From: Flaviflexus salsibiostraticola
GTDB taxonomy: Bacteria; Actinomycetota; Actinomycetes; Actinomycetales; Actinomycetaceae
NCBI RefSeq assembly: GCF_003952265.1
Contig: NZ_CP034438.1
Span: 806,001 to 870,000, forward strand
Direction of reading: 5' to 3'
Length of the DNA stretch: 64,000 nucleotides
The position numbers and the translations under genes were made by a program. Below are positions 1 to 64,000 of this stretch, one piece after another. Below the pieces are notes generated by a model. It searched no databases and was not told where the DNA came from. It saw only the letters and a program-made list of their open reading frames with translations. The stretch's first letter is position 1, and each line of letters begins with the position of its first letter.

Positions 1-1
1 G

Positions 2-265
2 CTCGATGTGCGAAACAAGTCGGAGTTCTCCGACGGGCATGTGCCCGGCGCTGTGCAGCTCTCAGGCGGCCGCCTCATGTGGCACCTCGACGAGCTTCCC
101 GAACCGGACGCAGGAACCGTCCTCACCTACTGCCAGAGCGGGGTGCGCAACAGCGTCGCCGCGAGCGCACTGCGCCGTGAGGGCTACGAGGTCGCGGAGA
201 TGGACGGCAGCTACGCCGCCTGGGTGTCGCGCCCCGGCAACGTGCCCGTCCTCGAGTCGGTCTGA
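2..265 (+). CDS. Rhodanese domain, C-terminal part (gene enters from the left)
   Basis: The reading frame is open from the window edge, so the start is missing. The visible 87 residues form a rhodanese (sulfurtransferase) domain, with LDVRN and HVPGA early and the active-site loop CQSGVRNS, whose Cys would carry the persulfide. The size and the neighbouring TauE gene fit the C-terminal rhodanese of an MBL-fold hydrolase (persulfide-dioxygenase type), but the MBL part is outside the window, so this is inference. The gene ends 13 bp before the TauE gene and probably shares its operon. Confidence 0.75.
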   Translation, partial: LDVRNKSEFSDGHVPGAVQLSGGRLMWHLDELPEPDAGTVLTYCQSGVRNSVAASALRREGYEVAEMDGSYAAWVSRPGNVPVLESV

Positions 266-278
266 GCCTGGAGTCTGA

Positions 279-1049
279 GTGGACCCCCTCCTCATCATCG
301 CGTCTCTCCTCCTGGCCGGGCTGGTCGGGGTCTCACTCGGACTCCTCGGAGGCGGCGGTTCGATCCTCACCGTCCCCATCCTCACGTACGTGCTCGGCAT
401 GGAGCCGCGTGAGGCGATCGCCGCCTCCCTCTTCATCGTCGGTGCCACGAGCGCTGTCGGCATGATTGGTCACGGGCGGGCGGGCCGTGTCCGCTGGCGC
501 ATCGGGCTCCTCTTCGGAGCGGCCGGGATGGCCGGCGCCTTCACGGGCGGTCTGATCGGCGGTCGGATACCGGGCGGGATCCTCATGGTCCTCTTCGCCC
601 TCATGATGATCGCCACCGCCGCCGCGATGTTTCGCGGCAGGCGGGACGCGAAGGCGGATGCCCCCGCTGGAGGGCCGCCCCTCGTCCGGATCCTGGTCGA
701 TGGCTTCGCCGTCGGCATCGCCACCGGCCTCGTCGGTGCGGGCGGCGGGTTCCTCATCGTTCCCGCGCTCAACCTCCTTGGCGGGCTGCCCATGGCGGTC
801 GCGGTCGGCACCTCACTCCTCGTGATCACGATGAAGTCCTTCGCGGGGCTGGGCGGCTACCTGCTCTCGGTGTCCCTCAACTGGCCGATCGTCCTCGCCT
901 TCACCGGGGCTGCCATCGCGGGCTCCTTCGCGGGTGTCGCCGTGGCCGGGAAGATTCCGGAGCGGGCCCTGCGCAGAGGATTCGGCGTCTTCGTCCTCAT
1001 CATGGGCGTCTTCGTCCTCATCCAGGAAGTCCCCGCACTCCTCGGCTGA
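279..1049 (+). CDS. TauE/SafE family sulfite/anion exporter
   Basis: A 256-residue integral membrane protein with the two-repeat layout of TauE/SafE permeases. A glycine-rich motif GGGGSILTVP (about residues 24-33) recurs in the second half as GAGGGFLIVP (about 149-158). Around eight hydrophobic segments are visible. Family members export sulfite, sulfoacetate or related anions. The start is GTG, 13 bp after the rhodanese stop. With rhodanese genes on both sides, export of sulfite made from persulfide or thiosulfate is the likely role (inference). Confidence 0.85.
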   Translation: MDPLLIIASLLLAGLVGVSLGLLGGGGSILTVPILTYVLGMEPREAIAASLFIVGATSAVGMIGHGRAGRVRWRIGLLFGAAGMAGAFTGGLIGGRIPGGILMVLFALMMIATAAAMFRGRRDAKADAPAGGPPLVRILVDGFAVGIATGLVGAGGGFLIVPALNLLGGLPMAVAVGTSLLVITMKSFAGLGGYLLSVSLNWPIVLAFTGAAIAGSFAGVAVAGKIPERALRRGFGVFVLIMGVFVLIQEVPALLG

Positions 1050-1103
1050 CCGGCCTCGCGTCGGCCTCGCCCCACCCTCTGACTGACCTGCAGGAGGTCA
1101 CCT

Positions 1104-1655
1104 ATGGCGTCGTCCGCCCTCCCCCGCATCGGCACACATGTACCCGGATACCTCGTCCCCGTCATCGACGAGCGCGCCGTGCGCGCCGCAGCCGGCATCC
1201 TGCTCCTTGTCGGTGGGATCGCGTTCGGTGCCGCGCTCTCCGCCGGCTCGAGCGCCCCACTCACACCGTTCGGCATGCTCTTCATGGTCGACATGCTGGC
1301 CCGCATCGGGCTCGGCGACCGCTGGTCGCCCAGCCTTGCCCTCGGCCGTCTGGCGGTGCGCGGCCAGAGGCCCGAATGGGTCGGCGCTCCCCAGAAGGAG
1401 TTCGCGTGGATGCTGGGGTTCGGCCTCGCGTTCGTATCCTGCTCGACGATGGGGCTGGTGGCGGCGCCGCTCTGGGTCACGCTCGCGCTCTGTGCCACGT
1501 GCCTCACCCTGCTCTTCCTGGAGTCGGCATTCGGCATCTGTGTCGGCTGTGCACTCCAGCGGCACGTCGGCAGAGCCACACCCATGTACTGCCCGGGCGG
1601 TGTCTGCGAGACAGACGGCCCGGCACGCTCAACCACCGTTCTCCGGAAGGATTGA
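1104..1655 (+). CDS. DUF4395 membrane protein
   Basis: A 183-residue membrane protein of the DUF4395 type with four or so hydrophobic segments. A conserved Cys-rich end includes FGICVGCALQRH and, near the terminus, YCPGGVCE. DUF4395 proteins are repeatedly found beside rhodanese and thioredoxin genes, and the CxxC may take part in thiol or sulfane-sulfur handling, though no activity is established. An AGGAGG-like site (caggaggtcacct) precedes the ATG. It lies between the TauE gene and the rhodanese lipoprotein, all co-directional. Confidence 0.75.
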   Translation: MASSALPRIGTHVPGYLVPVIDERAVRAAAGILLLVGGIAFGAALSAGSSAPLTPFGMLFMVDMLARIGLGDRWSPSLALGRLAVRGQRPEWVGAPQKEFAWMLGFGLAFVSCSTMGLVAAPLWVTLALCATCLTLLFLESAFGICVGCALQRHVGRATPMYCPGGVCETDGPARSTTVLRKD

Positions 1656-1658
1656 CAG

Positions 1659-2021
1659 ATGAGGCGAGTTCTCACGGCGGTGTTTGCCGCTGCCGCAGTA
1701 ATATTTGGTCTCGGAGCCTGCTCCGACGACGGACAGGAGATACCAATGTCAGACAACGCCATCATTCTCGATGTGCGCACGCCGGGCGAATTCGCAGCAG
1801 GCCACCTCGATGGCGCACAGCTCATCGACTACAACGCCGGAGAGGTGCCGGCCGCGATCCCGACACTCGATCCGGATGCTGAGTACCTTGTGTACTGCCG
1901 CTCGGGAAACCGCGCGAGCCAGGCCATCGCCCTCATGGAGGCGGCGGGGTTCACCCAGGTCACCAACCTGGGCTCGCTGGAGAACGCGGCCGAGGCGACC
2001 GGCATTGAGGTCGTGCGGTAG
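1659..2021 (+). CDS. Rhodanese-like lipoprotein
   Basis: 120 residues. A signal peptide with lipobox LGAC (Cys near residue 21) predicts an exported, lipid-anchored protein. It is followed by a single rhodanese domain with DVRTPGEF and the active-site loop CRSGNRAS (PspE/GlpE-like size). It would be a surface sulfurtransferase acting on thiosulfate or persulfides. The ATG lies 3 bp after the DUF4395 stop, so translation is probably coupled. It is the last gene of the four-gene sulfur cluster and converges on the decayed LuxR gene. Confidence 0.85.
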   Translation: MRRVLTAVFAAAAVIFGLGACSDDGQEIPMSDNAIILDVRTPGEFAAGHLDGAQLIDYNAGEVPAAIPTLDPDAEYLVYCRSGNRASQAIALMEAAGFTQVTNLGSLENAAEATGIEVVR

Positions 2022-2082
2022 CAGCGGTCCGTTCACGGGTCGTGACAGTGACAGCCCCGCCCGGCTTCACCCCGACGTTCCG

Positions 2083-3098
2083 TCAGGCCAACGTCAGCAC
2101 GCTGACCAGCTCGGCGCGAGAAGCGGTGCCGGTCTTGCTGAGGAGCGCTTTCACGTGATCCCTCACCGTGTGTTCGGAGATGTGGAGCCGCCGTGCGATC
2201 TGCGCAGTCGAGGAGCCATGGAGCAGCGCGCCGACGACATCGCGCTCACGCGCGGAGAGTCCGTAGGCCAGGGCTCGTATCGGCAGGATCTCGCTCGGGA
2301 TCGATTCCCCGATGATGAGAACGATCTCGGATACGTCGCCGCCCTCCGTCACCGTGCAGTCGCCACGCAGGGTCAGCCACCGGCCGGACCGCCCGACGAG
2401 CCGGGTCGATGCCGGGATGCGGCGTCTGTCCTGTGCCCGCGCTCGGGCCATCATCACGACCATGTACGCCTCACCGGGAAGCGACCATGCGCCGCCGTGA
2501 TCGTTGAACGGGCACAACCACAGGTCCGAGAGAAACCGTTCCGCCTCAGGGGTCATGGCGATGGGAGCACCCATCTCGTCCGCGGTGACAATTCCCGGCC
2601 CTGTTCCCTCATGTCCCCCGACGCCGTTCCGCGCCGTGCGCCGCAGGCCCAGCGCAACGTCTGAGCGAACCGCGTCGAGAAGACGGAGATCCTCATTCGT
2701 GAAGTCCTCATCGTGCGCCTCCCTCACCAGATTCGCGACACCGAAGCATGCGGAACGTAGACGTCGTGAAAGCGCGGACTCAGATCCGGTTGCCCCTGCA
2801 GGGTCCGGTGGAGGGTCGCAGGTTTTCCGCCACTCATGTGCAGCGCTTCGAAATTGTTGACATCGGAGGTGAGCTACTCGTTCTGCATCCACGGAACAGC
2901 CATGACCTCCGGCAGGTTCTCCACCGTTGTTCCGGTGCCCAGCGCAGTCGTCTCGGGATCTGTTGCGCTCACCAGAGAGCCGGCGAAACCGAGAGCCGCC
3001 TCGAGATGGTCTCGCACCCCGGTGAGAAGCTCCGCCGTCGTGGCGGCCTCTGCGCACAGCCCGCGCACACGATCCGCGACACGGTCGGTCTTCGACAT
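2083..3098 (-). pseudogene. LuxR-type regulator with GAF-like N-domain, disabled
   Basis: The minus strand from 3098 encodes a GAF-LuxR regulator start (MSKTDRVADRVRG). An in-frame TAG at 2874-2876 interrupts it after PWMQNE. The same frame continues with recognisable sequence (VNNFEALHMSGGKPATLHRT) to VYVPH. Near 2745 the frame then shifts to one that carries CFGVANLVREAH and the C-terminal LuxR HTH (LSARERDVVGALLHGSS, HISEHTVRDHVKALL). Compared with intact relatives, a short segment is missing at the shift. One nonsense codon plus an indel/deletion argue for a real pseudogene. It originally faced the FAD-oxidase gene now at 7465 across a shared intergenic region. Confidence 0.75.
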
Positions 3099-3242
3099 GG
3101 GCACCCCCGGTGACCTGGCCCCTGCACGCCTGTAGTCCGATACCAGTCGCGGCGGCTGAGGCGTCGGGCCTCCTCTGATTGCCTCAGATTATCGTCGCCT
3201 CACTGCGCATCGTCAATGTTCCTGCGGCCATCCCCGCAATAC

Positions 3243-3260
3243 CCCCCTCATCTGAGGGGG
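3243..3260. promoter_or_regulatory. 18-bp inverted repeat, candidate operator
   Basis: Arms CCCCCTCA and TGAGGGGG form a perfect inverted repeat around a 2-bp centre. It lies in what was the divergent intergenic region between the LuxR regulator and the FAD oxidase, before IS110 entered at 3311. It could be the operator of the regulator or a short hairpin. Nothing else is recognisable between 3099 and 3310. Confidence 0.4.
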
Positions 3261-3846
3261 TGATCCACCAGGATTTCGGTTGAACGGGAGTAGTGCCCCT
3301 TAGAGTGGATGCTCCTATTGTTGTCAAGCTGCTTTTTCCAATGTGAGTTGGTTGATGGTGGCGGTGGCGAGAGCTTCGAGTTCTCGGTCGGCGCGGGTGC
3401 CGATCTCGAGCCGTTGGAGACGCTGCCGGGGAACACCGAGGGTGTCGGCGAGAACAGTCAGCGGGATGCCGGCTTCTCGTCGTAGCTGGCGAAGCTCTTG
3501 GCCTACCGGGTTGTCGAGGCCGGGGCTCATGAGCACCTTGTAGATCTCGTTGGCGATGTGTCGTTTCAGGCAGCGCATGATGTCGCGGTCTGAGAGTCCT
3601 TCGGCGCGGCGTCTGGTGAAGTAGGCGACGGTGCGTGGTTCCCGGTGTCGCATGCGGAGGAGAACGATGCGGTGCAGGGCATTATTCGCATTCCTGTTTC
3701 CGCCGCGAGAGAGCCTGTGCCTGGTGCGCTGTCCGGAGGAAGCGGGAATCGGGGCGACGCCGGCTAGTTGTACTGACCGGACAGGTTGGTTGAGGCAGTG
3801 CGATGACACGCGCTGACTTGTGACGTGAAGAGAGGGCCTTCCGCGA

Positions 3847-5303
3847 GAGCCTGTCAAGTTTTTTGTGTAAGTGTGGTGGCTGGGGCTTAGAGGTAGGGCT
3901 GGATTCGGTCGGGGTAGGCGAGTGCGAGTTGGCCGAGTGCTTGTTTCCAGTTCGTGACGACGAGTCCTTCAACCAGACGTCCCTCGGCAAGTCGTTTGGA
4001 TCCTCTGGGCAATCCGCGTTCTTTTGCTCGGTCACGAGCCCGTCTGTCTTCGATATTGCAGATCGCCAGCCACAGGAGCTTCACGGCTGCGTCATCGGAA
4101 GGGAAATGGCCGCGGTTCTTGGTGACTTTACGCAGCTGGTAGTTCAATGATTCGATGCTGTTAGTGGTGTAGATGACCCGGCGCAGCATCGGTGGGAAAG
4201 CCAGGAAGGGTGTGAACCGTTCCCAGGCTTCGTCGAAAACGCGCACGGAGTGGGGATTGGCCTGTCCCAGCTCGCTGGCTGCGAACTGATCCAAGGCCGC
4301 ACGAGCCGCCGTGGCGTCGGGGGCCTCATAGATGGTCTTGAGAGCCGCGGCAACGGCTTTGCGTGACGTGTAGCTGACAAACCTCATCGCAGCGCGGATC
4401 AGGTGGACCACACAGGTCTGGACGGTGGCCTTGGGCCAGGTCGCCTCGATCGCCTCGGGGAAGCCGGTCAGCCCGTCACAGCACACGATCAGCACGTCGT
4501 GGAGCCCGCGGTTGGCGAGCTGGGCACAGACCCCGGCCCAGAATTTCGCTCCTTCTGTGGCTTGGATCCAGATCCCCAGCACGTGCTTGATTCCGTCCAT
4601 ATCCACGCCCACCGCGATGTGGGCGGCCTTGTTGCGCACATGGGCACCATCTCGGATCTTGATGATCAGCGCATCGAGATAGATCACCGGATAGAAGGCC
4701 TCCAGGGGGCGCTGCTGCCAGGCGAGCATCTCATCAAGGACCGCGTCGGTGATCTTGCTGATCGTCTCCCGGCTGAGCTCCACTCCCACAGTGGAGGCCA
4801 GGTGATGTTCGATATCGCGGATCGTCATCCCGCCCGCGTACAGGCTGATGATCATCTCATCGAGCTGATCCAGGCGCCTGGAGCCTTTAGGCACGAGCAT
4901 CGGGGTGAAGGTCCCATCGCGATCACGCGGTATCGCCAACTCGATGTCCCCGACGCTGGTGGCCACCGTCTTGGAATACGAGCCGTTACGCGAATTTGGG
5001 TACAAGCCGGCGTCCGGGTCGCCCTTGTCATAGCCGATATGGTCGCTCAGCTCGGCTTGGAGGCCACGCTCCAGGCCAGCCTTGATGATCTGCTGGATCA
5101 GGCCGTCCTTGCCCTCCAGCTCAATGTGGCCAGCATCGATAGCGGCATACAGGTCATCGAGAACACCTGCCGCTTCCAAGGCCTGAACGCCCTCACGCTG
5201 GAAATGACGACGCTCCGAGCGGTCCTGCTTATCAATCATGGACATCAGTATCACTGCTTTCGTGTCGGACACCACCCCTTACACAAACAATCTGACACCT
5301 TCG
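3847..5303 (-). mobile_element. IS256-family element inside IS481 copy 1
   Basis: Ends are imperfect inverted repeats: GAGCCTGTCAAGTTTTTTGT on the left, and GAAGGTGTCAGATTGTTTGT read from the other end. A direct repeat TCCGCGA flanks it (3840-3846, 5304-5310). The element is 1457 bp with this choice; an 8-bp duplication with one mismatch is the alternative. It separates the leader of IS481 copy 1 from its transposase. Confidence 0.85.
3887..5245 (-). CDS. IS256-family transposase
   Basis: About 452 residues from ATG 5245; an alternative ATG at 5239 and upstream non-ATG starts are possible. The Mutator-type DDE pattern is visible: IYLDALIIKIRD (first Asp), IVCCDGLTGFPEAI (second Asp), and TTNSIESLNYQLRK (Glu). 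An HTH-bearing N-terminal part precedes it (DLYAAIDAGHIELEGKDGLI). The frame is intact, so the element may still be active. It excises and inserts DNA between terminal repeats. Confidence 0.9.
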   Translation of the reverse strand: MSMIDKQDRSERRHFQREGVQALEAAGVLDDLYAAIDAGHIELEGKDGLIQQIIKAGLERGLQAELSDHIGYDKGDPDAGLYPNSRNGSYSKTVATSVGDIELAIPRDRDGTFTPMLVPKGSRRLDQLDEMIISLYAGGMTIRDIEHHLASTVGVELSRETISKITDAVLDEMLAWQQRPLEAFYPVIYLDALIIKIRDGAHVRNKAAHIAVGVDMDGIKHVLGIWIQATEGAKFWAGVCAQLANRGLHDVLIVCCDGLTGFPEAIEATWPKATVQTCVVHLIRAAMRFVSYTSRKAVAAALKTIYEAPDATAARAALDQFAASELGQANPHSVRVFDEAWERFTPFLAFPPMLRRVIYTTNSIESLNYQLRKVTKNRGHFPSDDAAVKLLWLAICNIEDRRARDRAKERGLPRGSKRLAEGRLVEGLVVTNWKQALGQLALAYPDRIQPYL

Positions 5304-5355
5304 TCCGCGATTGAGTGGGAGTTGCGAAACCAGCACTCCGAGGAAGGCCCTCCGT

Positions 5356-6342
5356 ATGTCCCACGCTAATGCAGCCCTGACCCCTCGCGCCCGTTTGACC
5401 GTCGCCCGGCTCGTCGTCGACCAGCAGGTGCCGATTGCCGAGGTCGCGGCTCGGTTCCAATGCTCCTGGCCGACGGTCAAACGCTGGGCCGACCGCTACA
5501 GGTCTGGTGAGTCCATGCAGGACCGTTCCTCTCGCCCGAAGACCTCGCCCCACCAGACCCCGTTGAAGATCAGAAGACGAATCGTGAGCCTGCGGCTGCG
5601 GCTACGGGAAGGACCGGTCCAGCTGGCCGTCCGGGTCGGGCTGGCACCCTCGACCGTTCATCAGATCCTGCGCCACTGCCGACTGAACAGACTCGCTCAC
5701 GTAGACCGCGCCACCGGGGAGCCGGTGCGCCGCTATGAACACCCCCACCCCGGCTCGATGATTCACGTCGATGTGAAAAAGCTCGGCAACATCCCCGACG
5801 GCGGCGGCTGGCGCTTCGTCGGTCGCCAACAGGGAGGCCGCAACCGCATAGCAACGCCGGACAAGGCCCGCAACCACCACCACAACCCGAAGATGGGCCA
5901 CGCCTTCGTCCACACCGTCATCGATGACTACTCCCGCGTCGCCTACGCCGAAGTCCACAATGATGAAACCGCTCTCACTGCCGTCGGGGTGTTGGAGCGG
6001 GCCACAGCCTGGTTCAACACCCGAGGCGTCACCGTCGAAAGAGTGCTCTCCGACAACGGTCCGGCCTACCGCTCGATACTATGGCGCGAAACCTGCGCCA
6101 GGCTGAAGATCACAGCAAAACGGACCCGCCCGTACCGACCCCAGACCAACGGGAAGATCGAGCGCTTCCACCGCACCCTGGCAGACGGGTGGGGCTACGC
6201 CCGCTGCTACACCTCAGAAACCGAGCGACGAGACGCCCTACCAGGATGGCTGCATCACTATAATCATCACCGACCCCACACAGCCTGCGACAGGCTCGCC
6301 CCAATCACCCGCTTAACCAACCTCCCCGGACAGTACAGCTAG
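5356..6342 (+). CDS. IS481-family transposase, copy 1
   Basis: 328 residues from ATG 5356 (MSHANAALTPRARL). A TTG-started extension from 5311 is possible. An N-terminal HTH (VPIAEVAARFQCSWPTVKRW) is followed by an rve/DDE core: IHVDVKKLG (Asp), VLSDNGPAYRS (Asp), QTNGKIERFHRTL (Glu). The frame is intact although the upstream leader is split by IS256. The last codons cross the element end: the TAG stop is in the target duplication GCTAGT, not in the IS. The gene runs opposite to the interrupted IS110 transposase. Confidence 0.92.
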   Translation: MSHANAALTPRARLTVARLVVDQQVPIAEVAARFQCSWPTVKRWADRYRSGESMQDRSSRPKTSPHQTPLKIRRRIVSLRLRLREGPVQLAVRVGLAPSTVHQILRHCRLNRLAHVDRATGEPVRRYEHPHPGSMIHVDVKKLGNIPDGGGWRFVGRQQGGRNRIATPDKARNHHHNPKMGHAFVHTVIDDYSRVAYAEVHNDETALTAVGVLERATAWFNTRGVTVERVLSDNGPAYRSILWRETCARLKITAKRTRPYRPQTNGKIERFHRTLADGWGYARCYTSETERRDALPGWLHHYNHHRPHTACDRLAPITRLTNLPGQYS

Positions 6343-7464
6343 TGCCGCGAACGAGGCGCTACTGGTGAGGCGTTCGGGATTGTCGCCTGCCGCGACCAGC
6401 AGCGTTGCAGCGGTCACTGGTCCGACACCGCTGGAGGCGTAGAGGGCAGGATTCACCGCTCGGATCAGTGGCACCATTTCCCGTTCGATGATGGCGATCT
6501 CCTGGCTCAACGCCGAATGCCGGACGGCAAGACGTTTCAACACGCGGCGGGCCGTGTGTTCAGGGCTTGTCCCAGAGCCCGGCCGGGTTCGACATAGCGT
6601 GGCGACCAAGGCGATGGTGCCAAGCCTGCGGTAGTCGTCTCGGACAGTGTCAGGGGCGGTGATCAGCAGCGCATGGATCTGGTTCATCACCTGGGATCTC
6701 GCTTTGGAAGCAGACCTGCGTTCTGTCAGGAGCATGCGCAGCGCCTCGACCTGGCCGTCGCCGGCCTTGGGAATTGCCGTGTCGATACCGGCCAAGACGG
6801 TCAGCGCGGCCTGTCGCGCATCGAGTGGGTCTGATTTGCCGCGCATGCGCCTGACCCGCCGGTTCGGGCGAGCCACCTCGGCGACGTCGAACCCGGCAGC
6901 GGTAAGTATCCGCGCAATTCCTGCGCCGTAGGATCCGGTCCCCTCCACCCCAACTCGGCTGACCGTTCCCGCAGTCCGCAGAAACTCAATGATCTGCTGG
7001 TAGCCGTCGGCGGTGGCCGCAAACTGCTGGTCGCTGATCGGTCGGCCGAGCTGGTCGACGACGGCGACATGGTGCGTGTTCTTATGCGTATCGATGCCCG
7101 CCACCAGCTCGTTTGGCGCCGTATCCCATGTTGCAGCTAGAGGCTGCAGTGTCATGCTTGTCATAGACGGGTTCCCTTTCCATCGCAGTTTTCGTCGTCG
7201 CGGGTCGGGGTGGGCAGACAGCACAAAGGCGAGACGACTTCCCGGTCAAGCTCCTATCAAGTCATGTCCCTCCCGCCACCGCGGGTTGGTCCCGATGTCG
7301 ATGGACAGATCCACTAAAAGACAACCCTCACGGGTGTCGGTGTAATTGAGAGTCACACCGACACCGGGAACATGTCCATCATCTCTGTGGAGCCGCATGG
7401 TGGTCGTGTGCGTCGTTGCTGACATGAGCGCGGTCACAATGGTCGACAACCACAGGAGGATGAC

Positions 7465-8829
7465 ATGAAAGCGACCAGACCCGTGACGACCCAGGCATCC
7501 GTGCTTCGCCCCGGTGAGAGCGGCTACGAGGAGCTGTGCGCCGGCTGGAACCTTGCGTGGACCCAGAGGCCCGCCGTGGTCATCGGTGTCGAGACCGAGA
7601 GCGATGTCGTGGCCGCTATCCGGCTCGCGGCGGATGAAGATCTTGCCGTCGCAGTCCAGAACACTGGACATGGCATCGCAGTTCCGGCGGATGGCGACAC
7701 AGCGCTCATCGTCATCTCACACCGGGATGACGTCACCATCGATCCACGTGCTCGTACAGCGACAGTCGGCGGCGGCGCCTCGTGGCAGCCAGTCCTCACC
7801 GCGGCACAGCACCACGGGCTTTCACCGCTTCTCGGATCCGCCCCACATGTCGGCGTCGTCGGCAACACGTTGGGAGGAGGGTTCGGATGGCTGGCGCGCA
7901 GGTACGGGCTTGCCGTCGACTCGGTCCGTGCCCTCCGTGTCGCGCTGGCCGATGGTCGGATCGTCACCACGAGTCCCACTGAGGAGGCTGAGCTCTACTG
8001 GGCCATGTGCGGCTCGGGCGGCAGCTCACTCGGCGTCGTCACTGAGATCACTCTCGACCTCACCCCCGTCGCGACGGTGGTGGCCGGCAACCTCTTCTTC
8101 CCACTGGAGGACGCACATGCTCTCTTCGAGCACTACCTCGACTGGACGGCATCGGCGCCGGAGGAGCTGACGAGCGCCTTCAATATCACCGCCTTCCCAC
8201 CCCTCGAGATCGTGCCCGAGCAGCTCCGCGGCCAGACGTTCGCCATTGTCCGCGGATGCTGGTGCGGCGACCCGCGTGAGGGAGACCGCCTGCTCGACCA
8301 CTGGCGCTCATGGCGAACGCCGCTCATGGACACGTGGGGACCCATGGAGTTCTCACGATCGGCGGAGATCTCCATGGACCCAATTGACCCACTCCCCGCG
8401 GCGTCGAGCGGGAAGTGGCTGACGGAGATCAACACATCTGTACTCGAGGCGATGCTGGAGACGGTCACCGGTCCGATGCTCTTCGCAGAGACTCGCCACG
8501 CCGGGGCGGCCGTGTCCCGCCCGAATCCGTCAGTCAGCTTCTCCGCACGCCACGGGGAGCGGATGCTCGAATTCGTCGGTCTCATCACCGGTCCGGGTGC
8601 CGATGAGGAGATCGACCACCGCATGGAGGATGCGTGGGCTCGCCTTGGCGCCAGCCTCGCACCGCTGCCCGGCTATCTCAACTTCGCCGAGGGCCACGAG
8701 AAGGCTCAAGCCGCCCACGGCGCGTTCGACCGGCCGACGGCTCAGCGCCTCGCGGCGGTCAAGCGTCGCAACGACCCGGAGAATGTCTTCCGGCACGGCA
8801 TACCGTTCGCCGAGCTCGGTCGAGACTGA
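7465..8829 (+). CDS. FAD-linked (berberine-bridge/6-HDNO-like) oxidase
   Basis: 454 residues, with a strong ribosome site (aggaggatgac) before the ATG. The N-terminal PCMH-type FAD-binding domain (about residues 30-200) has VQNTGHGIA, where the His is the usual covalent FAD attachment point, and HVGVVGNTLGGGFGWLARRY. The second, Cys-type attachment seen in bicovalent family members is not evident. A C-terminal BBE-type segment is present (NFAEGHEKA...NDPENVF). It oxidises an unknown small substrate using O2. It was originally divergent from the LuxR gene at 2083, which probably controlled it; IS110 and nested elements now separate them by about 4 kb. Confidence 0.85.
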   Translation: MKATRPVTTQASVLRPGESGYEELCAGWNLAWTQRPAVVIGVETESDVVAAIRLAADEDLAVAVQNTGHGIAVPADGDTALIVISHRDDVTIDPRARTATVGGGASWQPVLTAAQHHGLSPLLGSAPHVGVVGNTLGGGFGWLARRYGLAVDSVRALRVALADGRIVTTSPTEEAELYWAMCGSGGSSLGVVTEITLDLTPVATVVAGNLFFPLEDAHALFEHYLDWTASAPEELTSAFNITAFPPLEIVPEQLRGQTFAIVRGCWCGDPREGDRLLDHWRSWRTPLMDTWGPMEFSRSAEISMDPIDPLPAASSGKWLTEINTSVLEAMLETVTGPMLFAETRHAGAAVSRPNPSVSFSARHGERMLEFVGLITGPGADEEIDHRMEDAWARLGASLAPLPGYLNFAEGHEKAQAAHGAFDRPTAQRLAAVKRRNDPENVFRHGIPFAELGRD

Positions 8830-8852
8830 GCGGCGCGACCGGCCGATCAGTG

Positions 8853-9269
8853 TCAGCCGGCGGAGCCGCCCATGGACGCAAGTGCCGCCTTCAGCCTGCG
8901 ATCGGCGTCATCGGCCACCTCGCGGACGAGGGGACTCTCGCTGAGCTCGACCATTGTTGCCGGGTCGATCGTCTCGATCGTCGTCTGCTCGTCACCGTCT
9001 GAGCGCCTGATGACGACATTGCAGGGCAGCAGTGCGCCGATGTGGGGGTCGCCCACCAGTGCCCTGCTCGCCAAGGTCGGGTTGCAGGCTCCCAGAATGA
9101 GGTAGTCGCCGACCGCGTCGGCGGCCTCGGGTCCGAGTTTCGCGGTGAACGTCGCCCGCATATCGACCTCAGTGATAACACCGAAGCCCTGGTCCGTGAG
9201 TGCCTGGCGGGTCTGGTCCACGGCTTCCGAAAAGTCCAGATCCACAGAGATGGAATGAGTGTAGGTCAT
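8853..9269 (-). CDS. DUF302 domain protein
   Basis: 138 residues, starting at ATG 9269 after gaggagacatc. It has the DUF302 fold signature: SEAVDQTRQALTDQGFGVIT near the N-terminus, then DYLILGACNPTLASRAL and IGALLPCNVVIRR. The two Cys positions are those conserved in this family. DUF302 proteins often accompany sulfur-oxidation or rhodanese genes, but their reaction is unknown. It converges with the FAD oxidase with a 23-bp gap. Confidence 0.8.
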   Translation of the reverse strand: MTYTHSISVDLDFSEAVDQTRQALTDQGFGVITEVDMRATFTAKLGPEAADAVGDYLILGACNPTLASRALVGDPHIGALLPCNVVIRRSDGDEQTTIETIDPATMVELSESPLVREVADDADRRLKAALASMGGSAG

Positions 9270-9432
9270 GATGTCTCCTCTCGGTCGGCAGTCGGGCCAC
9301 GCATCGGAGAGCCGGCGCCGCTGCCGCCTCCAGGGTATGACACCAGTCTGGGATTGGCCCCATGTACTGAAGGGCCGCGTGGGTGGGCCGAGGCATGCAG
9401 GGCCGCGACCGTCACTCTCGCGCACCTGCCGA

Positions 9433-9951
9433 TCAGATGTCGGGGTGCTTCTGTGCCTCCGGGTTGACCGGCTCCTCGCTCATGACAATGCTGACCATGC
9501 CGTTCGGCTCGATGAAGGCCCGCTCGACCCGGGACATGTCGCGGACACCGTGGAGTCGCAGCTGAGATTCGACTTCCGAGGCTGACATGAGCTCTCTCCG
9601 CATCGCACTCCAGTTGAGCCGGCCGTCTTCGATGATGGGCCGCGGGCGGGGCTTGAACAGGAGTCCAAGCCGTGGCCACCTGAAGGACACCGCGTCAATG
9701 ACGACGCTCCAGAGAATCACCGTCACGACGAGGATGGCGCTGTCGCCGATGGTCGATGCCTCGCCGAGCAGCCCAGGGCCAGCCGCATCGACAACAAGGA
9801 GTATGACGAGAAGGTCACCAAGCCCAAGACCTCCCGCTTCCCTGCGCCCGACGATCCGCAGGAGGAATGTCAACCCCAGATAAGCTGCCGTCCCCCGGAG
9901 AAAAAGCTCGGCATATCCCATAGTCGGCGTGACGATCTCGCCCCAGTTCAT
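9433..9951 (-). CDS. DUF421 (YetF-like) membrane protein
   Basis: 172 residues from ATG 9951, chosen because aaggag lies six bases upstream; ATG 9990 is a weaker alternative. Three hydrophobic N-terminal segments (FLRGTAAYLGLTFLLRIVGR, LGDLLVILLVVDAA, ILVVTVILWSVVIDAV) precede the soluble DUF421 domain (LFKPRPRPIIEDGRLN, MRRELMSASEVESQLRLHG, VERAFIEPNGMVSIV). It is a typical YetF-family protein of unknown function. The gap 9270-9432 between it and the DUF302 gene holds nothing I recognise. Confidence 0.8.
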   Translation of the reverse strand: MNWGEIVTPTMGYAELFLRGTAAYLGLTFLLRIVGRREAGGLGLGDLLVILLVVDAAGPGLLGEASTIGDSAILVVTVILWSVVIDAVSFRWPRLGLLFKPRPRPIIEDGRLNWSAMRRELMSASEVESQLRLHGVRDMSRVERAFIEPNGMVSIVMSEEPVNPEAQKHPDI

Positions 9952-10075
9952 CCCATTCTCCTTCGGGTGCTCCACGATAGATTTCCACATGCTCCGGGAA
10001 ATGTCGCCCGATGGCGCGCCAGGGGCAGGTCCGGTCTGCGGCACCGGCGTCGGATGGCTGCGTACAGCCGAGGCC

Positions 10076-10597
10076 TCAGAGAACGCGCTCGAAAAGGTGG
10101 AACTGGTTGAGGTCCGTGGTGGGGTAGTCGATTGTGTGCAGTCCAAGGTCCCTGAACCCATGGCGAGCATAGAGGGACCGGGCGGGAATATTGTCGACGA
10201 GTACGTCGAGCCGCACCGCCACGCAGCCCCTTTCCTGGGCAATACGCACAGCAGAGTCGATGAGGAATCCCGCCACGCCCCGCCCCTGGAACAGCGGAGT
10301 CACTCCGAGGGCGTGGACGATGAGGGCCTGCCCCTCCCCCGCTTCGACGGACCATGCGGCCGTATCGTAACCCTCGCCCGTTTCGTGGTCGAGCACCATG
10401 ACGCCGGCAACGTCGGTCCCAGACTCTGCGATGTAGAGGTTCCCCTCCTCGATCCAGTCGGTGATCATCTCCGGCGTGGGATGGCCCTCAGTGTGCCAGT
10501 GCCGATAATCGACCGTCTGCGCGAGGTGGGACTTGATCTGCTGGTACGCGCCCTGTACAGCGGCAATATCGTCCGGCTGTGCGATCCTGAGAATCAC
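10076..10597 (-). CDS. GNAT-family N-acetyltransferase
   Basis: 173 residues. The start was placed at GTG 10597 (VILRIAQPDD) after a ggtgga site; a few upstream codons are also open. The acetyl-CoA pyrophosphate loop is visible as LFQGRGVAGFLID (about residues 108-120), followed by VRLDVLVDNIPARSLYARHGF, the usual GNAT C-terminal motif. The substrate is unknown. It stands alone on the minus strand upstream of the DUF421 gene. Confidence 0.85.
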   Translation of the reverse strand: MILRIAQPDDIAAVQGAYQQIKSHLAQTVDYRHWHTEGHPTPEMITDWIEEGNLYIAESGTDVAGVMVLDHETGEGYDTAAWSVEAGEGQALIVHALGVTPLFQGRGVAGFLIDSAVRIAQERGCVAVRLDVLVDNIPARSLYARHGFRDLGLHTIDYPTTDLNQFHLFERVL

Positions 10598-10650
10598 GGC
10601 TCCACCCACTCGTCAGTCACGCGAGCCCCGCTCGCTCAGCTGCCACAAAG

Positions 10651-10681
10651 CAGAGAGCCCGGCTATCAGCCGGACTCTCTG
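10651..10681. terminator. Stem-loop upstream of the GNAT gene
   Basis: The arms cagagagcccggct and agccggactctctg pair over 13 of 14 positions around a short loop. No T-tract is obvious on either strand. It marks the boundary between the conserved segment and the accessory island. It could be a terminator left over from a tRNA or other gene on the minus strand. Confidence 0.5.
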
Positions 10682-10989
10682 TGCGATCCACTGGATCTGT
10701 GGTGGACGCGGGTGGACTCAAACCGAACACCTGGCAGCGGTTCGAGCGGCTGAGTTCCGCGTGGAATCAGGCGAGACTGGGTATCAGCGATGAGCCAACG
10801 GGCGACTTCGAGGCAGAATCCGGCGTGGTCACGAAGCCAAGGGGACGAGCTAGAACACCGTTGACGGAGAGTGAAGTGGACTCTATCCGAACTGCCCGGA
10901 TGAACGGCGAGAGCGTGGTGTCAATCTCGCGGCGGTTCGACGTGCACCGGATGACCGTATGGACGCACACCAAGGACTTGATGTCGTAG
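10681..10989 (+). CDS. Small HTH protein or recombinase C-terminal remnant
   Basis: An open frame of up to 102 residues; the true start is uncertain. Only the C-terminal 50 residues are recognisable: RARTPLTESEVDSIRTARMN followed by VVSISRRFDVHRMTVWTH. This is the Hin-type helix-turn-helix found at the end of serine recombinases. No catalytic domain is present. It may be a decayed recombinase tail or a small free-standing HTH gene at the island edge, 109 bp upstream of the restriction-modification gene. Confidence 0.4.
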   Translation: MRSTGSVVDAGGLKPNTWQRFERLSSAWNQARLGISDEPTGDFEAESGVVTKPRGRARTPLTESEVDSIRTARMNGESVVSISRRFDVHRMTVWTHTKDLMS

Positions 10990-11098
10990 CCGGCTCCGGA
11001 ACGCGCCCGCAACGCCTCGTGGACATGTACCCCACCGGACGCAGGTTGATGCTATCATCAAGCCATGGGTTCATCGAGGCTACGAGCGTGAGGGCAAC

Positions 11099-13795
11099 GT
11101 GACAGGCAGCAAGTTTGGGCAGCTCGCGGATCTCGGCAACGAGTCCAGTGTCGAGCAGTTTTTCGTCTCCCGCTTGCTGAAAGACCTTGGTTACAAGGAC
11201 AGTCAGATCAAGCCGAAGGCAAGTATTGATGAACTCAAGATCTCCAGAGGTCGCAAGAGTGAGAAGTGGCGACCCGACTACGCGGTAATCGTCGGCAGCA
11301 AGGTCCGCTGGATCTGCGAAGCGAAGGGCGTGGAGGAGAATCTCGATGACTGGGTTGGCCAGTCGCAGAGCTACTGCCTCGCACTCAACAGCACCCAACC
11401 GGACAATCCGGTCGAGTTTTTCATGCTCACGAACGGTGTCACTACGCGCGTGTACCGATGGGACGATTCAACTCCAATCACCGAGGCGTCATTCGGCGAC
11501 TTCGTAGACGGGAATCAGGCATACTCGAGCATCCGCACCCTGCTCGCACCCGAATCATTCAAGGCCGCACCGGCGTCAGATCCGGTAGCCGAAGGTGAGC
11601 ACATTCTTCGACGACGCTCGGTCTCTGATCTGAACTCCGACTTTGCTTGGGCTCACCGGCTAATCTACAAGCGGGATAATCTGAGTTACAACGCGGCCTT
11701 CATGGAGTTCGTTAAGGTCATCTTCCTCAAGCTTCACTCTGATCGAGAAGCGCACGCCGATCCGAATTTGCGAGAACTTGACGACAAGTCCATAGTGGTC
11801 CCCGCTGAGGCCGTTAAGTTCTCGTCCGCGTGGATCAAATCCCGCGAGGCCGACACGCCGAGCCCACTCGACTCGATTCTTTTCCAGAAACTGCTGAGCG
11901 ACTTCGAGATCGCAATCACGAATGGGCGCAAGAAGCGCATATTCCCAAAGGGCGAGCGACTACTTCTCTCCCCTGACACGCTTCGCGTCCTTGTCGGTCG
12001 ACTGGAACACGTTGACCTCATCAGCATTGACGCTGATCTCAACGGCCGCATGTTCGAGACGTTCCTCAACTCGACACTCCGAGGGAAGGCCCTCGGGCAG
12101 TATTTCACTCCTCGTAGCGTTGTGAAACTCGCGACAGGACTGGCGCAGTTGCGCGCAGATGATAAGCATATCGACCGGGTGATCGACGCGTGCTCGGGAA
12201 CCGGGGGCTTCCTCATCGAAGCTCTCGCTGACATGTGGTCGAAGCTTGACGCGAATGCTTCACTATCGAACAAGCGCCGCGAAGAGCTTAGGATGCAGGT
12301 GGCCGAGCGATCACTGATCGGCGTTGATGTGGCACGCGACCCTGCGCTCGCGCGCATTGCCCGCATCAACATGTATCTGCATGGAGATGGCGGCACAAGT
12401 GTTTATCAGCTGGATTCCTTGGACAAGAAGGTCTCGCCCCATCCGACTGATGAACCGGAAATCGTTCAGGAGAAGGCAGAGTTTCGAAAGCGCCTGAAGG
12501 AGGCCTCAACCGCTTCTGGAGGCTCCGAGCCTCTCGGGTTGGCCGACGTCGCCCTCACAAACCCTCCATTCGCGAAGGAGTACACCCGCGACGAGGAGGG
12601 CGATGCGAAACTCCTAGATGACTACATGTTGTCGTATGACACGAGCGGAGGCGCAAAACGGCCGCTCAAGTCCCTCAGCTCGATGATCATGTTCCTCGAA
12701 CGCTACTTCGATCTACTTGGCCCTCGTGGTCGGCTCGTGACGGTCGTAGACGATAGCATTCTCGGTGCTCCGAGACACAAGAAGGTACGTGAGTGGATTC
12801 GGAAGAACTGGATCATCCGCGCGGTCGTGTCGCTGCCTGGCGATGCGTTTCAGCGGTCCCAGGCGCGAGTCAAGACCTCGCTCATCGTGCTAGAGAAGAA
12901 GTCCTCCGAGGACGAGATCCAGCCCAACGTGTTCATGTACTACTGTTCATGGGTCGGAGTTGACGACCCATCCCGTCAGCGGATACTTCCAGTAGATGCC
13001 GAGAATCGCGAGCGGGCTCGCAAGGAGATCGAGCAGGTCAGCGCGCTGTACCGAGCGTTCCAGGCAGGCCAACCTGAGGCCGTTCCCTGGACGGTAAGTG
13101 CCGCGTCAATCACCGACCGTTTCGATGTAAAGGCCTGTTTGCCGGAGGCGGAGGCGAGAGTGCCGGATTGGGAAGCGGCCGGCTTCACAATTCAGCCACT
13201 CGGAGAACTTCTCGAACTAGCCGTAAACGAGGAGAACCATGTCGATCGTGTGATTGACACGTCAACCACGGATGACCTCGTTACCTACCTCAGAGTGCGC
13301 TACGACGGCTTCTGTGAGGCCGGTGATGAAGTGGCCACCGTTGAGATCGCAAAACAGACCCTGACTCGCGTCCGAACTGGTGACTTCGTGTTCAGTCACA
13401 TCAACGCGATCCACGGTGCGGTAGCCGTGGTGCCAGAAGAGTATGACGGCCTGGTTGTCACCAACGAGTACACGGTCTGCAGACCAAGCAGCGACCTTAG
13501 TGCCAGCGTCATCTGGGCGCTTGTGCGATCGTCCGAAGCCCGCGCCGAGATGCTCCTACTTGCAACCGGAATCGGGCGGACCCGAGTTCGTTGGGACGAG
13601 CTAAAGAAGCTACGGCTGCCTGTACCAGGCGAGGAGGTGCGGAGTCGAATCGACGACGCAGTGAAGCGAGCAAACGAAGCTGAGGACGCCATGCGTCGCC
13701 TACGTGCCGAAGCGAGCCGCACGGCGTCGATCGAGATGCTCCTGGATAGCGAGCGCTCACGGTCAATAATCGCGGCGTTCAAACCACCCCGTTGA
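11099..13795 (+). CDS. Single-chain restriction-modification enzyme (R-M-S fusion)
   Basis: 898 residues, GTG start after gagg. An N-terminal PD-(D/E)XK nuclease-like domain has RPDYAVIV (Asp60) and WICEAKG (Glu74, Lys76). The central N6-adenine methyltransferase domain has motif I DACSGTGGF (about 363-371) and the catalytic NPPF (about 487-490). The C-terminal part (about 690-890) resembles a HsdS-type target-recognition half with a terminal helix (RANEAEDAMRRLRAEAS). This domain order matches type IIG or type I-like fused enzymes that cut and methylate with one polypeptide. No separate HsdR or HsdS gene is nearby. It is the first gene of the island cargo, 3 bp before the DUF5655 gene. Confidence 0.8.
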   Translation: MTGSKFGQLADLGNESSVEQFFVSRLLKDLGYKDSQIKPKASIDELKISRGRKSEKWRPDYAVIVGSKVRWICEAKGVEENLDDWVGQSQSYCLALNSTQPDNPVEFFMLTNGVTTRVYRWDDSTPITEASFGDFVDGNQAYSSIRTLLAPESFKAAPASDPVAEGEHILRRRSVSDLNSDFAWAHRLIYKRDNLSYNAAFMEFVKVIFLKLHSDREAHADPNLRELDDKSIVVPAEAVKFSSAWIKSREADTPSPLDSILFQKLLSDFEIAITNGRKKRIFPKGERLLLSPDTLRVLVGRLEHVDLISIDADLNGRMFETFLNSTLRGKALGQYFTPRSVVKLATGLAQLRADDKHIDRVIDACSGTGGFLIEALADMWSKLDANASLSNKRREELRMQVAERSLIGVDVARDPALARIARINMYLHGDGGTSVYQLDSLDKKVSPHPTDEPEIVQEKAEFRKRLKEASTASGGSEPLGLADVALTNPPFAKEYTRDEEGDAKLLDDYMLSYDTSGGAKRPLKSLSSMIMFLERYFDLLGPRGRLVTVVDDSILGAPRHKKVREWIRKNWIIRAVVSLPGDAFQRSQARVKTSLIVLEKKSSEDEIQPNVFMYYCSWVGVDDPSRQRILPVDAENRERARKEIEQVSALYRAFQAGQPEAVPWTVSAASITDRFDVKACLPEAEARVPDWEAAGFTIQPLGELLELAVNEENHVDRVIDTSTTDDLVTYLRVRYDGFCEAGDEVATVEIAKQTLTRVRTGDFVFSHINAIHGAVAVVPEEYDGLVVTNEYTVCRPSSDLSASVIWALVRSSEARAEMLLLATGIGRTRVRWDELKKLRLPVPGEEVRSRIDDAVKRANEAEDAMRRLRAEASRTASIEMLLDSERSRSIIAAFKPPR

Positions 13796-14254
13796 GCCGT
13801 GACTGACATCACTGAGTTCCTACGAGATGCGGCCGCATTCGCGGGCGTCACAACCGACGACATACTTGCGAAGGCGTTGCATATTGAGGATGGCGCGATC
13901 GCGCCGCTTGTAGACGGGATGGATGACACGACCAGAGCGCTCGTTGTTCGTCTGGATCGTGAACTTCGTATTCGAAATCCGGGTCTGCACTACGTGACAA
14001 GAAAAATGTTCATCGGCTATCGCAGAGAGGGCACCACGAGCACGCCCGTGGGCGAGAGGTCGCAGATCTTCGCAAGCATCATTCGCAGCCCCTCCCGTCT
14101 CGACGTGGTATTGCCGGTAGACCCGGATAGATTCGGTTCAATCCCCAACGCGAAGGACCTCCGGGGCAAAGGCCACCACGGTGTTGGTGACCTACGCGTC
14201 TCGCTCTACTCAGTCTCGGACATTGAATCGCTCTGGGTTTGATGGAGGCTCTTT

Positions 14255-15175
14255 TTATTTGATTCCGATCAGCACGTTGGGGGTGCTGGTAGCAGTGTAG
14301 TGGGTGTTCTCGAACTCGATCGGTGGTACGTCTCCGAGGTAGCCGTGAAGGCGTTCAGTGTTGTGCCAGTGGACCCAGCCCAGGGTGGCCAGTTCTAGAT
14401 CCTCGATCGTCTTCCACGGACCCGGATGTGCCGGCCCGCGCACGAGCTCGGTCTTGTAGTATCCGTTAACCGTCTCAGCCAGAGCGTTGTCGTAGCTATC
14501 GCCAACAGTACCGATCGAGGGAACAGCGCCGATCTCCGCTAGTCTCTCGCCGTAGCGAATGGACGTAAATTGACTGCCTGCATCGCTGTGACACCGAAGC
14601 CCGGGCAGGTGAGTCCCGCGCGACCAGCGGGCCATCTCGATCGCATCGAGGACCATGGGTGTGCGCATATGCGAGGCGACTCGCCAGCCGACGATCATGC
14701 GGGAGTAGACGTCGATGATGAAGCACACATACGCGATCCCGGCCCAGGTGGCAACGAATGTCAGATCGGTGACCCACAGCTGATTCGGGCCTGTGGCGGT
14801 GAAATCACGGTCGACCAAGTCAGGATGCCGAGGGACAGTCGCATCACGGTGAGTGGTTCGGACTTTCTTGGTCCGTCGTGCCCCTTCGATCCCTGCTGCT
14901 CGCATAAGACGGGCGGTCTGATCGCGGCCGATATCGATTCCCGCACGGCGTGCAGCCTTCCACAGCTTCCGCACTCCATAGACGCTGTAGTTCGCTTCCC
15001 ACAGCTCAAACAGCTGGGGAATCAGCTCCGCGTCCCGGATCGCACGAGCAGAGGGGCCACGTTTCTTCGCGGCGTAGTACGTGCTTGGAGCCACCTGCAA
15101 TACCCTGCAGATGGACTCGACTCCAAGACGGCGCCCGGCCACAATATCGTCCCTATTTAAGTCGATGAAGGCCAC
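14255..15175 (-). CDS. IS3 transposase OrfB (DDE catalytic part)
   Basis: 306 residues. The HTH_21-like start (VESICRVLQVAPSTYYAAK) is followed by an rve core with the catalytic residues: WVTDLTFVATW (Asp), CHSDAGSQFTS (Asp), NALAETVNGYYKTEL (Glu). The frame is -1 relative to OrfA, and the first GTG overlaps the OrfA stop. This is the usual arrangement for programmed -1 frameshifting to an OrfAB transposase. The frame is intact. Confidence 0.92.
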   Translation of the reverse strand: MAFIDLNRDDIVAGRRLGVESICRVLQVAPSTYYAAKKRGPSARAIRDAELIPQLFELWEANYSVYGVRKLWKAARRAGIDIGRDQTARLMRAAGIEGARRTKKVRTTHRDATVPRHPDLVDRDFTATGPNQLWVTDLTFVATWAGIAYVCFIIDVYSRMIVGWRVASHMRTPMVLDAIEMARWSRGTHLPGLRCHSDAGSQFTSIRYGERLAEIGAVPSIGTVGDSYDNALAETVNGYYKTELVRGPAHPGPWKTIEDLELATLGWVHWHNTERLHGYLGDVPPIEFENTHYTATSTPNVLIGIK

Positions 15176-15555
15176 TATTTCTTGTGTTGGCGGTCGAGTT
15201 CCGCCCCGAAGAAAGACGCTGCGCGTTTGAGGATCTCGTTGGCCCGGCGCAGCTCGCGGTTCTCCTGCTCAAGCTCGAGCAGACGGCGGGCCTCATCAGT
15301 GCTCACACCAGGGAGGTGGCCATCGTCGATATCGGCCTGACGCACCCAGGTGCGTACCGATTCTGGGCCGTATCCGAGCTGATCGGCAACTCTTTTGACC
15401 GTGCCGTTCTTCGTGCCCAGCTCTTTACGTAAGGCGCGCACCATGCGCACCGCTGCCGCCTTTTCCTCTGGTGAATACCGCCGCTGCGAGGCGCGTCCGG
15501 GATTGTTCATAACTGACATTATTCCATCCTTGTTTCCAAGCTCAGGAATCTCCAT
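15175..15555 (-). CDS. IS3 OrfA (HTH DNA-binding part)
   Basis: About 126 residues. The start is uncertain (TTG 15558, ATG 15555 or ATG 15519). An HTH_Tnp_1 domain (YSPEEKAAAVRMVRALRKEL, LGYGPESVRTWVRQAD) is followed by a leucine-zipper stretch (ARRLLELEQENRELRRANEI) that mediates OrfA/OrfAB multimers. It ends with aag aaa tag, where a -1 shift would fuse it to OrfB. Confidence 0.88.
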   Translation of the reverse strand: MEIPELGNKDGIMSVMNNPGRASQRRYSPEEKAAAVRMVRALRKELGTKNGTVKRVADQLGYGPESVRTWVRQADIDDGHLPGVSTDEARRLLELEQENRELRRANEILKRAASFFGAELDRQHKK

Positions 15556-15841
15556 CAAACCCAGAGCGATTCACATCGAACGCTTCCTGAGTGACTTCGA
15601 CTATTGGCTAAAGCCCAGTATTTAATCTCTTGATGCCGTGGAGGCTCGGGCTGGTCCGTCATGATGCTGTCTTCGCAGCGGGCAGCGATGAAGTTGGCAT
15701 GTGCTATCAGAAGTCGTAGAGGCGTTTTCGTGCATCGAACGCCGCACGTCCTCCTTCGAGCAGGTCTTCCGCGTACTTTCGGACCGTCTGTCGGCGGCAG
15801 TTGAATTTGGTGCATTTCCGGCGATCGAAAACTGAGCGGTT

Positions 15842-16591
15842 TTAGTTTACAGTTCCTTGTTCTTGTCGGTGTCTGATCCGGTAGGAGGTTCCTTTCGTGG
15901 TCAGGACTTGGGCGTGGTGGACGAGCCGGTCGATGATGGCTGTCGCAATCGTCTCGTCGTGGAAGATCGTGGACCAGGACCCGAAAGCGAGGTTTGAGGT
16001 GATCAGGATGGATGATTGCTCGTATCGGTCCGAGATGAGCTGGAAGAACAGGTTCGCGGCTTCTGGCTCGATGGGGAGGTAGCCGAGCTCGTCGATGATG
16101 ATGAGCTTGTAGCGGCGAATACGCCGCAGCTCTTTCGTCAGGTCTCCCTTGTTGTGAGCGGCAGTGAGCGACTGGATCCAGCCGGCTGCGGTGTCGAACA
16201 GGACCGGGATTCCGGCCCTGGTCGCGGCAATGCCGAGCCCGATCGATATGTGAGTCTTCCCGGTGCCTGGTGGGCCGAGAAGGATCATGTTCTCCGCGTT
16301 GTGGATCCAGGTCGAGCGTGATGCTGCTTGAACGTCTGAGCGCAGGTGGGGCTGGTGATCGAAGGTGAAGTCCTCAATCGTCTTCATGGACGGGAAGTGT
16401 GCTCGTTTCCGTCGTATCTCGGCCCCAGATGCTTCCCGGGCGGTGACCTCGGCTTCCAAAACCGCGGCTAAGTACTCCTCGAACGTCCAGCCCTGTGCCC
16501 GCCCAGTGTCAGCCAGGCGAGCGAAAGAAGCTTGAATACGTGGTGCTTTCAACGCACTCGTGTAGTACGTGACGTCTTTGATCGCCTCCAT
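15842..16591 (-). CDS. istB: IS21 helper ATPase IstB
   Basis: 249 residues of the DnaC-like AAA+ ATPase that activates and targets the IstA transposase. Walker A is LLGPPGTGKTHIS (about residue 105) and Walker B is KLIIIDELGYLP (about 165). The start ATG 16591 directly abuts the istA stop, so the two genes are translationally coupled. Complete and apparently functional. Confidence 0.93.
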   Translation of the reverse strand: MEAIKDVTYYTSALKAPRIQASFARLADTGRAQGWTFEEYLAAVLEAEVTAREASGAEIRRKRAHFPSMKTIEDFTFDHQPHLRSDVQAASRSTWIHNAENMILLGPPGTGKTHISIGLGIAATRAGIPVLFDTAAGWIQSLTAAHNKGDLTKELRRIRRYKLIIIDELGYLPIEPEAANLFFQLISDRYEQSSILITSNLAFGSWSTIFHDETIATAIIDRLVHHAQVLTTKGTSYRIRHRQEQGTVN

Positions 16592-17797
16592 TTAGGCCAC
16601 CTCGATGTCAAAGATCTGGTCATATACTGCCAGGTCCCCGCCCTGGACCGTCACTCCGTAGCCGGGCAGGCCCTGGCGCTGCTGAAAGGTCGCACGCAGC
16701 TTCCGAGCGGTCTCCACGTGGTCAGGGTCGGTCACCTGACCGCCGCTGCCCCAAAGACGCTCATGAGTCGTGATGACCTTCCCGCCCGTACTGACTTGGA
16801 CCGTCGACAGGTCCATGGTGACGTCGATGCGGTGCCCGATCCACCTGGGGTCAACACTGTAGGCGTTCGCGCCGATCTCGATGTAGTAGTCACGTCCCAA
16901 CCGCGTCTGCACAGTCCACCTCGCTGCGGGATCAACCGGCGGCAACGCACCCATATGCTCGAGCTCGACGGTCAGGCCCTGGCCCCGAGTTTGGTCTTTC
17001 CCTCGTGGTTTCTTCCCTCGGATCACCTCGAGCCAGCCGGCGAGTTGAGCATTGAAATCCTTGGGACTGGCGAACGTCCGCCCGGGCAGGAACGAGGTTT
17101 CCAGGTAGGAGTTGAACCGTTCGACCACGCCCTTGGTCTCCGGGTCATAGGGTTTGGCTTGGACGAGCTTCACTCCGAGGGTTCCACAGAACTCCGCGAC
17201 TTCCTGCCCGAGCTTGCCGTATCGTCCGATTCCGGCCTCGTTGTCCCACAATAGGCGTCGAGGAACCCTGCCAAAGGTGCTGATCCCGTCCCACATGCCC
17301 AACAGCAGGTCCGGGCGTTGCCGGCTCGGGATCATCAAGGCAACGGGATACTTTGACCAGGCCAGGATCATCGTCAGCACAGGGAAGCGTGCCGTCTTGC
17401 CGTTCCCGATCGGGATATCAACATTGGGGAACCACAGGTCACACTGAGCCACATCCCCGATCTCCCACTCCAACCGGTCCGCAGGATCGAGACGTCGTGG
17501 CGCATACTCAGGACGGATCCGTGCCACATTCTGCCGCAAGGCCCTCTCCGAGTAAGGCCAGCCCACCCGCTCGCCGATCACCGAGGCCGGCATCGTCGGA
17601 CACTCCTCCAGCAGCCACCGTATCCGGGCCTCATACTCCCCAAACTTCGTCGGTGTCCTCGTGCGGACATAACGCGGCGGCTGATCAGACTTCACCGCCC
17701 GATCCACCGTATTGCGTGAGATACCCAGCTCAGCAGCAATACGAGCCTTCGGTACACCCTCGCGGGCAAGCACCCGGATCTTTTCCCAATCGTGCAT
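16592..17797 (-). CDS. istA: IS21 transposase IstA
   Basis: About 401 residues from ATG 17797 (MHDWEKIRVL); ATG 17815 is also open. The N-terminal HTH (VPKARIAAELGISRNTVDRA) precedes an rve-type DDE core: VAQCDLWFPNVD, LLWDNEAGIGRYG and DPETKGVVERFNSYL. The C-terminal beta domain (NAYSVDPRWIG) is typical of IstA. Complete frame, same strand as istB. Confidence 0.92.
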   Translation of the reverse strand: MHDWEKIRVLAREGVPKARIAAELGISRNTVDRAVKSDQPPRYVRTRTPTKFGEYEARIRWLLEECPTMPASVIGERVGWPYSERALRQNVARIRPEYAPRRLDPADRLEWEIGDVAQCDLWFPNVDIPIGNGKTARFPVLTMILAWSKYPVALMIPSRQRPDLLLGMWDGISTFGRVPRRLLWDNEAGIGRYGKLGQEVAEFCGTLGVKLVQAKPYDPETKGVVERFNSYLETSFLPGRTFASPKDFNAQLAGWLEVIRGKKPRGKDQTRGQGLTVELEHMGALPPVDPAARWTVQTRLGRDYYIEIGANAYSVDPRWIGHRIDVTMDLSTVQVSTGGKVITTHERLWGSGGQVTDPDHVETARKLRATFQQRQGLPGYGVTVQGGDLAVYDQIFDIEVA

Positions 17798-18042
17798 TGA
17801 AATCACACTCCACATCGTTAATCGAAGTGCTCACTTTTCAAATGCCGAAACTGCTCACTTTTCAACTGCCGCCGACACCGTCGGGTCATCGAGCGATCCG
17901 ACGCCATCGGCCACTGTTCGCCCGTGCTGTCCATCGGCTTCGAGCGTTACAACCAAATCGGCGTCCCCAAGAACAGGAACATTAGCATTGTGCGTACTGA
18001 CAATCAGCTGCCGGCTTCCTTTCAACGATCGCAACTTCTGGA

Positions 18043-19489
18043 GGGTGAGTCCCTTAGTGTGGTGTAAATTCCTGCGGGGTTGCCAGCAACGGTGATGGTG
18101 AAGATTGTTGGGAGTCATCGTGGGAGACTCAAATGTTCGACCAAGATACAAGAAAGCGACATCCCACGATGACTCACCACCAGTCTGCCCTGACGACCCT
18201 GATTTCTGAAGTCCTCACCGACCCTGATCTTGCTCACAACGATGTCTTCCGCCGCCTGCTCCAGGCCGGCCTTCAAGATCTCATCGATGCTGAAGCCACC
18301 GTCAAGATCGGCGCTGGCCCTCACGAACGCACCCCTGACCGGGTCACTCACCGTAACGGCACCCGGCCCAAGACTCTTGCCACCCCGGCGGGGGAGGTTG
18401 ATCTACAGATCCCTAAGCTGCGTCAGGGCTCTTTCTTCCCGGCGCTGCTGTCCCCGCGCCGTCGGGTAGATAAAGCGCTTTATGCAGTGATCTGCCAGGC
18501 ATGGATCGATGGTGTCTCCACCCGCAAGGTTGATCACCTGATCAAAGCCCTGGGCAACGACACCGGTATCTCAAAATCAACCGTCTCGCGTATCTGTGCT
18601 GACATTGACGAGGGCGTGAGCCAGTTCCTGGGCCGGCCCTTGGATCACACCTGGTTCCCCTACCTGTTCCTGGATGCGACCTATCTCGACGTGCGTGTAC
18701 GTAACCGAGTCGTCTCTCAAGCACTTGTCGTAGCCACCGGCGTCAGCGGTGAGGGTAAGCGCGAGATCCTGGGGATGGCACTGGGTGATTCTGAGACCAC
18801 CGATTTTTGGACTGAGTTCCTCCGCTCCCTGCGAGAGCGCGGCCTGAAAGTCGCCACAAGCGCTGATCCGCTCGGGGTGGCGGTAGTGACCTCGGATGCT
18901 CATGCGGGGTTGAAAGCCGCAGTCAAAGCGATCCTGCCTGGAGCGGCTTGGCAGCGGTGCCGGGTCCACTTCGCCCGTAACATCACCCAACGAGTCGGCT
19001 CAGCCCGATCTAAGCCTGTCAACGCCCTGGTCTCAACGATCTTTGCTCAGACCACCGCGCAGGCTGTCAGAGCTCAATACCGCACCGTCATTGACGGTCT
19101 ATCTGGCTCGTTTCCCGAGGTAGCAGCCATGCTCGAACAGGCCGAAGCAGAGCTGACAGCTTTTGCTGACATGCCTCAAGAGCATTGGAAGAAGATCTGG
19201 TCCAATAATCCGATCGAGCGGTTGAATCGGGAGATCAAGCGTCGTGTTGACGTGGTCCAGATCTTCCCCGACCCTGCCAGTGTCACCCGCCTCGTCGGAG
19301 CTGTCCTTCAAGAACAGCACGAAGAATGGCTCTACGCCGAACGGCGCTACTTCTCCGAAGTCTCCATGCGAAAACTCATCCACACCCTCAACGCCCCCAC
19401 CGGGCAAACCGATCACCATCCCGGCCAGGAACTCTTCCTCACCGCCTAACCCAACCCCGAAAAGTTACACCACACCAAAGGACTTGACC
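18043..19489 (+). mobile_element. IS256-family (IS1081-like) element
   Basis: 1447 bp. Ends are GGGTGAGTCCCTTAGTGTGG and, read inward from the right, GGGTCAAGTCCTTTGGTGTG, both followed by TGTAA. It is flanked by the 8-bp duplication CTTCTGGA (18035-18042, 19490-19497). It splits the TrlF-type gene between the Walker B and H-loop regions. It differs in sequence from the IS256 at 3847. Confidence 0.9.
18169..19449 (+). CDS. IS256-family (IS1081-like) transposase
   Basis: About 426 residues from ATG 18169 (MTHHQSALTTL); ATG 18133 is an alternative. It contains the Mutator-type signature IPKLRQGSFFPALL and the catalytic pattern YLFLDATYLDVRV (Asp), VVTSDAHAGLKAAV (Asp) and WSNNPIERLNREIKRR (Glu). 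Intact frame. Orientation is opposite to the TrlF gene it interrupts. Confidence 0.92.
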   Translation: MTHHQSALTTLISEVLTDPDLAHNDVFRRLLQAGLQDLIDAEATVKIGAGPHERTPDRVTHRNGTRPKTLATPAGEVDLQIPKLRQGSFFPALLSPRRRVDKALYAVICQAWIDGVSTRKVDHLIKALGNDTGISKSTVSRICADIDEGVSQFLGRPLDHTWFPYLFLDATYLDVRVRNRVVSQALVVATGVSGEGKREILGMALGDSETTDFWTEFLRSLRERGLKVATSADPLGVAVVTSDAHAGLKAAVKAILPGAAWQRCRVHFARNITQRVGSARSKPVNALVSTIFAQTTAQAVRAQYRTVIDGLSGSFPEVAAMLEQAEAELTAFADMPQEHWKKIWSNNPIERLNREIKRRVDVVQIFPDPASVTRLVGAVLQEQHEEWLYAERRYFSEVSMRKLIHTLNAPTGQTDHHPGQELFLTA

Positions 19490-21891
19490 CTTCTGGACAA
19501 CTCCGTCGTAAACGAATCGGTTGTCTAGATCGTCCTCGGGTTGGTCGATGATCAGAGGGCTCATCGACGCTCCGAGCAGGAGCAGCAGGAGGGCAGTCGC
19601 TCGTTGGCCCTTCGACAGGTCTTCAAGGCGACGCCAGGTCGCTGGCTGACCTTTGACGGCGACGTTCAGCTGCACCTCCACTGCCAATCCCACGGTCTGC
19701 TCTTCGAACTCTCGGAACAGAGGTTCACCGCACTCGACGATGGCTTTCGCTTGAGCCCCAGTAATGCCGAGCGCAGAGATGGCGTCTAAGCCTGATCGCG
19801 CAGCCGCCACGAATGCCGCGACACTGAAGTCATCTTTATCGATGGCCGAGAATACTTGACTACGTTGGGTCGAAAAGTGCTTGGAGATCACCGCTTTGAT
19901 CTGGCTTCGATCCGGCGAGGCGATCGGCTTCACTATGACAGCACCCGCAGTTGCCTCGTTTGACGCTTTAATTGCCTTCTTGAGATCGGACGCAGTCTTC
20001 TTGTCGATATCGGAGAGCTGACGGAGCAACTTGGCTCGCACCTCCAGGAACTTCTTTTTTTCCTTATCGAAGACAGCCCGCTTTTCCGCTCGCTTCTTCA
20101 GCCGAATCAGATTTGACTGCAAAGTGAGGTACTCATCAGGCTTGTGCCCCTGTTCGACCAACTCACGCAGAACGGCCGCGACACCGTCGCTCTCAGTCTT
20201 GGTCCCGTCTTTCCAAGCCTGCTCGGTCGCTTCGATCTTCTTCTTCGCATCGTCAACGGCGGAACGCGCCGTTGCGGCAGTCTGCTCCAACACTTTGGCG
20301 AGCGCATCAAGCACTGGCTTGAGTTGCTGCAAAGTACCTTTACGTGGAGAGTCATCGACATCAGCGAGCTCAGCGCGAAGCTCTTCACTCAGGGCCTCAA
20401 GCCCCCATCCACTAGTGAAGTCCTCAACCTGCTGGACTCGCTCAGACGCCTCGGTGAGCACCGCCTCGTCCTTATCAAGCCGGGTCTTCTGGTCGAGCTT
20501 CGCAGCAAGGTCGGTCTTCTCGAAGGCTTCCATGCTCTCGGTAAGGCGCGGAATGTCTGCGAGTTCGTTCTCCAACGCTTCGCGATCCCGCTCGTGCTTA
20601 GCGAGATCGTCCCGGTTGTCGGCCAGGTCTTTCAGAAGCTGGTCTCGTTCGGCGGACGACGTTGGCTTTCCTGCCACTCTCGCGACCAGTTCGGCCATGA
20701 GATCTTTGTCCTGGGCCAGCTCGGCGAGTTCGTGTTGACCAAAGATCTCAAGGTTTCCGACAACATCGCGTGGCCGCTGACTTGTTTGCGTACCGCTGGA
20801 GTCACGGACTACTGCCGGGTTGTTGGTGATGCGCTCGATCGTGAAACGTGCGGGACTGGGAGTTACCACGTCCACAACAAGCGAGACTACCGTTCCAGCG
20901 CCAAGCACGTTTTTGACCATGTCTTTATGGTCATCACTTGATGCTTGACCGATAGGTGAAATCTCCAACACGTAGCGGAGACTTTCAATAGCAGTGGACT
21001 TACCAGTACCTCGACCGCCTATGAGCGCCGTGAGGTCTTCGGCAAGATAAATCTTCTGGCCGTCGAGGTAGCCGCCATCCCATGAAATCTCGCGGAGCAG
21101 GACGCGTGACGTCGATGCCGGATCGACTGTGCTAACCCGCGTCTCTGGTGTCTTCACTGCGTGGCGAAGTCCAAGCAAACTCGGACTACTCATCTTGAAC
21201 CAAGTGCTCGCACCAGCAGAGGTCAGAGTCGCAGGATCGGATACATCATCCGCATGAATGGCAACGAGCGAGTGCGGCCGATCGTAGGGCCTGGTGCCCT
21301 TGAGGATCTTGACCTGATCGCCAAGCGGGGCTGCAGAGGGGGTGATGCCGATGGTGAGTAAATCTGGGTGCTTAACCATCTCGGCGAGAGTGTCGCCCTT
21401 GGCTCGACTCAGGAGCCCGGCATTTGCGACGTTGGCATGCGCCGGAACAACTAAAGCGCCTTGCTCGCACATATCCGTCAGAATGTCGCCGTAAGACTTC
21501 TTCGTAGTCCCCTTCGCCGCACCGGGCGTCAACCCACAAGCGCCGATCGCCGCAGTGATCTGCTCAATCGCTGTGCCACGTTCGAATATCACCAGCAAGT
21601 GGATGCCTTCAGAGGTGTTCGCCTCGAAGCCAGGAAGCGCGACGATGCCTGCCGCCTCCACATCGACGATGAGCTGAGACGCACTACTCGCGTTCCAGTG
21701 GTCCGTGATCGCGATTAGCTCGATCTGCTGAGCCTTTAGTTCGGCGATCAGTGCAGCGTTGTAGGCCGCCTCATCGGCGAACGTCTTGGAGGGCGAATGG
21801 TTGCCAACATACCCGTATGGGTTCACCTGCAGAGCCGCACGAACCCAGCGCGCACCACGCGACCCGTCGTCTCCAGATGATTGTGTGCCAA

Positions 21892-21996
21892 TCACTTCAG
21901 CCACCGCCTCGCTCTGTCCCCACTGGAAGTATCCACACCAGATGGGCCTAAGAGCTGGGAGCCACCCTGTCCGGAGGCGTCCGCTTCTATCGACAT
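21892..21996 (-). CDS. 34-aa upstream ORF overlapping the TrlF start
   Basis: ATG 21996 follows a strong gaggagg site. The frame (MSIEADASGQGGSQ...RARRWLK) ends at a TGA that overlaps the GTG chosen for the TrlF-type gene as GTGA. That geometry is typical of translational coupling, so this may be a leader ORF setting TrlF expression. It has no recognisable domain. It could also be an N-terminal extension of TrlF put out of frame by an indel. Confidence 0.35.
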   Translation of the reverse strand: MSIEADASGQGGSQLLGPSGVDTSSGDRARRWLK

Positions 21997-22078
21997 GGAA
22001 CTCCTCCTCGCGAGCACGGTCACATATCATCAGTGTACGAGAGACACACGTCCTCGCGCAGGAAGAACAGACCCCCAC

Positions 22079-23166
22079 CTAGAGTCGGCGTACACGGTCG
22101 ATGCTCGGGCGCTGGAAGCTGTCGGTGCGTGTGCTGAGCTGCCGGAGGTGAGCGAAGGCGGACCGCGCTGTCCGGTGTTCGGCCGCTTGTTCGCGCGTAC
22201 GGACGCTCTGGACCTGTCCCAATGGCGAGGAGCCGGTCACCTCGTAGCGGTATCGATACAGCGCTATGGTGACCGCGTGCGCCTGCCACTGAATTCGCGC
22301 TCTTGGCTGGGTCGGAGGCTTGCCAAGTCGTGAGGCCCAGCTTGCTCCGACACGCTGTGCCTCATCTACGAGTCGCCTTGCGGCGGCTTCGATGAGTCTT
22401 TGCCGTTCAGTGAGTGCGGTCTGCATGTCGTCTGCGATCGGCTCGGCGGGCGTCGGGATGAGTCCGGCTACTCGTGCCCTGGTTCGTCTACCGGGCCGGA
22501 GTTTCTGGGTGGCTTGGTCGAGCATGTCGGCGAGCTGCCCGGCTGGGTCGGCCCGCCCCTCACCAGGAGTGAGCTTCGGTGCGAGCGCGGCGAGCGCAAC
22601 CGCTGCGAGATGTCCGGCGTCTTCGTGCCGGGCGAGCGCTGCTTCGAGGCGTTCGTAGTAGGGGCTGGTGAACACGTCGTCAGCCACGTTCTCGGGGAAC
22701 GGTGCGACGTCGAGCAGCGCGGCCCAGCGGTCGGTCTGTGCTTCGCGGGCGAGCACGTCGTACTCGGCCAGCAGCGTGGACAAGGAGGCGTGACGCTCTA
22801 CCTCGAGCTTCAGGGTTTCGGTGGCGGACAGGTCGGCATCGGTTCGGGCGAGTACCTTGGCGATCCGGTCTGTCAGGGCCAGCGGCTCGGGCTGGTCGAG
22901 ATGCGGCTCGACCTCGTGCGAGTCGGGCACGATGACGTAGGCGTGGTTGCGGTGCTTGCCTCGGGTCATGGCTACGTAGAACAACTCCCGTGATGATGCT
23001 TCGGGGTCAACGAGTGCGTGCGCGGTGTCGACGCTGGCTCCTTGGGTACGGTGAACCGTGGAGGCGTAGCCGAGTTCGAGTTCCTCACGGACATACTTCG
23101 CGGGCAACACGAGTGCCTTGCCCTGAGGTTGATCGCCGCGCCCCAACCGGCGCACAGCGAGAGAAC
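22079..23166 (-). pseudogene. MobF/TraA-type conjugative relaxase, C-terminal fragment
   Basis: The frame is open from the IS3 end at 23166 down to the stop at 22079, about 361 residues. It keeps the last helicase motifs of the TraA/TrwC RecD-like domain: YASTVHRTQGASVDTAHALV, and RELFYVAMTRGKHRNHAYV. A C-terminal region with coiled-coil content follows. The relaxase domain and Walker A part are missing to the right, replaced by IS sequence. It is evidence that the island came from a conjugative plasmid or ICE. It ends 183 bp upstream of the TrlF start, on the same strand. Confidence 0.85.
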
Positions 23167-23522
23167 TGAATCGTCCTGGGTTTGGTGGAGATTCCTGAGC
23201 TTGGAAACAAGGATGGAAGAATGTCACGTATGAACAATTCCGGGCGCCCTTCTCAGCGGCGGTATTCACCAGAGGAAAAGGCGGCAGCGGTGCGCATGGT
23301 GCGCGCCTTACGCACCGAGCTGGGCACGAAGAACGGCACGGTCAAAAGGGTCGCCGATCAGCTCGGCTACGGACCAGAGTCGGTCCGCACCTGGGTGCGT
23401 CAAGCCGATATCGATGACGGGCAGGCCCCCGGTGTGAGCACCGATGAGGCCCGCCGCTTAGCCCAACTGGAGCAGGAGAACCGTGAACTGCGCCGGGCCA
23501 ATGAGATCCTTAAGCGCGCAGC
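23167..23522 (+). mobile_element. Truncated IS3-family element
   Basis: Starts with the same terminal sequence as the complete IS3 at 14224-15573 (TGAATCGTCCTGGGTTTGGT) and covers orfA up to the IS30 insertion. The orfB half does not reappear beyond the IS30, so a deletion accompanied or followed that insertion. The flanking 50 bp at 24744-24793 match nothing I recognise. Confidence 0.85.
23185..23522 (+). pseudogene. IS3 OrfA fragment
   Basis: Encodes the HTH part (YSPEEKAAAVRMVRALRTEL, LGYGPESVRTWVRQAD) and zipper (EARRLAQLEQENRELRRANE) of OrfA, nearly identical to the copy at 15175-15555. It is cut after the Ala of EILKRAA by IS30. The apparent continuation to 23679 is IS30 sequence. OrfB is absent, so the element cannot move on its own. 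Confidence 0.85.
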
Positions 23523-24743
23523 GGTGGATTCAACCGGTCAGCGCAACAGTGCTTCAAGCCTATCGGCTGGGGTATCAAAACTGAGTGTCTTACGCGGTCG
23601 TGAGTTCAACCGTGCCGCCACTTTGTTGAGGTCGTCCTGGGTGAGATCTTTCATGCTCACGCCTTTGGGGAAGTACTGACGGAGCAGACGGTTCGTGTTC
23701 TCGTTCGTCCCACGCTGCCAGGGGCTGCGAGGGTCTGCGAAATACACGTCAAGCCCGGTGCTGCTCGTAACGGTCTTGTGGTCCGCGAGTTCCATTCCAC
23801 GATCCCAGGTGAGTGAGCGGCGCAGCTGCTCGGGCAGGAGATTCATCTCTCGTGAAAGGCCCGCAGTCACCGACGCCATATCGCGCCCATCTACGTGAAC
23901 GAGCACAGTGAACCTCGTCGCGCGCTCGACGACAGTTGCGATCTGAGAAACGCCCCGGCCGAGGAGAAGGTCTCCTTCCCAGTGCCCAGGAATCGCACGA
24001 TCCTCAGCTTCGGCGGGTCGCTCCGAGATCGATACGGCATCCTTGATCTGTGACCGCCACTGACCGGTCACCGTGTTGTGGATACTGCGCCGGATCGGGC
24101 GGCCTGATCGCAGATGCTTCTGCAGTTCCTTTGCTAGTACCCCGCGGGATTGAACATACAGAGACTGATAGATCGTCTCGTGTGACACCAGCATCCTGCT
24201 TCCCGCTGGGTAGCGCTTTTTCAGAGTCCCGGCAATCTGTTCTGGTGACCAGTCTTCCCGCAGACGTGCCGCGACGTACCTGCGAAGCACGGGGTTCTTC
24301 GCGAGTTTGCATTTCTTTGGTCGTTTGGCACGCCGCCAAGCACGATCGTCAGCGTCAACCCCGCGATACCTTGCCGCCCCTCGATTCTTTGCGATCTCAC
24401 GACTGATGGTCGATGCTGAACGGCCGAGTCGTCGTCCAATCGATCGGAGCGACTCACCAGCTGCAAGCCCCCTGGAAATCTCTTCGCGCTCATGAAGAGT
24501 TAGTGTGCCGGAGCGACGTCTTTGAGGCGGCTGATAGATCCCGCCATAGGGTAACAGGATCGAGAAGATTGAGCCTGGAGGGGAGCCCACGGTTCGACCG
24601 ATCTCGCTGATTGATGCCCCTGTCTTCCACATGTCCCACACTTGCTGCCGTCGATCCGACGGGAGTCCTGGTCTACCGATCTTTGCCACATCACACCTCT
24701 GAGTACATTATCGATGGTGTTGCGCTGACCGGTTGAATCCACC
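23523..24743 (-). mobile_element. IS30-family element
   Basis: 1221 bp with 25-bp perfect inverted ends starting GGTGGATTCAACCGGTCAGC. A target duplication cannot be defined because the left flank is IS3 and the right flank is different sequence. One complete transposase gene lies inside. Confidence 0.9.
23538..24689 (-). CDS. IS30-family transposase
   Basis: 383 residues. N-terminal HTH regions (ISEIGRTVGSPPGSIFSIL; LRSIGRRLGRSASTISREI) are followed by the DDE core: GHWEGDLLLGRG (Asp), LTWDRGMELADH (Asp), GTNENTNRLLRQYFPKG (Glu). Full length and intact frame for the family. Confidence 0.93.
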   Translation of the reverse strand: MAKIGRPGLPSDRRQQVWDMWKTGASISEIGRTVGSPPGSIFSILLPYGGIYQPPQRRRSGTLTLHEREEISRGLAAGESLRSIGRRLGRSASTISREIAKNRGAARYRGVDADDRAWRRAKRPKKCKLAKNPVLRRYVAARLREDWSPEQIAGTLKKRYPAGSRMLVSHETIYQSLYVQSRGVLAKELQKHLRSGRPIRRSIHNTVTGQWRSQIKDAVSISERPAEAEDRAIPGHWEGDLLLGRGVSQIATVVERATRFTVLVHVDGRDMASVTAGLSREMNLLPEQLRRSLTWDRGMELADHKTVTSSTGLDVYFADPRSPWQRGTNENTNRLLRQYFPKGVSMKDLTQDDLNKVAARLNSRPRKTLSFDTPADRLEALLR

Positions 24744-24844
24744 CAACGAAAAACCCGGATCCCAGCAACACGAAATGTCCTATACGCCCCAAGGAGCTAT
24801 AGGTCAGAAAGTGTGTCTCTGATCCTGGTTTATCGTTGAGGGCA

Positions 24845-24900
24845 TGGGAGAAGGTCTGACATTTAATACTTCTGGAGTATTAAATCCATGCCTTCTCCCA
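24845..24900 (+). promoter_or_regulatory. Hairpin enclosing the IS1249-like transposase start codon
   Basis: Two nested stems: tgggagaagg (24845-24854) with ccttctccca (24891-24900), and ttaatact (24863-24870) with agtattaa (24876-24883). The ATG at 24888 sits in the bulge between the stems on the 3' side. The fold would hide the start codon when transcription reads in from outside. Confidence 0.55.
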
Positions 24901-25994
24901 CCTACCGGCGTACGTGTGATATCTGCTCTGCTTCACTGAAGAAGAATGGCTACACCACAGCAGGTGCCCAACGGTTCCGATGCACTCGCTGCGGCAGCTC
25001 CACCACCCTGACCAAGCCGGCCCTGACCGACCGGCACGTGCTGCGCTGGTTCGTGTCCTGGCTCCTCGATAGCTTCGACCCGGCAACAGTCGGGATCTCA
25101 CCGCGCACGTTCCGGCGCAAGATCGCACACCTATGGCAGATCCAGCCGCGCCCAATCCTCACCGGAGAAGTCCATGACGTCCTCATTCTCGACGGGACAT
25201 GGATCGGGAACATGGTCTGCCTCATCGCCTCCAGCCCCACCCATGTCGTCGCCTGGCACTGGGCCACTCAAGAGAACGCCCACTCCTGGCAGGTACTGAT
25301 GGATACCCTGCCCCCACCACGCATCGTCGTCATTGACGGCGGCTCCGGCATCGCCAAAGCCCTGCGCGCCAGCTGGCCCACCACACACATCCAACGCTGC
25401 CTGTTCCACGTCTTCCTCAACGTCAAACGACAGACCACGTTCCGGCCCGTGTTCGGGCCCTCCAAAGACGCCCTGTCTCTGACCAGAGCCCTCATGCAAG
25501 TCACCACCCGCGACGAAGCCATCGCCTGGCAGAAAGAACTCGCCCGCGTCCACGCCCACCACAAGCCCACGCTCAACGAAAGAACCATCAGCCGGGACAG
25601 ATACGGCCACCCCACAACGGACTACACCCACCTGCGATCACGGCGAGCATTCGCAGTGCTGACCACACGGGCACGGGCCGGTGACCTGTTCACCCACCTC
25701 AACCCAGAGCTCCACGCAGTGACCGGCACAATACCGCGCACCACAAACCGGCTCGAGGGCGGAATCAACTCACCCCTCAAGGCGCTGATCGCCACACATC
25801 GAGGAATGCCACCAGCTCACCAACGCGCCCTGACCGACTGGTACCTGTACTACCGCACCGAAGCCCCCGAGGACCCCGCCACAACAGCCGCTCGCTACCA
25901 CGACCACCACGCCCACATCCGCGCCGACGCGGCACACCAACAGAACCAGCCCCGCCAATACGACACCGCCCTGGACTGGACAGAACTACGCTAG
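24888..25994 (+). CDS. IS1249-like transposase (IS256 superfamily)
   Basis: 368 residues. An N-terminal zinc ribbon (CDICSASLKKNG, RFRCTRCGSS) is typical of the IS1249 group. The DDE core shows VLILDGTWIGNM (Asp), VVIDGGSGIAKAL (Asp) and TTNRLEGGINSPLKAL (Glu). The stop TAG at 25992-25994 lies in the GCTAGA site where IS481 copy 2 inserted; both copies of the duplication retain CTAG, so the protein is unchanged. Confidence 0.88.
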   Translation: MPSPTYRRTCDICSASLKKNGYTTAGAQRFRCTRCGSSTTLTKPALTDRHVLRWFVSWLLDSFDPATVGISPRTFRRKIAHLWQIQPRPILTGEVHDVLILDGTWIGNMVCLIASSPTHVVAWHWATQENAHSWQVLMDTLPPPRIVVIDGGSGIAKALRASWPTTHIQRCLFHVFLNVKRQTTFRPVFGPSKDALSLTRALMQVTTRDEAIAWQKELARVHAHHKPTLNERTISRDRYGHPTTDYTHLRSRRAFAVLTTRARAGDLFTHLNPELHAVTGTIPRTTNRLEGGINSPLKALIATHRGMPPAHQRALTDWYLYYRTEAPEDPATTAARYHDHHAHIRADAAHQQNQPRQYDTALDWTELR

Positions 25995-26977
25995 ATGTAC
26001 TGTCCGGGGAGGTTGGTTAAGCGGGTGATTGGGGCGAGCCTGTCGCAGGCTGTGTGGGGTCGGTGATGATTATAGTGATGCAGCCATCCTGGTAGGGCGT
26101 CTCGTCGCTCGGTTTCTGAGGTGTAGCAGCGGGCGTAGCCCCACCCGTCTGCCAGGGTGCGGTGGAAGCGCTCGATCTTCCCGTTGGTCTGGGGTCGGTA
26201 CGGGCGGGTCCGTTTTGCTGTGATCTTCAGCCTGGCGCAGGTTTCGCGCCATAATATCGAGCGGTAGGCCGGACCGTTGTCGGAGAGCACTCTTTCGACG
26301 GTGACGCCTCGGGTGTTGAACCAGGCTGTGGCCCGCTCCAACACCCCGACGGCAGTGAGAGCGGTTTCATCATTGTGGACTTCGGCGTAGGCGACGCGAG
26401 AGTAGTCATCGATGACGGTGTGGACGAAGGCGTGGCCCATCTTCGGGTTGTGGTGGTGGTTGCGGGCCTTGTCCGGCGTTGCTATGCGGTTGCGGCCTCC
26501 CTGTTGGCGACCGACGAAGCGCCAGCCGCCGCCGTCGGGGATGTTGCCGAGCTTTTTCACATCGACGTGAATCATCGAGCCGGGGTGGGGGTGTTCATAG
26601 CGGCGCACCGGCTCCCCGGTGGCGCGGTCTACGTGAGCGAGTCTGTTCAGTCGGCAGTGGCGCAGGATCTGATGAACGGTCGAGGGTGCCAGCCCGACCC
26701 GGACGGCCAGCTGGACCGGTCCTTCCCGTAGCCGCAGCCGCAGGCTCACGATTCGTCTTCTGATCTTCAACGGGGTCTGGTGGGGCGAGGTCTTCGGGCG
26801 AGAGGAACGGTCCTGCATGGACTCACCAGACCTGTAGCGGTCGGCCCAGCGTTTGACCGTCGGCCAGGAGCATTGGAACCGAGCCGCGACCTCGGCAATC
26901 GGCACCTGCTGGTCGACGACGAGCCGGGCGACGGTCAAACGGGCGCGAGGGGTCAGGGCTGCATTAGCGTGGGACAT
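25991..26977 (-). CDS. IS481-family transposase, copy 2
   Basis: 328 residues from ATG 26977. Same HTH and DDE motifs as copy 1 (IHVDVKKLG, VLSDNGPAYRS, QTNGKIERFHRTL). The final residue is Ile instead of Ser because the last codon and the TAG stop come from the target duplication GCTAGA. Intact. Confidence 0.92.
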   Translation of the reverse strand: MSHANAALTPRARLTVARLVVDQQVPIAEVAARFQCSWPTVKRWADRYRSGESMQDRSSRPKTSPHQTPLKIRRRIVSLRLRLREGPVQLAVRVGLAPSTVHQILRHCRLNRLAHVDRATGEPVRRYEHPHPGSMIHVDVKKLGNIPDGGGWRFVGRQQGGRNRIATPDKARNHHHNPKMGHAFVHTVIDDYSRVAYAEVHNDETALTAVGVLERATAWFNTRGVTVERVLSDNGPAYRSILWRETCARLKITAKRTRPYRPQTNGKIERFHRTLADGWGYARCYTSETERRDALPGWLHHYNHHRPHTACDRLAPITRLTNLPGQYI

Positions 26978-27100
26978 ACGGAGGGCCTTCCTCGGAGTGC
27001 TGGTTTCGCAACTCCCACTCAATCGCGGAAGGCCCTCTCTTCACGTCACAAGTCAGCGCGTGTCATCGCACTGCCTCAACCAACCTGTCCGGTCAGTACA
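25996..27100 (-). mobile_element. IS481-family element, copy 2
   Basis: 1105 bp, flanked by GCTAGA (25990-25995, 27101-27106). It is nearly identical to copies 1 and 3. An 11-bp hairpin (26981-26991 with 27027-27037) precedes the transposase start. It is inserted at the stop codon of the IS1249-like transposase. Confidence 0.93.
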
Positions 27101-27143
27101 GCTAGACACGCCCAACCCAGACACACTTTTTGGCCTATAACTC

Positions 27144-27266
27144 TCACCGACGGCATCGAGATCAGCGAAGACGAAAGGGCGACGATCCGACTCGCTGAGC
27201 CCTTCGCCGCCCTCACACCAGAGCCGACATCGACTGATGTCAGGAGTTCTAGTACGTCTTCAATTG
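27144..27266. other. Unassigned strip between island and tRNA-Ala
   Basis: The plus strand is open (DGIEISEDERATIRLAEPFA...) but too short to assign, and no repeat of the tRNA 3' end was found here. It could be the last piece of the element that delivered the island. Confidence 0.3.
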
Positions 27267-27339
27267 TGGAGCTAAGGGGATTCGAACCCCTGACCTCTTC
27301 CATGCCATGGAAGCGCGCTACCAACTGCGCCATAGCCCC
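27267..27339 (-). tRNA. tRNA-Ala (GGC)
   Basis: A 73-nt cloverleaf on the minus strand. The acceptor GGGGCTA pairs with TAGCTCC, including the G3:U70 pair that identifies alanine tRNAs. The anticodon arm is CTTCC-ATGGCAT-GGAAG with anticodon GGC, and the T-loop is GGTTCGAATCC. CCA is not encoded. Its 3' end faces the accessory island. Confidence 0.95.
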
Positions 27340-27438
27340 GAGTGCTTGATAAGTCTAAGCCGAGACACCCCCTCATTGCCAAATCCGTCGGGGTGGTGAC
27401 CGCCACAGGGGGAGATCCTAAACAGAGTTCGCTGACGG

Positions 27439-28050
27439 TCAGTTGAGGTTGTAGGCCATGAGCCGCCATGCCGGCGTGCGATTGGCCTGCGGGGCGAGGA
27501 CCGCCCAGTGGCAGTTATCCATGCCCGCCAGCGGCTGGGACAGAGACGGATTGGTCCCGAGCAGCGACATGATGCCGTTCGAGATCGCACCGCCGTGGGA
27601 GACGATGACGAGCACCGCGTCGTCATGATCGGCGAGCCTGCCACTCCAGTCGGCGATCGATTCGACGACGCGGCGGCCGCAGGCCTCGCGCGTTTCGACG
27701 TCACCACCGGGCTCCTGGCCGGCACGCCACTTGGTGAGCCCCTCGCGGTCGACCTCGGCGATCTCGTCGGCGGTCAGCCCTTCCCACGAGCCGAAGCTGC
27801 GCTCCTGCACCCGCGGATCGACAACAATCTCCAGGTCGGTCCGTCTCGCGAGCCGGGCCGCCGTGTCGTAGGCGCGGCTCAGATCTGAGGAGACGATATG
27901 GGTTGGGCCCAGGTCGGCGATCTTCTTCGCGGCCGCCTTCGCCTGGGCGATCCCCGTGTCGTTGAGCGGATAGTCGCTGGAGCCCTGAAGGCGTCTCTGC
28001 CTGTTGAGATCGGTCTGCCCGTGCCGCCACAGAATGATCCGAGAGATCAA
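27439..28050 (-). CDS. Histidine phosphatase (phosphoglycerate-mutase-like)
   Basis: 203 residues. The N-terminal catalytic motif is LWRHGQTDLN (His10 phosphoacceptor). The conserved Arg and Glu are in SSDLSRAYDTAARL and QERSFGSWEG, and the second catalytic His is in VSHGGAISNG. Its position directly after rsfS, with a 4-bp overlap, is typical for actinobacterial glucosyl-3-phosphoglycerate phosphatase-like or broad phosphatase genes. The substrate is not determined. Confidence 0.88.
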   Translation of the reverse strand: MISRIILWRHGQTDLNRQRRLQGSSDYPLNDTGIAQAKAAAKKIADLGPTHIVSSDLSRAYDTAARLARRTDLEIVVDPRVQERSFGSWEGLTADEIAEVDREGLTKWRAGQEPGGDVETREACGRRVVESIADWSGRLADHDDAVLVIVSHGGAISNGIMSLLGTNPSLSQPLAGMDNCHWAVLAPQANRTPAWRLMAYNLN

Positions 28051-28421
28051 CGCTGACCTTCCAGGTCGGCGACATCAATCGACGGGCAGTCGGCCCAGAG
28101 CTTCTCCAGCGCATAGTATTCGCGGTCCTCGTCCTGCTGGACGTGGACGATGAGGTCGCCGTAGTCGACGAGGACCCAGTGGGCCTCGCCCTCGTAGCCC
28201 TCCCTGCGAAGCCTCCTCACCCCAACCTTGTGCAGCGCTTCGTCGACTGCGTCGACGATGGCGCGCACCTGCCGGCCTGTCTCGCCAGAGGCGACGACGA
28301 AGACATCGGTGAGGACGAGCCGCTCGGACACATCGATTGCCACGACGGATGTCGCGACCTTCTCGAAGGCGGCCGAGGCGGCGGTACGGGCAAGGGCGAC
28401 GGAATCGGGGGTGGCTGTCAC
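28047..28421 (-). CDS. rsfS: Ribosomal silencing factor RsfS
   Basis: 124 residues from GTG 28421, which overlaps the upstream stop as GTGA. The DUF143/Iojap domain is clear: DVSERLVLTDVFVVASGETGRQVRAI, then GYEGEAHWVLVDYGDLIVHV and REYYALEKLW. It binds L14 on the 50S subunit and blocks joining with 30S under starvation. The nadD-membrane protein-rsfS-phosphatase string is a common operon. Confidence 0.95.
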   Translation of the reverse strand: MTATPDSVALARTAASAAFEKVATSVVAIDVSERLVLTDVFVVASGETGRQVRAIVDAVDEALHKVGVRRLRREGYEGEAHWVLVDYGDLIVHVQQDEDREYYALEKLWADCPSIDVADLEGQR

Positions 28422-29128
28422 AGCGCTCCAGGGTAGAGGTAATCGGTGAGGTGGGGCGCGGAGGCGGAGTCGCCACCCGCGAAGATCAGGGAGCCGAGGA
28501 AGATGCCGACGCCGAAGCCGACAATGATGAGGATGAGGAACAGAAGGATGGTCTTCCACCGGCTCGGCTCCGGCTCGTCGACATCATCATCGACCAGCCC
28601 GTCCTGGACGGGCGGCTTCGACTTGAGCCGGGCCCGGAGTGCACCTGCGTAATCCTCGTCGCCTGCCTCGCCGTCCTGCGGGACAGCCGGTTCGGCGAGC
28701 TCTGCCCTTTCGGCGCTCTCGGTCGGCTGCTCAACGCCGACAACTGCGCGGGACTCGGTATCGTTCGAGGTGGAGAATCGGTCGAAGACGCTCGTCCGCT
28801 CAGGGCTCGCCTGTGACGGGCTGCCGTCGTCCGGCTGGCCCGAGGCAGGGCTCTCTGCCCCAACTGGCGCGGGAGCCTCAGTCTCGGCAGTCTCGCCCAA
28901 TTCGGCCTCACGGTCGGCGCCGGGCCGCGATGACTGCGCTTCCTCGTAGGTCGGCTCATCATCGGGGCGGTCAATCGTCGCGCGAGCAGGACCCGCAGGT
29001 GCGTTGTCAGACGCCTCGGCCGTGTCGGGCTCGTTGGCGAGCGCAGCCCGCTCTCGCTCTTCTGCCTCGCGCTTGGCCTTGAGAAGCCCGGCTTTCCGCA
29101 TCTCGCGCCGCGACATCCGTTCGCTCAT
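28418..29128 (-). CDS. Acidic low-complexity protein with one C-terminal TM segment
   Basis: 236 residues. A basic start (MSERMSRREMRKAGLLKAKR) is followed by about 150 residues rich in Glu, Ala, Pro and Asp with no fold visible. One membrane segment follows near residues 196-218 (ILLFLILIIVGFGVGIFLGS) and a short tail. It resembles the variable membrane proteins found between nadD and rsfS in other actinobacteria (LytR-associated or unknown). Function unknown. The stop overlaps the rsfS start. Confidence 0.75.
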   Translation of the reverse strand: MSERMSRREMRKAGLLKAKREAEERERAALANEPDTAEASDNAPAGPARATIDRPDDEPTYEEAQSSRPGADREAELGETAETEAPAPVGAESPASGQPDDGSPSQASPERTSVFDRFSTSNDTESRAVVGVEQPTESAERAELAEPAVPQDGEAGDEDYAGALRARLKSKPPVQDGLVDDDVDEPEPSRWKTILLFLILIIVGFGVGIFLGSLIFAGGDSASAPHLTDYLYPGAL

Positions 29129-29158
29129 CGGTTCTCCTTCGCTTGAATGATTCTCATC

Positions 29159-29875
29159 CTATCGTCCCTGCCGCTGACGTGCCGCCCTTCCCGGCTGGGA
29201 CACGCGAGGGATGCGGCTGGGCGAGTAGAGTCCGTACTTGCGGATGTATTGGACCACGCCGTCCGGAACGAGATACCAGATGGGAACACCGATCCGCTCC
29301 CGCTCGCGAACGTCGGTTGACGAGATTGCCATGGCCGGGACCTCGACGACGGTGACACGCTCGGCCGGAAGCCCGTTCGACGCGATCGTATGGCCCGGCC
29401 TGCTCACACCCACAAAATGGGCGAGCTCCCACAGGTCGGAGGCATCCTTCCAATCAAGGATCTGGGGCAGGACGTCCGCGCCGGTGATGAAGAAGAACTC
29501 ATCGTCTGGATAGATCTCCCGAAGGTCGCGCAGCGTGTCGATCGTGTACGTGAGGCCCGGCCTGTCGATGTCCACTCGTGACACGGAGAAGCGGGCGTTC
29601 GACGCTGTGGCGATGACCGTCATGAGATAGCGATATTCGGCCGGCGATACCTCGCGCTCCTGCTTGTACGGCGGCTCGCCGGTCGGAACGAAGATGACCT
29701 CATCGAGCCCGAAGCGATGCTGGACCTCGGATGCGGCAACGAGGTGGCCGTGGTGGATCGGGTCAAAGGTGCCGCCCATCACACCGATTCGGCGATGCAG
29801 CTGATCGTTCGGATGCGGAGCCTCGATCCATGCGAGGTCGTGCTCCGCGGTGACCGGGAAGCCGCTAGCGGACAT
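29159..29875 (-). CDS. nadD: Nicotinate-nucleotide adenylyltransferase
   Basis: 238 residues. Start ATG 29875 overlaps the last 11 bases of proA; a later start near the conserved motif is possible. The nucleotidyltransferase signature [12 protein letters not shown] and the C-terminal [13 protein letters not shown] are both present. It converts nicotinate mononucleotide to deamido-NAD in NAD synthesis. Part of the proA-nadD-...-rsfS cluster. Confidence 0.94.
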
Positions 29876-31136
29876 GCCCCGACCCTTCAACGACACACGT
29901 CGTCGTCGTGAGCTCAGCGAGGCCCATGGGCCCGCGTGCGTGAAGCTTCTGGGTTGAAATGCCGATCTCGGCGCCCAGTCCGAGCTCGCCCCCATCGGTG
30001 AAGCGCGTCGAGGCATTGACCATGACCGCCGCTGAGTCGATTGCGGCGACGAACCTGTTGGCGTCTGCGACGGAGTCGGTGACGATTGCCTCCGTGTGCC
30101 CGGACGAGTGGCGATCGATGTGGGCGATCGCCTCATCAACCGACGAGACGACAGCGACTGCCATATCGAGCGACAGGTACTCCGTGTCCCAATCCTCGGC
30201 TGTCGCATCCTTGATCAGCTCGAGGCTGACGCCCGCCTGCTCGGCGAGCGATCGAGCCGCCTCATCGACGTGGAGCGTCACTCCCCTGTCGGCCAGAGCG
30301 GCGAGAACTGCACCCCCGTGTTCGAAACCCTCATGCAGCAGGAGCGTCTCTGCCGCATTGCAGACACCGGGGCGGTGCGTCTTTGCATTGACGGCGATGG
30401 CCACGGCCCTGTCCCTGTCGGCATCCGCGTTGATGAAGACATGGCAGTTGCCGACGCCGGTCTCGATGACGGGCACGGTCGAATTCGCGACGACCGATTG
30501 GATGAGGCCGGCTCCGCCGCGCGGAATGAGGAGATCGATGTAGCCCCGCGCGGCCATGAGCTCCGTCGCGCCCTCGCGGCCCCACTCGTCCACGGATGCG
30601 ATGGCGTCGGACGGAATGCCGACAGAGTCGATCGCCTCCCGCATGAGCGCGACGAGAACGACGTTCGTCTGCTCGGCGGCGGAGCCGCCGCGCAGCAGGA
30701 CGGCGCTTCCCGCCTTGAGCGCGAGACAGGCCGCATCGACCGTCACGTTCGGACGGGCCTCGTAGATCATTCCGACTACGCCCATCGGCACGCGCACGTT
30801 CCGCACGGTGAGCCCATTGGGAAGTGTCCTGCCTGCAACCACCTCGCCGACAGGGTCCGGCAGGGCGATGAGCTGGCGCACGGCATCGGCGATCCCAGCG
30901 ATCCGCGATTCGTCGAGGGTGAGCCGATCGATGAGCGCATCGGTCAAACCGACCTCGATACCACGGGCGATGTCCTGCCCGTTCGCCTCGGTGATCTCTT
31001 TCGATCGCTCCTCCAGGAGCACGGCGATTGCCTCCAGCGCGGCATTCTTCTCGGTCGTCGAAGCGCTCCTGAGCACGCGTGCCGCGCCGCGCGCCTTCGT
31101 CGCCAGCTCCCGTACAGCGTCTCGTGTGTTCGTCAT
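29865..31136 (-). CDS. proA: Glutamate-5-semialdehyde dehydrogenase
   Basis: 423 residues, the usual length. The catalytic Cys lies in [14 protein letters not shown], and the NADP-binding and oligomer segments [12 protein letters not shown] and [14 protein letters not shown] are conserved. Second step of proline synthesis, reducing glutamyl-5-phosphate. In many actinobacteria it directly follows proB; here proB lies 6.2 kb away, beyond a block of unrelated genes. Confidence 0.96.
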
Positions 31137-31230
31137 GAGAGTAAGCGTATAGGGAATTATTCACGGGTCCAGTCCGTTACAGCCGACGTATCACCATTCA
31201 TGGGAAGCAGACGACAAGAGGAAGCTGGAC

Positions 31231-31599
31231 ATGGCGACAGTAGAGATCACGAAAGACAACTTCAACGAGACCATCAAGGAGGGCACAGTCTTCCTCGATT
31301 TCTGGGCAGAGTGGTGCGGCCCGTGCCGCCAGTTCGCGCCCACCTTCGAGGCGGCCTCGGAGAAGCACGAGACCGTGACCTTCGGCAAGGTCGACACGGA
31401 GGATCAGGTCGAGCTCGCTCAGGCGTTCCAGATCATGTCGATCCCGACGCTCATGGTCTTCCGGGATGGCATCAAGCTCTTCGAGCAGGCCGGAGCCGTT
31501 CCCGCCTCGGCTCTCGAGGACCTCATTGCCCAGGCCGAGAAGCTCGACATGGACGCGGTCCGCGCGCAGATCGCGGAGCAGCAGACCACCGAATCCTGA
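31231..31599 (+). CDS. trxA: Thioredoxin
   Basis: 122 residues with the active site WCGPC at 28-32 and cis-Pro in MSIPTLMVF. The N-terminal part matches cytosolic thioredoxins, and the C-terminus adds about 15 residues (DAVRAQIAEQQTTES). A general protein-disulfide reductase. Preceded by aagaggaag and followed by a strong stem-loop, so probably transcribed alone, divergently from proA. Confidence 0.95.
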   Translation: MATVEITKDNFNETIKEGTVFLDFWAEWCGPCRQFAPTFEAASEKHETVTFGKVDTEDQVELAQAFQIMSIPTLMVFRDGIKLFEQAGAVPASALEDLIAQAEKLDMDAVRAQIAEQQTTES

Positions 31600-31610
31600 T
31601 CACAGACATG

Positions 31611-31642
31611 AAGGAGCGGGCCCCGTTCGGGGCCCGCTCCTT
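31611..31642 (+). terminator. Terminator of trxA
   Basis: A perfect inverted repeat aaggagcgggcccc / ggggcccgctcctt with a 4-base loop, 11 bp after the trxA stop. No T-run follows, as is common in high-GC actinobacteria. Confidence 0.7.
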
Positions 31643-31753
31643 CATGTCGGGCATCGATCGACGCGATCTCCGCTGTCGCGTCAGCTCGCCTGCTGACGGC
31701 AGGCCTGCGGTTGACGAGAACTGCTGAGCGATGCAGAGATTGTCGACACTCCC

Positions 31754-32653
31754 CTACTCTGCAGATTCAGCGGTGCGCCGCGCCTGGAGAAGTGGCAGCA
31801 CTCCGCAGACCGTCGAGGCGAGATCGGTCGGAAGCGAGCCGGGCAGAATCGTGAACGCGTCGGCCGCACCGAGCGCGAGCCAGGACTCGATATGGTCGGC
31901 CACGTCGTGCACGGTACCGAGGACTCTCGCCGAGCCCTCTGCGTAGCGGTCGGCGCCGATGGCAGTGATGAGGTTCGCCCGCTCCTCCGCGTCCATCGCG
32001 CATGCGGAGACGATCATGAACAGATCTGAGGTCACCTGGAGATCGCGGCCCTCCTCGAGGGCAGCCGACCGCAGCGAGTAGCGGATCTCGCGGGCCGTAT
32101 GCGGATCGGCTTCACGCAGGCGGACGCTGTCGACGACCGCTCCGAGGGCGCCGAGGTCGATTCGCGAAGCGGTGTCGCCGGTCAGGGCCACCGTGACGGG
32201 GTTACCGTTCCTCCGCGCCCTGTCGATCAGGGAGAGAGCCGAGTCGAGGTCGCCGTCGGCGACATGGATCTCAAGACCGACCTCCGTATCCTTGACGGCG
32301 GCGAGAGCCTCCTCGCAGCCGCTCGCTGCGGTCACCGCCGCATAGATCGGGCCCGTGATCCTCGAGGTGAGCTTGACGGCAGCGCGCACTGGATCAAGCC
32401 GGCAGTCGCGAATGTGGAGATCGGAGCGGAGCAGGAAGCTCGAGCCGAGGGTGACAGCGGCGAGACCATCGGAGATGGCGGCGCTCGTCATCGAGGCGAG
32501 TCGGTGCAGGTTGCAGGATTCGACGGGGAAATCCTCCCCGAACTCGGAGGAGGCGTCAAAGACCTCCGCTCCGAGGGTCGACAGGTCAATGCTGATCGAC
32601 GGGATCTTGTAGCCAACGCGGGATTGTCGTGATGAGGGCAGCTGGATTGTCAT
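31754..32653 (-). CDS. Luciferase-like monooxygenase family protein
   Basis: 299 residues. Weak but consistent features of the bacterial luciferase-like (F420/FMN) TIM barrel: TLGSSFLLRSDLHIRDCR in the first half and HIESWLALGAADAFTILPGS near the C-terminus. It is shorter and more divergent than typical members, so the cofactor is uncertain. Expression probably depends on the SAM-type riboswitch and small ORF upstream (32992-32754), suggesting a role in sulfur or methionine salvage. Confidence 0.6.
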   Translation of the reverse strand: MTIQLPSSRQSRVGYKIPSISIDLSTLGAEVFDASSEFGEDFPVESCNLHRLASMTSAAISDGLAAVTLGSSFLLRSDLHIRDCRLDPVRAAVKLTSRITGPIYAAVTAASGCEEALAAVKDTEVGLEIHVADGDLDSALSLIDRARRNGNPVTVALTGDTASRIDLGALGAVVDSVRLREADPHTAREIRYSLRSAALEEGRDLQVTSDLFMIVSACAMDAEERANLITAIGADRYAEGSARVLGTVHDVADHIESWLALGAADAFTILPGSLPTDLASTVCGVLPLLQARRTAESAE

Positions 32654-32753
32654 CGAATGTTCCTTGGGTATAGCAGAGCCGCTCCGTGAGGAGCTGAATG
32701 AAGGTGCATAGAGCGATGCGGGAGATTCTCCCGGGCGGATCCAGTTGGCCGGA

Positions 32754-32849
32754 TCAGGCCATGGACTTATGCCACATACGCATTCGACGAAGATGGAACG
32801 GAGCCGATACTCGCTGCCCGGCCGTCTGGATGTTATTCGTCAATGCCAT
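32754..32849 (-). CDS. 31-aa small ORF between riboswitch and monooxygenase-like gene
   Basis: ATG 32849 follows gaagga at good spacing. The product is MALTNNIQTAGQRVSAPFHL followed by RRMRMWHKSMA. Basic and Met-rich at the end, without a known domain. It lies 50 bp downstream of the riboswitch and 100 bp before the monooxygenase-like gene. It may be a regulatory leader peptide or a very small protein. Confidence 0.45.
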   Translation of the reverse strand: MALTNNIQTAGQRVSAPFHLRRMRMWHKSMA

Positions 32850-32898
32850 GTTATTTTCCTTCGTGCTATCCACCGCGGACGGTGCGTCGCTTGCCGAT

Positions 32899-32992
32899 TG
32901 AGGCCTGGTCGTCACCCGGGGCACCCCTCGCACGTGAGGGGTTGTCGACCAGCTAGCCGGGGCTTGTTGCTGGTTCTCTGGACCGCCGCCAG
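32899..32992 (-). promoter_or_regulatory. SAM-IV (SAM-I/IV) type riboswitch
   Basis: Read on the minus strand, the segment contains the family core in order: ccagcaacaagccccggct, agctggtcgacaaccccct, a variable hairpin (ctcacgtgcgag), then ggtgccccgggtgacgacca. These match the P2/P3 and pseudoknot pieces of the actinobacterial SAM-IV class. It should sense S-adenosylmethionine and control the small ORF and monooxygenase-like gene. Exact ends are approximate. Confidence 0.75.
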
Positions 32993-33131
32993 GATAACAC
33001 GGGCACTGGTCCAGATGTCAAGATGCTGTTGACCAGCAATTGAGATACCTTCCAGTAGGGCGCCTGTTTGCGACTGAAACCGCTGCGGTACGCACTGTCG
33101 GGCCAGACCTAATCCACCAGATAACGGACAA

Positions 33132-33153
33132 ACCCACCCGCTATCGGGGTGGG
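33132..33153 (-). terminator. Terminator after the sugar ABC operon
   Basis: Stem acccaccc/ggggtgggt around gctat, about 50 bp past the DUF624 gene. On the minus strand TTTG follows. The rest of 32993-33201 holds nothing else recognised. Confidence 0.55.
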
Positions 33154-33201
33154 TCTGTCTTCTGCAAATCAGTGCAAGTGAACTACATCACATAGTCGCG
33201 C

Positions 33202-33828
33202 TTAGGACACCTGCTTCTTGAGTGGGCCCGAGAACATGAGCGCATGCATGTACAGGATCGCGGCGGGAAGGATGATGAGGTTACCGAAGACGAGTAAACC
33301 GAGCACATCGATCGACAGGTACAGGATAAGCGGCTGAACGAGCAGCAGGCCGAGAGCGGCGAGGGTGCGTGGGAGGTGGCGGATCGCGAGAAGCGCCGCG
33401 CCGCGCACCACGCGTCCGAGTGGACCCATCTGCTCGCTCAGCAGCGGGAAGATCCATACCGCGAAGCCGGCCAGAAGGACGATGCCCGTGAGGACGACGA
33501 CGATGACTGCATTGCCTGCCACGCCGAGGTTCATGCGGCTGATCGCCCAGATCTCCCAGGCCGACACGGTGAAGAGGGTGAGGAGTACGAGCCAGACGAG
33601 AGTCGACCGCCAGAACGTCGACCGGAATCCGGACCAGAACGCTCTCGCCGGCGACGAACCTTCTTCTCTTGCCTGCTGCAGCAGCGCCCTGTGGGCTCCC
33701 GTGACGGCGGCACCCGCCGTGACGATCGGAATGCTGAAGGCGATGAGCAGCAGGTTGACGATGACGGTGTCGGCGACAGTGACGAGCCCGTTGTAGAGCT
33801 TCGAGTCGGGTGCGAGCCACCCTCCCAT
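33202..33828 (-). CDS. DUF624 (YesL-like) membrane protein
   Basis: About 208 residues from ATG 33828, one base past the preceding permease stop. Five hydrophobic segments are visible, with the DUF624 signature near the start (TVADTVIVNLLLIAFSIPIV, TAGAAVTGAHRAL). Such proteins accompany carbohydrate ABC transporters; their role is unknown. Last gene of a four-gene operon. Confidence 0.8.
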   Translation of the reverse strand: MGGWLAPDSKLYNGLVTVADTVIVNLLLIAFSIPIVTAGAAVTGAHRALLQQAREEGSSPARAFWSGFRSTFWRSTLVWLVLLTLFTVSAWEIWAISRMNLGVAGNAVIVVVLTGIVLLAGFAVWIFPLLSEQMGPLGRVVRGAALLAIRHLPRTLAALGLLLVQPLILYLSIDVLGLLVFGNLIILPAAILYMHALMFSGPLKKQVS

Positions 33829-33829
33829 A

Positions 33830-34738
33830 TCAGCCCTTGACCGAACCGGCGACGACACCTTCGATGATGTGCTTCTGCGAGAACAGGTAGAAGATGACGA
33901 TCGGGATGATGGCGAGAACGAGCATGGCCATCATCGCCCCCATGTCCCTATTGCCATTGGAGCCGACAAGCATCTGAACCACGACAGGGATCGTCTTGTA
34001 CCGCGTCGAGAGTCCGATGACGAGATAGGGCAGGAGGTAATCGTTCCAGATCCACATCGCGTTGAGGATCGCGACGGTGACGGTCGTCGGCTTGAGGATC
34101 GGCAGGACGACGCGGAAGTAGTTCTGAAGCGGTCCGCACCCGTCGATGTAGGCGGCCTCTTCGATCTCGAGCGGTATGGATTTGACGAAGCCCGCGAAGA
34201 TGAAGACCGACAGTCCGGCGCCGAACCCAAGGTAGAGGACGACCATGCCGGCCGGGTTGTTGAAGTGGAGCATGTCCGCAATCTTCACAGTCGGGAACAT
34301 GACCATCTGGAACGGGATGACCATGGAGAAGACGAACATGTAGTACAGGAGCGAGGTCCACCAAGTTTTGACACGGGTGATGAAGTAGGCGGTCATCGCC
34401 GTCAGGAAGACGATCGTGGCGACCGAGGAGACGGTGATGACGAAGGACCAGAGGATCGCCTCGAAAAAGCCGGTCCGTGCCAGCCCCGTCGTGTAATTCT
34501 GCAGCCCAGCCCACATCTCCCCGAGCGGAAGGGCGAACGGGTCGGAGCTGATCGAGAACCGCTGCTTGAAGGAGTTGAGGACGATGAAGACGATCGGCCC
34601 GAGGAAGACGATGAGGAGCAGCGTGAGGACCACGTAGTAGAACGAGTGCCGCGCCTTCGACCCGCTCTCCTGGACGTTCTCGTCCGGTGTGAGTGTCGGA
34701 TCTCCGATCGATCCGACCGGCTGTGCGATGGTGCTCAT
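33830..34738 (-). CDS. Sugar ABC transporter permease (MalG type)
   Basis: 302 residues with six transmembrane segments and the cytoplasmic EAA loop EEAAYIDGCGPLQNYFRVVL, which contacts the ATPase. The N-terminal tail of about 30 residues is polar. Its ATG overlaps the MalF-type stop (ATGA). No ATPase gene is in the operon, so a shared MsiK-like ATPase elsewhere is expected. Confidence 0.92.
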   Translation of the reverse strand: MSTIAQPVGSIGDPTLTPDENVQESGSKARHSFYYVVLTLLLIVFLGPIVFIVLNSFKQRFSISSDPFALPLGEMWAGLQNYTTGLARTGFFEAILWSFVITVSSVATIVFLTAMTAYFITRVKTWWTSLLYYMFVFSMVIPFQMVMFPTVKIADMLHFNNPAGMVVLYLGFGAGLSVFIFAGFVKSIPLEIEEAAYIDGCGPLQNYFRVVLPILKPTTVTVAILNAMWIWNDYLLPYLVIGLSTRYKTIPVVVQMLVGSNGNRDMGAMMAMLVLAIIPIVIFYLFSQKHIIEGVVAGSVKG

Positions 34739-35580
34739 GCTTCGACCTCTCTGCTCCGGGTGGCCCGTAGCTGCAGGAACGCGATGACGACGACGACGAT
34801 GACGAAGACAACTGCCTTGGCCTGGCCGACGCCCTCCTGGCCCATGCGGGCGAACATCGTGTTGACGATGTTGAGGGCGACCATCTCCGTCTTGGCCTGC
34901 GGCGCGCCGTTGGTCAGCGCCAAGTTCTGGTCGAACAACTTGAACGAGTTCGACAGCGTGAGGAAAACGCAGATCGTGATGGTCGGCATGATGACGGGAA
35001 TGGTCACGTGCCTGAGCGTCTGCCAGCGGGTTGCGCCATCGATCTCGGCCGCCTCCGTCAGCTCAGGTGGGACAGCCTGGAGTCCGGCGATATAAATGAT
35101 CATCATGTAGCCGACCTGCTGCCAATTGATGAGGAGGATGAGTCCGACGAAGCCGTACTCCCATCGAGAGATGATCGTCGTTCCGTAGTTGGCGAGGACG
35201 GCGTTGATCATCGACTGCCATGTATAGCCGAGGACGATTCCGCCGATGAGATTCGGCATGAAGAAGACGGATCGGAAGAAGTTCGTGCCTCGAAGCTTCT
35301 GCGTGAGAAGCCTGGCGATCGCGAAGGCGAATACGTTGACGGAGATGATCGCGACGATGACGATGAGGAGGGTGAACTGGAAGGAGTTCGTGAATCCCTG
35401 GCTCTCGTCGAAGACCCGGCCATAGTTCTCGAGGCCGACCCATTCGGCATCGGTGATCGTTGTGAAGCTCGCGAACGAGAGATAGATGCCGATGAGGAAG
35501 GGCAGGAGGAAGGCGATCGTGAACGCGATTCCTGTCGGCGCTACGAATATGGGGACGTATTTCTTAAGTGTTCTCTGCAT
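34735..35580 (-). CDS. Sugar ABC transporter permease (MalF type)
   Basis: 281 residues, six transmembrane segments and the EAA loop LTEAAEIDGATRWQTLRHVT. It pairs with the MalG-type permease to form the channel. It begins 87 bp after the binding-protein gene and overlaps the next gene. Confidence 0.92.
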   Translation of the reverse strand: MQRTLKKYVPIFVAPTGIAFTIAFLLPFLIGIYLSFASFTTITDAEWVGLENYGRVFDESQGFTNSFQFTLLIVIVAIISVNVFAFAIARLLTQKLRGTNFFRSVFFMPNLIGGIVLGYTWQSMINAVLANYGTTIISRWEYGFVGLILLINWQQVGYMMIIYIAGLQAVPPELTEAAEIDGATRWQTLRHVTIPVIMPTITICVFLTLSNSFKLFDQNLALTNGAPQAKTEMVALNIVNTMFARMGQEGVGQAKAVVFVIVVVVIAFLQLRATRSREVEA

Positions 35581-35667
35581 CGCTTTCGTCTCCGCTGGTG
35601 CTGTCGCGACTGTTCAGACGGTGGTGTGCCGGGGCGGGCGGCGCCCGCCCCGGCACTCGAGGGGTCA

Positions 35668-37011
35668 TCAGCCCAGGTTGGCCTTTTCGCGGGCCCAGGA
35701 GTTGACGAAGGTGTCGACGACCTCGTCCCACTCGACATTGCCGGAGGCGTACTGAGCCAGAGCCTGGCCGAAGTCCTCCTTGAATGCCTGCGAGGGGAAC
35801 GTGGTGAACACCCACGGGATGGGTTCACGGTCGGGATCCGTCATGTAGGCGTTGATCTCGACTGCGAGCGGGTCGCTCGGAGTGCTGTCGCCGAAGGACT
35901 TGAACGGCGCGATGAAGCCGAGGTCCTCCGTCACGTACTGCATGCCCTCCTCCGAGCTGAAGAGCCAGTTGACGAAGTCGATCGTGGCCTGCTGGTCAGC
36001 CTCAGAAGCGCGGGCGTTGACCGCCATGAAGGCCTCGGTGCCGATGTTGATGCCCTTCGACTCCTCCCCCTCGACTCCGGTGTAGATCGGCATGAACTTG
36101 ATGTCCTCTTCGGCCACCACGTTGCCTTCGATGTCCTTGATCTGGCTCCAGGCCCAGTTGCCGTTCTGGACCATGGCGACCTTGCCCGTCGCGAACTCCT
36201 GCATGGAGTCCGTGACGGTCTTGGACGGGGTGAGCGCGGGCTCGACGGTCGAATTCTCGAGGTAGAGGTCGAAGATGTTCTTGTAGTTCTCAGCGTGGGT
36301 GAAGCCGATCTCCTCCATGTCCGTCACACCCGCCTCCTCGTACTCCCAGTAGACGGGAATGTTGGCGAGGTGAGTCTGCCAGCGCCACTCCTCGCCCGTT
36401 GCGAGCGAGGTTGCCGCGAAGACACCCTCGATCCCGAGCTCGTCTGCGCGGGCCTGCATGTCCTCGACGACCGCCTTGAAGGAATCGAAGTCGCTGATGT
36501 CGTCCATCGACGACGCCTTCGCCCCGTCCATCGCGAAGTAGTCCTCGAAGATGGCCTGGTTGTAGATGAGGCCATAGCCCTCAACTGCGAGCGGCACACC
36601 GTAGATCTTGCCGTCCTCGCCCTTGAGTGCGAGGCCCGGATCGTTGAGGTCCTGCGCGAACTCAGTGTCGTCGAGCTCGAGCGCGTAGGACTGCCAGTTC
36701 TTGAGGCCCATGGGGCCGTTGATCTGGAAGAGCGTCGGAGCCTCAGACTTCGTCACCTCAGACTTGAGGGTCTGCTCGTAGGTTCCGGAGGCTGCGGTCA
36801 CAACCTTGACCGGCACGCCGGTCTCCTCCGTGTAGGCGGAGGCGATCTCGTTGTAGGTCTCCTCAGATTCGGGCTTCCAGTTGAGGAAGTAGACCGAGCC
36901 GTCTGCGGCGTCGCCGGACCCGCCCTCGTCATCGTTCCCGCACGCGGCAAGGCCGCCGAGAGCGAAGGCACCGGCGGTGACCAGTGCAAGCGCCCGCTTT
37001 GCGTTTCTCAT
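35668..37011 (-). CDS. Extracellular solute-binding lipoprotein (sugar ABC transporter)
   Basis: 447 residues from ATG 37011, which follows gggaggacacac. Signal peptide and lipobox LAAC (Cys about 24) give a lipid-anchored receptor. The family-1 solute-binding fold is visible: VYFLNWKPESEETYNEIA, and GVPLAVEGYGLIYNQAIF in the hinge region. The sugar is unknown. First gene of the operon, with two candidate operators upstream. Confidence 0.92.
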   Translation of the reverse strand: MRNAKRALALVTAGAFALGGLAACGNDDEGGSGDAADGSVYFLNWKPESEETYNEIASAYTEETGVPVKVVTAASGTYEQTLKSEVTKSEAPTLFQINGPMGLKNWQSYALELDDTEFAQDLNDPGLALKGEDGKIYGVPLAVEGYGLIYNQAIFEDYFAMDGAKASSMDDISDFDSFKAVVEDMQARADELGIEGVFAATSLATGEEWRWQTHLANIPVYWEYEEAGVTDMEEIGFTHAENYKNIFDLYLENSTVEPALTPSKTVTDSMQEFATGKVAMVQNGNWAWSQIKDIEGNVVAEEDIKFMPIYTGVEGEESKGINIGTEAFMAVNARASEADQQATIDFVNWLFSSEEGMQYVTEDLGFIAPFKSFGDSTPSDPLAVEINAYMTDPDREPIPWVFTTFPSQAFKEDFGQALAQYASGNVEWDEVVDTFVNSWAREKANLG

Positions 37012-37043
37012 GTGTGTCCTCCCTTGGACATCAAAAGGAACCA

Positions 37044-37059
37044 ACGGCACCATTGCCGT
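37044..37059. promoter_or_regulatory. Inverted repeat, candidate operator 1
   Basis: Perfect repeat ACGGCA-ccat-TGCCGT, 33 bp upstream of the binding-protein start, inside the likely 5' leader. A LacI/ROK-type site is plausible, but no regulator gene is adjacent. Confidence 0.4.
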
Positions 37060-37115
37060 CAGCATGTCTGCCGGACGCCCTCCAACGCTTCTGTCAAGGA
37101 TGTCCAGAACATGAT

Positions 37116-37131
37116 TGCCATCATAATGGCA
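37116..37131. promoter_or_regulatory. Inverted repeat, candidate operator 2
   Basis: TGCCAT-cata-ATGGCA, 72 bp (about seven helical turns) from candidate 1 and sharing the TGCC/GGCA core. The remainder of 37132-37328 up to the proB stop shows nothing I recognise. Confidence 0.4.
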
Positions 37132-37328
37132 CACGAAAGGCCACCGCTCCAAGCCGTTGGGCCCACGCCGCTTCGGACCTTTCTGCAGGGCCGACCTGGG
37201 AGAATACCCCGCGAGAATTCCCTGCCATCGTGCGACTTCAGCCGTGCGGGGCGATGGCTTCAGCGCCCGGGCGAGCCGACTGTGGTGAATCTCATTCGTC
37301 TGGGGCGGCAGTGCCCCGGAGGCCCCGC

Positions 37329-38429
37329 CTAATGGCGCAGGAGAACCATGTCATCGACATGGACGGCAGGGCGACCCGCGCCGGACTGTCCGGCCGATTC
37401 CCGCAGCCGCTCCGAATCCCAGCCGGCCAGGCCTCGAGCCACGAGATCGCCGCCCGGGCCGATGATGTCGATAGGATCCCCCGGGTCGAACGTGCCGACG
37501 ACGTCGGTGATGCCGACGGCGAGCAGCGACTTCCCGCCGGACTCGAGCGCGGCAACCGCACCCGCGTCGAGACGCACCTGACCGTGGGACTTCGCCGCGT
37601 GGGCGATCCACAGTGCTCGCGCATTCGATTTCTGTCCCGTTGCCGCGAACCACGTGCCGACCGACTCGCCATCGAGTGCGGGACGCAGATTCTCGGCCGA
37701 GGTGACGAGTGTCGGAATGCCGAAGGCGGTCGCCATGCGTGCGGCCGTCACCTTCGTCGCCATGCCCCCGGTCCCGAACATGCTTCCCCGCCCGGTGATC
37801 GAGTAGTTCTCCAGCTCCGACATGTTGCCGACGAACCGGATGGGCCGTGAGCCGGGCTCCGTTGGGGGCCCCGAGTAGAGCCCGTCGACATCCGTGAGAA
37901 GGATGAGGACGTCGGCGTTGATGAGGTGGGCGATGATCGCGGCGAGCCTGTCGTTGTCGCCGAGCCTGAGCTCGGTCGTCGCCACGGCATCGTTCTCGTT
38001 GACGATCGGGACGATCCCCATCGTAAACAGCTTCTCGAGTGCGAGACGGGCGTTGCGGTAATGGGTTCGCCTGATCACATCATCGGCCGTGAGAAGAACC
38101 TGGCCGATCCCGATCCCGCGCTGCGCGAAGCGCTCACCGTAGGCGCTCATGAGGTGGGGCTGGCCGACCATGGCAGCCGCCTGAAGGCCGGACATATCCG
38201 TCGGCCTTGTCGCGATGCCGAGGTGTCCGACACCGGCTGCGACGGCGCCGGACGAGATGAGGGCGAACTGCTGGCCCCGGTCATAGGCGTCGGATAGTGT
38301 CTCCGACAGCGATTCGAGGGCCGGCCAGTTGAGCGTTCCATCCACCTTCGTCAGCGACGACGAGCCGATCTTGACGACGAACCGGGGTGCGCTCGGGACG
38401 AGCGCCCGGTTGGCGAGCGCCCGGTTCAT
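37329..38429 (-). CDS. proB: Glutamate 5-kinase
   Basis: 366 residues: an amino-acid kinase domain ([46 protein letters not shown]) followed by a C-terminal PUA domain (about 280-366). First step of proline synthesis. Start ATG 38429 overlaps the obg stop as ATGA. Confidence 0.95.
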
Positions 38430-39940
38430 GCGTCGGGGTCCGTCCAGACCCCGGAATCCCGCTCCATCCAGAGCTCCTGCCGGGCGGCTTCCTTCGCGTC
38501 CATGCGCTCGTGGAACGATTCGCGCTTATCGCGCCGCGTGGGACGGTCAGCCTGCTCGAAACGGAGATCCGTGCCTCGAGGGCCGAGAAGCTCAGCACCT
38601 GTCGACATTGTCGGTTCCCAGTCGAAGACGACGCCACCCTCGACGGGGCCGATGACGACCGCGTCACCCGCAAGCGCCCCCGCCTTCGCAAGGGCCTCCT
38701 CGATGCCGAGCTTCGCGAGCCTATCCGAGAGGTATCCGACCGCCTCATCGTTGGCGAAGTCGGTCTGGCGGACCCAGCGCTCGGGCTTGTCGCCGACCAC
38801 CTGGAACAGGGGGCCGTCCGATCCGCCGAGCCTATGAATGGAGAACTCCTGGACAGAGCCCCGCGGCCTCGGTCGCAGCATGATCGGGGCGGGCTCCTCC
38901 TCCGGCATCTCCGCCCGAGCCTTCTCGACGAGAGCGGCCAGGGCGAAGGAGAGCTCCCTCAACCCGTCTCGGGACACCGCGGAGACGATGTGGACCGGAT
39001 ACTTCTGTCGAAGGTCTTCCGCCACGAACTCGGCGAGCTCACGAGCCTCGGGAACGTCGGCCTTGTTGAGGACGATGAGGCGGGGCCGCTCCATGAGCGG
39101 CTGGTGACCGAAGGTTGGCGGGATCTGGCGCGAGTAGATCTCGAGCTCGTTCTCAATGATGTCAAGGTCAGACTCGGGATCGCGTCCGGGTTCGAGTGTC
39201 GCACAGTCGAGGACGTGGACGATGACCGCGCAGCGCTCGATATGGCGGAGGAACTCGAGGCCGAGGCCACGTCCTTCGGAGGCTCCCGGGATGAGGCCGG
39301 GCACGTCCGCGATCGTGTAGCGGACACCCTCAGCATCGACGACGCCGAGGTTCGGCACGAGCGTGGTGAACGGGTAGTCCGCGATCTTGGGCCGCGCGGC
39401 GGACATGGCGGCGATAAGGGAGGACTTGCCTGCCGACGGGAAGCCGACGAGAGCGACATCGGCGACAGACTTGAGCTCGAGGACCACGGAAACCTGCTCG
39501 CCCGCGTCACCCAGCAGAGCGAATCCCGGGGCCTTCCGCTTCGGCGAGGCGAGGGCCGCGTTGCCGAGACCTCCCTGGCCGCCCTTGGCCAGAACGAATC
39601 TGGCGCCGGGACCGACCAGGTCGGCAAGGACATCGCCGTCGAGGGTCTTGACGACCGTGCCGGACGGAACGCCGAGGACGAGGTCGTCACCGCTCTTGCC
39701 GACCCGCAGATCGCCCTCACCGGGCTTGCCGGAGTCGGCACTCTTGTGTGGCGAGCGATGGTAGCTGAGAAGAGTCGTCACCTGAGGGTCGACTGCAAGA
39801 ATGACGTCGCCGCCCCTGCCACCGTTGGCCCCGTCGGGGCCGCCGAGCGGCTTGAACTTCTCGCGGCGCACCGATGCGCACCCGTTGCCGCCGTTGCCCG
39901 CCTGAGCGTGCAGAACGACCCTATCGACGAATGTCGACAT
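38426..39940 (-). CDS. obg: Obg GTPase (CgtA)
   Basis: 504 residues from ATG 39940, which follows caggaggtcacg. The glycine-rich Obg fold (residues 1-160, [17 protein letters not shown]) is followed by the G domain ([35 protein letters not shown]) and an OCT domain with a long acidic/basic tail. It acts in late 50S assembly and the stringent response. Classic rplU-rpmA-obg order. Confidence 0.96.
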
Positions 39941-39961
39941 CGTGACCTCCTGATATGGCAG

Positions 39962-39994
39962 GAGGGGCGGGCGGCACCAGGCCGTCCACCCCTC
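39962..39994 (-). promoter_or_regulatory. Stem-loop between rpmA and obg
   Basis: A 13-bp stem with one mismatch (gaggggtggacgg / ccgcccgcccctc on the transcript) and 7-nt loop, ending 21 nt before the obg start codon. Could be a partial terminator or RNA-processing site lowering obg output relative to ribosomal proteins. Confidence 0.5.
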
Positions 39995-40007
39995 ACTGAA
40001 GTTTTGT

Positions 40008-40265
40008 TCAGGCAGAAACCGGAACGATGTCGACAACCTTGCGGTCGCGACGAGTTGCGAACTCCACGGTGCCCGCGGAGAGCGCGAAAAGCGTGTCGTC
40101 CTTGCCGCGGCCGACGTTGTTGCCGGGGTGGAACTTGGTGCCGCGCTGACGGACGAGGATCTCGCCCGCGCTGACGAGCTGGCCGCCGAAGCGCTTCACG
40201 CCGAGGCGCTGTGCATTCGAGTCGCGGCCGTTACGGGTTGAGGAAGCACCCTTCTTGGTTGCCAT
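40008..40265 (-). CDS. rpmA: 50S ribosomal protein L27
   Basis: 85 residues with the standard start [20 protein letters not shown] and [20 protein letters not shown]. No N-terminal propeptide of the Firmicutes kind. 20 bp downstream of rplU. Confidence 0.98.
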
Positions 40266-40285
40266 GGTTCAGCTCCTATGATTCT

Positions 40286-40603
40286 CTAGGCGATCGACGT
40301 GATCTTGACACGGGTGAGCTGCTGGCGGTGGCCCATGCGCTTACGGTATCCGGTCTTGTTCTTGTACTTGATGATGTCGATCTTCGGGCCCCGCTCGGCG
40401 CGGATGATCTCGCCGGTCACGGTCGCGGAGATCCCGTCCGCAAACGTAGTGACCTTATCGCCATCGACAAGCAGAATCGGCTCGAGCTCGACCTTGTCAC
40501 CGGCCTCGCCCTCGATCCTGTTCATGACGACAATGGAGCCGACGGACACCTTTTCCTGGCGGCCGCCAGCTTTGACAATCGCGTAAGCCACGTTGTTGCT
40601 CAT
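40286..40603 (-). CDS. rplU: 50S ribosomal protein L21
   Basis: 105 residues from ATG 40603 (MSNNVAYAIVKAGGRQEKVS). A longer open frame upstream is not conserved-looking. The C-terminal KYKNKTGYRKRMGHRQQLT is the family signature. First gene of rplU-rpmA-obg. Confidence 0.97.
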   Translation of the reverse strand: MSNNVAYAIVKAGGRQEKVSVGSIVVMNRIEGEAGDKVELEPILLVDGDKVTTFADGISATVTGEIIRAERGPKIDIIKYKNKTGYRKRMGHRQQLTRVKITSIA

Positions 40604-40735
40604 CTCTGGTTGACGTATGCGGACAAAAAGTCTCGTGCCCAGGTCGGGCACCGACGTCCTATCGTACGCGATCGGGGCCGGGCGAACCAAGCCCCAGACC
40701 GCGCATGACAGGCATAGACGCTGTGGTTTTCAGCA

Positions 40736-43294
40736 CTACTTGACCGGGAAGGTCATGATGCCGGGGGCCGTGCTGGCCTTCGGGATGATCGTGCCGGACG
40801 AAACCGCCCTGCGGGTCTTCCGGGCATCATCCTCCGGCTTGACCTCGACCGGCTTCGGCTGCTGGACGGGCGCACGCTTCGGCTCGGCCTTCTTCACCGG
40901 CGTCTCCGACTTCGGTGCGACGATGATGGCGCTGCCCGAGGTCTTTGTGACGATGGTGCCTGAGGACGCGACGCGCCGCGACTTCCGCTCCTGCACCGGA
41001 GCAGGGGCAGGTTCCACCCTCTCCACCTTCGCGGCGGAAGGCTCTGCGGACGTGCCCGGCGTGATCCTGCCGCTCACCCTGCCGGACTGAACAGCCTTCT
41101 TCGTCGGCGCCTCGACCTCAGCCGCCGCCTCAGCCTTCTTGGTCGGAGCCGCGCCCTCAGTCGCAGAGCCGGCCTTCTTGGTCGGAGCCGCGTCCTCGGT
41201 CGCAGAGCCGGCCTTCTTCTGTGCGGACTGGCGGCCGTCGCCTCGACGGTTCTGCCTCGACCCCCGCTTGGGAGCGGGCTTCTCCTCGATCTCCTCATCG
41301 CGATGATGCTGCGCAGCGGCGGCGATCGACGCGAGGGCCGACTTGACCTCCTCGCGCTTCGAGTCGTCCTCGTCGGGTTCGGGAGCGGGCGCTGCCGCCT
41401 GGCGTGCGGGCTTCGTCTGCTTGGGAGCGGAATCGCCCTTCTCGACCGGATGGGAGTGGATGAGGTATCCGCGGCCGCTGCAGTGCTCACAGGTCGAGGA
41501 GAACGCCTCTGTGAGGCCCTGACCGACTCGCTTGCGGGTCATCTGCACGAGGCCGAGCGAGGTGACCTCGGCGACCTGATGACGGGTGCGATCCCGTCCC
41601 AGGCACTCGATCAGCCTGCGCAGCACGAGGTCGCGATTCGACTCGAGGACCATGTCGATGAAGTCGATGACGATGATGCCGCCGATGTCGCGAAGGCGCA
41701 GCTGTCGGACGATCTCCTCGGCGGCCTCGAGGTTGTTCTTCGTCACCGTCTCCTCGAGCGTGCCGCCCGAACCTGTGAACCGGCCCGTGTTGACGTCGAC
41801 GACGGTCATGGCCTCGGTGCGGTCAATGACAAGTGAGCCGCCGGAGGGCAGGTAGACCTTGCGGTCCATCGCCTTCGCCAGCTGCTCGTCGACACGTGCC
41901 TCCGAGAAGATGTCCTTGTTCTGGACCCACTTGTGGACCCGGTCGTCGAGCTCGGGGGAGAGCTCGTGGACGTACTCGGAGATCGTCTTGTACGTGTTCG
42001 TCCCCTGGATGTGGAGGGATTCGAAGTCCTCGTTGAACACGTCGCGGACGACGCGGACTGCGAGCTCGGGCTCGCCCTTGAGGAGAACGGGAGCGCTCTT
42101 GGCAGACGTGACCTTGGCCTGGATCTCGTCCCACTTCTTGGTGAGGCGCTCGACGTCCTTGCGCAGCTGATCCTCTGTCGCGCCCTCGGCGGCCGTGCGG
42201 ACGATGACGCCGTGCTCGGCGGGGACGATCTCCTTGAGGAGCTTCTTCAGCCGCTGGCGCTCACGATCCGGAAGCTTGCGGGAGATGCCGGTCATGGCGC
42301 CCGATGGCACGAGGACAAGGTGGCGTCCGGCGAGGGTGATCTGCGCGGTGAGGCGCGCACCCTTGTGGCCGATCGGATCCTTCGTGACCTGGACGAGGAC
42401 CGTCTCTCCCGACTTCAGGGCAGATTCGATCCGGCGCGGCTTACCCTCGAGACCGGCGGCCTCCCAGTTGACCTCACCCGCGTAGAGAACAGCATTGCGG
42501 CCCTTGCCGATATCGACGAAGGCGGCCTCCATCGACGGCAGAACGTTCTGCACCCGTCCGAGGTAGACGTTGCCGACCATCGACACCTGGGTGTGGCGGG
42601 CGACGTAGTGCTCAACAAGAATGTCATCCTCGAGGACGGCGATCTGATTGAGCCCATCCTGCTCACGCACCAGCATCGTGCGGGCGACGGCCTCGCGGCG
42701 TGCGAGGAACTCGGACTCGGTGATCGACTGCCTGCGACGGCCGGCTTCGCGGCCATCCCTGCGTCGCTGACGCTTCGCCTCGAGGCGGGTGGAGCCCTTG
42801 AGCGCCGTCACCTCCTCGGAGGAGGTTGAGCGGCGGCGGCGGCGACGACGGGTGACCGTCCCAGATGAGGACTCATCATCCTCAGAGTCCTCGGCCTGCG
42901 AAACGGTCTGCTCATCGTCTCCCGAACGCTCGGCCCTGCGCGGCTGCGACTGTCTCGACCGGGTCCGGGTCGGGGTCTCGTCGTCGCCGCCCTGCTCCGT
43001 CTTCGGGCTCTCATCGGGCTGATCAGTCTGATCGGCAGCCTTGCCGCGCCCACGAGAGCCTCGCCTGCGCGGCTTGCGCTCCTCATCGTCCTCGCGTCGA
43101 TCGTCGGTGCGGCGATCGTCATCGCGCCGATCATCATCGCGGTTATCGACGTCGCGGCGGCTGTCGCGATCCTCCTGCTTCTTGACCGGGCGCCGAACGA
43201 CCCTCGTCGGGTCGGGCTCCTGGAAGAGAAGGTAGGTGGCGGGCATCGCCACCCTGGTCGGTTCTGACGCGTTATCGGCCTGTTCTTCGGCCAT
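40736..43294 (-). CDS. rne: Ribonuclease E/G family endoribonuclease
   Basis: 852 residues from ATG 43294. A long charged N-terminal arm (Arg/Asp/Glu-rich, about 1-220) leads to an S1 domain (VGNVYLGRVQNVLPSMEAAF), catalytic DNase I-like part (MTVVDVNTGRFTG, IVIDFIDM) and the zinc link CEHCSGRG. The Lys/Ala/Pro-rich C-terminal arm contains two 13-residue repeats. It initiates mRNA decay and rRNA/tRNA processing. Actinobacterial layout with both arms disordered. Confidence 0.95.
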   Translation of the reverse strand: MAEEQADNASEPTRVAMPATYLLFQEPDPTRVVRRPVKKQEDRDSRRDVDNRDDDRRDDDRRTDDRREDDEERKPRRRGSRGRGKAADQTDQPDESPKTEQGGDDETPTRTRSRQSQPRRAERSGDDEQTVSQAEDSEDDESSSGTVTRRRRRRRSTSSEEVTALKGSTRLEAKRQRRRDGREAGRRRQSITESEFLARREAVARTMLVREQDGLNQIAVLEDDILVEHYVARHTQVSMVGNVYLGRVQNVLPSMEAAFVDIGKGRNAVLYAGEVNWEAAGLEGKPRRIESALKSGETVLVQVTKDPIGHKGARLTAQITLAGRHLVLVPSGAMTGISRKLPDRERQRLKKLLKEIVPAEHGVIVRTAAEGATEDQLRKDVERLTKKWDEIQAKVTSAKSAPVLLKGEPELAVRVVRDVFNEDFESLHIQGTNTYKTISEYVHELSPELDDRVHKWVQNKDIFSEARVDEQLAKAMDRKVYLPSGGSLVIDRTEAMTVVDVNTGRFTGSGGTLEETVTKNNLEAAEEIVRQLRLRDIGGIIVIDFIDMVLESNRDLVLRRLIECLGRDRTRHQVAEVTSLGLVQMTRKRVGQGLTEAFSSTCEHCSGRGYLIHSHPVEKGDSAPKQTKPARQAAAPAPEPDEDDSKREEVKSALASIAAAAQHHRDEEIEEKPAPKRGSRQNRRGDGRQSAQKKAGSATEDAAPTKKAGSATEGAAPTKKAEAAAEVEAPTKKAVQSGRVSGRITPGTSAEPSAAKVERVEPAPAPVQERKSRRVASSGTIVTKTSGSAIIVAPKSETPVKKAEPKRAPVQQPKPVEVKPEDDARKTRRAVSSGTIIPKASTAPGIMTFPVK
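41133..41210 (-). repeat. 39-bp tandem repeat in rne
   Basis: Two near-identical 39-bp units plus a partial third encode repeats of KKAGSATE(D/G)AAPT in the disordered C-terminal arm. They differ by a few synonymous or conservative bases. Copy number may vary between strains. Confidence 0.7.
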
Positions 43295-43658
43295 TGGGAC
43301 TCCTGTCCGGAAAGACGGCACGGAAGCCTTCCCACGTAATCGCCGATGTAACGGCGGAAGCCTGTGACATCACCCGCTCGGCAGCACACCCGGACGGCGG
43401 CGCTCAGCACGTGGTGACGGCGGCCCCGCGCTCCGTGCTCGCGCGGCCTCTCACGATTCTCTCACACTTTGGCAGAACGAGTGCTCCCCGAGTTCCAGCA
43501 CACGCTCGGACGATGGCAGTTCGCCCGCCCCGCGACCATGCGCCCGCCCCATTCGGCGGCGCGGCGGGAGTGGCACCAGAAGCCGTCGGTGGCCGGATTC
43601 CGGGAATGAGCCGTCGGCGAATAATGAGGTTAATTTTTTGGACACTGTGACTGAAAGA

Positions 43659-43672
43659 GGGACCTTGGTCCC
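43659..43672. promoter_or_regulatory. DevR/DosR-like box upstream of cydA
   Basis: GGGACCTTGGTCCC, a perfect 14-bp palindrome ending 67 bp before the cydA start, close to the DevR consensus core GGGAC-N4-GTCCC. A half site (TTAGGACCAAAT) lies downstream near 43702-43713. The rest of the 445-bp gap 43295-43739 shows no gene. Confidence 0.6.
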
Positions 43673-43739
43673 AGGTCTCCCAGTCGGCTCCCAGCGAAAA
43701 TTAGGACCAAATCTCTACCACTTTAGAAGGGGACCGTAG

Positions 43740-45242
43740 ATGGAGGCTCTCGACCTCGCGCGATGGCAGTTCGGCATCACGACCGTCTATCATTTCATTC
43801 TCGTCCCGCTGACGATCGGGCTGGCTCCCCTCGTGGCGATCATGCAGACGAAGTGGCTGCGGTCGGGCGAGGAGAAGTGGATGAGACTGGCCGAGTTCTT
43901 CGGCAAGATCCTCATCATCAACTTCGCCCTCGGCGTCGCCACGGGCATCGTTCAGGAATTCCAGTTCGGCATGAACTGGTCCGAGTACTCCCGCTTCGTC
44001 GGGGACATCTTCGGCGCTCCCCTGGCCTTTGAGGCGCTGCTCGCGTTCTTCCTCGAGTCGACCTTCCTCGGCCTCTGGGTCTTCGGCCGCGGCCGAATGA
44101 GCGCGAAGCTCAATACCCTGTGCATCTGGCTCGTCGCCATTGGCGTCAACCTGTCCGCCTACTTCATCCTCGCCGCGAACTCGTTCATGCAGCACCCGGT
44201 CGGCGCGATCTACAACGAGGAGACGGGCCGCGCCGAGCTGGACGGCGTCGGCGGGTTCCTCGAGGTCCTCACGAACGTCAAGGCGCTGGCGGCGATCTCC
44301 CACGTCATCACAGCCTCCTTCATGGTCGCCGGCACGGTCGTGGCCGGCATCGCCGTGTGGTGGATGGTCCGCTCGACGCGGCGCAGCATCGAGGGTCAGC
44401 CGGAGATGTGGCGCTCGGCCGCCCGCTTCGGCGCCGTCACCATCCTCATCTCGGCCGGGCTCGTCGGTCTGAGCGGCCACTGGCAGGGTCAGCTCGTCTA
44501 CGCCCAGCAGCCGATGAAGATGGCATCCGCGGAGGCCCAATGCCACACGGAGGAGGGCGCACCACTGTCGCTCATCGCCATCGGCGACTTCACCAACGAC
44601 TGCGAGAATGTCCTCCGCATCCTCGACATCCCCTTCGTCACGTCCTTCATGGCAACGAACCACTTCACCGGCCCTGAGTCCGAGGTCGCCGGAGTGGCAG
44701 AGGTGCAGGAGTTCTACCAGGAGCAGTTCGCGGAGCTGCACGGCGAGGACTACGACTACCGCCCCAATCTCTTCGTCACCTACTACTCGTTCCGCGGCAT
44801 GATCGGCTTCATGGCCTTCCCCGTCATTCTCGCGCTCGCCACGCTGTGGAAGACGCGGGAGAACAGGATGTGGGTGTCCGACCGCTGGGCGACGTTCGCG
44901 ATCCTCACCATCCCGACGCCGTTCATCGCCTCCAACTTCGGGTGGATCTTCACGGAGATGGGCCGCCAGCCATGGGTTGTCGCGCCCAACCTCGAGAACC
45001 TCGACCAGCCGACTGCGACCGGCGTCGACAGGGTCATGCTGTTGACCGACTGGGGTGTGTCCCAGGTGACGAGCCCGGGCATGGTCCTCGGCACGCTCAT
45101 CGGATTCACGGTCCTCTATCTCATGCTCGGCATCGTCTGGTTCCTCCTCGTCCGCCGTTACACGTATGAGGGAATCAATCTCACCGGCGGCGAGGCTCCA
45201 CAGCCCGACGATGAGAACCAGCCCCTGAGCTTCGTCTACTAA
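43740..45242 (+). CDS. cydA: Cytochrome bd oxidase subunit I
   Basis: 500 residues, nine or so membrane segments. Haem-related residues are seen in YHFILVPLTIG (His near 18), AFFLESTFLGLW (Glu) and AISHVITASFMVAG (His). The Q-loop is of the short type. The motif GRQPWVV is conserved. It oxidises menaquinol and reduces O2 with high affinity. First gene of cydABDC, 67 bp after the DevR-like box. Confidence 0.96.
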   Translation: MEALDLARWQFGITTVYHFILVPLTIGLAPLVAIMQTKWLRSGEEKWMRLAEFFGKILIINFALGVATGIVQEFQFGMNWSEYSRFVGDIFGAPLAFEALLAFFLESTFLGLWVFGRGRMSAKLNTLCIWLVAIGVNLSAYFILAANSFMQHPVGAIYNEETGRAELDGVGGFLEVLTNVKALAAISHVITASFMVAGTVVAGIAVWWMVRSTRRSIEGQPEMWRSAARFGAVTILISAGLVGLSGHWQGQLVYAQQPMKMASAEAQCHTEEGAPLSLIAIGDFTNDCENVLRILDIPFVTSFMATNHFTGPESEVAGVAEVQEFYQEQFAELHGEDYDYRPNLFVTYYSFRGMIGFMAFPVILALATLWKTRENRMWVSDRWATFAILTIPTPFIASNFGWIFTEMGRQPWVVAPNLENLDQPTATGVDRVMLLTDWGVSQVTSPGMVLGTLIGFTVLYLMLGIVWFLLVRRYTYEGINLTGGEAPQPDDENQPLSFVY

Positions 45243-45253
45243 GGAGAGATGAC

Positions 45254-46387
45254 ATGGAATTCCTCCCCTACGTCTGGTTCGTCCTCATCGGTGTCCTCTG
45301 GACCGGATACCTCACGCTCGAAGGTTTCGATTTCGGCGTCGGCATGCTGTTCACCCGACTGTCCCGCAACCCGAAGGAGCGGCGCGTCTCGCTCAACACC
45401 ATCGGCCCGCACTGGGATGGCAACGAGGTCTGGCTTCTGACCGCCGGAGGTGCCACCTTCGCAGCGTTCCCCGAGTGGTACGCGACGATGTTCTCAGGCA
45501 TGTACCTCGCGCTCTTCCTCATCCTCGTCCTCCTCATCGTGCGGATCACCGCCCTCGAGTGGCGCGGCAAGATCAACGACGAGCGCTGGCGCCGGCGCTG
45601 GGACGGCATCCACACGACCTCGGCCTGGGGCGTGTCCATCCTGTGGGGCGTCGCCTTCGCCAACCTCGTCCAGGGCATGGAGATCGAGGTTCTGCGGATC
45701 ACCGACGCCGCGACCCAGACCTTCGAGACGGTGTCGGCGAACGAGATCGAGTCGGCGACGGTCGCTGAGGCGGCCTCGTTCACCCACCACCTGACCGGCG
45801 GATTCTTCTCGCTCCTCACTCCTTTCACGATCGTCGGCGGCCTCGTCACGCTCTCACTCTTCCTCTCGCACGGCGCGATCTTCCTCGCGCTCAAGACAGC
45901 GGGCGAGCTGCAGGTGCGCGCCGAGAAGTACGCCGCACGCCTGTCCCTCGTCTCCCTCGTCATCACCGGTGCGTGGGCGCTGTGGGCACAGCTCGTCTAC
46001 GCGACGAGCATGTGGTCCTGGATTCCCCTGATCATCGCCGCGCTCTGCCTCGTCGGTGCGGCCGTCTTCGCACAGCGGGGCGACGAGCTGCGCGCGTTCA
46101 TCGCGAACTTCGTCGGCATCGCCGCCGCGGTCGCGTTCATCTTCACCGCAATGTTCCCGTACGTCATGCGGTCGTCGATCAACGAGGCCTACTCACTGTC
46201 GATCGAGCAGGCAACGGCGACCGGCCCGACGCAGATCATCATGCTCGTGGCGGCGCTCATCTTCGTCCCCATCGTCATCGGCTACTCGGCCTGGTCCTAC
46301 AAGGTGTTCGCCAAGCGGATCTCCGTCGACGACATCCCCGACACGGCGGCCGGCCTCAGCAGGGTAATGGACGACAATAGGCGCTGA
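45254..46387 (+). CDS. cydB: Cytochrome bd oxidase subunit II
   Basis: 377 residues, eight or so membrane segments, with the family start motif YLTLEGFDFGVGML and GPHWDGNEVWL. Completes the bd oxidase with CydA. 11 bp after cydA with aaggagag before its ATG. Confidence 0.95.
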   Translation: MEFLPYVWFVLIGVLWTGYLTLEGFDFGVGMLFTRLSRNPKERRVSLNTIGPHWDGNEVWLLTAGGATFAAFPEWYATMFSGMYLALFLILVLLIVRITALEWRGKINDERWRRRWDGIHTTSAWGVSILWGVAFANLVQGMEIEVLRITDAATQTFETVSANEIESATVAEAASFTHHLTGGFFSLLTPFTIVGGLVTLSLFLSHGAIFLALKTAGELQVRAEKYAARLSLVSLVITGAWALWAQLVYATSMWSWIPLIIAALCLVGAAVFAQRGDELRAFIANFVGIAAAVAFIFTAMFPYVMRSSINEAYSLSIEQATATGPTQIIMLVAALIFVPIVIGYSAWSYKVFAKRISVDDIPDTAAGLSRVMDDNRR

Positions 46388-46395
46388 CCATCCAG

Positions 46396-46424
46396 GAGGG
46401 CGCGGTCATATCGGCCGCGCCCTC
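46396..46424 (+). terminator. Hairpin between cydB and cydD
   Basis: gagggcgcgg / ccgcgccctc with a 9-nt loop and no T-run. It probably attenuates rather than ends transcription, since cydD starts 12 bp later. Confidence 0.5.
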
Positions 46425-46435
46425 GTCGAATCTAA

Positions 46436-48073
46436 GTGAGTTCCGTGAAGCCTCTGGACCCCAGACTCCTCTCGCACGCCGCCCCCGCCCGACGGTATGT
46501 CCTCCTCGTGACCGTGACAGGGATCCTCTCAGCGGCTCTCATCATCGCCCAGTGCTTCCTCATCTCCTACGCGATCTCCCCCATCATCGACGGAAGCGCC
46601 GACGCGGCGGATTCGCTCCCCTTCGTCGGATCGCTCGCCCTCGTATTCCTCGGACGAATGGCGGTCACGTGGGTCCAGGAGTCATTCGGCCATCGTGCCG
46701 CCCTGGCGACGATCTCCGAGCTGCGCGGCAGCGTCCTACGCCGTGCGGGCGAACTCGGCCCCCGCTGGCTGGCGACACGTGCCTCCTCCATCGTGACGTT
46801 CACGACCCGGGGACTGGAGGATCTGGAGCCGTACTTCGTCAAGTACCTCCCCCAACTGCTCCTGACGGCGACCGTCACCCCGGCCTCGCTCGTCGTCGTC
46901 CTCCTGCTCGACTGGCCCTCGGCCCTCATCATCGTCTTCTGTATCCCCGTCATCCCCGTCTTCATGATCCTCATCGGGAAAATGACGGAGTCGACGTCGA
47001 AGAGGAAGCTGGCCGCGATGGAGAGCCTGGGCGACCAGGTCCTCGACCTCATCGCCGGGCTTCCGACCCTCAAGGCCCTCGGCCGCGAGCGGGGCCCGGT
47101 CACGCGTGTCGATTCCCTCGGGACGAGCTACACGTCGACGACGATGGCGGCGCTGCGGGTGGCCTTCCTCTCGGGCTCCGTGCTCGAATTCCTGGCGACT
47201 CTGTCAACGGCCCTCGTCGCGGTCGAGGTCGGCTTTCGCATGGTCTACGGTCACCTCGATCTGACGACAGGGCTCATCATCATCATGCTCACGCCCGAGC
47301 TGTTCAAGCCGCTGCGCGAGGTGGGATCCCAGTTCCATGCGTCGACAGACGGCCTCGCTGCAGCCCAGGAGGCGATCGATATCATCGAGACACCGATACC
47401 CGAGAAGGGCACCCTGCCAAGCCCTGATCTCAGCCGCACCGATATCAGCATTGATCACCTCTCCGTGGCGGCCGAGGGGCGCGGCATCGTCGCCCCCGCC
47501 GGTCTCAGCGGCGTCATCCGACACGGTCAGATCACCGCTCTCGCGGGGCCATCGGGTTCCGGGAAGTCGACGACCGTGGCGGTCCTGCTCGGCCTGCTCG
47601 AGCCGACGGACGGGTCCGTGACCGCGGACGGCATTCCGGTCGGCGACATCGATCCGGAATCGTGGCGCTCCCAGATCACGTGGGTTCCCCAGCGTCCCGT
47701 GCTCGTGCCCGGCACCGTGGCTGACAACGTCGGAGGCATCGACGACGTCGCGGCGCGCCTGTCCGGCTTCGACGAGGTGATCGATGAGCTTCCGCACGGC
47801 TGGCAGACGAAGATCGGCCAGGGTGGCGTGGGGCTGTCGCTCGGTCAGCGCCAGCGGCTCGCTCTCACCCGCGCGCTGCGGGAGCGCCGCCCGCTCCTCG
47901 TGCTCGACGAGCCGACAGCGCACCTGGACGCAGCGTCAGAGAGCACTGTCGTCGCCGCTGTCCGCGCCGCGAAGGCGAACGGACAGACCGTCCTCATCAT
48001 CGCCCACCGGCAGACTCTCCTCGAGATCGCCGATGAGGTCATCACCGTGAGTGCAGTGGAGGTGGACGGATGA
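46436..48073 (+). CDS. cydD: Thiol reductant ABC exporter CydD
   Basis: 545 residues, GTG start. The N-terminal six-helix ABC exporter domain (about 1-310) is followed by an ATPase with Walker A AGPSGSGKST, signature LSLGQRQRL and Walker B LLVLDEPTAHLD. It partners CydC to export Cys/glutathione-type thiols or haem-related factors needed for cytochrome bd assembly. Confidence 0.93.
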   Translation: MSSVKPLDPRLLSHAAPARRYVLLVTVTGILSAALIIAQCFLISYAISPIIDGSADAADSLPFVGSLALVFLGRMAVTWVQESFGHRAALATISELRGSVLRRAGELGPRWLATRASSIVTFTTRGLEDLEPYFVKYLPQLLLTATVTPASLVVVLLLDWPSALIIVFCIPVIPVFMILIGKMTESTSKRKLAAMESLGDQVLDLIAGLPTLKALGRERGPVTRVDSLGTSYTSTTMAALRVAFLSGSVLEFLATLSTALVAVEVGFRMVYGHLDLTTGLIIIMLTPELFKPLREVGSQFHASTDGLAAAQEAIDIIETPIPEKGTLPSPDLSRTDISIDHLSVAAEGRGIVAPAGLSGVIRHGQITALAGPSGSGKSTTVAVLLGLLEPTDGSVTADGIPVGDIDPESWRSQITWVPQRPVLVPGTVADNVGGIDDVAARLSGFDEVIDELPHGWQTKIGQGGVGLSLGQRQRLALTRALRERRPLLVLDEPTAHLDAASESTVVAAVRAAKANGQTVLIIAHRQTLLEIADEVITVSAVEVDG

Positions 48074-49788
48074 TCCTCGCCAAGAAGGAGCGGGTGGCAC
48101 TGCGCCGCTGCCTGGCCGCGCTCGAGCTCAGCAGAGGCCGGTTCGCCCTGTCCGTCCTCTTCGGGTCGATGGGGCTCGGCAGTGCGATCGCCCTGTCGGC
48201 GGTATCGGCGTGGCTCATCGCCCGCGCGTCGCAGATGCCGCCGGTCCTCGAGCTGTCGATCGCGGCCACGTCGGTGCGCATGTTCGGCATCGGCAAGGCT
48301 GTCTTCCGGTACCTCGAGCGACTCGCCTCCCACCGGGTGGCGCTTGCCGGCATGGGCAGATTGCGGACCAATATCTATGCCGCACTTGCCGAGTCCTCGG
48401 CCTCGCGCGTGGCCGGCATCCGGCGCGGAGACCTGCTCGCGCGGACCGGTGCGGACGTCGACACGATCGGCGACACGGTCGTCAAAGCGATCCTCCCCGC
48501 CTGCGTCGCCTTCGTCAGTGCCTTCGTCTCGGTCGGGATCGTCTGGTTCCTCTCCCCCGCCATCGCTATCGCCCTCGTCATCTGCCTCCTCATCTCCGGC
48601 GTGCTCGGACCGTTCGTCTCGGGATTGGGCGCCCGGCGCGCAGAACAGCGCCGGATCGACGACGAGGCGGAGCTCTCCGCACTCTCGCTCGCCCTTCTCG
48701 AGGGTGCGGGCGAGCTTCGCATCTCAGGACGCCTGGGGGAGATGGAGGTGGCCGTGCGACGCACCGAATCACGCATCCACGCCCACCGTGACCGCGCCGC
48801 GAAGCCCCTTGCGTGGGCGGCCGCGATCGACACGATGGCTCTCGCCCTCGCGGTGCTCGCAGCGATCATCATCGGCATCGGCCAGCTCGACGCCGGACTG
48901 CTCAACGGGATCGAGCTCGCCGTCTGCGTCCTCGTTCCACTCGCCGCATTCGAGGGCACGGCGGCACTCGGTCCGGCAGCCCTTCAACTCGTCCAGTCCG
49001 GGCAGGCTGCCGTGCGAATCGTCGATCTCATCGGAGAGAAGGGGACGGAGGAGAAGCGACACGAGACCGGCCTCGAGCCTGTCATCGAGGCACGCGACCT
49101 CGTCGTCGGGTGGCCGGGTGGACCGGATGTGGCAGGGCCGTTCACCCTCACAGTGCAACCGGCCTCGAAGATTGCGATCGTCGGAGCGTCTGGCATCGGC
49201 AAGTCGACCCTGCTCACCACGCTCGCCGGTCTCATCGAGCCGCACGGCGGCAGTGCCACACTCGGCGGAGCGGACCTCTCGACCCTCGACCGGGAGTCGA
49301 TCTCACGGGCCCTCATCCTCATCGCCGAGGACTCCCACATCTTCCAGACCACCGTCATGGAGAATCTGCGAGTCGTGCGCAGGGATCTGACGGAGGATGA
49401 GGCGCGCGACGCGCTCGACCGAGCGGGGCTGGGCGACTGGCTCGCCCGCCTCCCCGACGGTCTGGGGACGATGCTGGGCCAGAATGCCACGACCATCTCC
49501 GGGGGCGAGCGTCGCCGACTTCTCCTCGCGCGCGCCCACGCCTCCCACGCCCCGATCATCGCCCTCGATGAGCCCGGCGAACACCTGGATCCCGAGACCG
49601 CCGACCGCCTCCTCGGCGAGCTCTACGCCTCCGATCTCGGCATCATCGTCGTCACCCACCGACTCACCGGACTCGAGCAGACCGACGTCATCGTCCACCT
49701 CGGCGATGATGGAGTGGAGATCGGCGCCTATGATGAACTCATGGAACATAGTCCCAGCTTCAGATGGGCGGTGCAGGAGGCGCGATGA
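48070..49788 (+). CDS. cydC: Thiol reductant ABC exporter CydC
   Basis: 572 residues. An exporter membrane domain (about 1-320) and ATPase with Walker A VGASGIGKST, signature ISGGERRRL and Walker B IIALDEPGEHLD. The ATG overlaps the cydD stop (ATGA), and its own stop overlaps the kinase start in the same way. Confidence 0.93.
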   Translation: MILAKKERVALRRCLAALELSRGRFALSVLFGSMGLGSAIALSAVSAWLIARASQMPPVLELSIAATSVRMFGIGKAVFRYLERLASHRVALAGMGRLRTNIYAALAESSASRVAGIRRGDLLARTGADVDTIGDTVVKAILPACVAFVSAFVSVGIVWFLSPAIAIALVICLLISGVLGPFVSGLGARRAEQRRIDDEAELSALSLALLEGAGELRISGRLGEMEVAVRRTESRIHAHRDRAAKPLAWAAAIDTMALALAVLAAIIIGIGQLDAGLLNGIELAVCVLVPLAAFEGTAALGPAALQLVQSGQAAVRIVDLIGEKGTEEKRHETGLEPVIEARDLVVGWPGGPDVAGPFTLTVQPASKIAIVGASGIGKSTLLTTLAGLIEPHGGSATLGGADLSTLDRESISRALILIAEDSHIFQTTVMENLRVVRRDLTEDEARDALDRAGLGDWLARLPDGLGTMLGQNATTISGGERRRLLLARAHASHAPIIALDEPGEHLDPETADRLLGELYASDLGIIVVTHRLTGLEQTDVIVHLGDDGVEIGAYDELMEHSPSFRWAVQEAR

Positions 49789-51461
49789 CAGATCCGATCG
49801 GGTACCACATCCCGACCGCACCCGACAGCGTCTCCGGCCTGTTCGACTCTGCGCTCGCCCTCACCTCCCGTCTTGACCTCACCGAGGCTCTTCAAGAATT
49901 CGTTGAAACGGCGCGCCGGCTGACGAGCGCGAAGTATGCCGCACTCGGCATCCTCGGCTCGCGCGGCGAGACCGTGGCCTTCCACTTCTCGGGGATGGAG
50001 GTCAGCGAGGCCGAGCGGCTCCCCCACCCGCCGCATGGGAGCGGGGTGTTCGCCGAGATCCCTGTCAATGCCCCCCTCATCATCAACGACCTCGCATCCC
50101 ACCCTGCGTTCCAGGGCTGGCCCGAGCAGCACCCGCGCATGAAGAACTTCCTTGGTGTGCCGGTGCGCATCCAGGAACAGGTCTACGGCAGGCTCTACCT
50201 CGCCGACAAGAAGGGCGGTTTCGATGATGACGACGCCGCAAACATGGTGATGCTCGCGAACGCCGCCGCCATCGCCGTCCAGAACTCCCGCCTCTACGCC
50301 GAGTCCGAGGACCGTGCGGCGTGGATCGCCGTCTCTCAGGCGATCACGACTGCTCTTCTTGAGGGAACCGACGAGGAGGAGGCGCTCGAGCTCATCGCGA
50401 AGAAGATGAGGGTCGTCTCCAAGTCATGCACCGCCCTCATCGTCCTGCCGTCAGTCGGCGACGCCTGGGTCTGCGAGATCGCGGACGGCTATGAGGCCGA
50501 GAACATGATCGGGCTCGAATTCCCGCCCGAGGGCCGCGCCCAGACCGTCATCCGCGAAGGAAGCGGGGTCGTCGTCGATTCGATGACGAGGACGCGGACT
50601 ATGAGGATTCCGGCTCTGCGCGGGTACGGCCCCGCGCTGTATGCGCCGATGATGGTTCAGGGTGTCGGCGCCGGTGTCATCATCCTCCTGCGCTCGCGCA
50701 GCCAGCCCGAGTTCGACTTGGCTGACCTTGCGATGGCGGAGTCCGTCTCCAAGCAGGCCGCCCTCGCCCTCGAGCTCGCCTCGGCACGGCATGCGCAGGA
50801 CGTCGCGGCCCAGATCGATGAGCGGGCCAAGATCGGCCGTGACCTGCATGATCTCGCCATCCAGCAGCTGTTCGCAACCGGTATGCAGATCACCGCGATC
50901 CGGGAGGACCTCGAGTCAAAGAACGGCCCGCCGGATGTCATCGGTCTGCTCAACCAGGCAATCGAATCCGTCGACGAGTCCGTCAAAGAGATCCGCCACA
51001 TCGTCCACCGGCTCCGGGAGCCGGATGCGAACGTTGTCGTCGTCGAGCGGCTGCGTCGCGAGGCCTCACTTGCGCGCACGTCACTCGGCTTCGCGCCATC
51101 CTTCGTCATCACCCTCCACGGGCAGGCCATTCCCTCCGACGCCGATAATGAGACTGTCGCCGAGATCGACAACCTCATCGGCGCTGACATCGCCGATGAC
51201 ATCGTCGCCGTCGTCCGCGAGGGTCTGTCGAACGCGGCGCGCCACGCGAAGGCATCCTCCGTCGGTGTGACGGTCAGCGTCGATGAGAAAGAGGTCCGCA
51301 TCATCGTCTCCGATGACGGAGTCGGTCTCTCCCCCTCGCGCGCTCGACGCTCGGGGCTCGCGAACCTGGCGGCACGCGCCCGCCGCCACGGCGGCGGATT
51401 CGAGCTCGCCCGTGGCGAGCAGCACGGGTCGGTTGTTCAATGGTGGGCTCCGCTCGGCTGA
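49785..51461 (+). CDS. DevS-like sensor histidine kinase (two GAF domains)
   Basis: 558 residues from ATG 49785. Two GAF domains (about 20-170 and 190-335) precede a HisKA_3 dimerisation helix (KIGRDLHDLAIQQLF, phospho-His355) and HATPase (EGLSNAARHAKASS, DDGVGL). DevS/DosT-type kinases bind haem in the first GAF and sense O2, NO or redox state; haem binding here is inference. The ATGA overlap with cydC ties it to cytochrome bd synthesis. Partner: the regulator at 51526, transcribed towards it. Confidence 0.85.
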   Translation: MTDPIGYHIPTAPDSVSGLFDSALALTSRLDLTEALQEFVETARRLTSAKYAALGILGSRGETVAFHFSGMEVSEAERLPHPPHGSGVFAEIPVNAPLIINDLASHPAFQGWPEQHPRMKNFLGVPVRIQEQVYGRLYLADKKGGFDDDDAANMVMLANAAAIAVQNSRLYAESEDRAAWIAVSQAITTALLEGTDEEEALELIAKKMRVVSKSCTALIVLPSVGDAWVCEIADGYEAENMIGLEFPPEGRAQTVIREGSGVVVDSMTRTRTMRIPALRGYGPALYAPMMVQGVGAGVIILLRSRSQPEFDLADLAMAESVSKQAALALELASARHAQDVAAQIDERAKIGRDLHDLAIQQLFATGMQITAIREDLESKNGPPDVIGLLNQAIESVDESVKEIRHIVHRLREPDANVVVVERLRREASLARTSLGFAPSFVITLHGQAIPSDADNETVAEIDNLIGADIADDIVAVVREGLSNAARHAKASSVGVTVSVDEKEVRIIVSDDGVGLSPSRARRSGLANLAARARRHGGGFELARGEQHGSVVQWWAPLG

Positions 51462-51485
51462 GCTCGACTGAGCTCGGATAGACCA

Positions 51486-51510
51486 ATCCCCGGGGCAGTG
51501 CCCCGGGGAT
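51486..51510. terminator. Bidirectional terminator between kinase and regulator genes
   Basis: Perfect stem atccccgggg / ccccggggat with loop cagtg, lying between the convergent stops. Confidence 0.75.
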
Positions 51511-51525
51511 GAGCGGTCAAGTCAA

Positions 51526-52176
51526 TCAGTTCTGGGCGCGCCATCCGGCTGCGCGCTGACCTGCCACCCAGGCGGCGACCTGGGTGCGGCGCTGAAGACC
51601 CATCTTCGACAGGAGCGACGTGATGTGGTTCTTCACGGTCTTCTCGGCGACGCCGAGGCGCTCACCGATCTCACGGTTCGACAGCCCGTCACCGATGAGG
51701 TCGAGCACCTTGCGCTCGGAGGGGGTGAGATCCGCAGTCGGGTCATCGTGGTCCGCGCGGCGACGCGTGAGAGTCCGCTCGTCGAGAAGGACACGACCGG
51801 CGGCGACCGCCTTGATCACCTCAGTGATCTCGGCGCCCCGAACGGACTTGAGCAGGTACGCCTTCGCGCCGGCCTGAAGGGCCTCATCAAGCGCATCATC
51901 ATCGTCGAACGACGTGAGGACGATCGGGCGCACCGAGGGTGCTTCGACGGCAAGCCGGTTGATGATGTCGATCCCGGTGCCGTCGGGCAGGCGAAGATCG
52001 ACGAGGGCGACATCGGGGCGCACAATCCTGGCGCGGTTGACAGCCTCCTCGACGGAGCCTGCTTCGGCGACGACGGACAGACCGTCGGCGCGCTCGACCA
52101 CCTCTGAGATCCCGCGACGAACCACTTCGTGGTCGTCGATGATCATCACGTTGATATCTTCCTTGACTTCGCTCAT
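51526..52176 (-). CDS. DevR-like response regulator (NarL/LuxR family)
   Basis: 216 residues. The receiver domain has Asp14/Asp15, phospho-Asp60 (VALVDLRLPDG) and Lys110 (AYLLKSVRG). A linker and LuxR-type HTH follow (LTPSERKVLDLIGDGLSNRE, AEKTVKNHITSLLSKMGL). It closely resembles DevR/DosR. It should bind GGGAC-type palindromes such as that before cydA and be phosphorylated by the convergent kinase. Confidence 0.88.
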   Translation of the reverse strand: MSEVKEDINVMIIDDHEVVRRGISEVVERADGLSVVAEAGSVEEAVNRARIVRPDVALVDLRLPDGTGIDIINRLAVEAPSVRPIVLTSFDDDDALDEALQAGAKAYLLKSVRGAEITEVIKAVAAGRVLLDERTLTRRRADHDDPTADLTPSERKVLDLIGDGLSNREIGERLGVAEKTVKNHITSLLSKMGLQRRTQVAAWVAGQRAAGWRAQN

Positions 52177-52287
52177 GAGTCGATTCTATCCCAGAGCCAT
52201 ATCCCCGACGATACGGTTTCATTGGTGGAATTGTCCCAGTTTCTGCGGCTCGTCACTGGCCGGTCAGGATCGCGTGTGGCTCGTGGC

Positions 52288-52380
52288 TCATCGACCGATG
52301 AACGGCTGGCAGATTGGGCAGAACGTCGACGACCGATTCATGAACTGGATACGCGTCATTGTCGCCCCGCACCTGCCGCA
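52288..52380 (-). pseudogene. Duplicated 3' end of mutM
   Basis: Encodes only the zinc finger and end of MutM ([26 protein letters not shown], then TGA). 82 bp (52299-52380) match the end of intact mutM (53190-53271) with 3 differences. It and the real mutM flank the lipoprotein gene at 52560. The rest of 52177-52559 shows nothing further beyond upstream sequence of that gene. Confidence 0.8.
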
Positions 52381-52559
52381 TCCCGGACCTTCGCCTGCAC
52401 CGCCGGTAGCGGTTTCCTGCGGCAGAAACGACATCTGCGCCCTGGCAATGATTTAGACTGTTTACTGTCTCTTAGTGGCAGTCGGAGCTTTTTGACTCCT
52501 CCACAAGAGTTGAGTTGCAGAATCAATGTCGAACCTGCACTCCTATGAAAGGTGCGTCA

Positions 52560-53063
52560 ATGAAGATTCGCAAGATCGTCGGCCTGATGGCCGCATCGTT
52601 CATCGCGTTCACTATGTCTGCCTGCTCTGATGATTCTACTCCCGAGGACACCACATCCGTTGAGTCGTCCGCATCAGAGACTGAGGCTCCCGAGGAGACC
52701 GAGACATCCGAGCAGCCTGAAGCCTCTGGGCAGACGGCGGACGAGGCATGTCTCGCGATGATTGGACCTATGTCCGAGGCGAATAATGCCATGCTCGAGT
52801 CCGCACAGAGTTCGGCCTCAGATCCGCAGACGGCCGTGAACATGTGGAGCGACCTCGCCAACGGCTTCGAAGAGATCGCCACTGACACGGTGAACCCTGA
52901 GGTCAAGGCCGCAGCGACAACTGCTCAGGCCGATATTGCCTCCGTTCGCGACGCAATCCAGAAGGTCTTCGTGGATGAGGACATGGGTGCCATGGGCGAG
53001 TACACCACCGCCCTTGAAGAGATGAGCGAGTCATATACCGCGCTGATGGAGCTCTGCCAGTAG
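52560..53063 (+). CDS. Hypothetical lipoprotein
   Basis: 167 residues from ATG 52560 after a gaaagg site. Signal peptide with lipobox MSAC (Cys about 21), then a Glu/Ser/Thr-rich linker of about 40 residues. A small helical domain of about 110 residues follows, with Cys near its start (ADEACLAMIG) and end (ALMELCQ). The two Cys may form a disulfide. No family recognised. Inserted between copies of the mutM 3' end, so probably a later arrival. Confidence 0.8.
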   Translation: MKIRKIVGLMAASFIAFTMSACSDDSTPEDTTSVESSASETEAPEETETSEQPEASGQTADEACLAMIGPMSEANNAMLESAQSSASDPQTAVNMWSDLANGFEEIATDTVNPEVKAAATTAQADIASVRDAIQKVFVDEDMGAMGEYTTALEEMSESYTALMELCQ

Positions 53064-53076
53064 CCGTGTGACGTCT

Positions 53077-53113
53077 AGAGCCTCCGGCTCCCGTCTCGGC
53101 GGCCGGAGGCTCT
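53077..53113 (+). terminator. Terminator after the lipoprotein gene
   Basis: agagcctccggc / gccggaggctct with a loop of about 12 nt, 13 bp after the stop codon. Could also stop mutM transcription from the other side. Confidence 0.7.
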
Positions 53114-53163
53114 CGCGTCCCGTCTTCGCATCGGCACGCCTCCCACGGGCAGTCGGCTGCTCG

Positions 53164-54063
53164 TCACAATCGCGACGAGGATCCACCACTGAATGGCTGG
53201 CAGATCGGGCAGAACGTCGACGACCGATTCATGAACTGGATACGCGTCATTGTCGCCCCGCACCTGCCACACGGCTTGCCGCCCTGCCCATAGGCCTGGA
53301 GGGATCGGGAGAAGTAGCCGGATGCGCCGTTGACGTTGACGTAGAGCGCATCGAACGTCGTGCCGCCCTGTTCGAGCGCCTCCCGGAGAACGTCCTTCGA
53401 GTGATGCCAGAGCGCCTCGATACGCTGGTAGGACAGCCCGTTGGTCTTTCGTCTGGGGTTGATCTTCGCCCGGTAGAGCGCCTCATCACAGTAGATGTTG
53501 CCCATGCCGGAGGCGAGCGTTTGATCAAGCATGGCCCGTTTGATCTCGGTGCGCCTCCTCCTCGTCCGCCGCGCGATGTCACCGACCTCGACCCATGGAT
53601 CAAGGACATCTCGCGCAATGTGGGCGACCGGCACCGGGATGAAGGGGGACTCAGTACCCTGACCCGCTGGACGGCCGTCGGAGACCTCGGTGAGGGAGGA
53701 GCGCTGCAGGTAGCCGAAGGTGCGCTGGTCGAGGAAGCGCAGGACGCTGCCGTCCTTGAACATGATGCGGGCGCGCAGGTGCGGGTGGTCGGGGGCCGGG
53801 GCACCCGGCTCACTCACCAGAAGCTGTCCCGACATGCCGAGGTGAAAGTTGAGGGCGATCCCCTCCATCTCGAACCAGAGGAACTTTCCGCGGCGGACCA
53901 CCGCCTCGACGGTGCGGCCGCCGAAGACGGCAAGTCCGGCGACGTCGCCTTCGGAGCGCTGGACGGCACGCGGGTGATAGACCGCGATGTCATCGATCCT
54001 CTCACCCTTCAGCAGCCTCTCGAGACCCTCGCGAACGGTCTCGACCTCGGGCAGTTCAGGCAT
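53164..54063 (-). CDS. mutM: Formamidopyrimidine-DNA glycosylase
   Basis: 299 residues. Starts MPELPEVETV (Pro2 nucleophile, Glu3), then VVRRGKFLWFEM (Lys), the helix-two-turn-helix region and a C-terminal zinc finger CGRCG...CPICQ. Excises 8-oxoguanine. Overlaps rnc by 8 bp. The last residues SGGSSSRL differ from the IGR of the duplicated fragment. Confidence 0.95.
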   Translation of the reverse strand: MPELPEVETVREGLERLLKGERIDDIAVYHPRAVQRSEGDVAGLAVFGGRTVEAVVRRGKFLWFEMEGIALNFHLGMSGQLLVSEPGAPAPDHPHLRARIMFKDGSVLRFLDQRTFGYLQRSSLTEVSDGRPAGQGTESPFIPVPVAHIARDVLDPWVEVGDIARRTRRRRTEIKRAMLDQTLASGMGNIYCDEALYRAKINPRRKTNGLSYQRIEALWHHSKDVLREALEQGGTTFDALYVNVNGASGYFSRSLQAYGQGGKPCGRCGATMTRIQFMNRSSTFCPICQPFSGGSSSRL

Positions 54064-54787
54064 CCACCGCTCTCTTCAGCTCCTCATAGGCGGCCTCCGC
54101 CGCCGCCATCTCAGCCTTCGCACGCGACGTTCCCCTGCCGCTGCCCCAGTCCCGGCCGTTGACGACCGCGGTCGCGACGAAACGCCGGGCATGATCCGGT
54201 CCGGACGCCTCAATCGTGTACGTGACATCACCGAGCCCTCCGGCGTTCGCCACCATCTGGATCGACGTCTTCCAGTCAAGCGCGGGTCCCGCCTTCGTCG
54301 CCTCGACGATGAAGGGAGTTGTCAGGCGCTCGACGACGCCGCGCGTCCTGTCGAGCCCGACCGTGAGGTAGGTGGCGCCGATGAGGGCTTCGAGGGCATC
54401 GGAGAGGATCGAGGACTTGTCCCGACCGCCGGTCACGAGCTCGCCGTTGCCGAGCAGAATGAACTCATCCAGCCCGATCTCCTTGGCGATGGCGGCGAGG
54501 GGCGCCTCCGACACGGCGGCGGCGCGAATGGGGACGAGGTCGGCCTCTGACTTGTCGGGATAGTCGTGGAAGATGCGATCGGTGACGATGATCGACAGGA
54601 CGGCATCCCCCAGGAGTTCAAGACGCTCGTTCGTTGGGACTCCGCCGTTCTCGAACGCCCAGGACCGATGGGTGAGGGCGAGATCGAGCAGCTGCGGCTC
54701 GACCTCGACGCCCCACGCGGCGAGCAGGACCTCCCGGTCGGTCCTCGCCGGCGGGTTGACCTTGCGGCGTCCCTTGGACCGGCTCAC
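54056..54787 (-). CDS. rnc: Ribonuclease III
   Basis: 243 residues. The RNase III signature NERLELLGDAVL at 53-64, catalytic DALEALIGA, and a C-terminal dsRNA-binding domain (WKTSIQMVANAGG, SRAKAEMAAAEAAYEEL). ATG overlaps the DUF177 stop. Cleaves rRNA precursors and dsRNA. Confidence 0.95.
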   Translation of the reverse strand: MSRSKGRRKVNPPARTDREVLLAAWGVEVEPQLLDLALTHRSWAFENGGVPTNERLELLGDAVLSIIVTDRIFHDYPDKSEADLVPIRAAAVSEAPLAAIAKEIGLDEFILLGNGELVTGGRDKSSILSDALEALIGATYLTVGLDRTRGVVERLTTPFIVEATKAGPALDWKTSIQMVANAGGLGDVTYTIEASGPDHARRFVATAVVNGRDWGSGRGTSRAKAEMAAAEAAYEELKRAVDA

Positions 54788-55341
54788 TTCCCCTGCTCTT
54801 CGGCCGCCAGCTTCGCACGCAGCTCGTCGAGCGCCGTCATCTCACTCGGATCCTTCTCGTGCGCGTGGTCATCCGGCAGGTCGGCGAGCCGCTCGCCACA
54901 CACGCTGCACAGCCCCGCACAATCCTCACTGCAGAGGGGAATGAATGACATCTGCCCGACGATGGCGTCCCGCAGGAGACCCTCGATGTCGATCGAATCG
55001 TTCTCGATGAGGGGGACCTCCTCCGCCTCCTCGTCGCCGGACTCCTGCAGCGCCTTGGCGCGGTCCTGATAGAAGTACAGCTCCGTCACATCGAGGTTCA
55101 CGTCCTCCTCGACCTCGATGAGGCACCGCGCGCATTCTGCCACCGTCGTGCACTCGACGGTGCCGGTGATGAGGACTCCTTCGGAGACCGACTGCAGGGC
55201 GCCGTCGACGGTGATGTCGCCGATCGTGCGCACGAGGGCGGTCGCGAACGTGTCGGGCGCGGGAATCGAGCGGTGCAGCTCGAGCAGCGATCCCTCCTGA
55301 CGGCGAAGGTCGGTGAGGGAGATGCGGAACGCATCAGACAT
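54784..55341 (-). CDS. DUF177 (YceD-like) protein
   Basis: 185 residues from ATG 55341 after caggagacatca. It has the DUF177 core (VECTTVAECARCLIEVEEDV) and the Cys-rich end CSEDCAGLCSVCGERL. YceD-type proteins act in 23S rRNA maturation or ribosomal regulation. In most genomes rpmF (L32) follows; here rnc follows directly with ATGA overlap, so rpmF is elsewhere. Confidence 0.85.
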   Translation of the reverse strand: MSDAFRISLTDLRRQEGSLLELHRSIPAPDTFATALVRTIGDITVDGALQSVSEGVLITGTVECTTVAECARCLIEVEEDVNLDVTELYFYQDRAKALQESGDEEAEEVPLIENDSIDIEGLLRDAIVGQMSFIPLCSEDCAGLCSVCGERLADLPDDHAHEKDPSEMTALDELRAKLAAEEQGK

Positions 55342-55439
55342 TGATGTCTCCTGTGTGAGTCGGTGAGCCCGCCGAACGCGGAGCTCCTTCAAGTGTGGTC
55401 CAGTCGCGAGCCGCACTCAAGCGAGTCCGCTCACGCGCG

Positions 55440-56117
55440 TCAGGCGTTGCCGCGAGACGCCCCCTCGAACGGGAGCTCGAATTCCTCGTCACCGTGGTCC
55501 TCGAAGCGGACCTCGGTATACGCGGGCTCGGTCTCCTCGCGCTCCTCGTCGCGGCGGCGCTCCTCACGGTGCTCGTCAGCCTGCTCGGAGGCGACACGGG
55601 TCTCCTCCCTGCGGGAGAGCTCCTGGCGGCCGGCATGGACCTTCGCGAGCAGGGACTCGAGTTCACCCTGGAGGTGGGCGAGAGAGTCATCCGAGTAGCG
55701 GTCGGCGCCAGCGTTCATCCTGCTCGCCTGCAGGCGGGCCTCCTGCCTGATCCGGTCGGCGTTCTCCTCGGCTGCCCGGGTGAGGGCATGCTCGGAGACG
55801 AGCTCCGCCGCCCTCCGCCGCGCCTGTGCGATCGTCTCCTCGGCATCATCGTGCGCACGCTCGAGGATGGTCTTCGCACGCCGCTGTGCTTCGGCCTTGA
55901 CCTCGGATGCCTCGGCGATGATCGTGTCCGCCGCCTCGATCTGGTCCGGAACGATGTCACGGGCGGTCTCGAGCAGGTCGAGAACCTCGGACCTGTTGAT
56001 CATCGCTGAGGCCGACATGGGAACACCCCTGGCAGAGGCGACCACCTCGATGAGCTCGTCGAGGATGGCGATGAGGGAATCCCCCGCTTCGGCCCTGTCT
56101 GCGTCGTAGTCAGTCAT
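55440..56117 (-). CDS. sepIVA: DivIVA-like coiled-coil protein (SepIVA type)
   Basis: 225 residues from ATG 56117. A DivIVA/Wag31-like N-terminal part is followed by a long coiled coil (about 60-190, rich in Ala, Glu, Arg) and an acidic C-terminus. Position beside DUF177, rnc and mutM matches the mycobacterial gene SepIVA, needed for septation and polar growth; the symbol rests on this synteny. Overlaps coaD by 8 bp. Confidence 0.7.
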   Translation of the reverse strand: MTDYDADRAEAGDSLIAILDELIEVVASARGVPMSASAMINRSEVLDLLETARDIVPDQIEAADTIIAEASEVKAEAQRRAKTILERAHDDAEETIAQARRRAAELVSEHALTRAAEENADRIRQEARLQASRMNAGADRYSDDSLAHLQGELESLLAKVHAGRQELSRREETRVASEQADEHREERRRDEEREETEPAYTEVRFEDHGDEEFELPFEGASRGNA

Positions 56118-56589
56118 TCCTATCCTTTCGGGTGAGCGCCTGCGCGACGGGCACGGGGACGAGGTCGTCGATCCGCCCACCGTGCGAGGCCACGTCCTTG
56201 ACGAGAGATGAGGCGATGTGGCCGAGGCCCGAATCGCCCATGATGAAGATGGTCTCGACACCGCTCAGGTGCCGGTTGAGCAGCGCCATGGAATGCTCGT
56301 TGTCGTAGTCCGCGGATCCCCGCAGCCCCTTGACGATGGCTGAGGCACCGATCGATTTCACGTAGTCGGCGAGCAGGCCCGTGATCGGCTCCGCGCTCGC
56401 GCCCGGGAGGTCCGCGACGGACGCCCGCGCGAGAGCGAGACGCTCGGCCGGGCTGAAGAGGTACCTCTTGTCCGCGTTCTGTGCGACTCCGACGATGACC
56501 TGGTCGAACATGGTCAGCGCGCGACGGACCACATCGACGTGTCCAAGCGTGATGGGGTCGAACGATCCGGGGCAGACGGCGATGCTCAT
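56110..56589 (-). CDS. coaD: Phosphopantetheine adenylyltransferase
   Basis: 159 residues with the nucleotidyltransferase start CPGSFDPITLGHVDVV (TxGH) and ISSTxR-like region near the end of the core. Makes dephospho-CoA from 4'-phosphopantetheine. Overlaps rsmD by 4 bp. Confidence 0.95.
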   Translation of the reverse strand: MSIAVCPGSFDPITLGHVDVVRRALTMFDQVIVGVAQNADKRYLFSPAERLALARASVADLPGASAEPITGLLADYVKSIGASAIVKGLRGSADYDNEHSMALLNRHLSGVETIFIMGDSGLGHIASSLVKDVASHGGRIDDLVPVPVAQALTRKDRND

Positions 56590-57149
56590 GCCCTTAGACT
56601 ACGTCGATACTCGGCGTGAAGGGCTGTCCAGACGACGGTGTCGCCCCAGATCCTCCGGTCGTCGAGCGCGATTCCTGCCGGCCAGGGCGGCTCCCCCGCA
56701 TGCTTGTCCCGCTCGACGAGGAGCACCCCGTCGTCGACGAGGTGCGGCACTGCAGCGGCGAGCACCGGAGTCAGCTCGTCGTTCGTCATCGCATAGGGAG
56801 GGTCGAGGAAGATGACGTCGTAGTCGGCCGCGCTCGACTCGAGGAAGGACGTCGCCTTCGACTGGACGATATGGAGATCGAGACCCGTCTTCTTCGCGTT
56901 CGAGGTCATGACGGACACGGCTTCGCGGCCGACATCGACGGCCGTCACCGAGCGGACGCCGCGCGAGGCCGCCTCGAGACCGAACGCGCCCGACCCGGCA
57001 AAGAGGTCGAGGACGTCGGTCTCGTCGAGGTAGCCGCGATGACCGAGGGTCGAGAAAAGGGCCTCTCGCACAAGATCAGGAGTCGGGCGAGCGGATTTGG
57101 GCACGCGGATGGTCATGCCTTTGGCGGTTCCAGCGACGATGCGGAGCAT
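56586..57149 (-). CDS. rsmD: 16S rRNA (guanine966-N2)-methyltransferase RsmD
   Basis: 187 residues. The SAM-binding motif VLDLFAGSGAFGLEAASRG and the catalytic DPPY are present. Methylates G966 of 16S rRNA. Conserved rsmD-coaD pair; overlaps the recG stop by one base. Confidence 0.95.
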   Translation of the reverse strand: MLRIVAGTAKGMTIRVPKSARPTPDLVREALFSTLGHRGYLDETDVLDLFAGSGAFGLEAASRGVRSVTAVDVGREAVSVMTSNAKKTGLDLHIVQSKATSFLESSAADYDVIFLDPPYAMTNDELTPVLAAAVPHLVDDGVLLVERDKHAGEPPWPAGIALDDRRIWGDTVVWTALHAEYRRSLRA

Positions 57150-59347
57150 CAGCTTCTCCCCAGGTAGTCGGTCTCGGTCATCCTGCGCGCCTCATCGACG
57201 GCAGCTCTCAGCCCCGGCCACTCCTGCAGCGTGGGATCCTCGGCGATGTAGGCGGCCGCATTGTCTCTCACCATCTCGATGATCCGCACGTCCTTCCGAA
57301 TCTCCAGGTGACGCAGGTGGGAGCGGACACCGGACTGGCTCGCACCGAGCACATCACCCTCCCGCCGCAGCTCAAGGTCCTTCTCCGCGAGCGCGAAGCC
57401 ATCCCTCGTAGCCGCAAAGGCGGCCAGTCGCTCGTCGGCGACCGTGCCCTCGGGAGCCCACGACAGCGCGAGGCAGATGCCGGGGCGGGTGCCGCGGCCG
57501 ATGCGGCCGCGGAGCTGATGAAGCTGGGAGAGGCCGAAACGATCCGCATCGAGGATGACCATGATGGTCGCGTCCGGCACGTCGACGCCGACTTCGATCA
57601 CGGTGGTCGCCACGAGAACGGGAGTCTCACCCGACTGGAGGGCCGCCATGGCGCTGTTCTTCTCCTCGGCGCTCATCGGCCCCGTCAGGATGCCGACGTC
57701 GATGCCGGCGAGCGCAGGGTGGTCGCGCAGCATCTGTGCTGTCTCAACGACGGTCGACAGCGGCGGCCTGGCCTCCTCGTCGGAGGCCTCGAGGCCCGCG
57801 GCCTCATCATCGGGGTTGATGCGGGGGCAGACGATGAAGGCGCGGCCGCCATCGGCCACCTCTTCCGCCACACGCTCCCACACCCGATCCACCCAGGCCC
57901 GCCTTCCCGCGGGGACGATTGTCGTCGATACCTCCTGACGGCCGGCAGGAACTTCCGTGAGCTCGGAGACCTCAAGATCCCCGAATACGGTCATGGCGAG
58001 GGTGCGCGGGATCGGGGTGGCGGTCATGACGAGGAGATTGACCCCGGCATTGGCCCGCAGTGCGTCCCGCTGGTCGACGCCGAACCTGTGCTGCTCGTCG
58101 ACAACCGCGAGGGATAGGTAGGGGATCTGGACGTGGTCGGAGATAAGGGCGTGGGTGCCGACGATGATTCCCGTCTCTCCGCCGGCGAGGCGGCCGAGGA
58201 CGCTCCGCTTGGCCTTGGCGCCGAGCGAGCCGGTCAACAGGTCAACGCGGGTGCCGATGTCGGACCCCCCGAGCATCCCACCGGCCGCGAGATCGCCGAG
58301 CATGGCGAGAATCGAGCGGTGATGCTGTTCGGCAAGGACCTCTGTCGGGGCGAGGAGGGCGGCCTGGCCTCCGCTGTCGACGACCTGGAGCATCGCCCGC
58401 AGAGCAACGATCGTTTTGCCGGAGCCGACGTCGCCCTGGAGCAGCCTGTTCATCGGCCTCGTCGATGCCAGGTCCGCCGAGATCTGCTCCCCCACCGCCA
58501 CCTGGCCCTCGGTCAGGTCGAAGGGCAGACGCCGGTCGAACTCGGCGGCGATCCCCGCGGAGCGTCGGGGGCGGGGCTCGGAGTCGACCGCCGTCGCCTC
58601 GTGGCCGCGCTGGGCGAGTACTGTCTGGAGGATGAGAGCCTCCTCGAACTTCATCCGCTCACGGCCCCGCTGCCAGTCGGCGTCGGTCTGCGGCCGATGG
58701 AGGGCGACGAGCGCCTCGAATGCGCCGAGCAGTCCGTGCTGCGTGCGGAACGGTTCCGGCAGGGGCTCGGGGATGTCGCCCGGCCCCACCTGGTCGAGGA
58801 TGGAGCCGACCGCCTTCTCGATCGTCCAGGTGGGGACGTTGACGGCGGCAGGATAGAGGGGAAGCGGCCGGGCGATATCCTTCTCGTCGACCTCACCCTC
58901 ATCCTCGAGGAGCTGGTACTCGGGGTGGGTGAGCTGCAGCTCGCCCCGATAGGAGGAGACGGTGCCCGAGAACGTCGCGAGAGTTCCCGGCTGGAGTTTC
59001 GACTCATGGAACGCGAGCGGCCTCGGCGATTTCGCGAAGAATGTGAGCGACATGTCGTGCCGCCCGTCCGAGATCGTCACCTTGAGGAGGAAACCGCGCC
59101 TCGCATTCATCGGCCTCATGCTCGTCCCGAGAACGTGGGCGACGACCGTGACGCTCTCGCCCTCGACGGCCCTCGAGAGCGGAACCAGCTCACCGCGATG
59201 GACGTAGCGCCGGGGCGCGTGGCGGAGCAGATCCCCGGCGGTGTGCAGGTCGAGCTTCTCCAGCGCCTTGGCGGTGCGCGCGCCGACGAGCCGATCGAGC
59301 GGGCGCTCGAGCAGGGTGCGCCCATCCGTTGCTACAGCTTTCATCAT
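57149..59347 (-). CDS. recG: ATP-dependent DNA helicase RecG
   Basis: About 732 residues. Start ATG 59347 or the adjacent 59344, after ggggaggg. The N-terminal OB/wedge domain (GDLLRHAPRRYVHRGELV) is followed by helicase motifs: Walker A GDVGSGKT, DEQH, QLRGRIGRG. Reverses stalled replication forks. Divergent from rpmB. Confidence 0.95.
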   Translation of the reverse strand: MMKAVATDGRTLLERPLDRLVGARTAKALEKLDLHTAGDLLRHAPRRYVHRGELVPLSRAVEGESVTVVAHVLGTSMRPMNARRGFLLKVTISDGRHDMSLTFFAKSPRPLAFHESKLQPGTLATFSGTVSSYRGELQLTHPEYQLLEDEGEVDEKDIARPLPLYPAAVNVPTWTIEKAVGSILDQVGPGDIPEPLPEPFRTQHGLLGAFEALVALHRPQTDADWQRGRERMKFEEALILQTVLAQRGHEATAVDSEPRPRRSAGIAAEFDRRLPFDLTEGQVAVGEQISADLASTRPMNRLLQGDVGSGKTIVALRAMLQVVDSGGQAALLAPTEVLAEQHHRSILAMLGDLAAGGMLGGSDIGTRVDLLTGSLGAKAKRSVLGRLAGGETGIIVGTHALISDHVQIPYLSLAVVDEQHRFGVDQRDALRANAGVNLLVMTATPIPRTLAMTVFGDLEVSELTEVPAGRQEVSTTIVPAGRRAWVDRVWERVAEEVADGGRAFIVCPRINPDDEAAGLEASDEEARPPLSTVVETAQMLRDHPALAGIDVGILTGPMSAEEKNSAMAALQSGETPVLVATTVIEVGVDVPDATIMVILDADRFGLSQLHQLRGRIGRGTRPGICLALSWAPEGTVADERLAAFAATRDGFALAEKDLELRREGDVLGASQSGVRSHLRHLEIRKDVRIIEMVRDNAAAYIAEDPTLQEWPGLRAAVDEARRMTETDYLGRS

Positions 59348-59464
59348 CCCTCCCCGGACCAGACTAGCGGCCGACTCTGCCGATCTCCTCCACCCTGCAT
59401 GTGTCCCGGGGACACGCACGGAGCGAAGAGTGTGGGATCCCACGTTTACCGCAGTGCCAGTATC

Positions 59465-59494
59465 TTGGCGCTTCGACCCGGGCTCGGTTAATAT
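59465..59494 (+). promoter_or_regulatory. Promoter of rpmB
   Basis: TTGGCG (59465-59470) and TAATAT (59489-59494) with 18-bp spacing, 75 bp before the rpmB start. Two palindromes lie upstream: GTGTCCC-g-GGGACAC (59401-59415) and GTGGGATCCCAC (59431-59442). Either could be an operator for recG or rpmB. Confidence 0.55.
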
Positions 59495-59569
59495 GAACAG
59501 GTTGCACCCCCGTGTGCATGTCAGGAGACGCCGCTGGCGTCTTGTCAGCGAGAAGATCAGGAGAGAACC

Positions 59570-59764
59570 GTGGCCTCAGTATGTGACGTCTGCGGCAAGG
59601 GCCCGGGCTTCGGCAAGAGCGTCTCGCACTCCCACGTGCGGACCAACCGCCGGTGGAACCCGAACATTCAGCGCGTCCGCGCGCTCGTCGAGGGTACCCC
59701 CAAGCGACTCAACGTCTGCACGAACTGCATCAAGTCGGAGCGGATCGTTCGCAACACGAAGTAG
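59570..59764 (+). CDS. rpmB: 50S ribosomal protein L28, zinc-binding form
   Basis: 64 residues from GTG 59570. Retains the two Cys pairs (CDVC near the start, CTNC near 49-52), i.e. the C-plus form that binds zinc. [17 protein letters not shown] is the family signature. Stands alone, with promoter and terminator. Confidence 0.96.
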
Positions 59765-59778
59765 CCTTTGAACAGCCC

Positions 59779-59804
59779 TGAGCCCCCACCACGGTGGGGG
59801 CTCA
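59779..59804 (+). terminator. Terminator of rpmB
   Basis: Perfect stem tgagcccccacc / ggtgggggctca, 15 bp after the stop. Confidence 0.75.
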
Positions 59805-59815
59805 GTCGTTGTCGG

Positions 59816-60718
59816 TCATGCGGTGAAGTGATCCCAGCCGCCGAGTTCACCCAGATCGGCTCCATCCACCGTCACACCGGCGCCGGCGTGAATGGAGCCG
59901 ACGATGCTCCAACCCTCCGGAACATCCCCCGGCGGCAGGGCCGCCAAGAAGCCGTGGTCCTCTCCCCCGGTGAGGGCCTCATGCAGGCTGGCCCCCGGGC
60001 TTGCCGCGGCCGCCACCCGATCCGAGTCGAGCGCGATTGAGACTCCAGATGCCGCGGCCATGCGCCTCGCATCGCGCACGAGACCGTCCGACACGTCCAT
60101 CATCGCCCGTGCGGGGACGGACAGCGCCAGGGCGACGGGCGGCACCGGCCGCCGGAAGAGGTCGGCCTCAGAACCGGTCTCGCCGGCCTCGAGAAGAGCG
60201 AGTCCATGGGCTGAGGCTCCGAGGTTACCGGTGTGGATGAGGAGGTCGCCCGGCCGGGCACCGGACCGGAGGACAGGCTCCCGTCCTTCCATGTCCCCCA
60301 CGACGGTCCCCGCGGCCATGATGGCTGGGCCCCTCGACATGTCGCCGCCATCGATGGCGATGGGACCGGTCTGGTCGGCGATATGGTCGCAGGCCTGGCG
60401 CAGCCCCTTCGAGAAGCCTTCGACCCACTCGGTGGCGAGCCCCTCGGGGATGACCATGGCGACGACGAGCGACATGGGGCGGGCCCGCATCGCCGCCGCG
60501 TCCGCCACGTTGTGCATGACGCACCGCCAACCGACATCCTCGGCGCTCGACCAGTCCGTACGGAAGTGGACGCCTTCGACGAGGATGTCGGTCGAGATCG
60601 CCACATCCCCCGCGGGCGAGAGGACGGCGCAGTCGTCGCCTGTCGGGACGGTCGCCGTCGAGGCGGGCAGATGCCGGCTGATCACTGTGAGAAGGTCGTC
60701 TTCGCTCATAGATGCCAT
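59816..60718 (-). CDS. thiL: Thiamine-monophosphate kinase
   Basis: About 300 residues; ATG 60718 chosen, ATG 60709 or 60742 possible. PurM/AIR-synthase-like motifs: TGDDCAVLSP, STDILVEGVHF, DGGDMSRGP, DVSDGLVRDA. Phosphorylates thiamine phosphate to thiamine diphosphate. Neighbour of DUF3515 and ddl, as in many actinobacteria. Confidence 0.93.
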   Translation of the reverse strand: MASMSEDDLLTVISRHLPASTATVPTGDDCAVLSPAGDVAISTDILVEGVHFRTDWSSAEDVGWRCVMHNVADAAAMRARPMSLVVAMVIPEGLATEWVEGFSKGLRQACDHIADQTGPIAIDGGDMSRGPAIMAAGTVVGDMEGREPVLRSGARPGDLLIHTGNLGASAHGLALLEAGETGSEADLFRRPVPPVALALSVPARAMMDVSDGLVRDARRMAAASGVSIALDSDRVAAAASPGASLHEALTGGEDHGFLAALPPGDVPEGWSIVGSIHAGAGVTVDGADLGELGGWDHFTA

Positions 60719-60764
60719 TCTCTCACCGGGCTGCGACTCCATCGACCCCGGCTACAGTAGGGGT

Positions 60765-61262
60765 GTGAAGCGTCTCAGCATCCTTACACTCCTCGGCCTT
60801 GCGGCCTGCACGCCGACCATCGGCCTTGATTCCACCCCCCATGCCTCCGACCCCGTGTGCGCCCAGATGCTCATGGCAACCCCCGGTGAGATCGGCGGCT
60901 ATGAACGTGCGAAAACGACCGCGCAGTCGACGACAGCGTGGCAGGATGGATCGTCCTTCCGGTGCGGCCTCGACCAGCCCGGCCCGTCGACCGACCGCTG
61001 CATCACCGTCGGCGGCATCGATTGGCTCAGCCTGGACGCGGGCGACGAGAGGGTGCCGGCGAACAGTGGGGACGGCACGTGGACGTTCCTGTCCTACGGG
61101 CGCACGCCCACCGTCGAGATCGTCCTCACGACGGAGGCCGTGGGCGCCGGTACCGTCACCGATGTCCTCGCCCAGTTCTCCTCGGCGCTCGCACTCGTCG
61201 AGGCCGACCGCGAATGCCTCGCACTCGTCGACGCGCCGCTGGCGCTCGACGACCAGGGCTAG
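60765..61262 (+). CDS. DUF3515 lipoprotein
   Basis: 165 residues from GTG 60765. A short signal with lipobox LAAC (Cys about 15), then a single globular DUF3515 domain (SDPVCAQMLMATPGEIGGYE, SFRCGLDQPGPSTDRC, VGGIDWLSLD). Four Cys may form disulfides. Function unknown; the ddl-DUF3515-thiL neighbourhood is conserved. Its TAG stop lies in the GCTAGC sequence next to IS481 copy 3. Confidence 0.85.
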   Translation: MKRLSILTLLGLAACTPTIGLDSTPHASDPVCAQMLMATPGEIGGYERAKTTAQSTTAWQDGSSFRCGLDQPGPSTDRCITVGGIDWLSLDAGDERVPANSGDGTWTFLSYGRTPTVEIVLTTEAVGAGTVTDVLAQFSSALALVEADRECLALVDAPLALDDQG

Positions 61263-61275
61263 CTGTACAGCTAGC
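61258..61275. other. IS481 excision-like footprint
   Basis: GCTAGC-TGTACA-GCTAGC immediately left of IS481 copy 3. TGTACA equals the first three plus last three bases of the element (TGT...ACA), and each GCTAGC equals the target duplication. This is what imprecise excision of an earlier copy would leave. Confidence 0.5.
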
Positions 61276-62257
61276 TGTACTGTCCGGGGAGGTTGGTTAA
61301 GCGGGTGATTGGGGCGAGCCTGTCGCAGGCTGTGTGGGGTCGGTGATGATTATAGTGATGCAGCCATCCTGGTAGGGCGTCGCGTCGCTCGGTTTCTGAG
61401 GTGTAGCAGCGGGCGTAGCCCCACCCGTCTGCCAGGGTACGGTGGAAGCGCTCGATCTTCCCGTTGGTCTGGGGTCGGTACGGGCGGGTCCGTTTTGCTG
61501 TGATCTTCAGCCTGGCGCAGGTTTCGCGCCATAATATCGAGCGGTAGGCCGGACCGTTGTCGGAGAGCACTCTTTCGACGGTGACGCCTCGGGTGTTGAA
61601 CCAGGCTGTGGCCCGCTCCAACACCCCGACGGCAGTGAGAGCGGTTTCATCATTGTGGACTTCGGCGTAGGCGACGCGAGAGTAGTCATCGATGACGGTG
61701 TGGACGAAGGCGTAGCCCATCTTCGGGTTGTGGTGGTGGTTGCGGGCCTTGTCCGGCGTTGCTATGCGGTTGCGGCCTCCCTGTTGGCGACCGACGAAGC
61801 GCCAGCCGCCGCCGTCGGGGATGTTGCCGAGCTTTTTCACATCGACGTGAATCATCGAGCCGGGGTGGGGGTGTTCATAGCGGCGCACCGGCTCCCCGGT
61901 GGCGCGGTCTACGTGAGCGAGTCTGTTCAGTCGGCAGTGGCGCAGGATCTGATGAACGGTCGAGGGTGCCAGCCCGACCCGGACGGCCAGCTGGACCGGT
62001 CCTTCCCGTAGCCGCAGCCGCAGGCTCACGATTCGTCTTCTGATCTTCAACGGGGTCTGGTGGGGCGAGGTCTTCGGGCGAGAGGAACGGTCCTGCATGG
62101 ACTCACCAGACCTGTAGCGGTCGGCCCAGCGTTTGACCGTCGGCCAGGAGCATTGGAACCGAGCCGCGACCTCGGCAATCGGCACCTGCTGGTCGACGAC
62201 GAGCCGGGCGACGGTCAAACGGGCGCGAGGGGTCAGGGCTGCATTAGCGTGGGACAT
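61271..62257 (-). CDS. IS481-family transposase, copy 3
   Basis: 328 residues from ATG 62257, with the same HTH and DDE motifs as copies 1 and 2 and an intact frame. The TAG stop (61271-61273) is in the flanking GCTAGC. One residue differs from copy 2 in the core (GYAFVHTVIDD against GHAFVHTVIDD). Confidence 0.92.
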   Translation of the reverse strand: MSHANAALTPRARLTVARLVVDQQVPIAEVAARFQCSWPTVKRWADRYRSGESMQDRSSRPKTSPHQTPLKIRRRIVSLRLRLREGPVQLAVRVGLAPSTVHQILRHCRLNRLAHVDRATGEPVRRYEHPHPGSMIHVDVKKLGNIPDGGGWRFVGRQQGGRNRIATPDKARNHHHNPKMGYAFVHTVIDDYSRVAYAEVHNDETALTAVGVLERATAWFNTRGVTVERVLSDNGPAYRSILWRETCARLKITAKRTRPYRPQTNGKIERFHRTLADGWGYARCYTSETERRDALPGWLHHYNHHRPHTACDRLAPITRLTNLPGQYS

Positions 62258-62380
62258 AAGGAGGGCCTTCCTCGGAGTGCTGGTTTCGCAACTCCCACTC
62301 AATCGCGGAAGGCCCTCTCTTCACGTCACAAGTCAGCGCGTGTCATCGCACTGCCTCAACCAACCTGTCCGGTCAGTACA
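61276..62380 (-). mobile_element. IS481-family element, copy 3
   Basis: 1105 bp, flanked by GCTAGC (61270-61275, 62381-62386), differing from copy 2 at only a few bases. It sits between the convergent DUF3515 and ddl genes, exactly where CTAG provides both stop codons, so neither protein is altered. Leader hairpin arms at 62261-62271 and 62307-62317. Confidence 0.93.
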
Positions 62381-62381
62381 G

Positions 62382-63461
62382 CTAGCGCAGGCCGGTCTGA
62401 CGCTCGAGCGCGAGCGTCAGCAGTTCGTCGATGAGCTCCGCATAGGTCATGCCGGACTTCTGCCACAGCAGCGGGTACATCGAGTACGGGGTGAAGCCGG
62501 GGATCGTGTTGATCTCGTTGATCGTGATGTCACCGCCGTCGAAGAAGAAATCGACGCGTGCCATCCCCTCGCAGTCCACGGCCTCAAATGCCTCGACAGC
62601 CATGGTGCGCAGCCGCTCCATGTCGTCCTCGGGGATCTCCGCCGGGATCTGAAGGACGAGACCGTCGGTCTCGACGTACTTCGACTCGAAATCGTAGAAG
62701 CCTGAGGTCGGGTTGTTGAGGATGATCTCGCCGACGGTCGAGGCTCGTGCACGCTCGGTGCCGCGGCCGCCCAGGACCGCGCATTCAACCTCACGACCCG
62801 CCAGGCCCTGCTCGACGATGACCTTCGGGTCGTGCTTCTGGGCCTCCCGGATCGCCTCGTCGAGCTGGTCGAGGGACTCGATGCGGGAGATGCCGAGCGA
62901 GGATCCGGCACGAGTGGGCTTGACGAAGAGCGGCATCCGCAGCTGCGCGATCTGGTCGGTGAGCTCCTCGCGGCTGTTCTCCCACCCGCTTCTCGTCACG
63001 AGCACCCATGGACCGACGGGCAGGCCCGCGGCCTGAAGGATGATCTTCGTGAAATGCTTGTCCATGACCGCGGCTGACGAGAAGACGCCCGATCCGACGT
63101 ACTTCACCCCCGCCATCTCAAACAGGCCTTGGATCGTGCCGTCCTCGCCGAACGGCCCGTGAAGGAGCGGGAATGCGACATCGATCTCGAGGCTCTTCCC
63201 ACCCTCGTAGAATTCTCCGGTTCCGTACGAGACGGTGATGGGCTCGCCCGGACCGACCTCGGCCGTGCCGGTGCCGAGCAGCTCCGAGTCGGTCGTGCCG
63301 CTCACCCACGTGCCGTCCCGGCGGATGCCGATGGGCACGATCTCGTACCGATCGCGATCGATCGAGGCCATGACCGAACCGGCCGTCATGCAGGACACCG
63401 GATGCTCGCCGGAGCGGCCTCCGTAGATGAGGGCAACGCGAGTTGTGGAACCGTTCTTCAC
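62382..63461 (-). CDS. ddl: D-alanine--D-alanine ligase
   Basis: 359 residues. The N-terminal substrate-binding part has IYGGRSGEHPVSC and PLLHGPFGEDGTIQGLFE. The ATP-grasp core has PLFVKPTRAGSSLGISR and the catalytic end FFFDGGDITINEINTIPGF with YSMYP. Makes D-Ala-D-Ala for peptidoglycan. The usual Tyr (Y-type) is seen in YSMYP; not a VanA-like D-Lac enzyme by this motif. Its stop codon is shared with the IS481 target duplication. Confidence 0.94.
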   Translation of the reverse strand: MKNGSTTRVALIYGGRSGEHPVSCMTAGSVMASIDRDRYEIVPIGIRRDGTWVSGTTDSELLGTGTAEVGPGEPITVSYGTGEFYEGGKSLEIDVAFPLLHGPFGEDGTIQGLFEMAGVKYVGSGVFSSAAVMDKHFTKIILQAAGLPVGPWVLVTRSGWENSREELTDQIAQLRMPLFVKPTRAGSSLGISRIESLDQLDEAIREAQKHDPKVIVEQGLAGREVECAVLGGRGTERARASTVGEIILNNPTSGFYDFESKYVETDGLVLQIPAEIPEDDMERLRTMAVEAFEAVDCEGMARVDFFFDGGDITINEINTIPGFTPYSMYPLLWQKSGMTYAELIDELLTLALERQTGLR

Positions 63462-63492
63462 CGCTCGAGCCTATCAAGATAGTGTCGGAATC

Positions 63493-64000
63493 ATGACGAA
63501 GCCAGCTACGATTCTCGCCCAGTCCGGCCGTCCCGACAGAGTTCAGGGCAGCCCGGTCAATCCCCCCATCGTTCTCTCCTCGACGTACCGCAACTCGGGG
63601 ACGGAGCCGGGGAACATCTATGCGAGATGGGACACGGAGACGTGGAATCCCTTCGAGCAGACCCTCGCCGCCCTTGAAGGCGCCGACTTCCCCGCCCTCG
63701 TCCACTCCTCCGGCATGGCAGCCATCACCACAGCGCTCCACGCGGCGCGCCCCGGCCGGATCGTCGCCCCGCGTCACTCGTACCATGCCTCTCTCGTCGT
63801 CGCGCGGGAGATGGCCGAGCGGGAGGGCGGCGAGGTTGTCACGGTCGACATCGCCAATACTGACGAGGTCGTCTCCGCCCTGCCGGGAGCCAGCGCCGTC
63901 CTTCTGGAGTCGCCGACGAACCCGATGCTCGAGCTCGCCGACATCCCGACCATCGCCGACGCGGCGCACGAGGCTGGCACCCTCGTCATCGTCGACAACA
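63493..64000 (+). CDS. Cystathionine gamma-synthase-like PLP enzyme (partial)
   Basis: ATG 63493, open to the window end (169 residues). Cys/Met-metabolism PLP-enzyme start: NPPIVLSSTYRNSG, YARWDTETWNPFEQTLAALE, SSGMAAITTAL, LLESPTNPMLELADI and IVDN (PLP-binding Asp). The catalytic Lys is beyond the window, so synthase or lyase cannot be separated. Divergent from ddl. Confidence 0.9.
   Translation, partial: MTKPATILAQSGRPDRVQGSPVNPPIVLSSTYRNSGTEPGNIYARWDTETWNPFEQTLAALEGADFPALVHSSGMAAITTALHAARPGRIVAPRHSYHASLVVAREMAEREGGEVVTVDIANTDEVVSALPGASAVLLESPTNPMLELADIPTIADAAHEAGTLVIVDN

Follow-up and report, generated by a model that had tools for sequence, protein, structure and literature searches.

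Do the restriction-modification (R-M) gene, the small gene and the TrlF-type ATPase gene that lie close together beside a relaxase in Flaviflexus salsibiostraticola form one defence system, or did they come from separate sources? The genes map to a 64,000-nucleotide stretch (G000:C1:806001-870000, within a complete genome of 2.61 Mb; hereafter, the window). A sequence-only reading of this DNA had rebuilt the genes around insertion sequence (IS) elements and suggested that R-M, DUF5655 and TrlF might constitute a single system. All of the pieces that it named, namely the R-M gene, the small gene, TrlF, the relaxase and the IS damage, are present where it had placed them. Their grouping is best explained differently. 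With a probability of about 85%, two mutually independent modules have been combined here into a mosaic, on a backbone linked to a relaxase. The host is an actinobacterium by protein comparison: a protein of the window shares 60-71% identity with its equivalents in six actinobacterial genomes that carry loci compared here, those of Bowdeniella and Actinomyces scoring best.

TrlF relatives were collected from GTDB contigs (best 80 of at least 538). The closest of those listed are found in an uncultured Schumannella MAG (L002, 97% protein identity) and in Microbacterium ihumii (L003, 90%). Both are intact and score 456.1 and 457.8 bits, respectively, on the NF045780 model (cut-off 350), whereas the window protein, its end being cut off, scores 343.9 bits. 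In the window, TrlF is split into three pieces, all on the minus strand. The main piece (19490-22078), which spans the PHP domain and the ABC-type ATPase, is 97% identical to residues 1-849 of the L002 protein, and its open frame extends to 19439 through the end sequence of an IS256-family element (18043-19489, plus strand; transposase 18133-19449). An internal piece (17877-18042; 93.4% identity to L002:12582-12747) lies between this element and an IS21-family element (15789-17876, minus strand; IstA 16592-17815, IstB 15842-16591). The C-terminal tail, with its stop codon at 15707-15709 and the adjoining spacer, occupies 15663-15788, as aligned with L002. When the pieces are aligned with the uninterrupted L002 gene, the flanks of the IS256 and IS21 elements overlap by 8 and 6 bases, respectively, as expected of target duplications. 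The last 75 of the 924 TrlF residues are thus separated from the rest. They include an STHNAN stretch, which we take to be the ABC H-loop.

Next to TrlF is the C-terminal fragment of a MobF/TraA-type relaxase (22079-23166, minus strand; TIGR02768 match), collinear with the 1185-residue TrwC-type relaxase of L002. The fragment is terminated by the remnant of an IS3 copy (23167-23523, plus strand), 88.6% identical, in inverted orientation, to 15217-15573. This remnant is interrupted in turn by an IS30-family element (23523-24743, minus strand; NF033563) with perfect inverted repeats of 26 nt. The other IS3-family element (14224-15573, minus strand; NF033516) encodes its transposase at 14255-15175 and 15175-15558 and is bounded by perfect 24-nt terminal inverted repeats (14224-14247 and 15550-15573). 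Five IS elements or remnants are consequently found between 14224 and 24743.

The L002 locus is free of these interruptions and features, in order, the relaxase, a 48-bp gap, the unbroken 924-residue TrlF, a 44-bp gap and a gene of 394 codons. The order is the same in L003, in which the relaxase frame is shorter; the two loci are 84% identical over 6.3 kb. The compactness and the relaxase link described earlier are borne out by the uninterrupted adjacency of relaxase and TrlF in both. The TrlF start that had been placed 183 bp after the relaxase agrees with that of database relatives of approximately 879 residues, although the longest L002 frame begins only 48 bp after the relaxase stop. In place of the complete relaxase that would define a mobilizable or conjugative element, the window has the C-terminal fragment; it is plausible that the island was cargo of a conjugative element and that the relaxase piece is what remains of it. 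Near the TrlF block of L002, a DUF7380-DUF4209 protein (L002:15116-16960) matches the PADLOC candidate PDC-S39 (E 3e-134), so the block may lie there in a richer defence region.

Homology between the window and the L002 and L003 loci extends past the TrlF stop and across the spacer into the 394-codon gene, of which it covers the first 13 codons (remnant 15623-15662, minus strand, aligned with L002:12868-12907), and ends at 15623. The 166 bases from 15623 to 15788 are 97.6% identical to L002:12742-12907. Homology resumes at 10984, beyond the end of the 394-codon gene, in a shared backbone (10701-10984, minus strand) with 82-83% identity to L002:14108-14390 and L003:14099-14382. As homology breaks off and resumes around this gene, the segment carrying the R-M and small genes, plus the later IS3 element (10985-15622, plus strand), sits in the gene's place. 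Both junctions, 10984/10985 and 15622/15623, were aligned against L002 and L003. Since the 394-codon gene holds the R-M position in the two nearest TrlF loci and 13 of its codons are left in the window, the R-M and small genes appear to have replaced the neighbour of TrlF. The locus offers a clean example of a restriction module standing exactly where a single gene used to be.

The replaced gene belongs to a familiar context. Among the best 80 TrlF loci, 68 have a called downstream neighbour, which carries SLFN_AlbA_2 in 48 loci and HATPase_c_4 in 46. The 394-residue proteins of L002 and L003 are weak AlbA_2 members: the Pfam match (E 0.0099) is below the cut-off, and a model built from the 48 other neighbours detects them at E 3e-5 and 4.7e-6. 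This arrangement fits the trlR-trlF-trlG (TRL) operon of Photorhabdus, which combines a TrlF-family ATPase with an AlbA_2 gene; TrlG carries both AlbA_2 and HATPase_c_4 (PMC7554251). In contrast, the domain scan of the L002 and L003 proteins found no HATPase_c_4 half, and the window, which retains 13 codons only, no longer has an AlbA_2/HATPase_c_4 gene beside trlF. TrlF/AlbA_2 pairing is, judging from the loci compared, common and not universal, and most TrlF relatives at the next distance do not have it. In actinobacterial loci L004-L017 and L049, no member of the AlbA_2-type family was found in the DNA covered (less than 1 kb downstream of TrlF in L005, L009 and L011), except upstream of TrlF in L016. 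A TrlF gene followed by an AlbA_2-type gene was also seen in contigs labelled with many phyla, including ANME-1 archaea (L018, L038); PMC7554251 describes TrlG as prevalent in proteobacteria. In the Vibrio parahaemolyticus plasmid pLH80-1 (L125, 323-12398), a BREX cluster has the order pglX, pglX, TrlF, TrlG-like, pglZ, brxL, and the 410-residue "RNA-binding domain-containing protein" next to TrlF scores 397 bits on the TrlG-like model.

As to function, temperature restriction is reported for the Photorhabdus TRL operon, where temperature tolerance results from mutations in trlG or from loss of the operon; the word phage does not occur in the paper (PMC7554251). The anti-phage protein Ppl (NF042955; PADLOC PDLC02208) has a related combination of PHP and ABC-ATPase. 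The L002 TrlF obtains 162 bits on the Ppl model, the cut-off of which is 1000 bits, and TrlF belongs to a different family.

The R-M gene (11099-13795, plus strand) has an intact frame of 898 codons, identified by Pfam, PADLOC and PDB sequence matches and by motif conservation. The domain order is an N-terminal PD-(D/E)XK-like HSDR_N, an N6 adenine methyltransferase and a single specificity-like domain. HSDR_N_2 matches residues 15-125 with 24 bits (E 4e-5), just below the cut-off of 25, the N6_Mtase match (E 4e-24) is above the Pfam cut-off, and residues 743-871 at the C terminus resemble type I specificity proteins. Nuclease, methyltransferase and target-recognition domains are thus combined in one chain, as in single-chain Type II (IIB/IIG-like) enzymes. 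P59, D60, K76, G369 and G370 are invariant in the 115 homologues longer than 850 residues among the best 120 listed, and E74 is conserved in 72%. More than 20 database homologues listed are 85-89% identical across the whole length. The protein is most likely a working single-chain R-M enzyme.

The closest solved relative by sequence is the Type IIB enzyme RM.BsaXI (PDB 8w0p; E 1e-18 over residues 310-610). Its RM component is likewise one chain, of 916 residues. In contrast to the window protein, in which the specificity-like stretch is part of the same chain, BsaXI assembles as (RM)2S, with S as a subunit of its own (PMC11997821). The gene that follows the window R-M encodes a DUF5655-like protein instead of such a subunit. 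The best NCBIfam match is to MAD2 of the MADS system (NF047738), and its 185 bits are far under the cut-off of 720; MAD5 specificity (NF047740) matches the C terminus at E 1.4e-4, far under its cut-off of 400 bits.

The small gene (13799-14242, plus strand; 147 codons) begins 3 bp past the R-M stop. Its 3' end was removed by the IS3 element and is read directly from the sequence on the far side (15574-15625, plus strand). The spacing between the converging stops of the small gene and TrlF is exactly 81 bp (15626-15706), as had been reported. The DUF5655 label held in a loose sense only. The Pfam model PF18899 finds no match in any of four genomes or records, even at E<=10, and a Pfam scan of the window, Gordonia and Aeromicrobium small proteins gave no PF18899 match. 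A profile of the small-protein family (63 database proteins, including that of the window) is nonetheless similar (probability 97.6, E 2.7e-12) to that of seven DUF5655-bearing proteins. The three of these that were scanned (L116, L118 and L119) match PF18899 above the cut-off, and the similarity resides in their DUF5655 half. The small protein can accordingly be placed in a wide-sense DUF5655 superfamily, to which its link is remote. In the NucS_C-DUF5655 proteins, DUF5655 follows a NucS_C-like nuclease domain; in the window protein, it follows a short helical N terminus. None of the papers in the collection searched names DUF5655.

The pairing of the two genes recurs outside the window. The closest R-M proteins found (56-87% identity overall) are encoded by Gordonia hongkongensis plasmid p2 (86.5%), Aeromicrobium yanjiei plasmid p001 (62%) and genome G007 (56%), and the small gene adjoins the R-M gene in three of the four loci, i.e., the window, Gordonia p2 and Aeromicrobium p001. 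At the G007 locus, a six-frame scan of 19 kb revealed no small-gene match at E<=0.01, and the pairing is therefore not universal. Two plasmid records contain relatives of the small protein, both being the R-M plasmids. A survey of 394 genomes from the class revealed a full-length R-M in two (G000 and G624), which are also the two that encode a close small protein. The G624 contig (51304 bases, identical coordinates and score) is none other than the Aeromicrobium plasmid, so the class genomes add no independent R-M case. The match in G584 is limited to R-M residues 275-601, and distant DUF5655-like matches occur in nine further genomes of this set. In database records, the longest contig of 23 of the 63 small proteins, including those of the window and Gordonia p2, has as many bases as that of an R-M homologue among the best 120, compared with 0.35 expected; expected counts were obtained by shifting the lengths by 1 to 50. 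Across these comparisons, the R-M and small genes emerge as the one conserved unit at the locus, and the small protein is most likely a dedicated companion of the R-M.

No comparable link to TrlF was observed. R-M is absent at E<=1e-10 from the genomes of L002, L003 and L006 (0/3), the TrlF proteins of which are 97, 90 and 48% identical to that of the window, and TrlF is absent at the same threshold from Gordonia p2, Aeromicrobium p001 and G007 (0/3). TrlF occurs in four of the 394 class genomes (G000, G453, G515 and G710), and coexists with R-M only in G000, the window's own genome. Longest contigs of equal size are shared by TrlF and R-M in 1/120 cases, compared with 1.06 expected (best 120 of each, the window's TrlF not being among the TrlF proteins listed). 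The small protein was found in none of 80 TrlF loci. Weak R-M matches (20-26% identity, E<=1e-3) were detected in four of the 80 (L006, L035, L065 and L067), indicating that a methylase-type gene is occasionally found near TrlF. TrlF and the small protein have longest contigs of equal size in two cases (0.23 expected), of 11979 and 5146 bases. The former is probably a coincidence, as the sources differ: the TrlF entry is an NCBI one (Kocuria subflava), whereas the small-protein entry stems from lgn. The latter consists of small protein P0027 and TrlF homologue P0218, and may be one contig. Linkage between R-M and TrlF is lacking in the sets examined.

These data bear directly on the proposal that R-M, the DUF5655-like protein and TrlF make up an undescribed three-part system, in which the ATPase would sense or act on DNA marked or cut by the R-M. 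The compact convergent layout favours it, as do the similarly lowered G+C content of the three genes (0.57-0.58, compared with about 0.65 around them) and the 5146-base coincidence. With the halves found apart in the sets tested, three close R-Ms without TrlF, another gene at the R-M position in the two nearest TrlF loci and R-M/TrlF contig sharing at chance level, we consider such a system very improbable. The sequence-only reading had itself named the absence of the trio from other genomes as the outcome that would count against it; for TrlF this is what was found, and only the R-M/small-gene half proved to be conserved. Compactness in one genome does not amount to linkage, and a plausible grouping is corrected accordingly. 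Two units are left. In one, a single-chain R-M of actinobacteria is accompanied by a conserved DUF5655-like protein; the other is a widespread TrlF/AlbA_2 (TrlG-like) pair, known from temperature restriction (PMC7554251) and found within BREX on at least one plasmid.

TrlF might otherwise be a roaming add-on beside any methylation-based system, in which case the newly arrived R-M would have become its partner after the loss of the AlbA_2-like gene. The BREX cluster of pLH80-1 and the four loci with weak R-M matches are in keeping with this idea, and the TRL cluster of Yersinia ruckeri pYR3 contains methyltransferase genes, according to PMC7554251. Genes upstream of TrlF include 6 N6_N4_Mtase (the commonest family), 4 ResIII and 2 N6_Mtase among 55; these are raw counts from TrlF loci alone, in which families can overlap per protein. 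No upstream family is comparable in dominance to those found downstream. The methylase families vary between loci and the window TrlF is broken by two IS elements, which makes a partnership here improbable. Somewhat less improbable, though still unlikely, is that the entire stretch is decaying, IS-ridden debris, the R-M being silent as well. The small gene, TrlF and the relaxase are all broken amid the IS elements, and 10681-14242 has no DNA match in five other genomes of the genus, which marks it as a sporadic acquisition. Against general decay stands the R-M frame, which is full length, close to its many listed homologues and intact in its conserved motifs.

The mosaic was probably assembled as follows. 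The ancestral block would have consisted of relaxase, TrlF and an AlbA_2-like gene, the last in the place held by TrlG elsewhere. A segment carrying the single-chain R-M and its dedicated DUF5655-like companion would then have replaced nearly all of the AlbA_2-like gene, in convergent orientation to TrlF; the 13-codon remnant suggests this direction of exchange. In the order of events that we infer, IS256, IS21 and IS3 subsequently split TrlF and clipped the small gene. TrlF is probably inactive in the window, given that it is cut off from its last 75 residues and has lost the neighbouring gene. The R-M is predicted to methylate adenine at a short site and to cut unmethylated incoming DNA, and the small protein may be an accessory or modulating subunit of the enzyme. 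Of the two modules, it is the R-M/small-gene pair that merits further attention. More tentatively, and at somewhat less than even odds, the two genes could represent an undescribed two-gene actinobacterial restriction unit, in which the small protein, YdhG/DUF1801-like in fold and faintly similar to the DNA-binding domain of T4 MotA, would be an obligate DNA-handling or activity-gating subunit.

The window also carries three IS481-like copies (5304-6342, 25987-27105 and 61266-62385) that are 99.4-99.7% alike, two of which flank the island in inverted relative orientation. To the right of the island, a tRNA-Ala gene (27266-27339) adjoins one of these copies and is a possible integration site.
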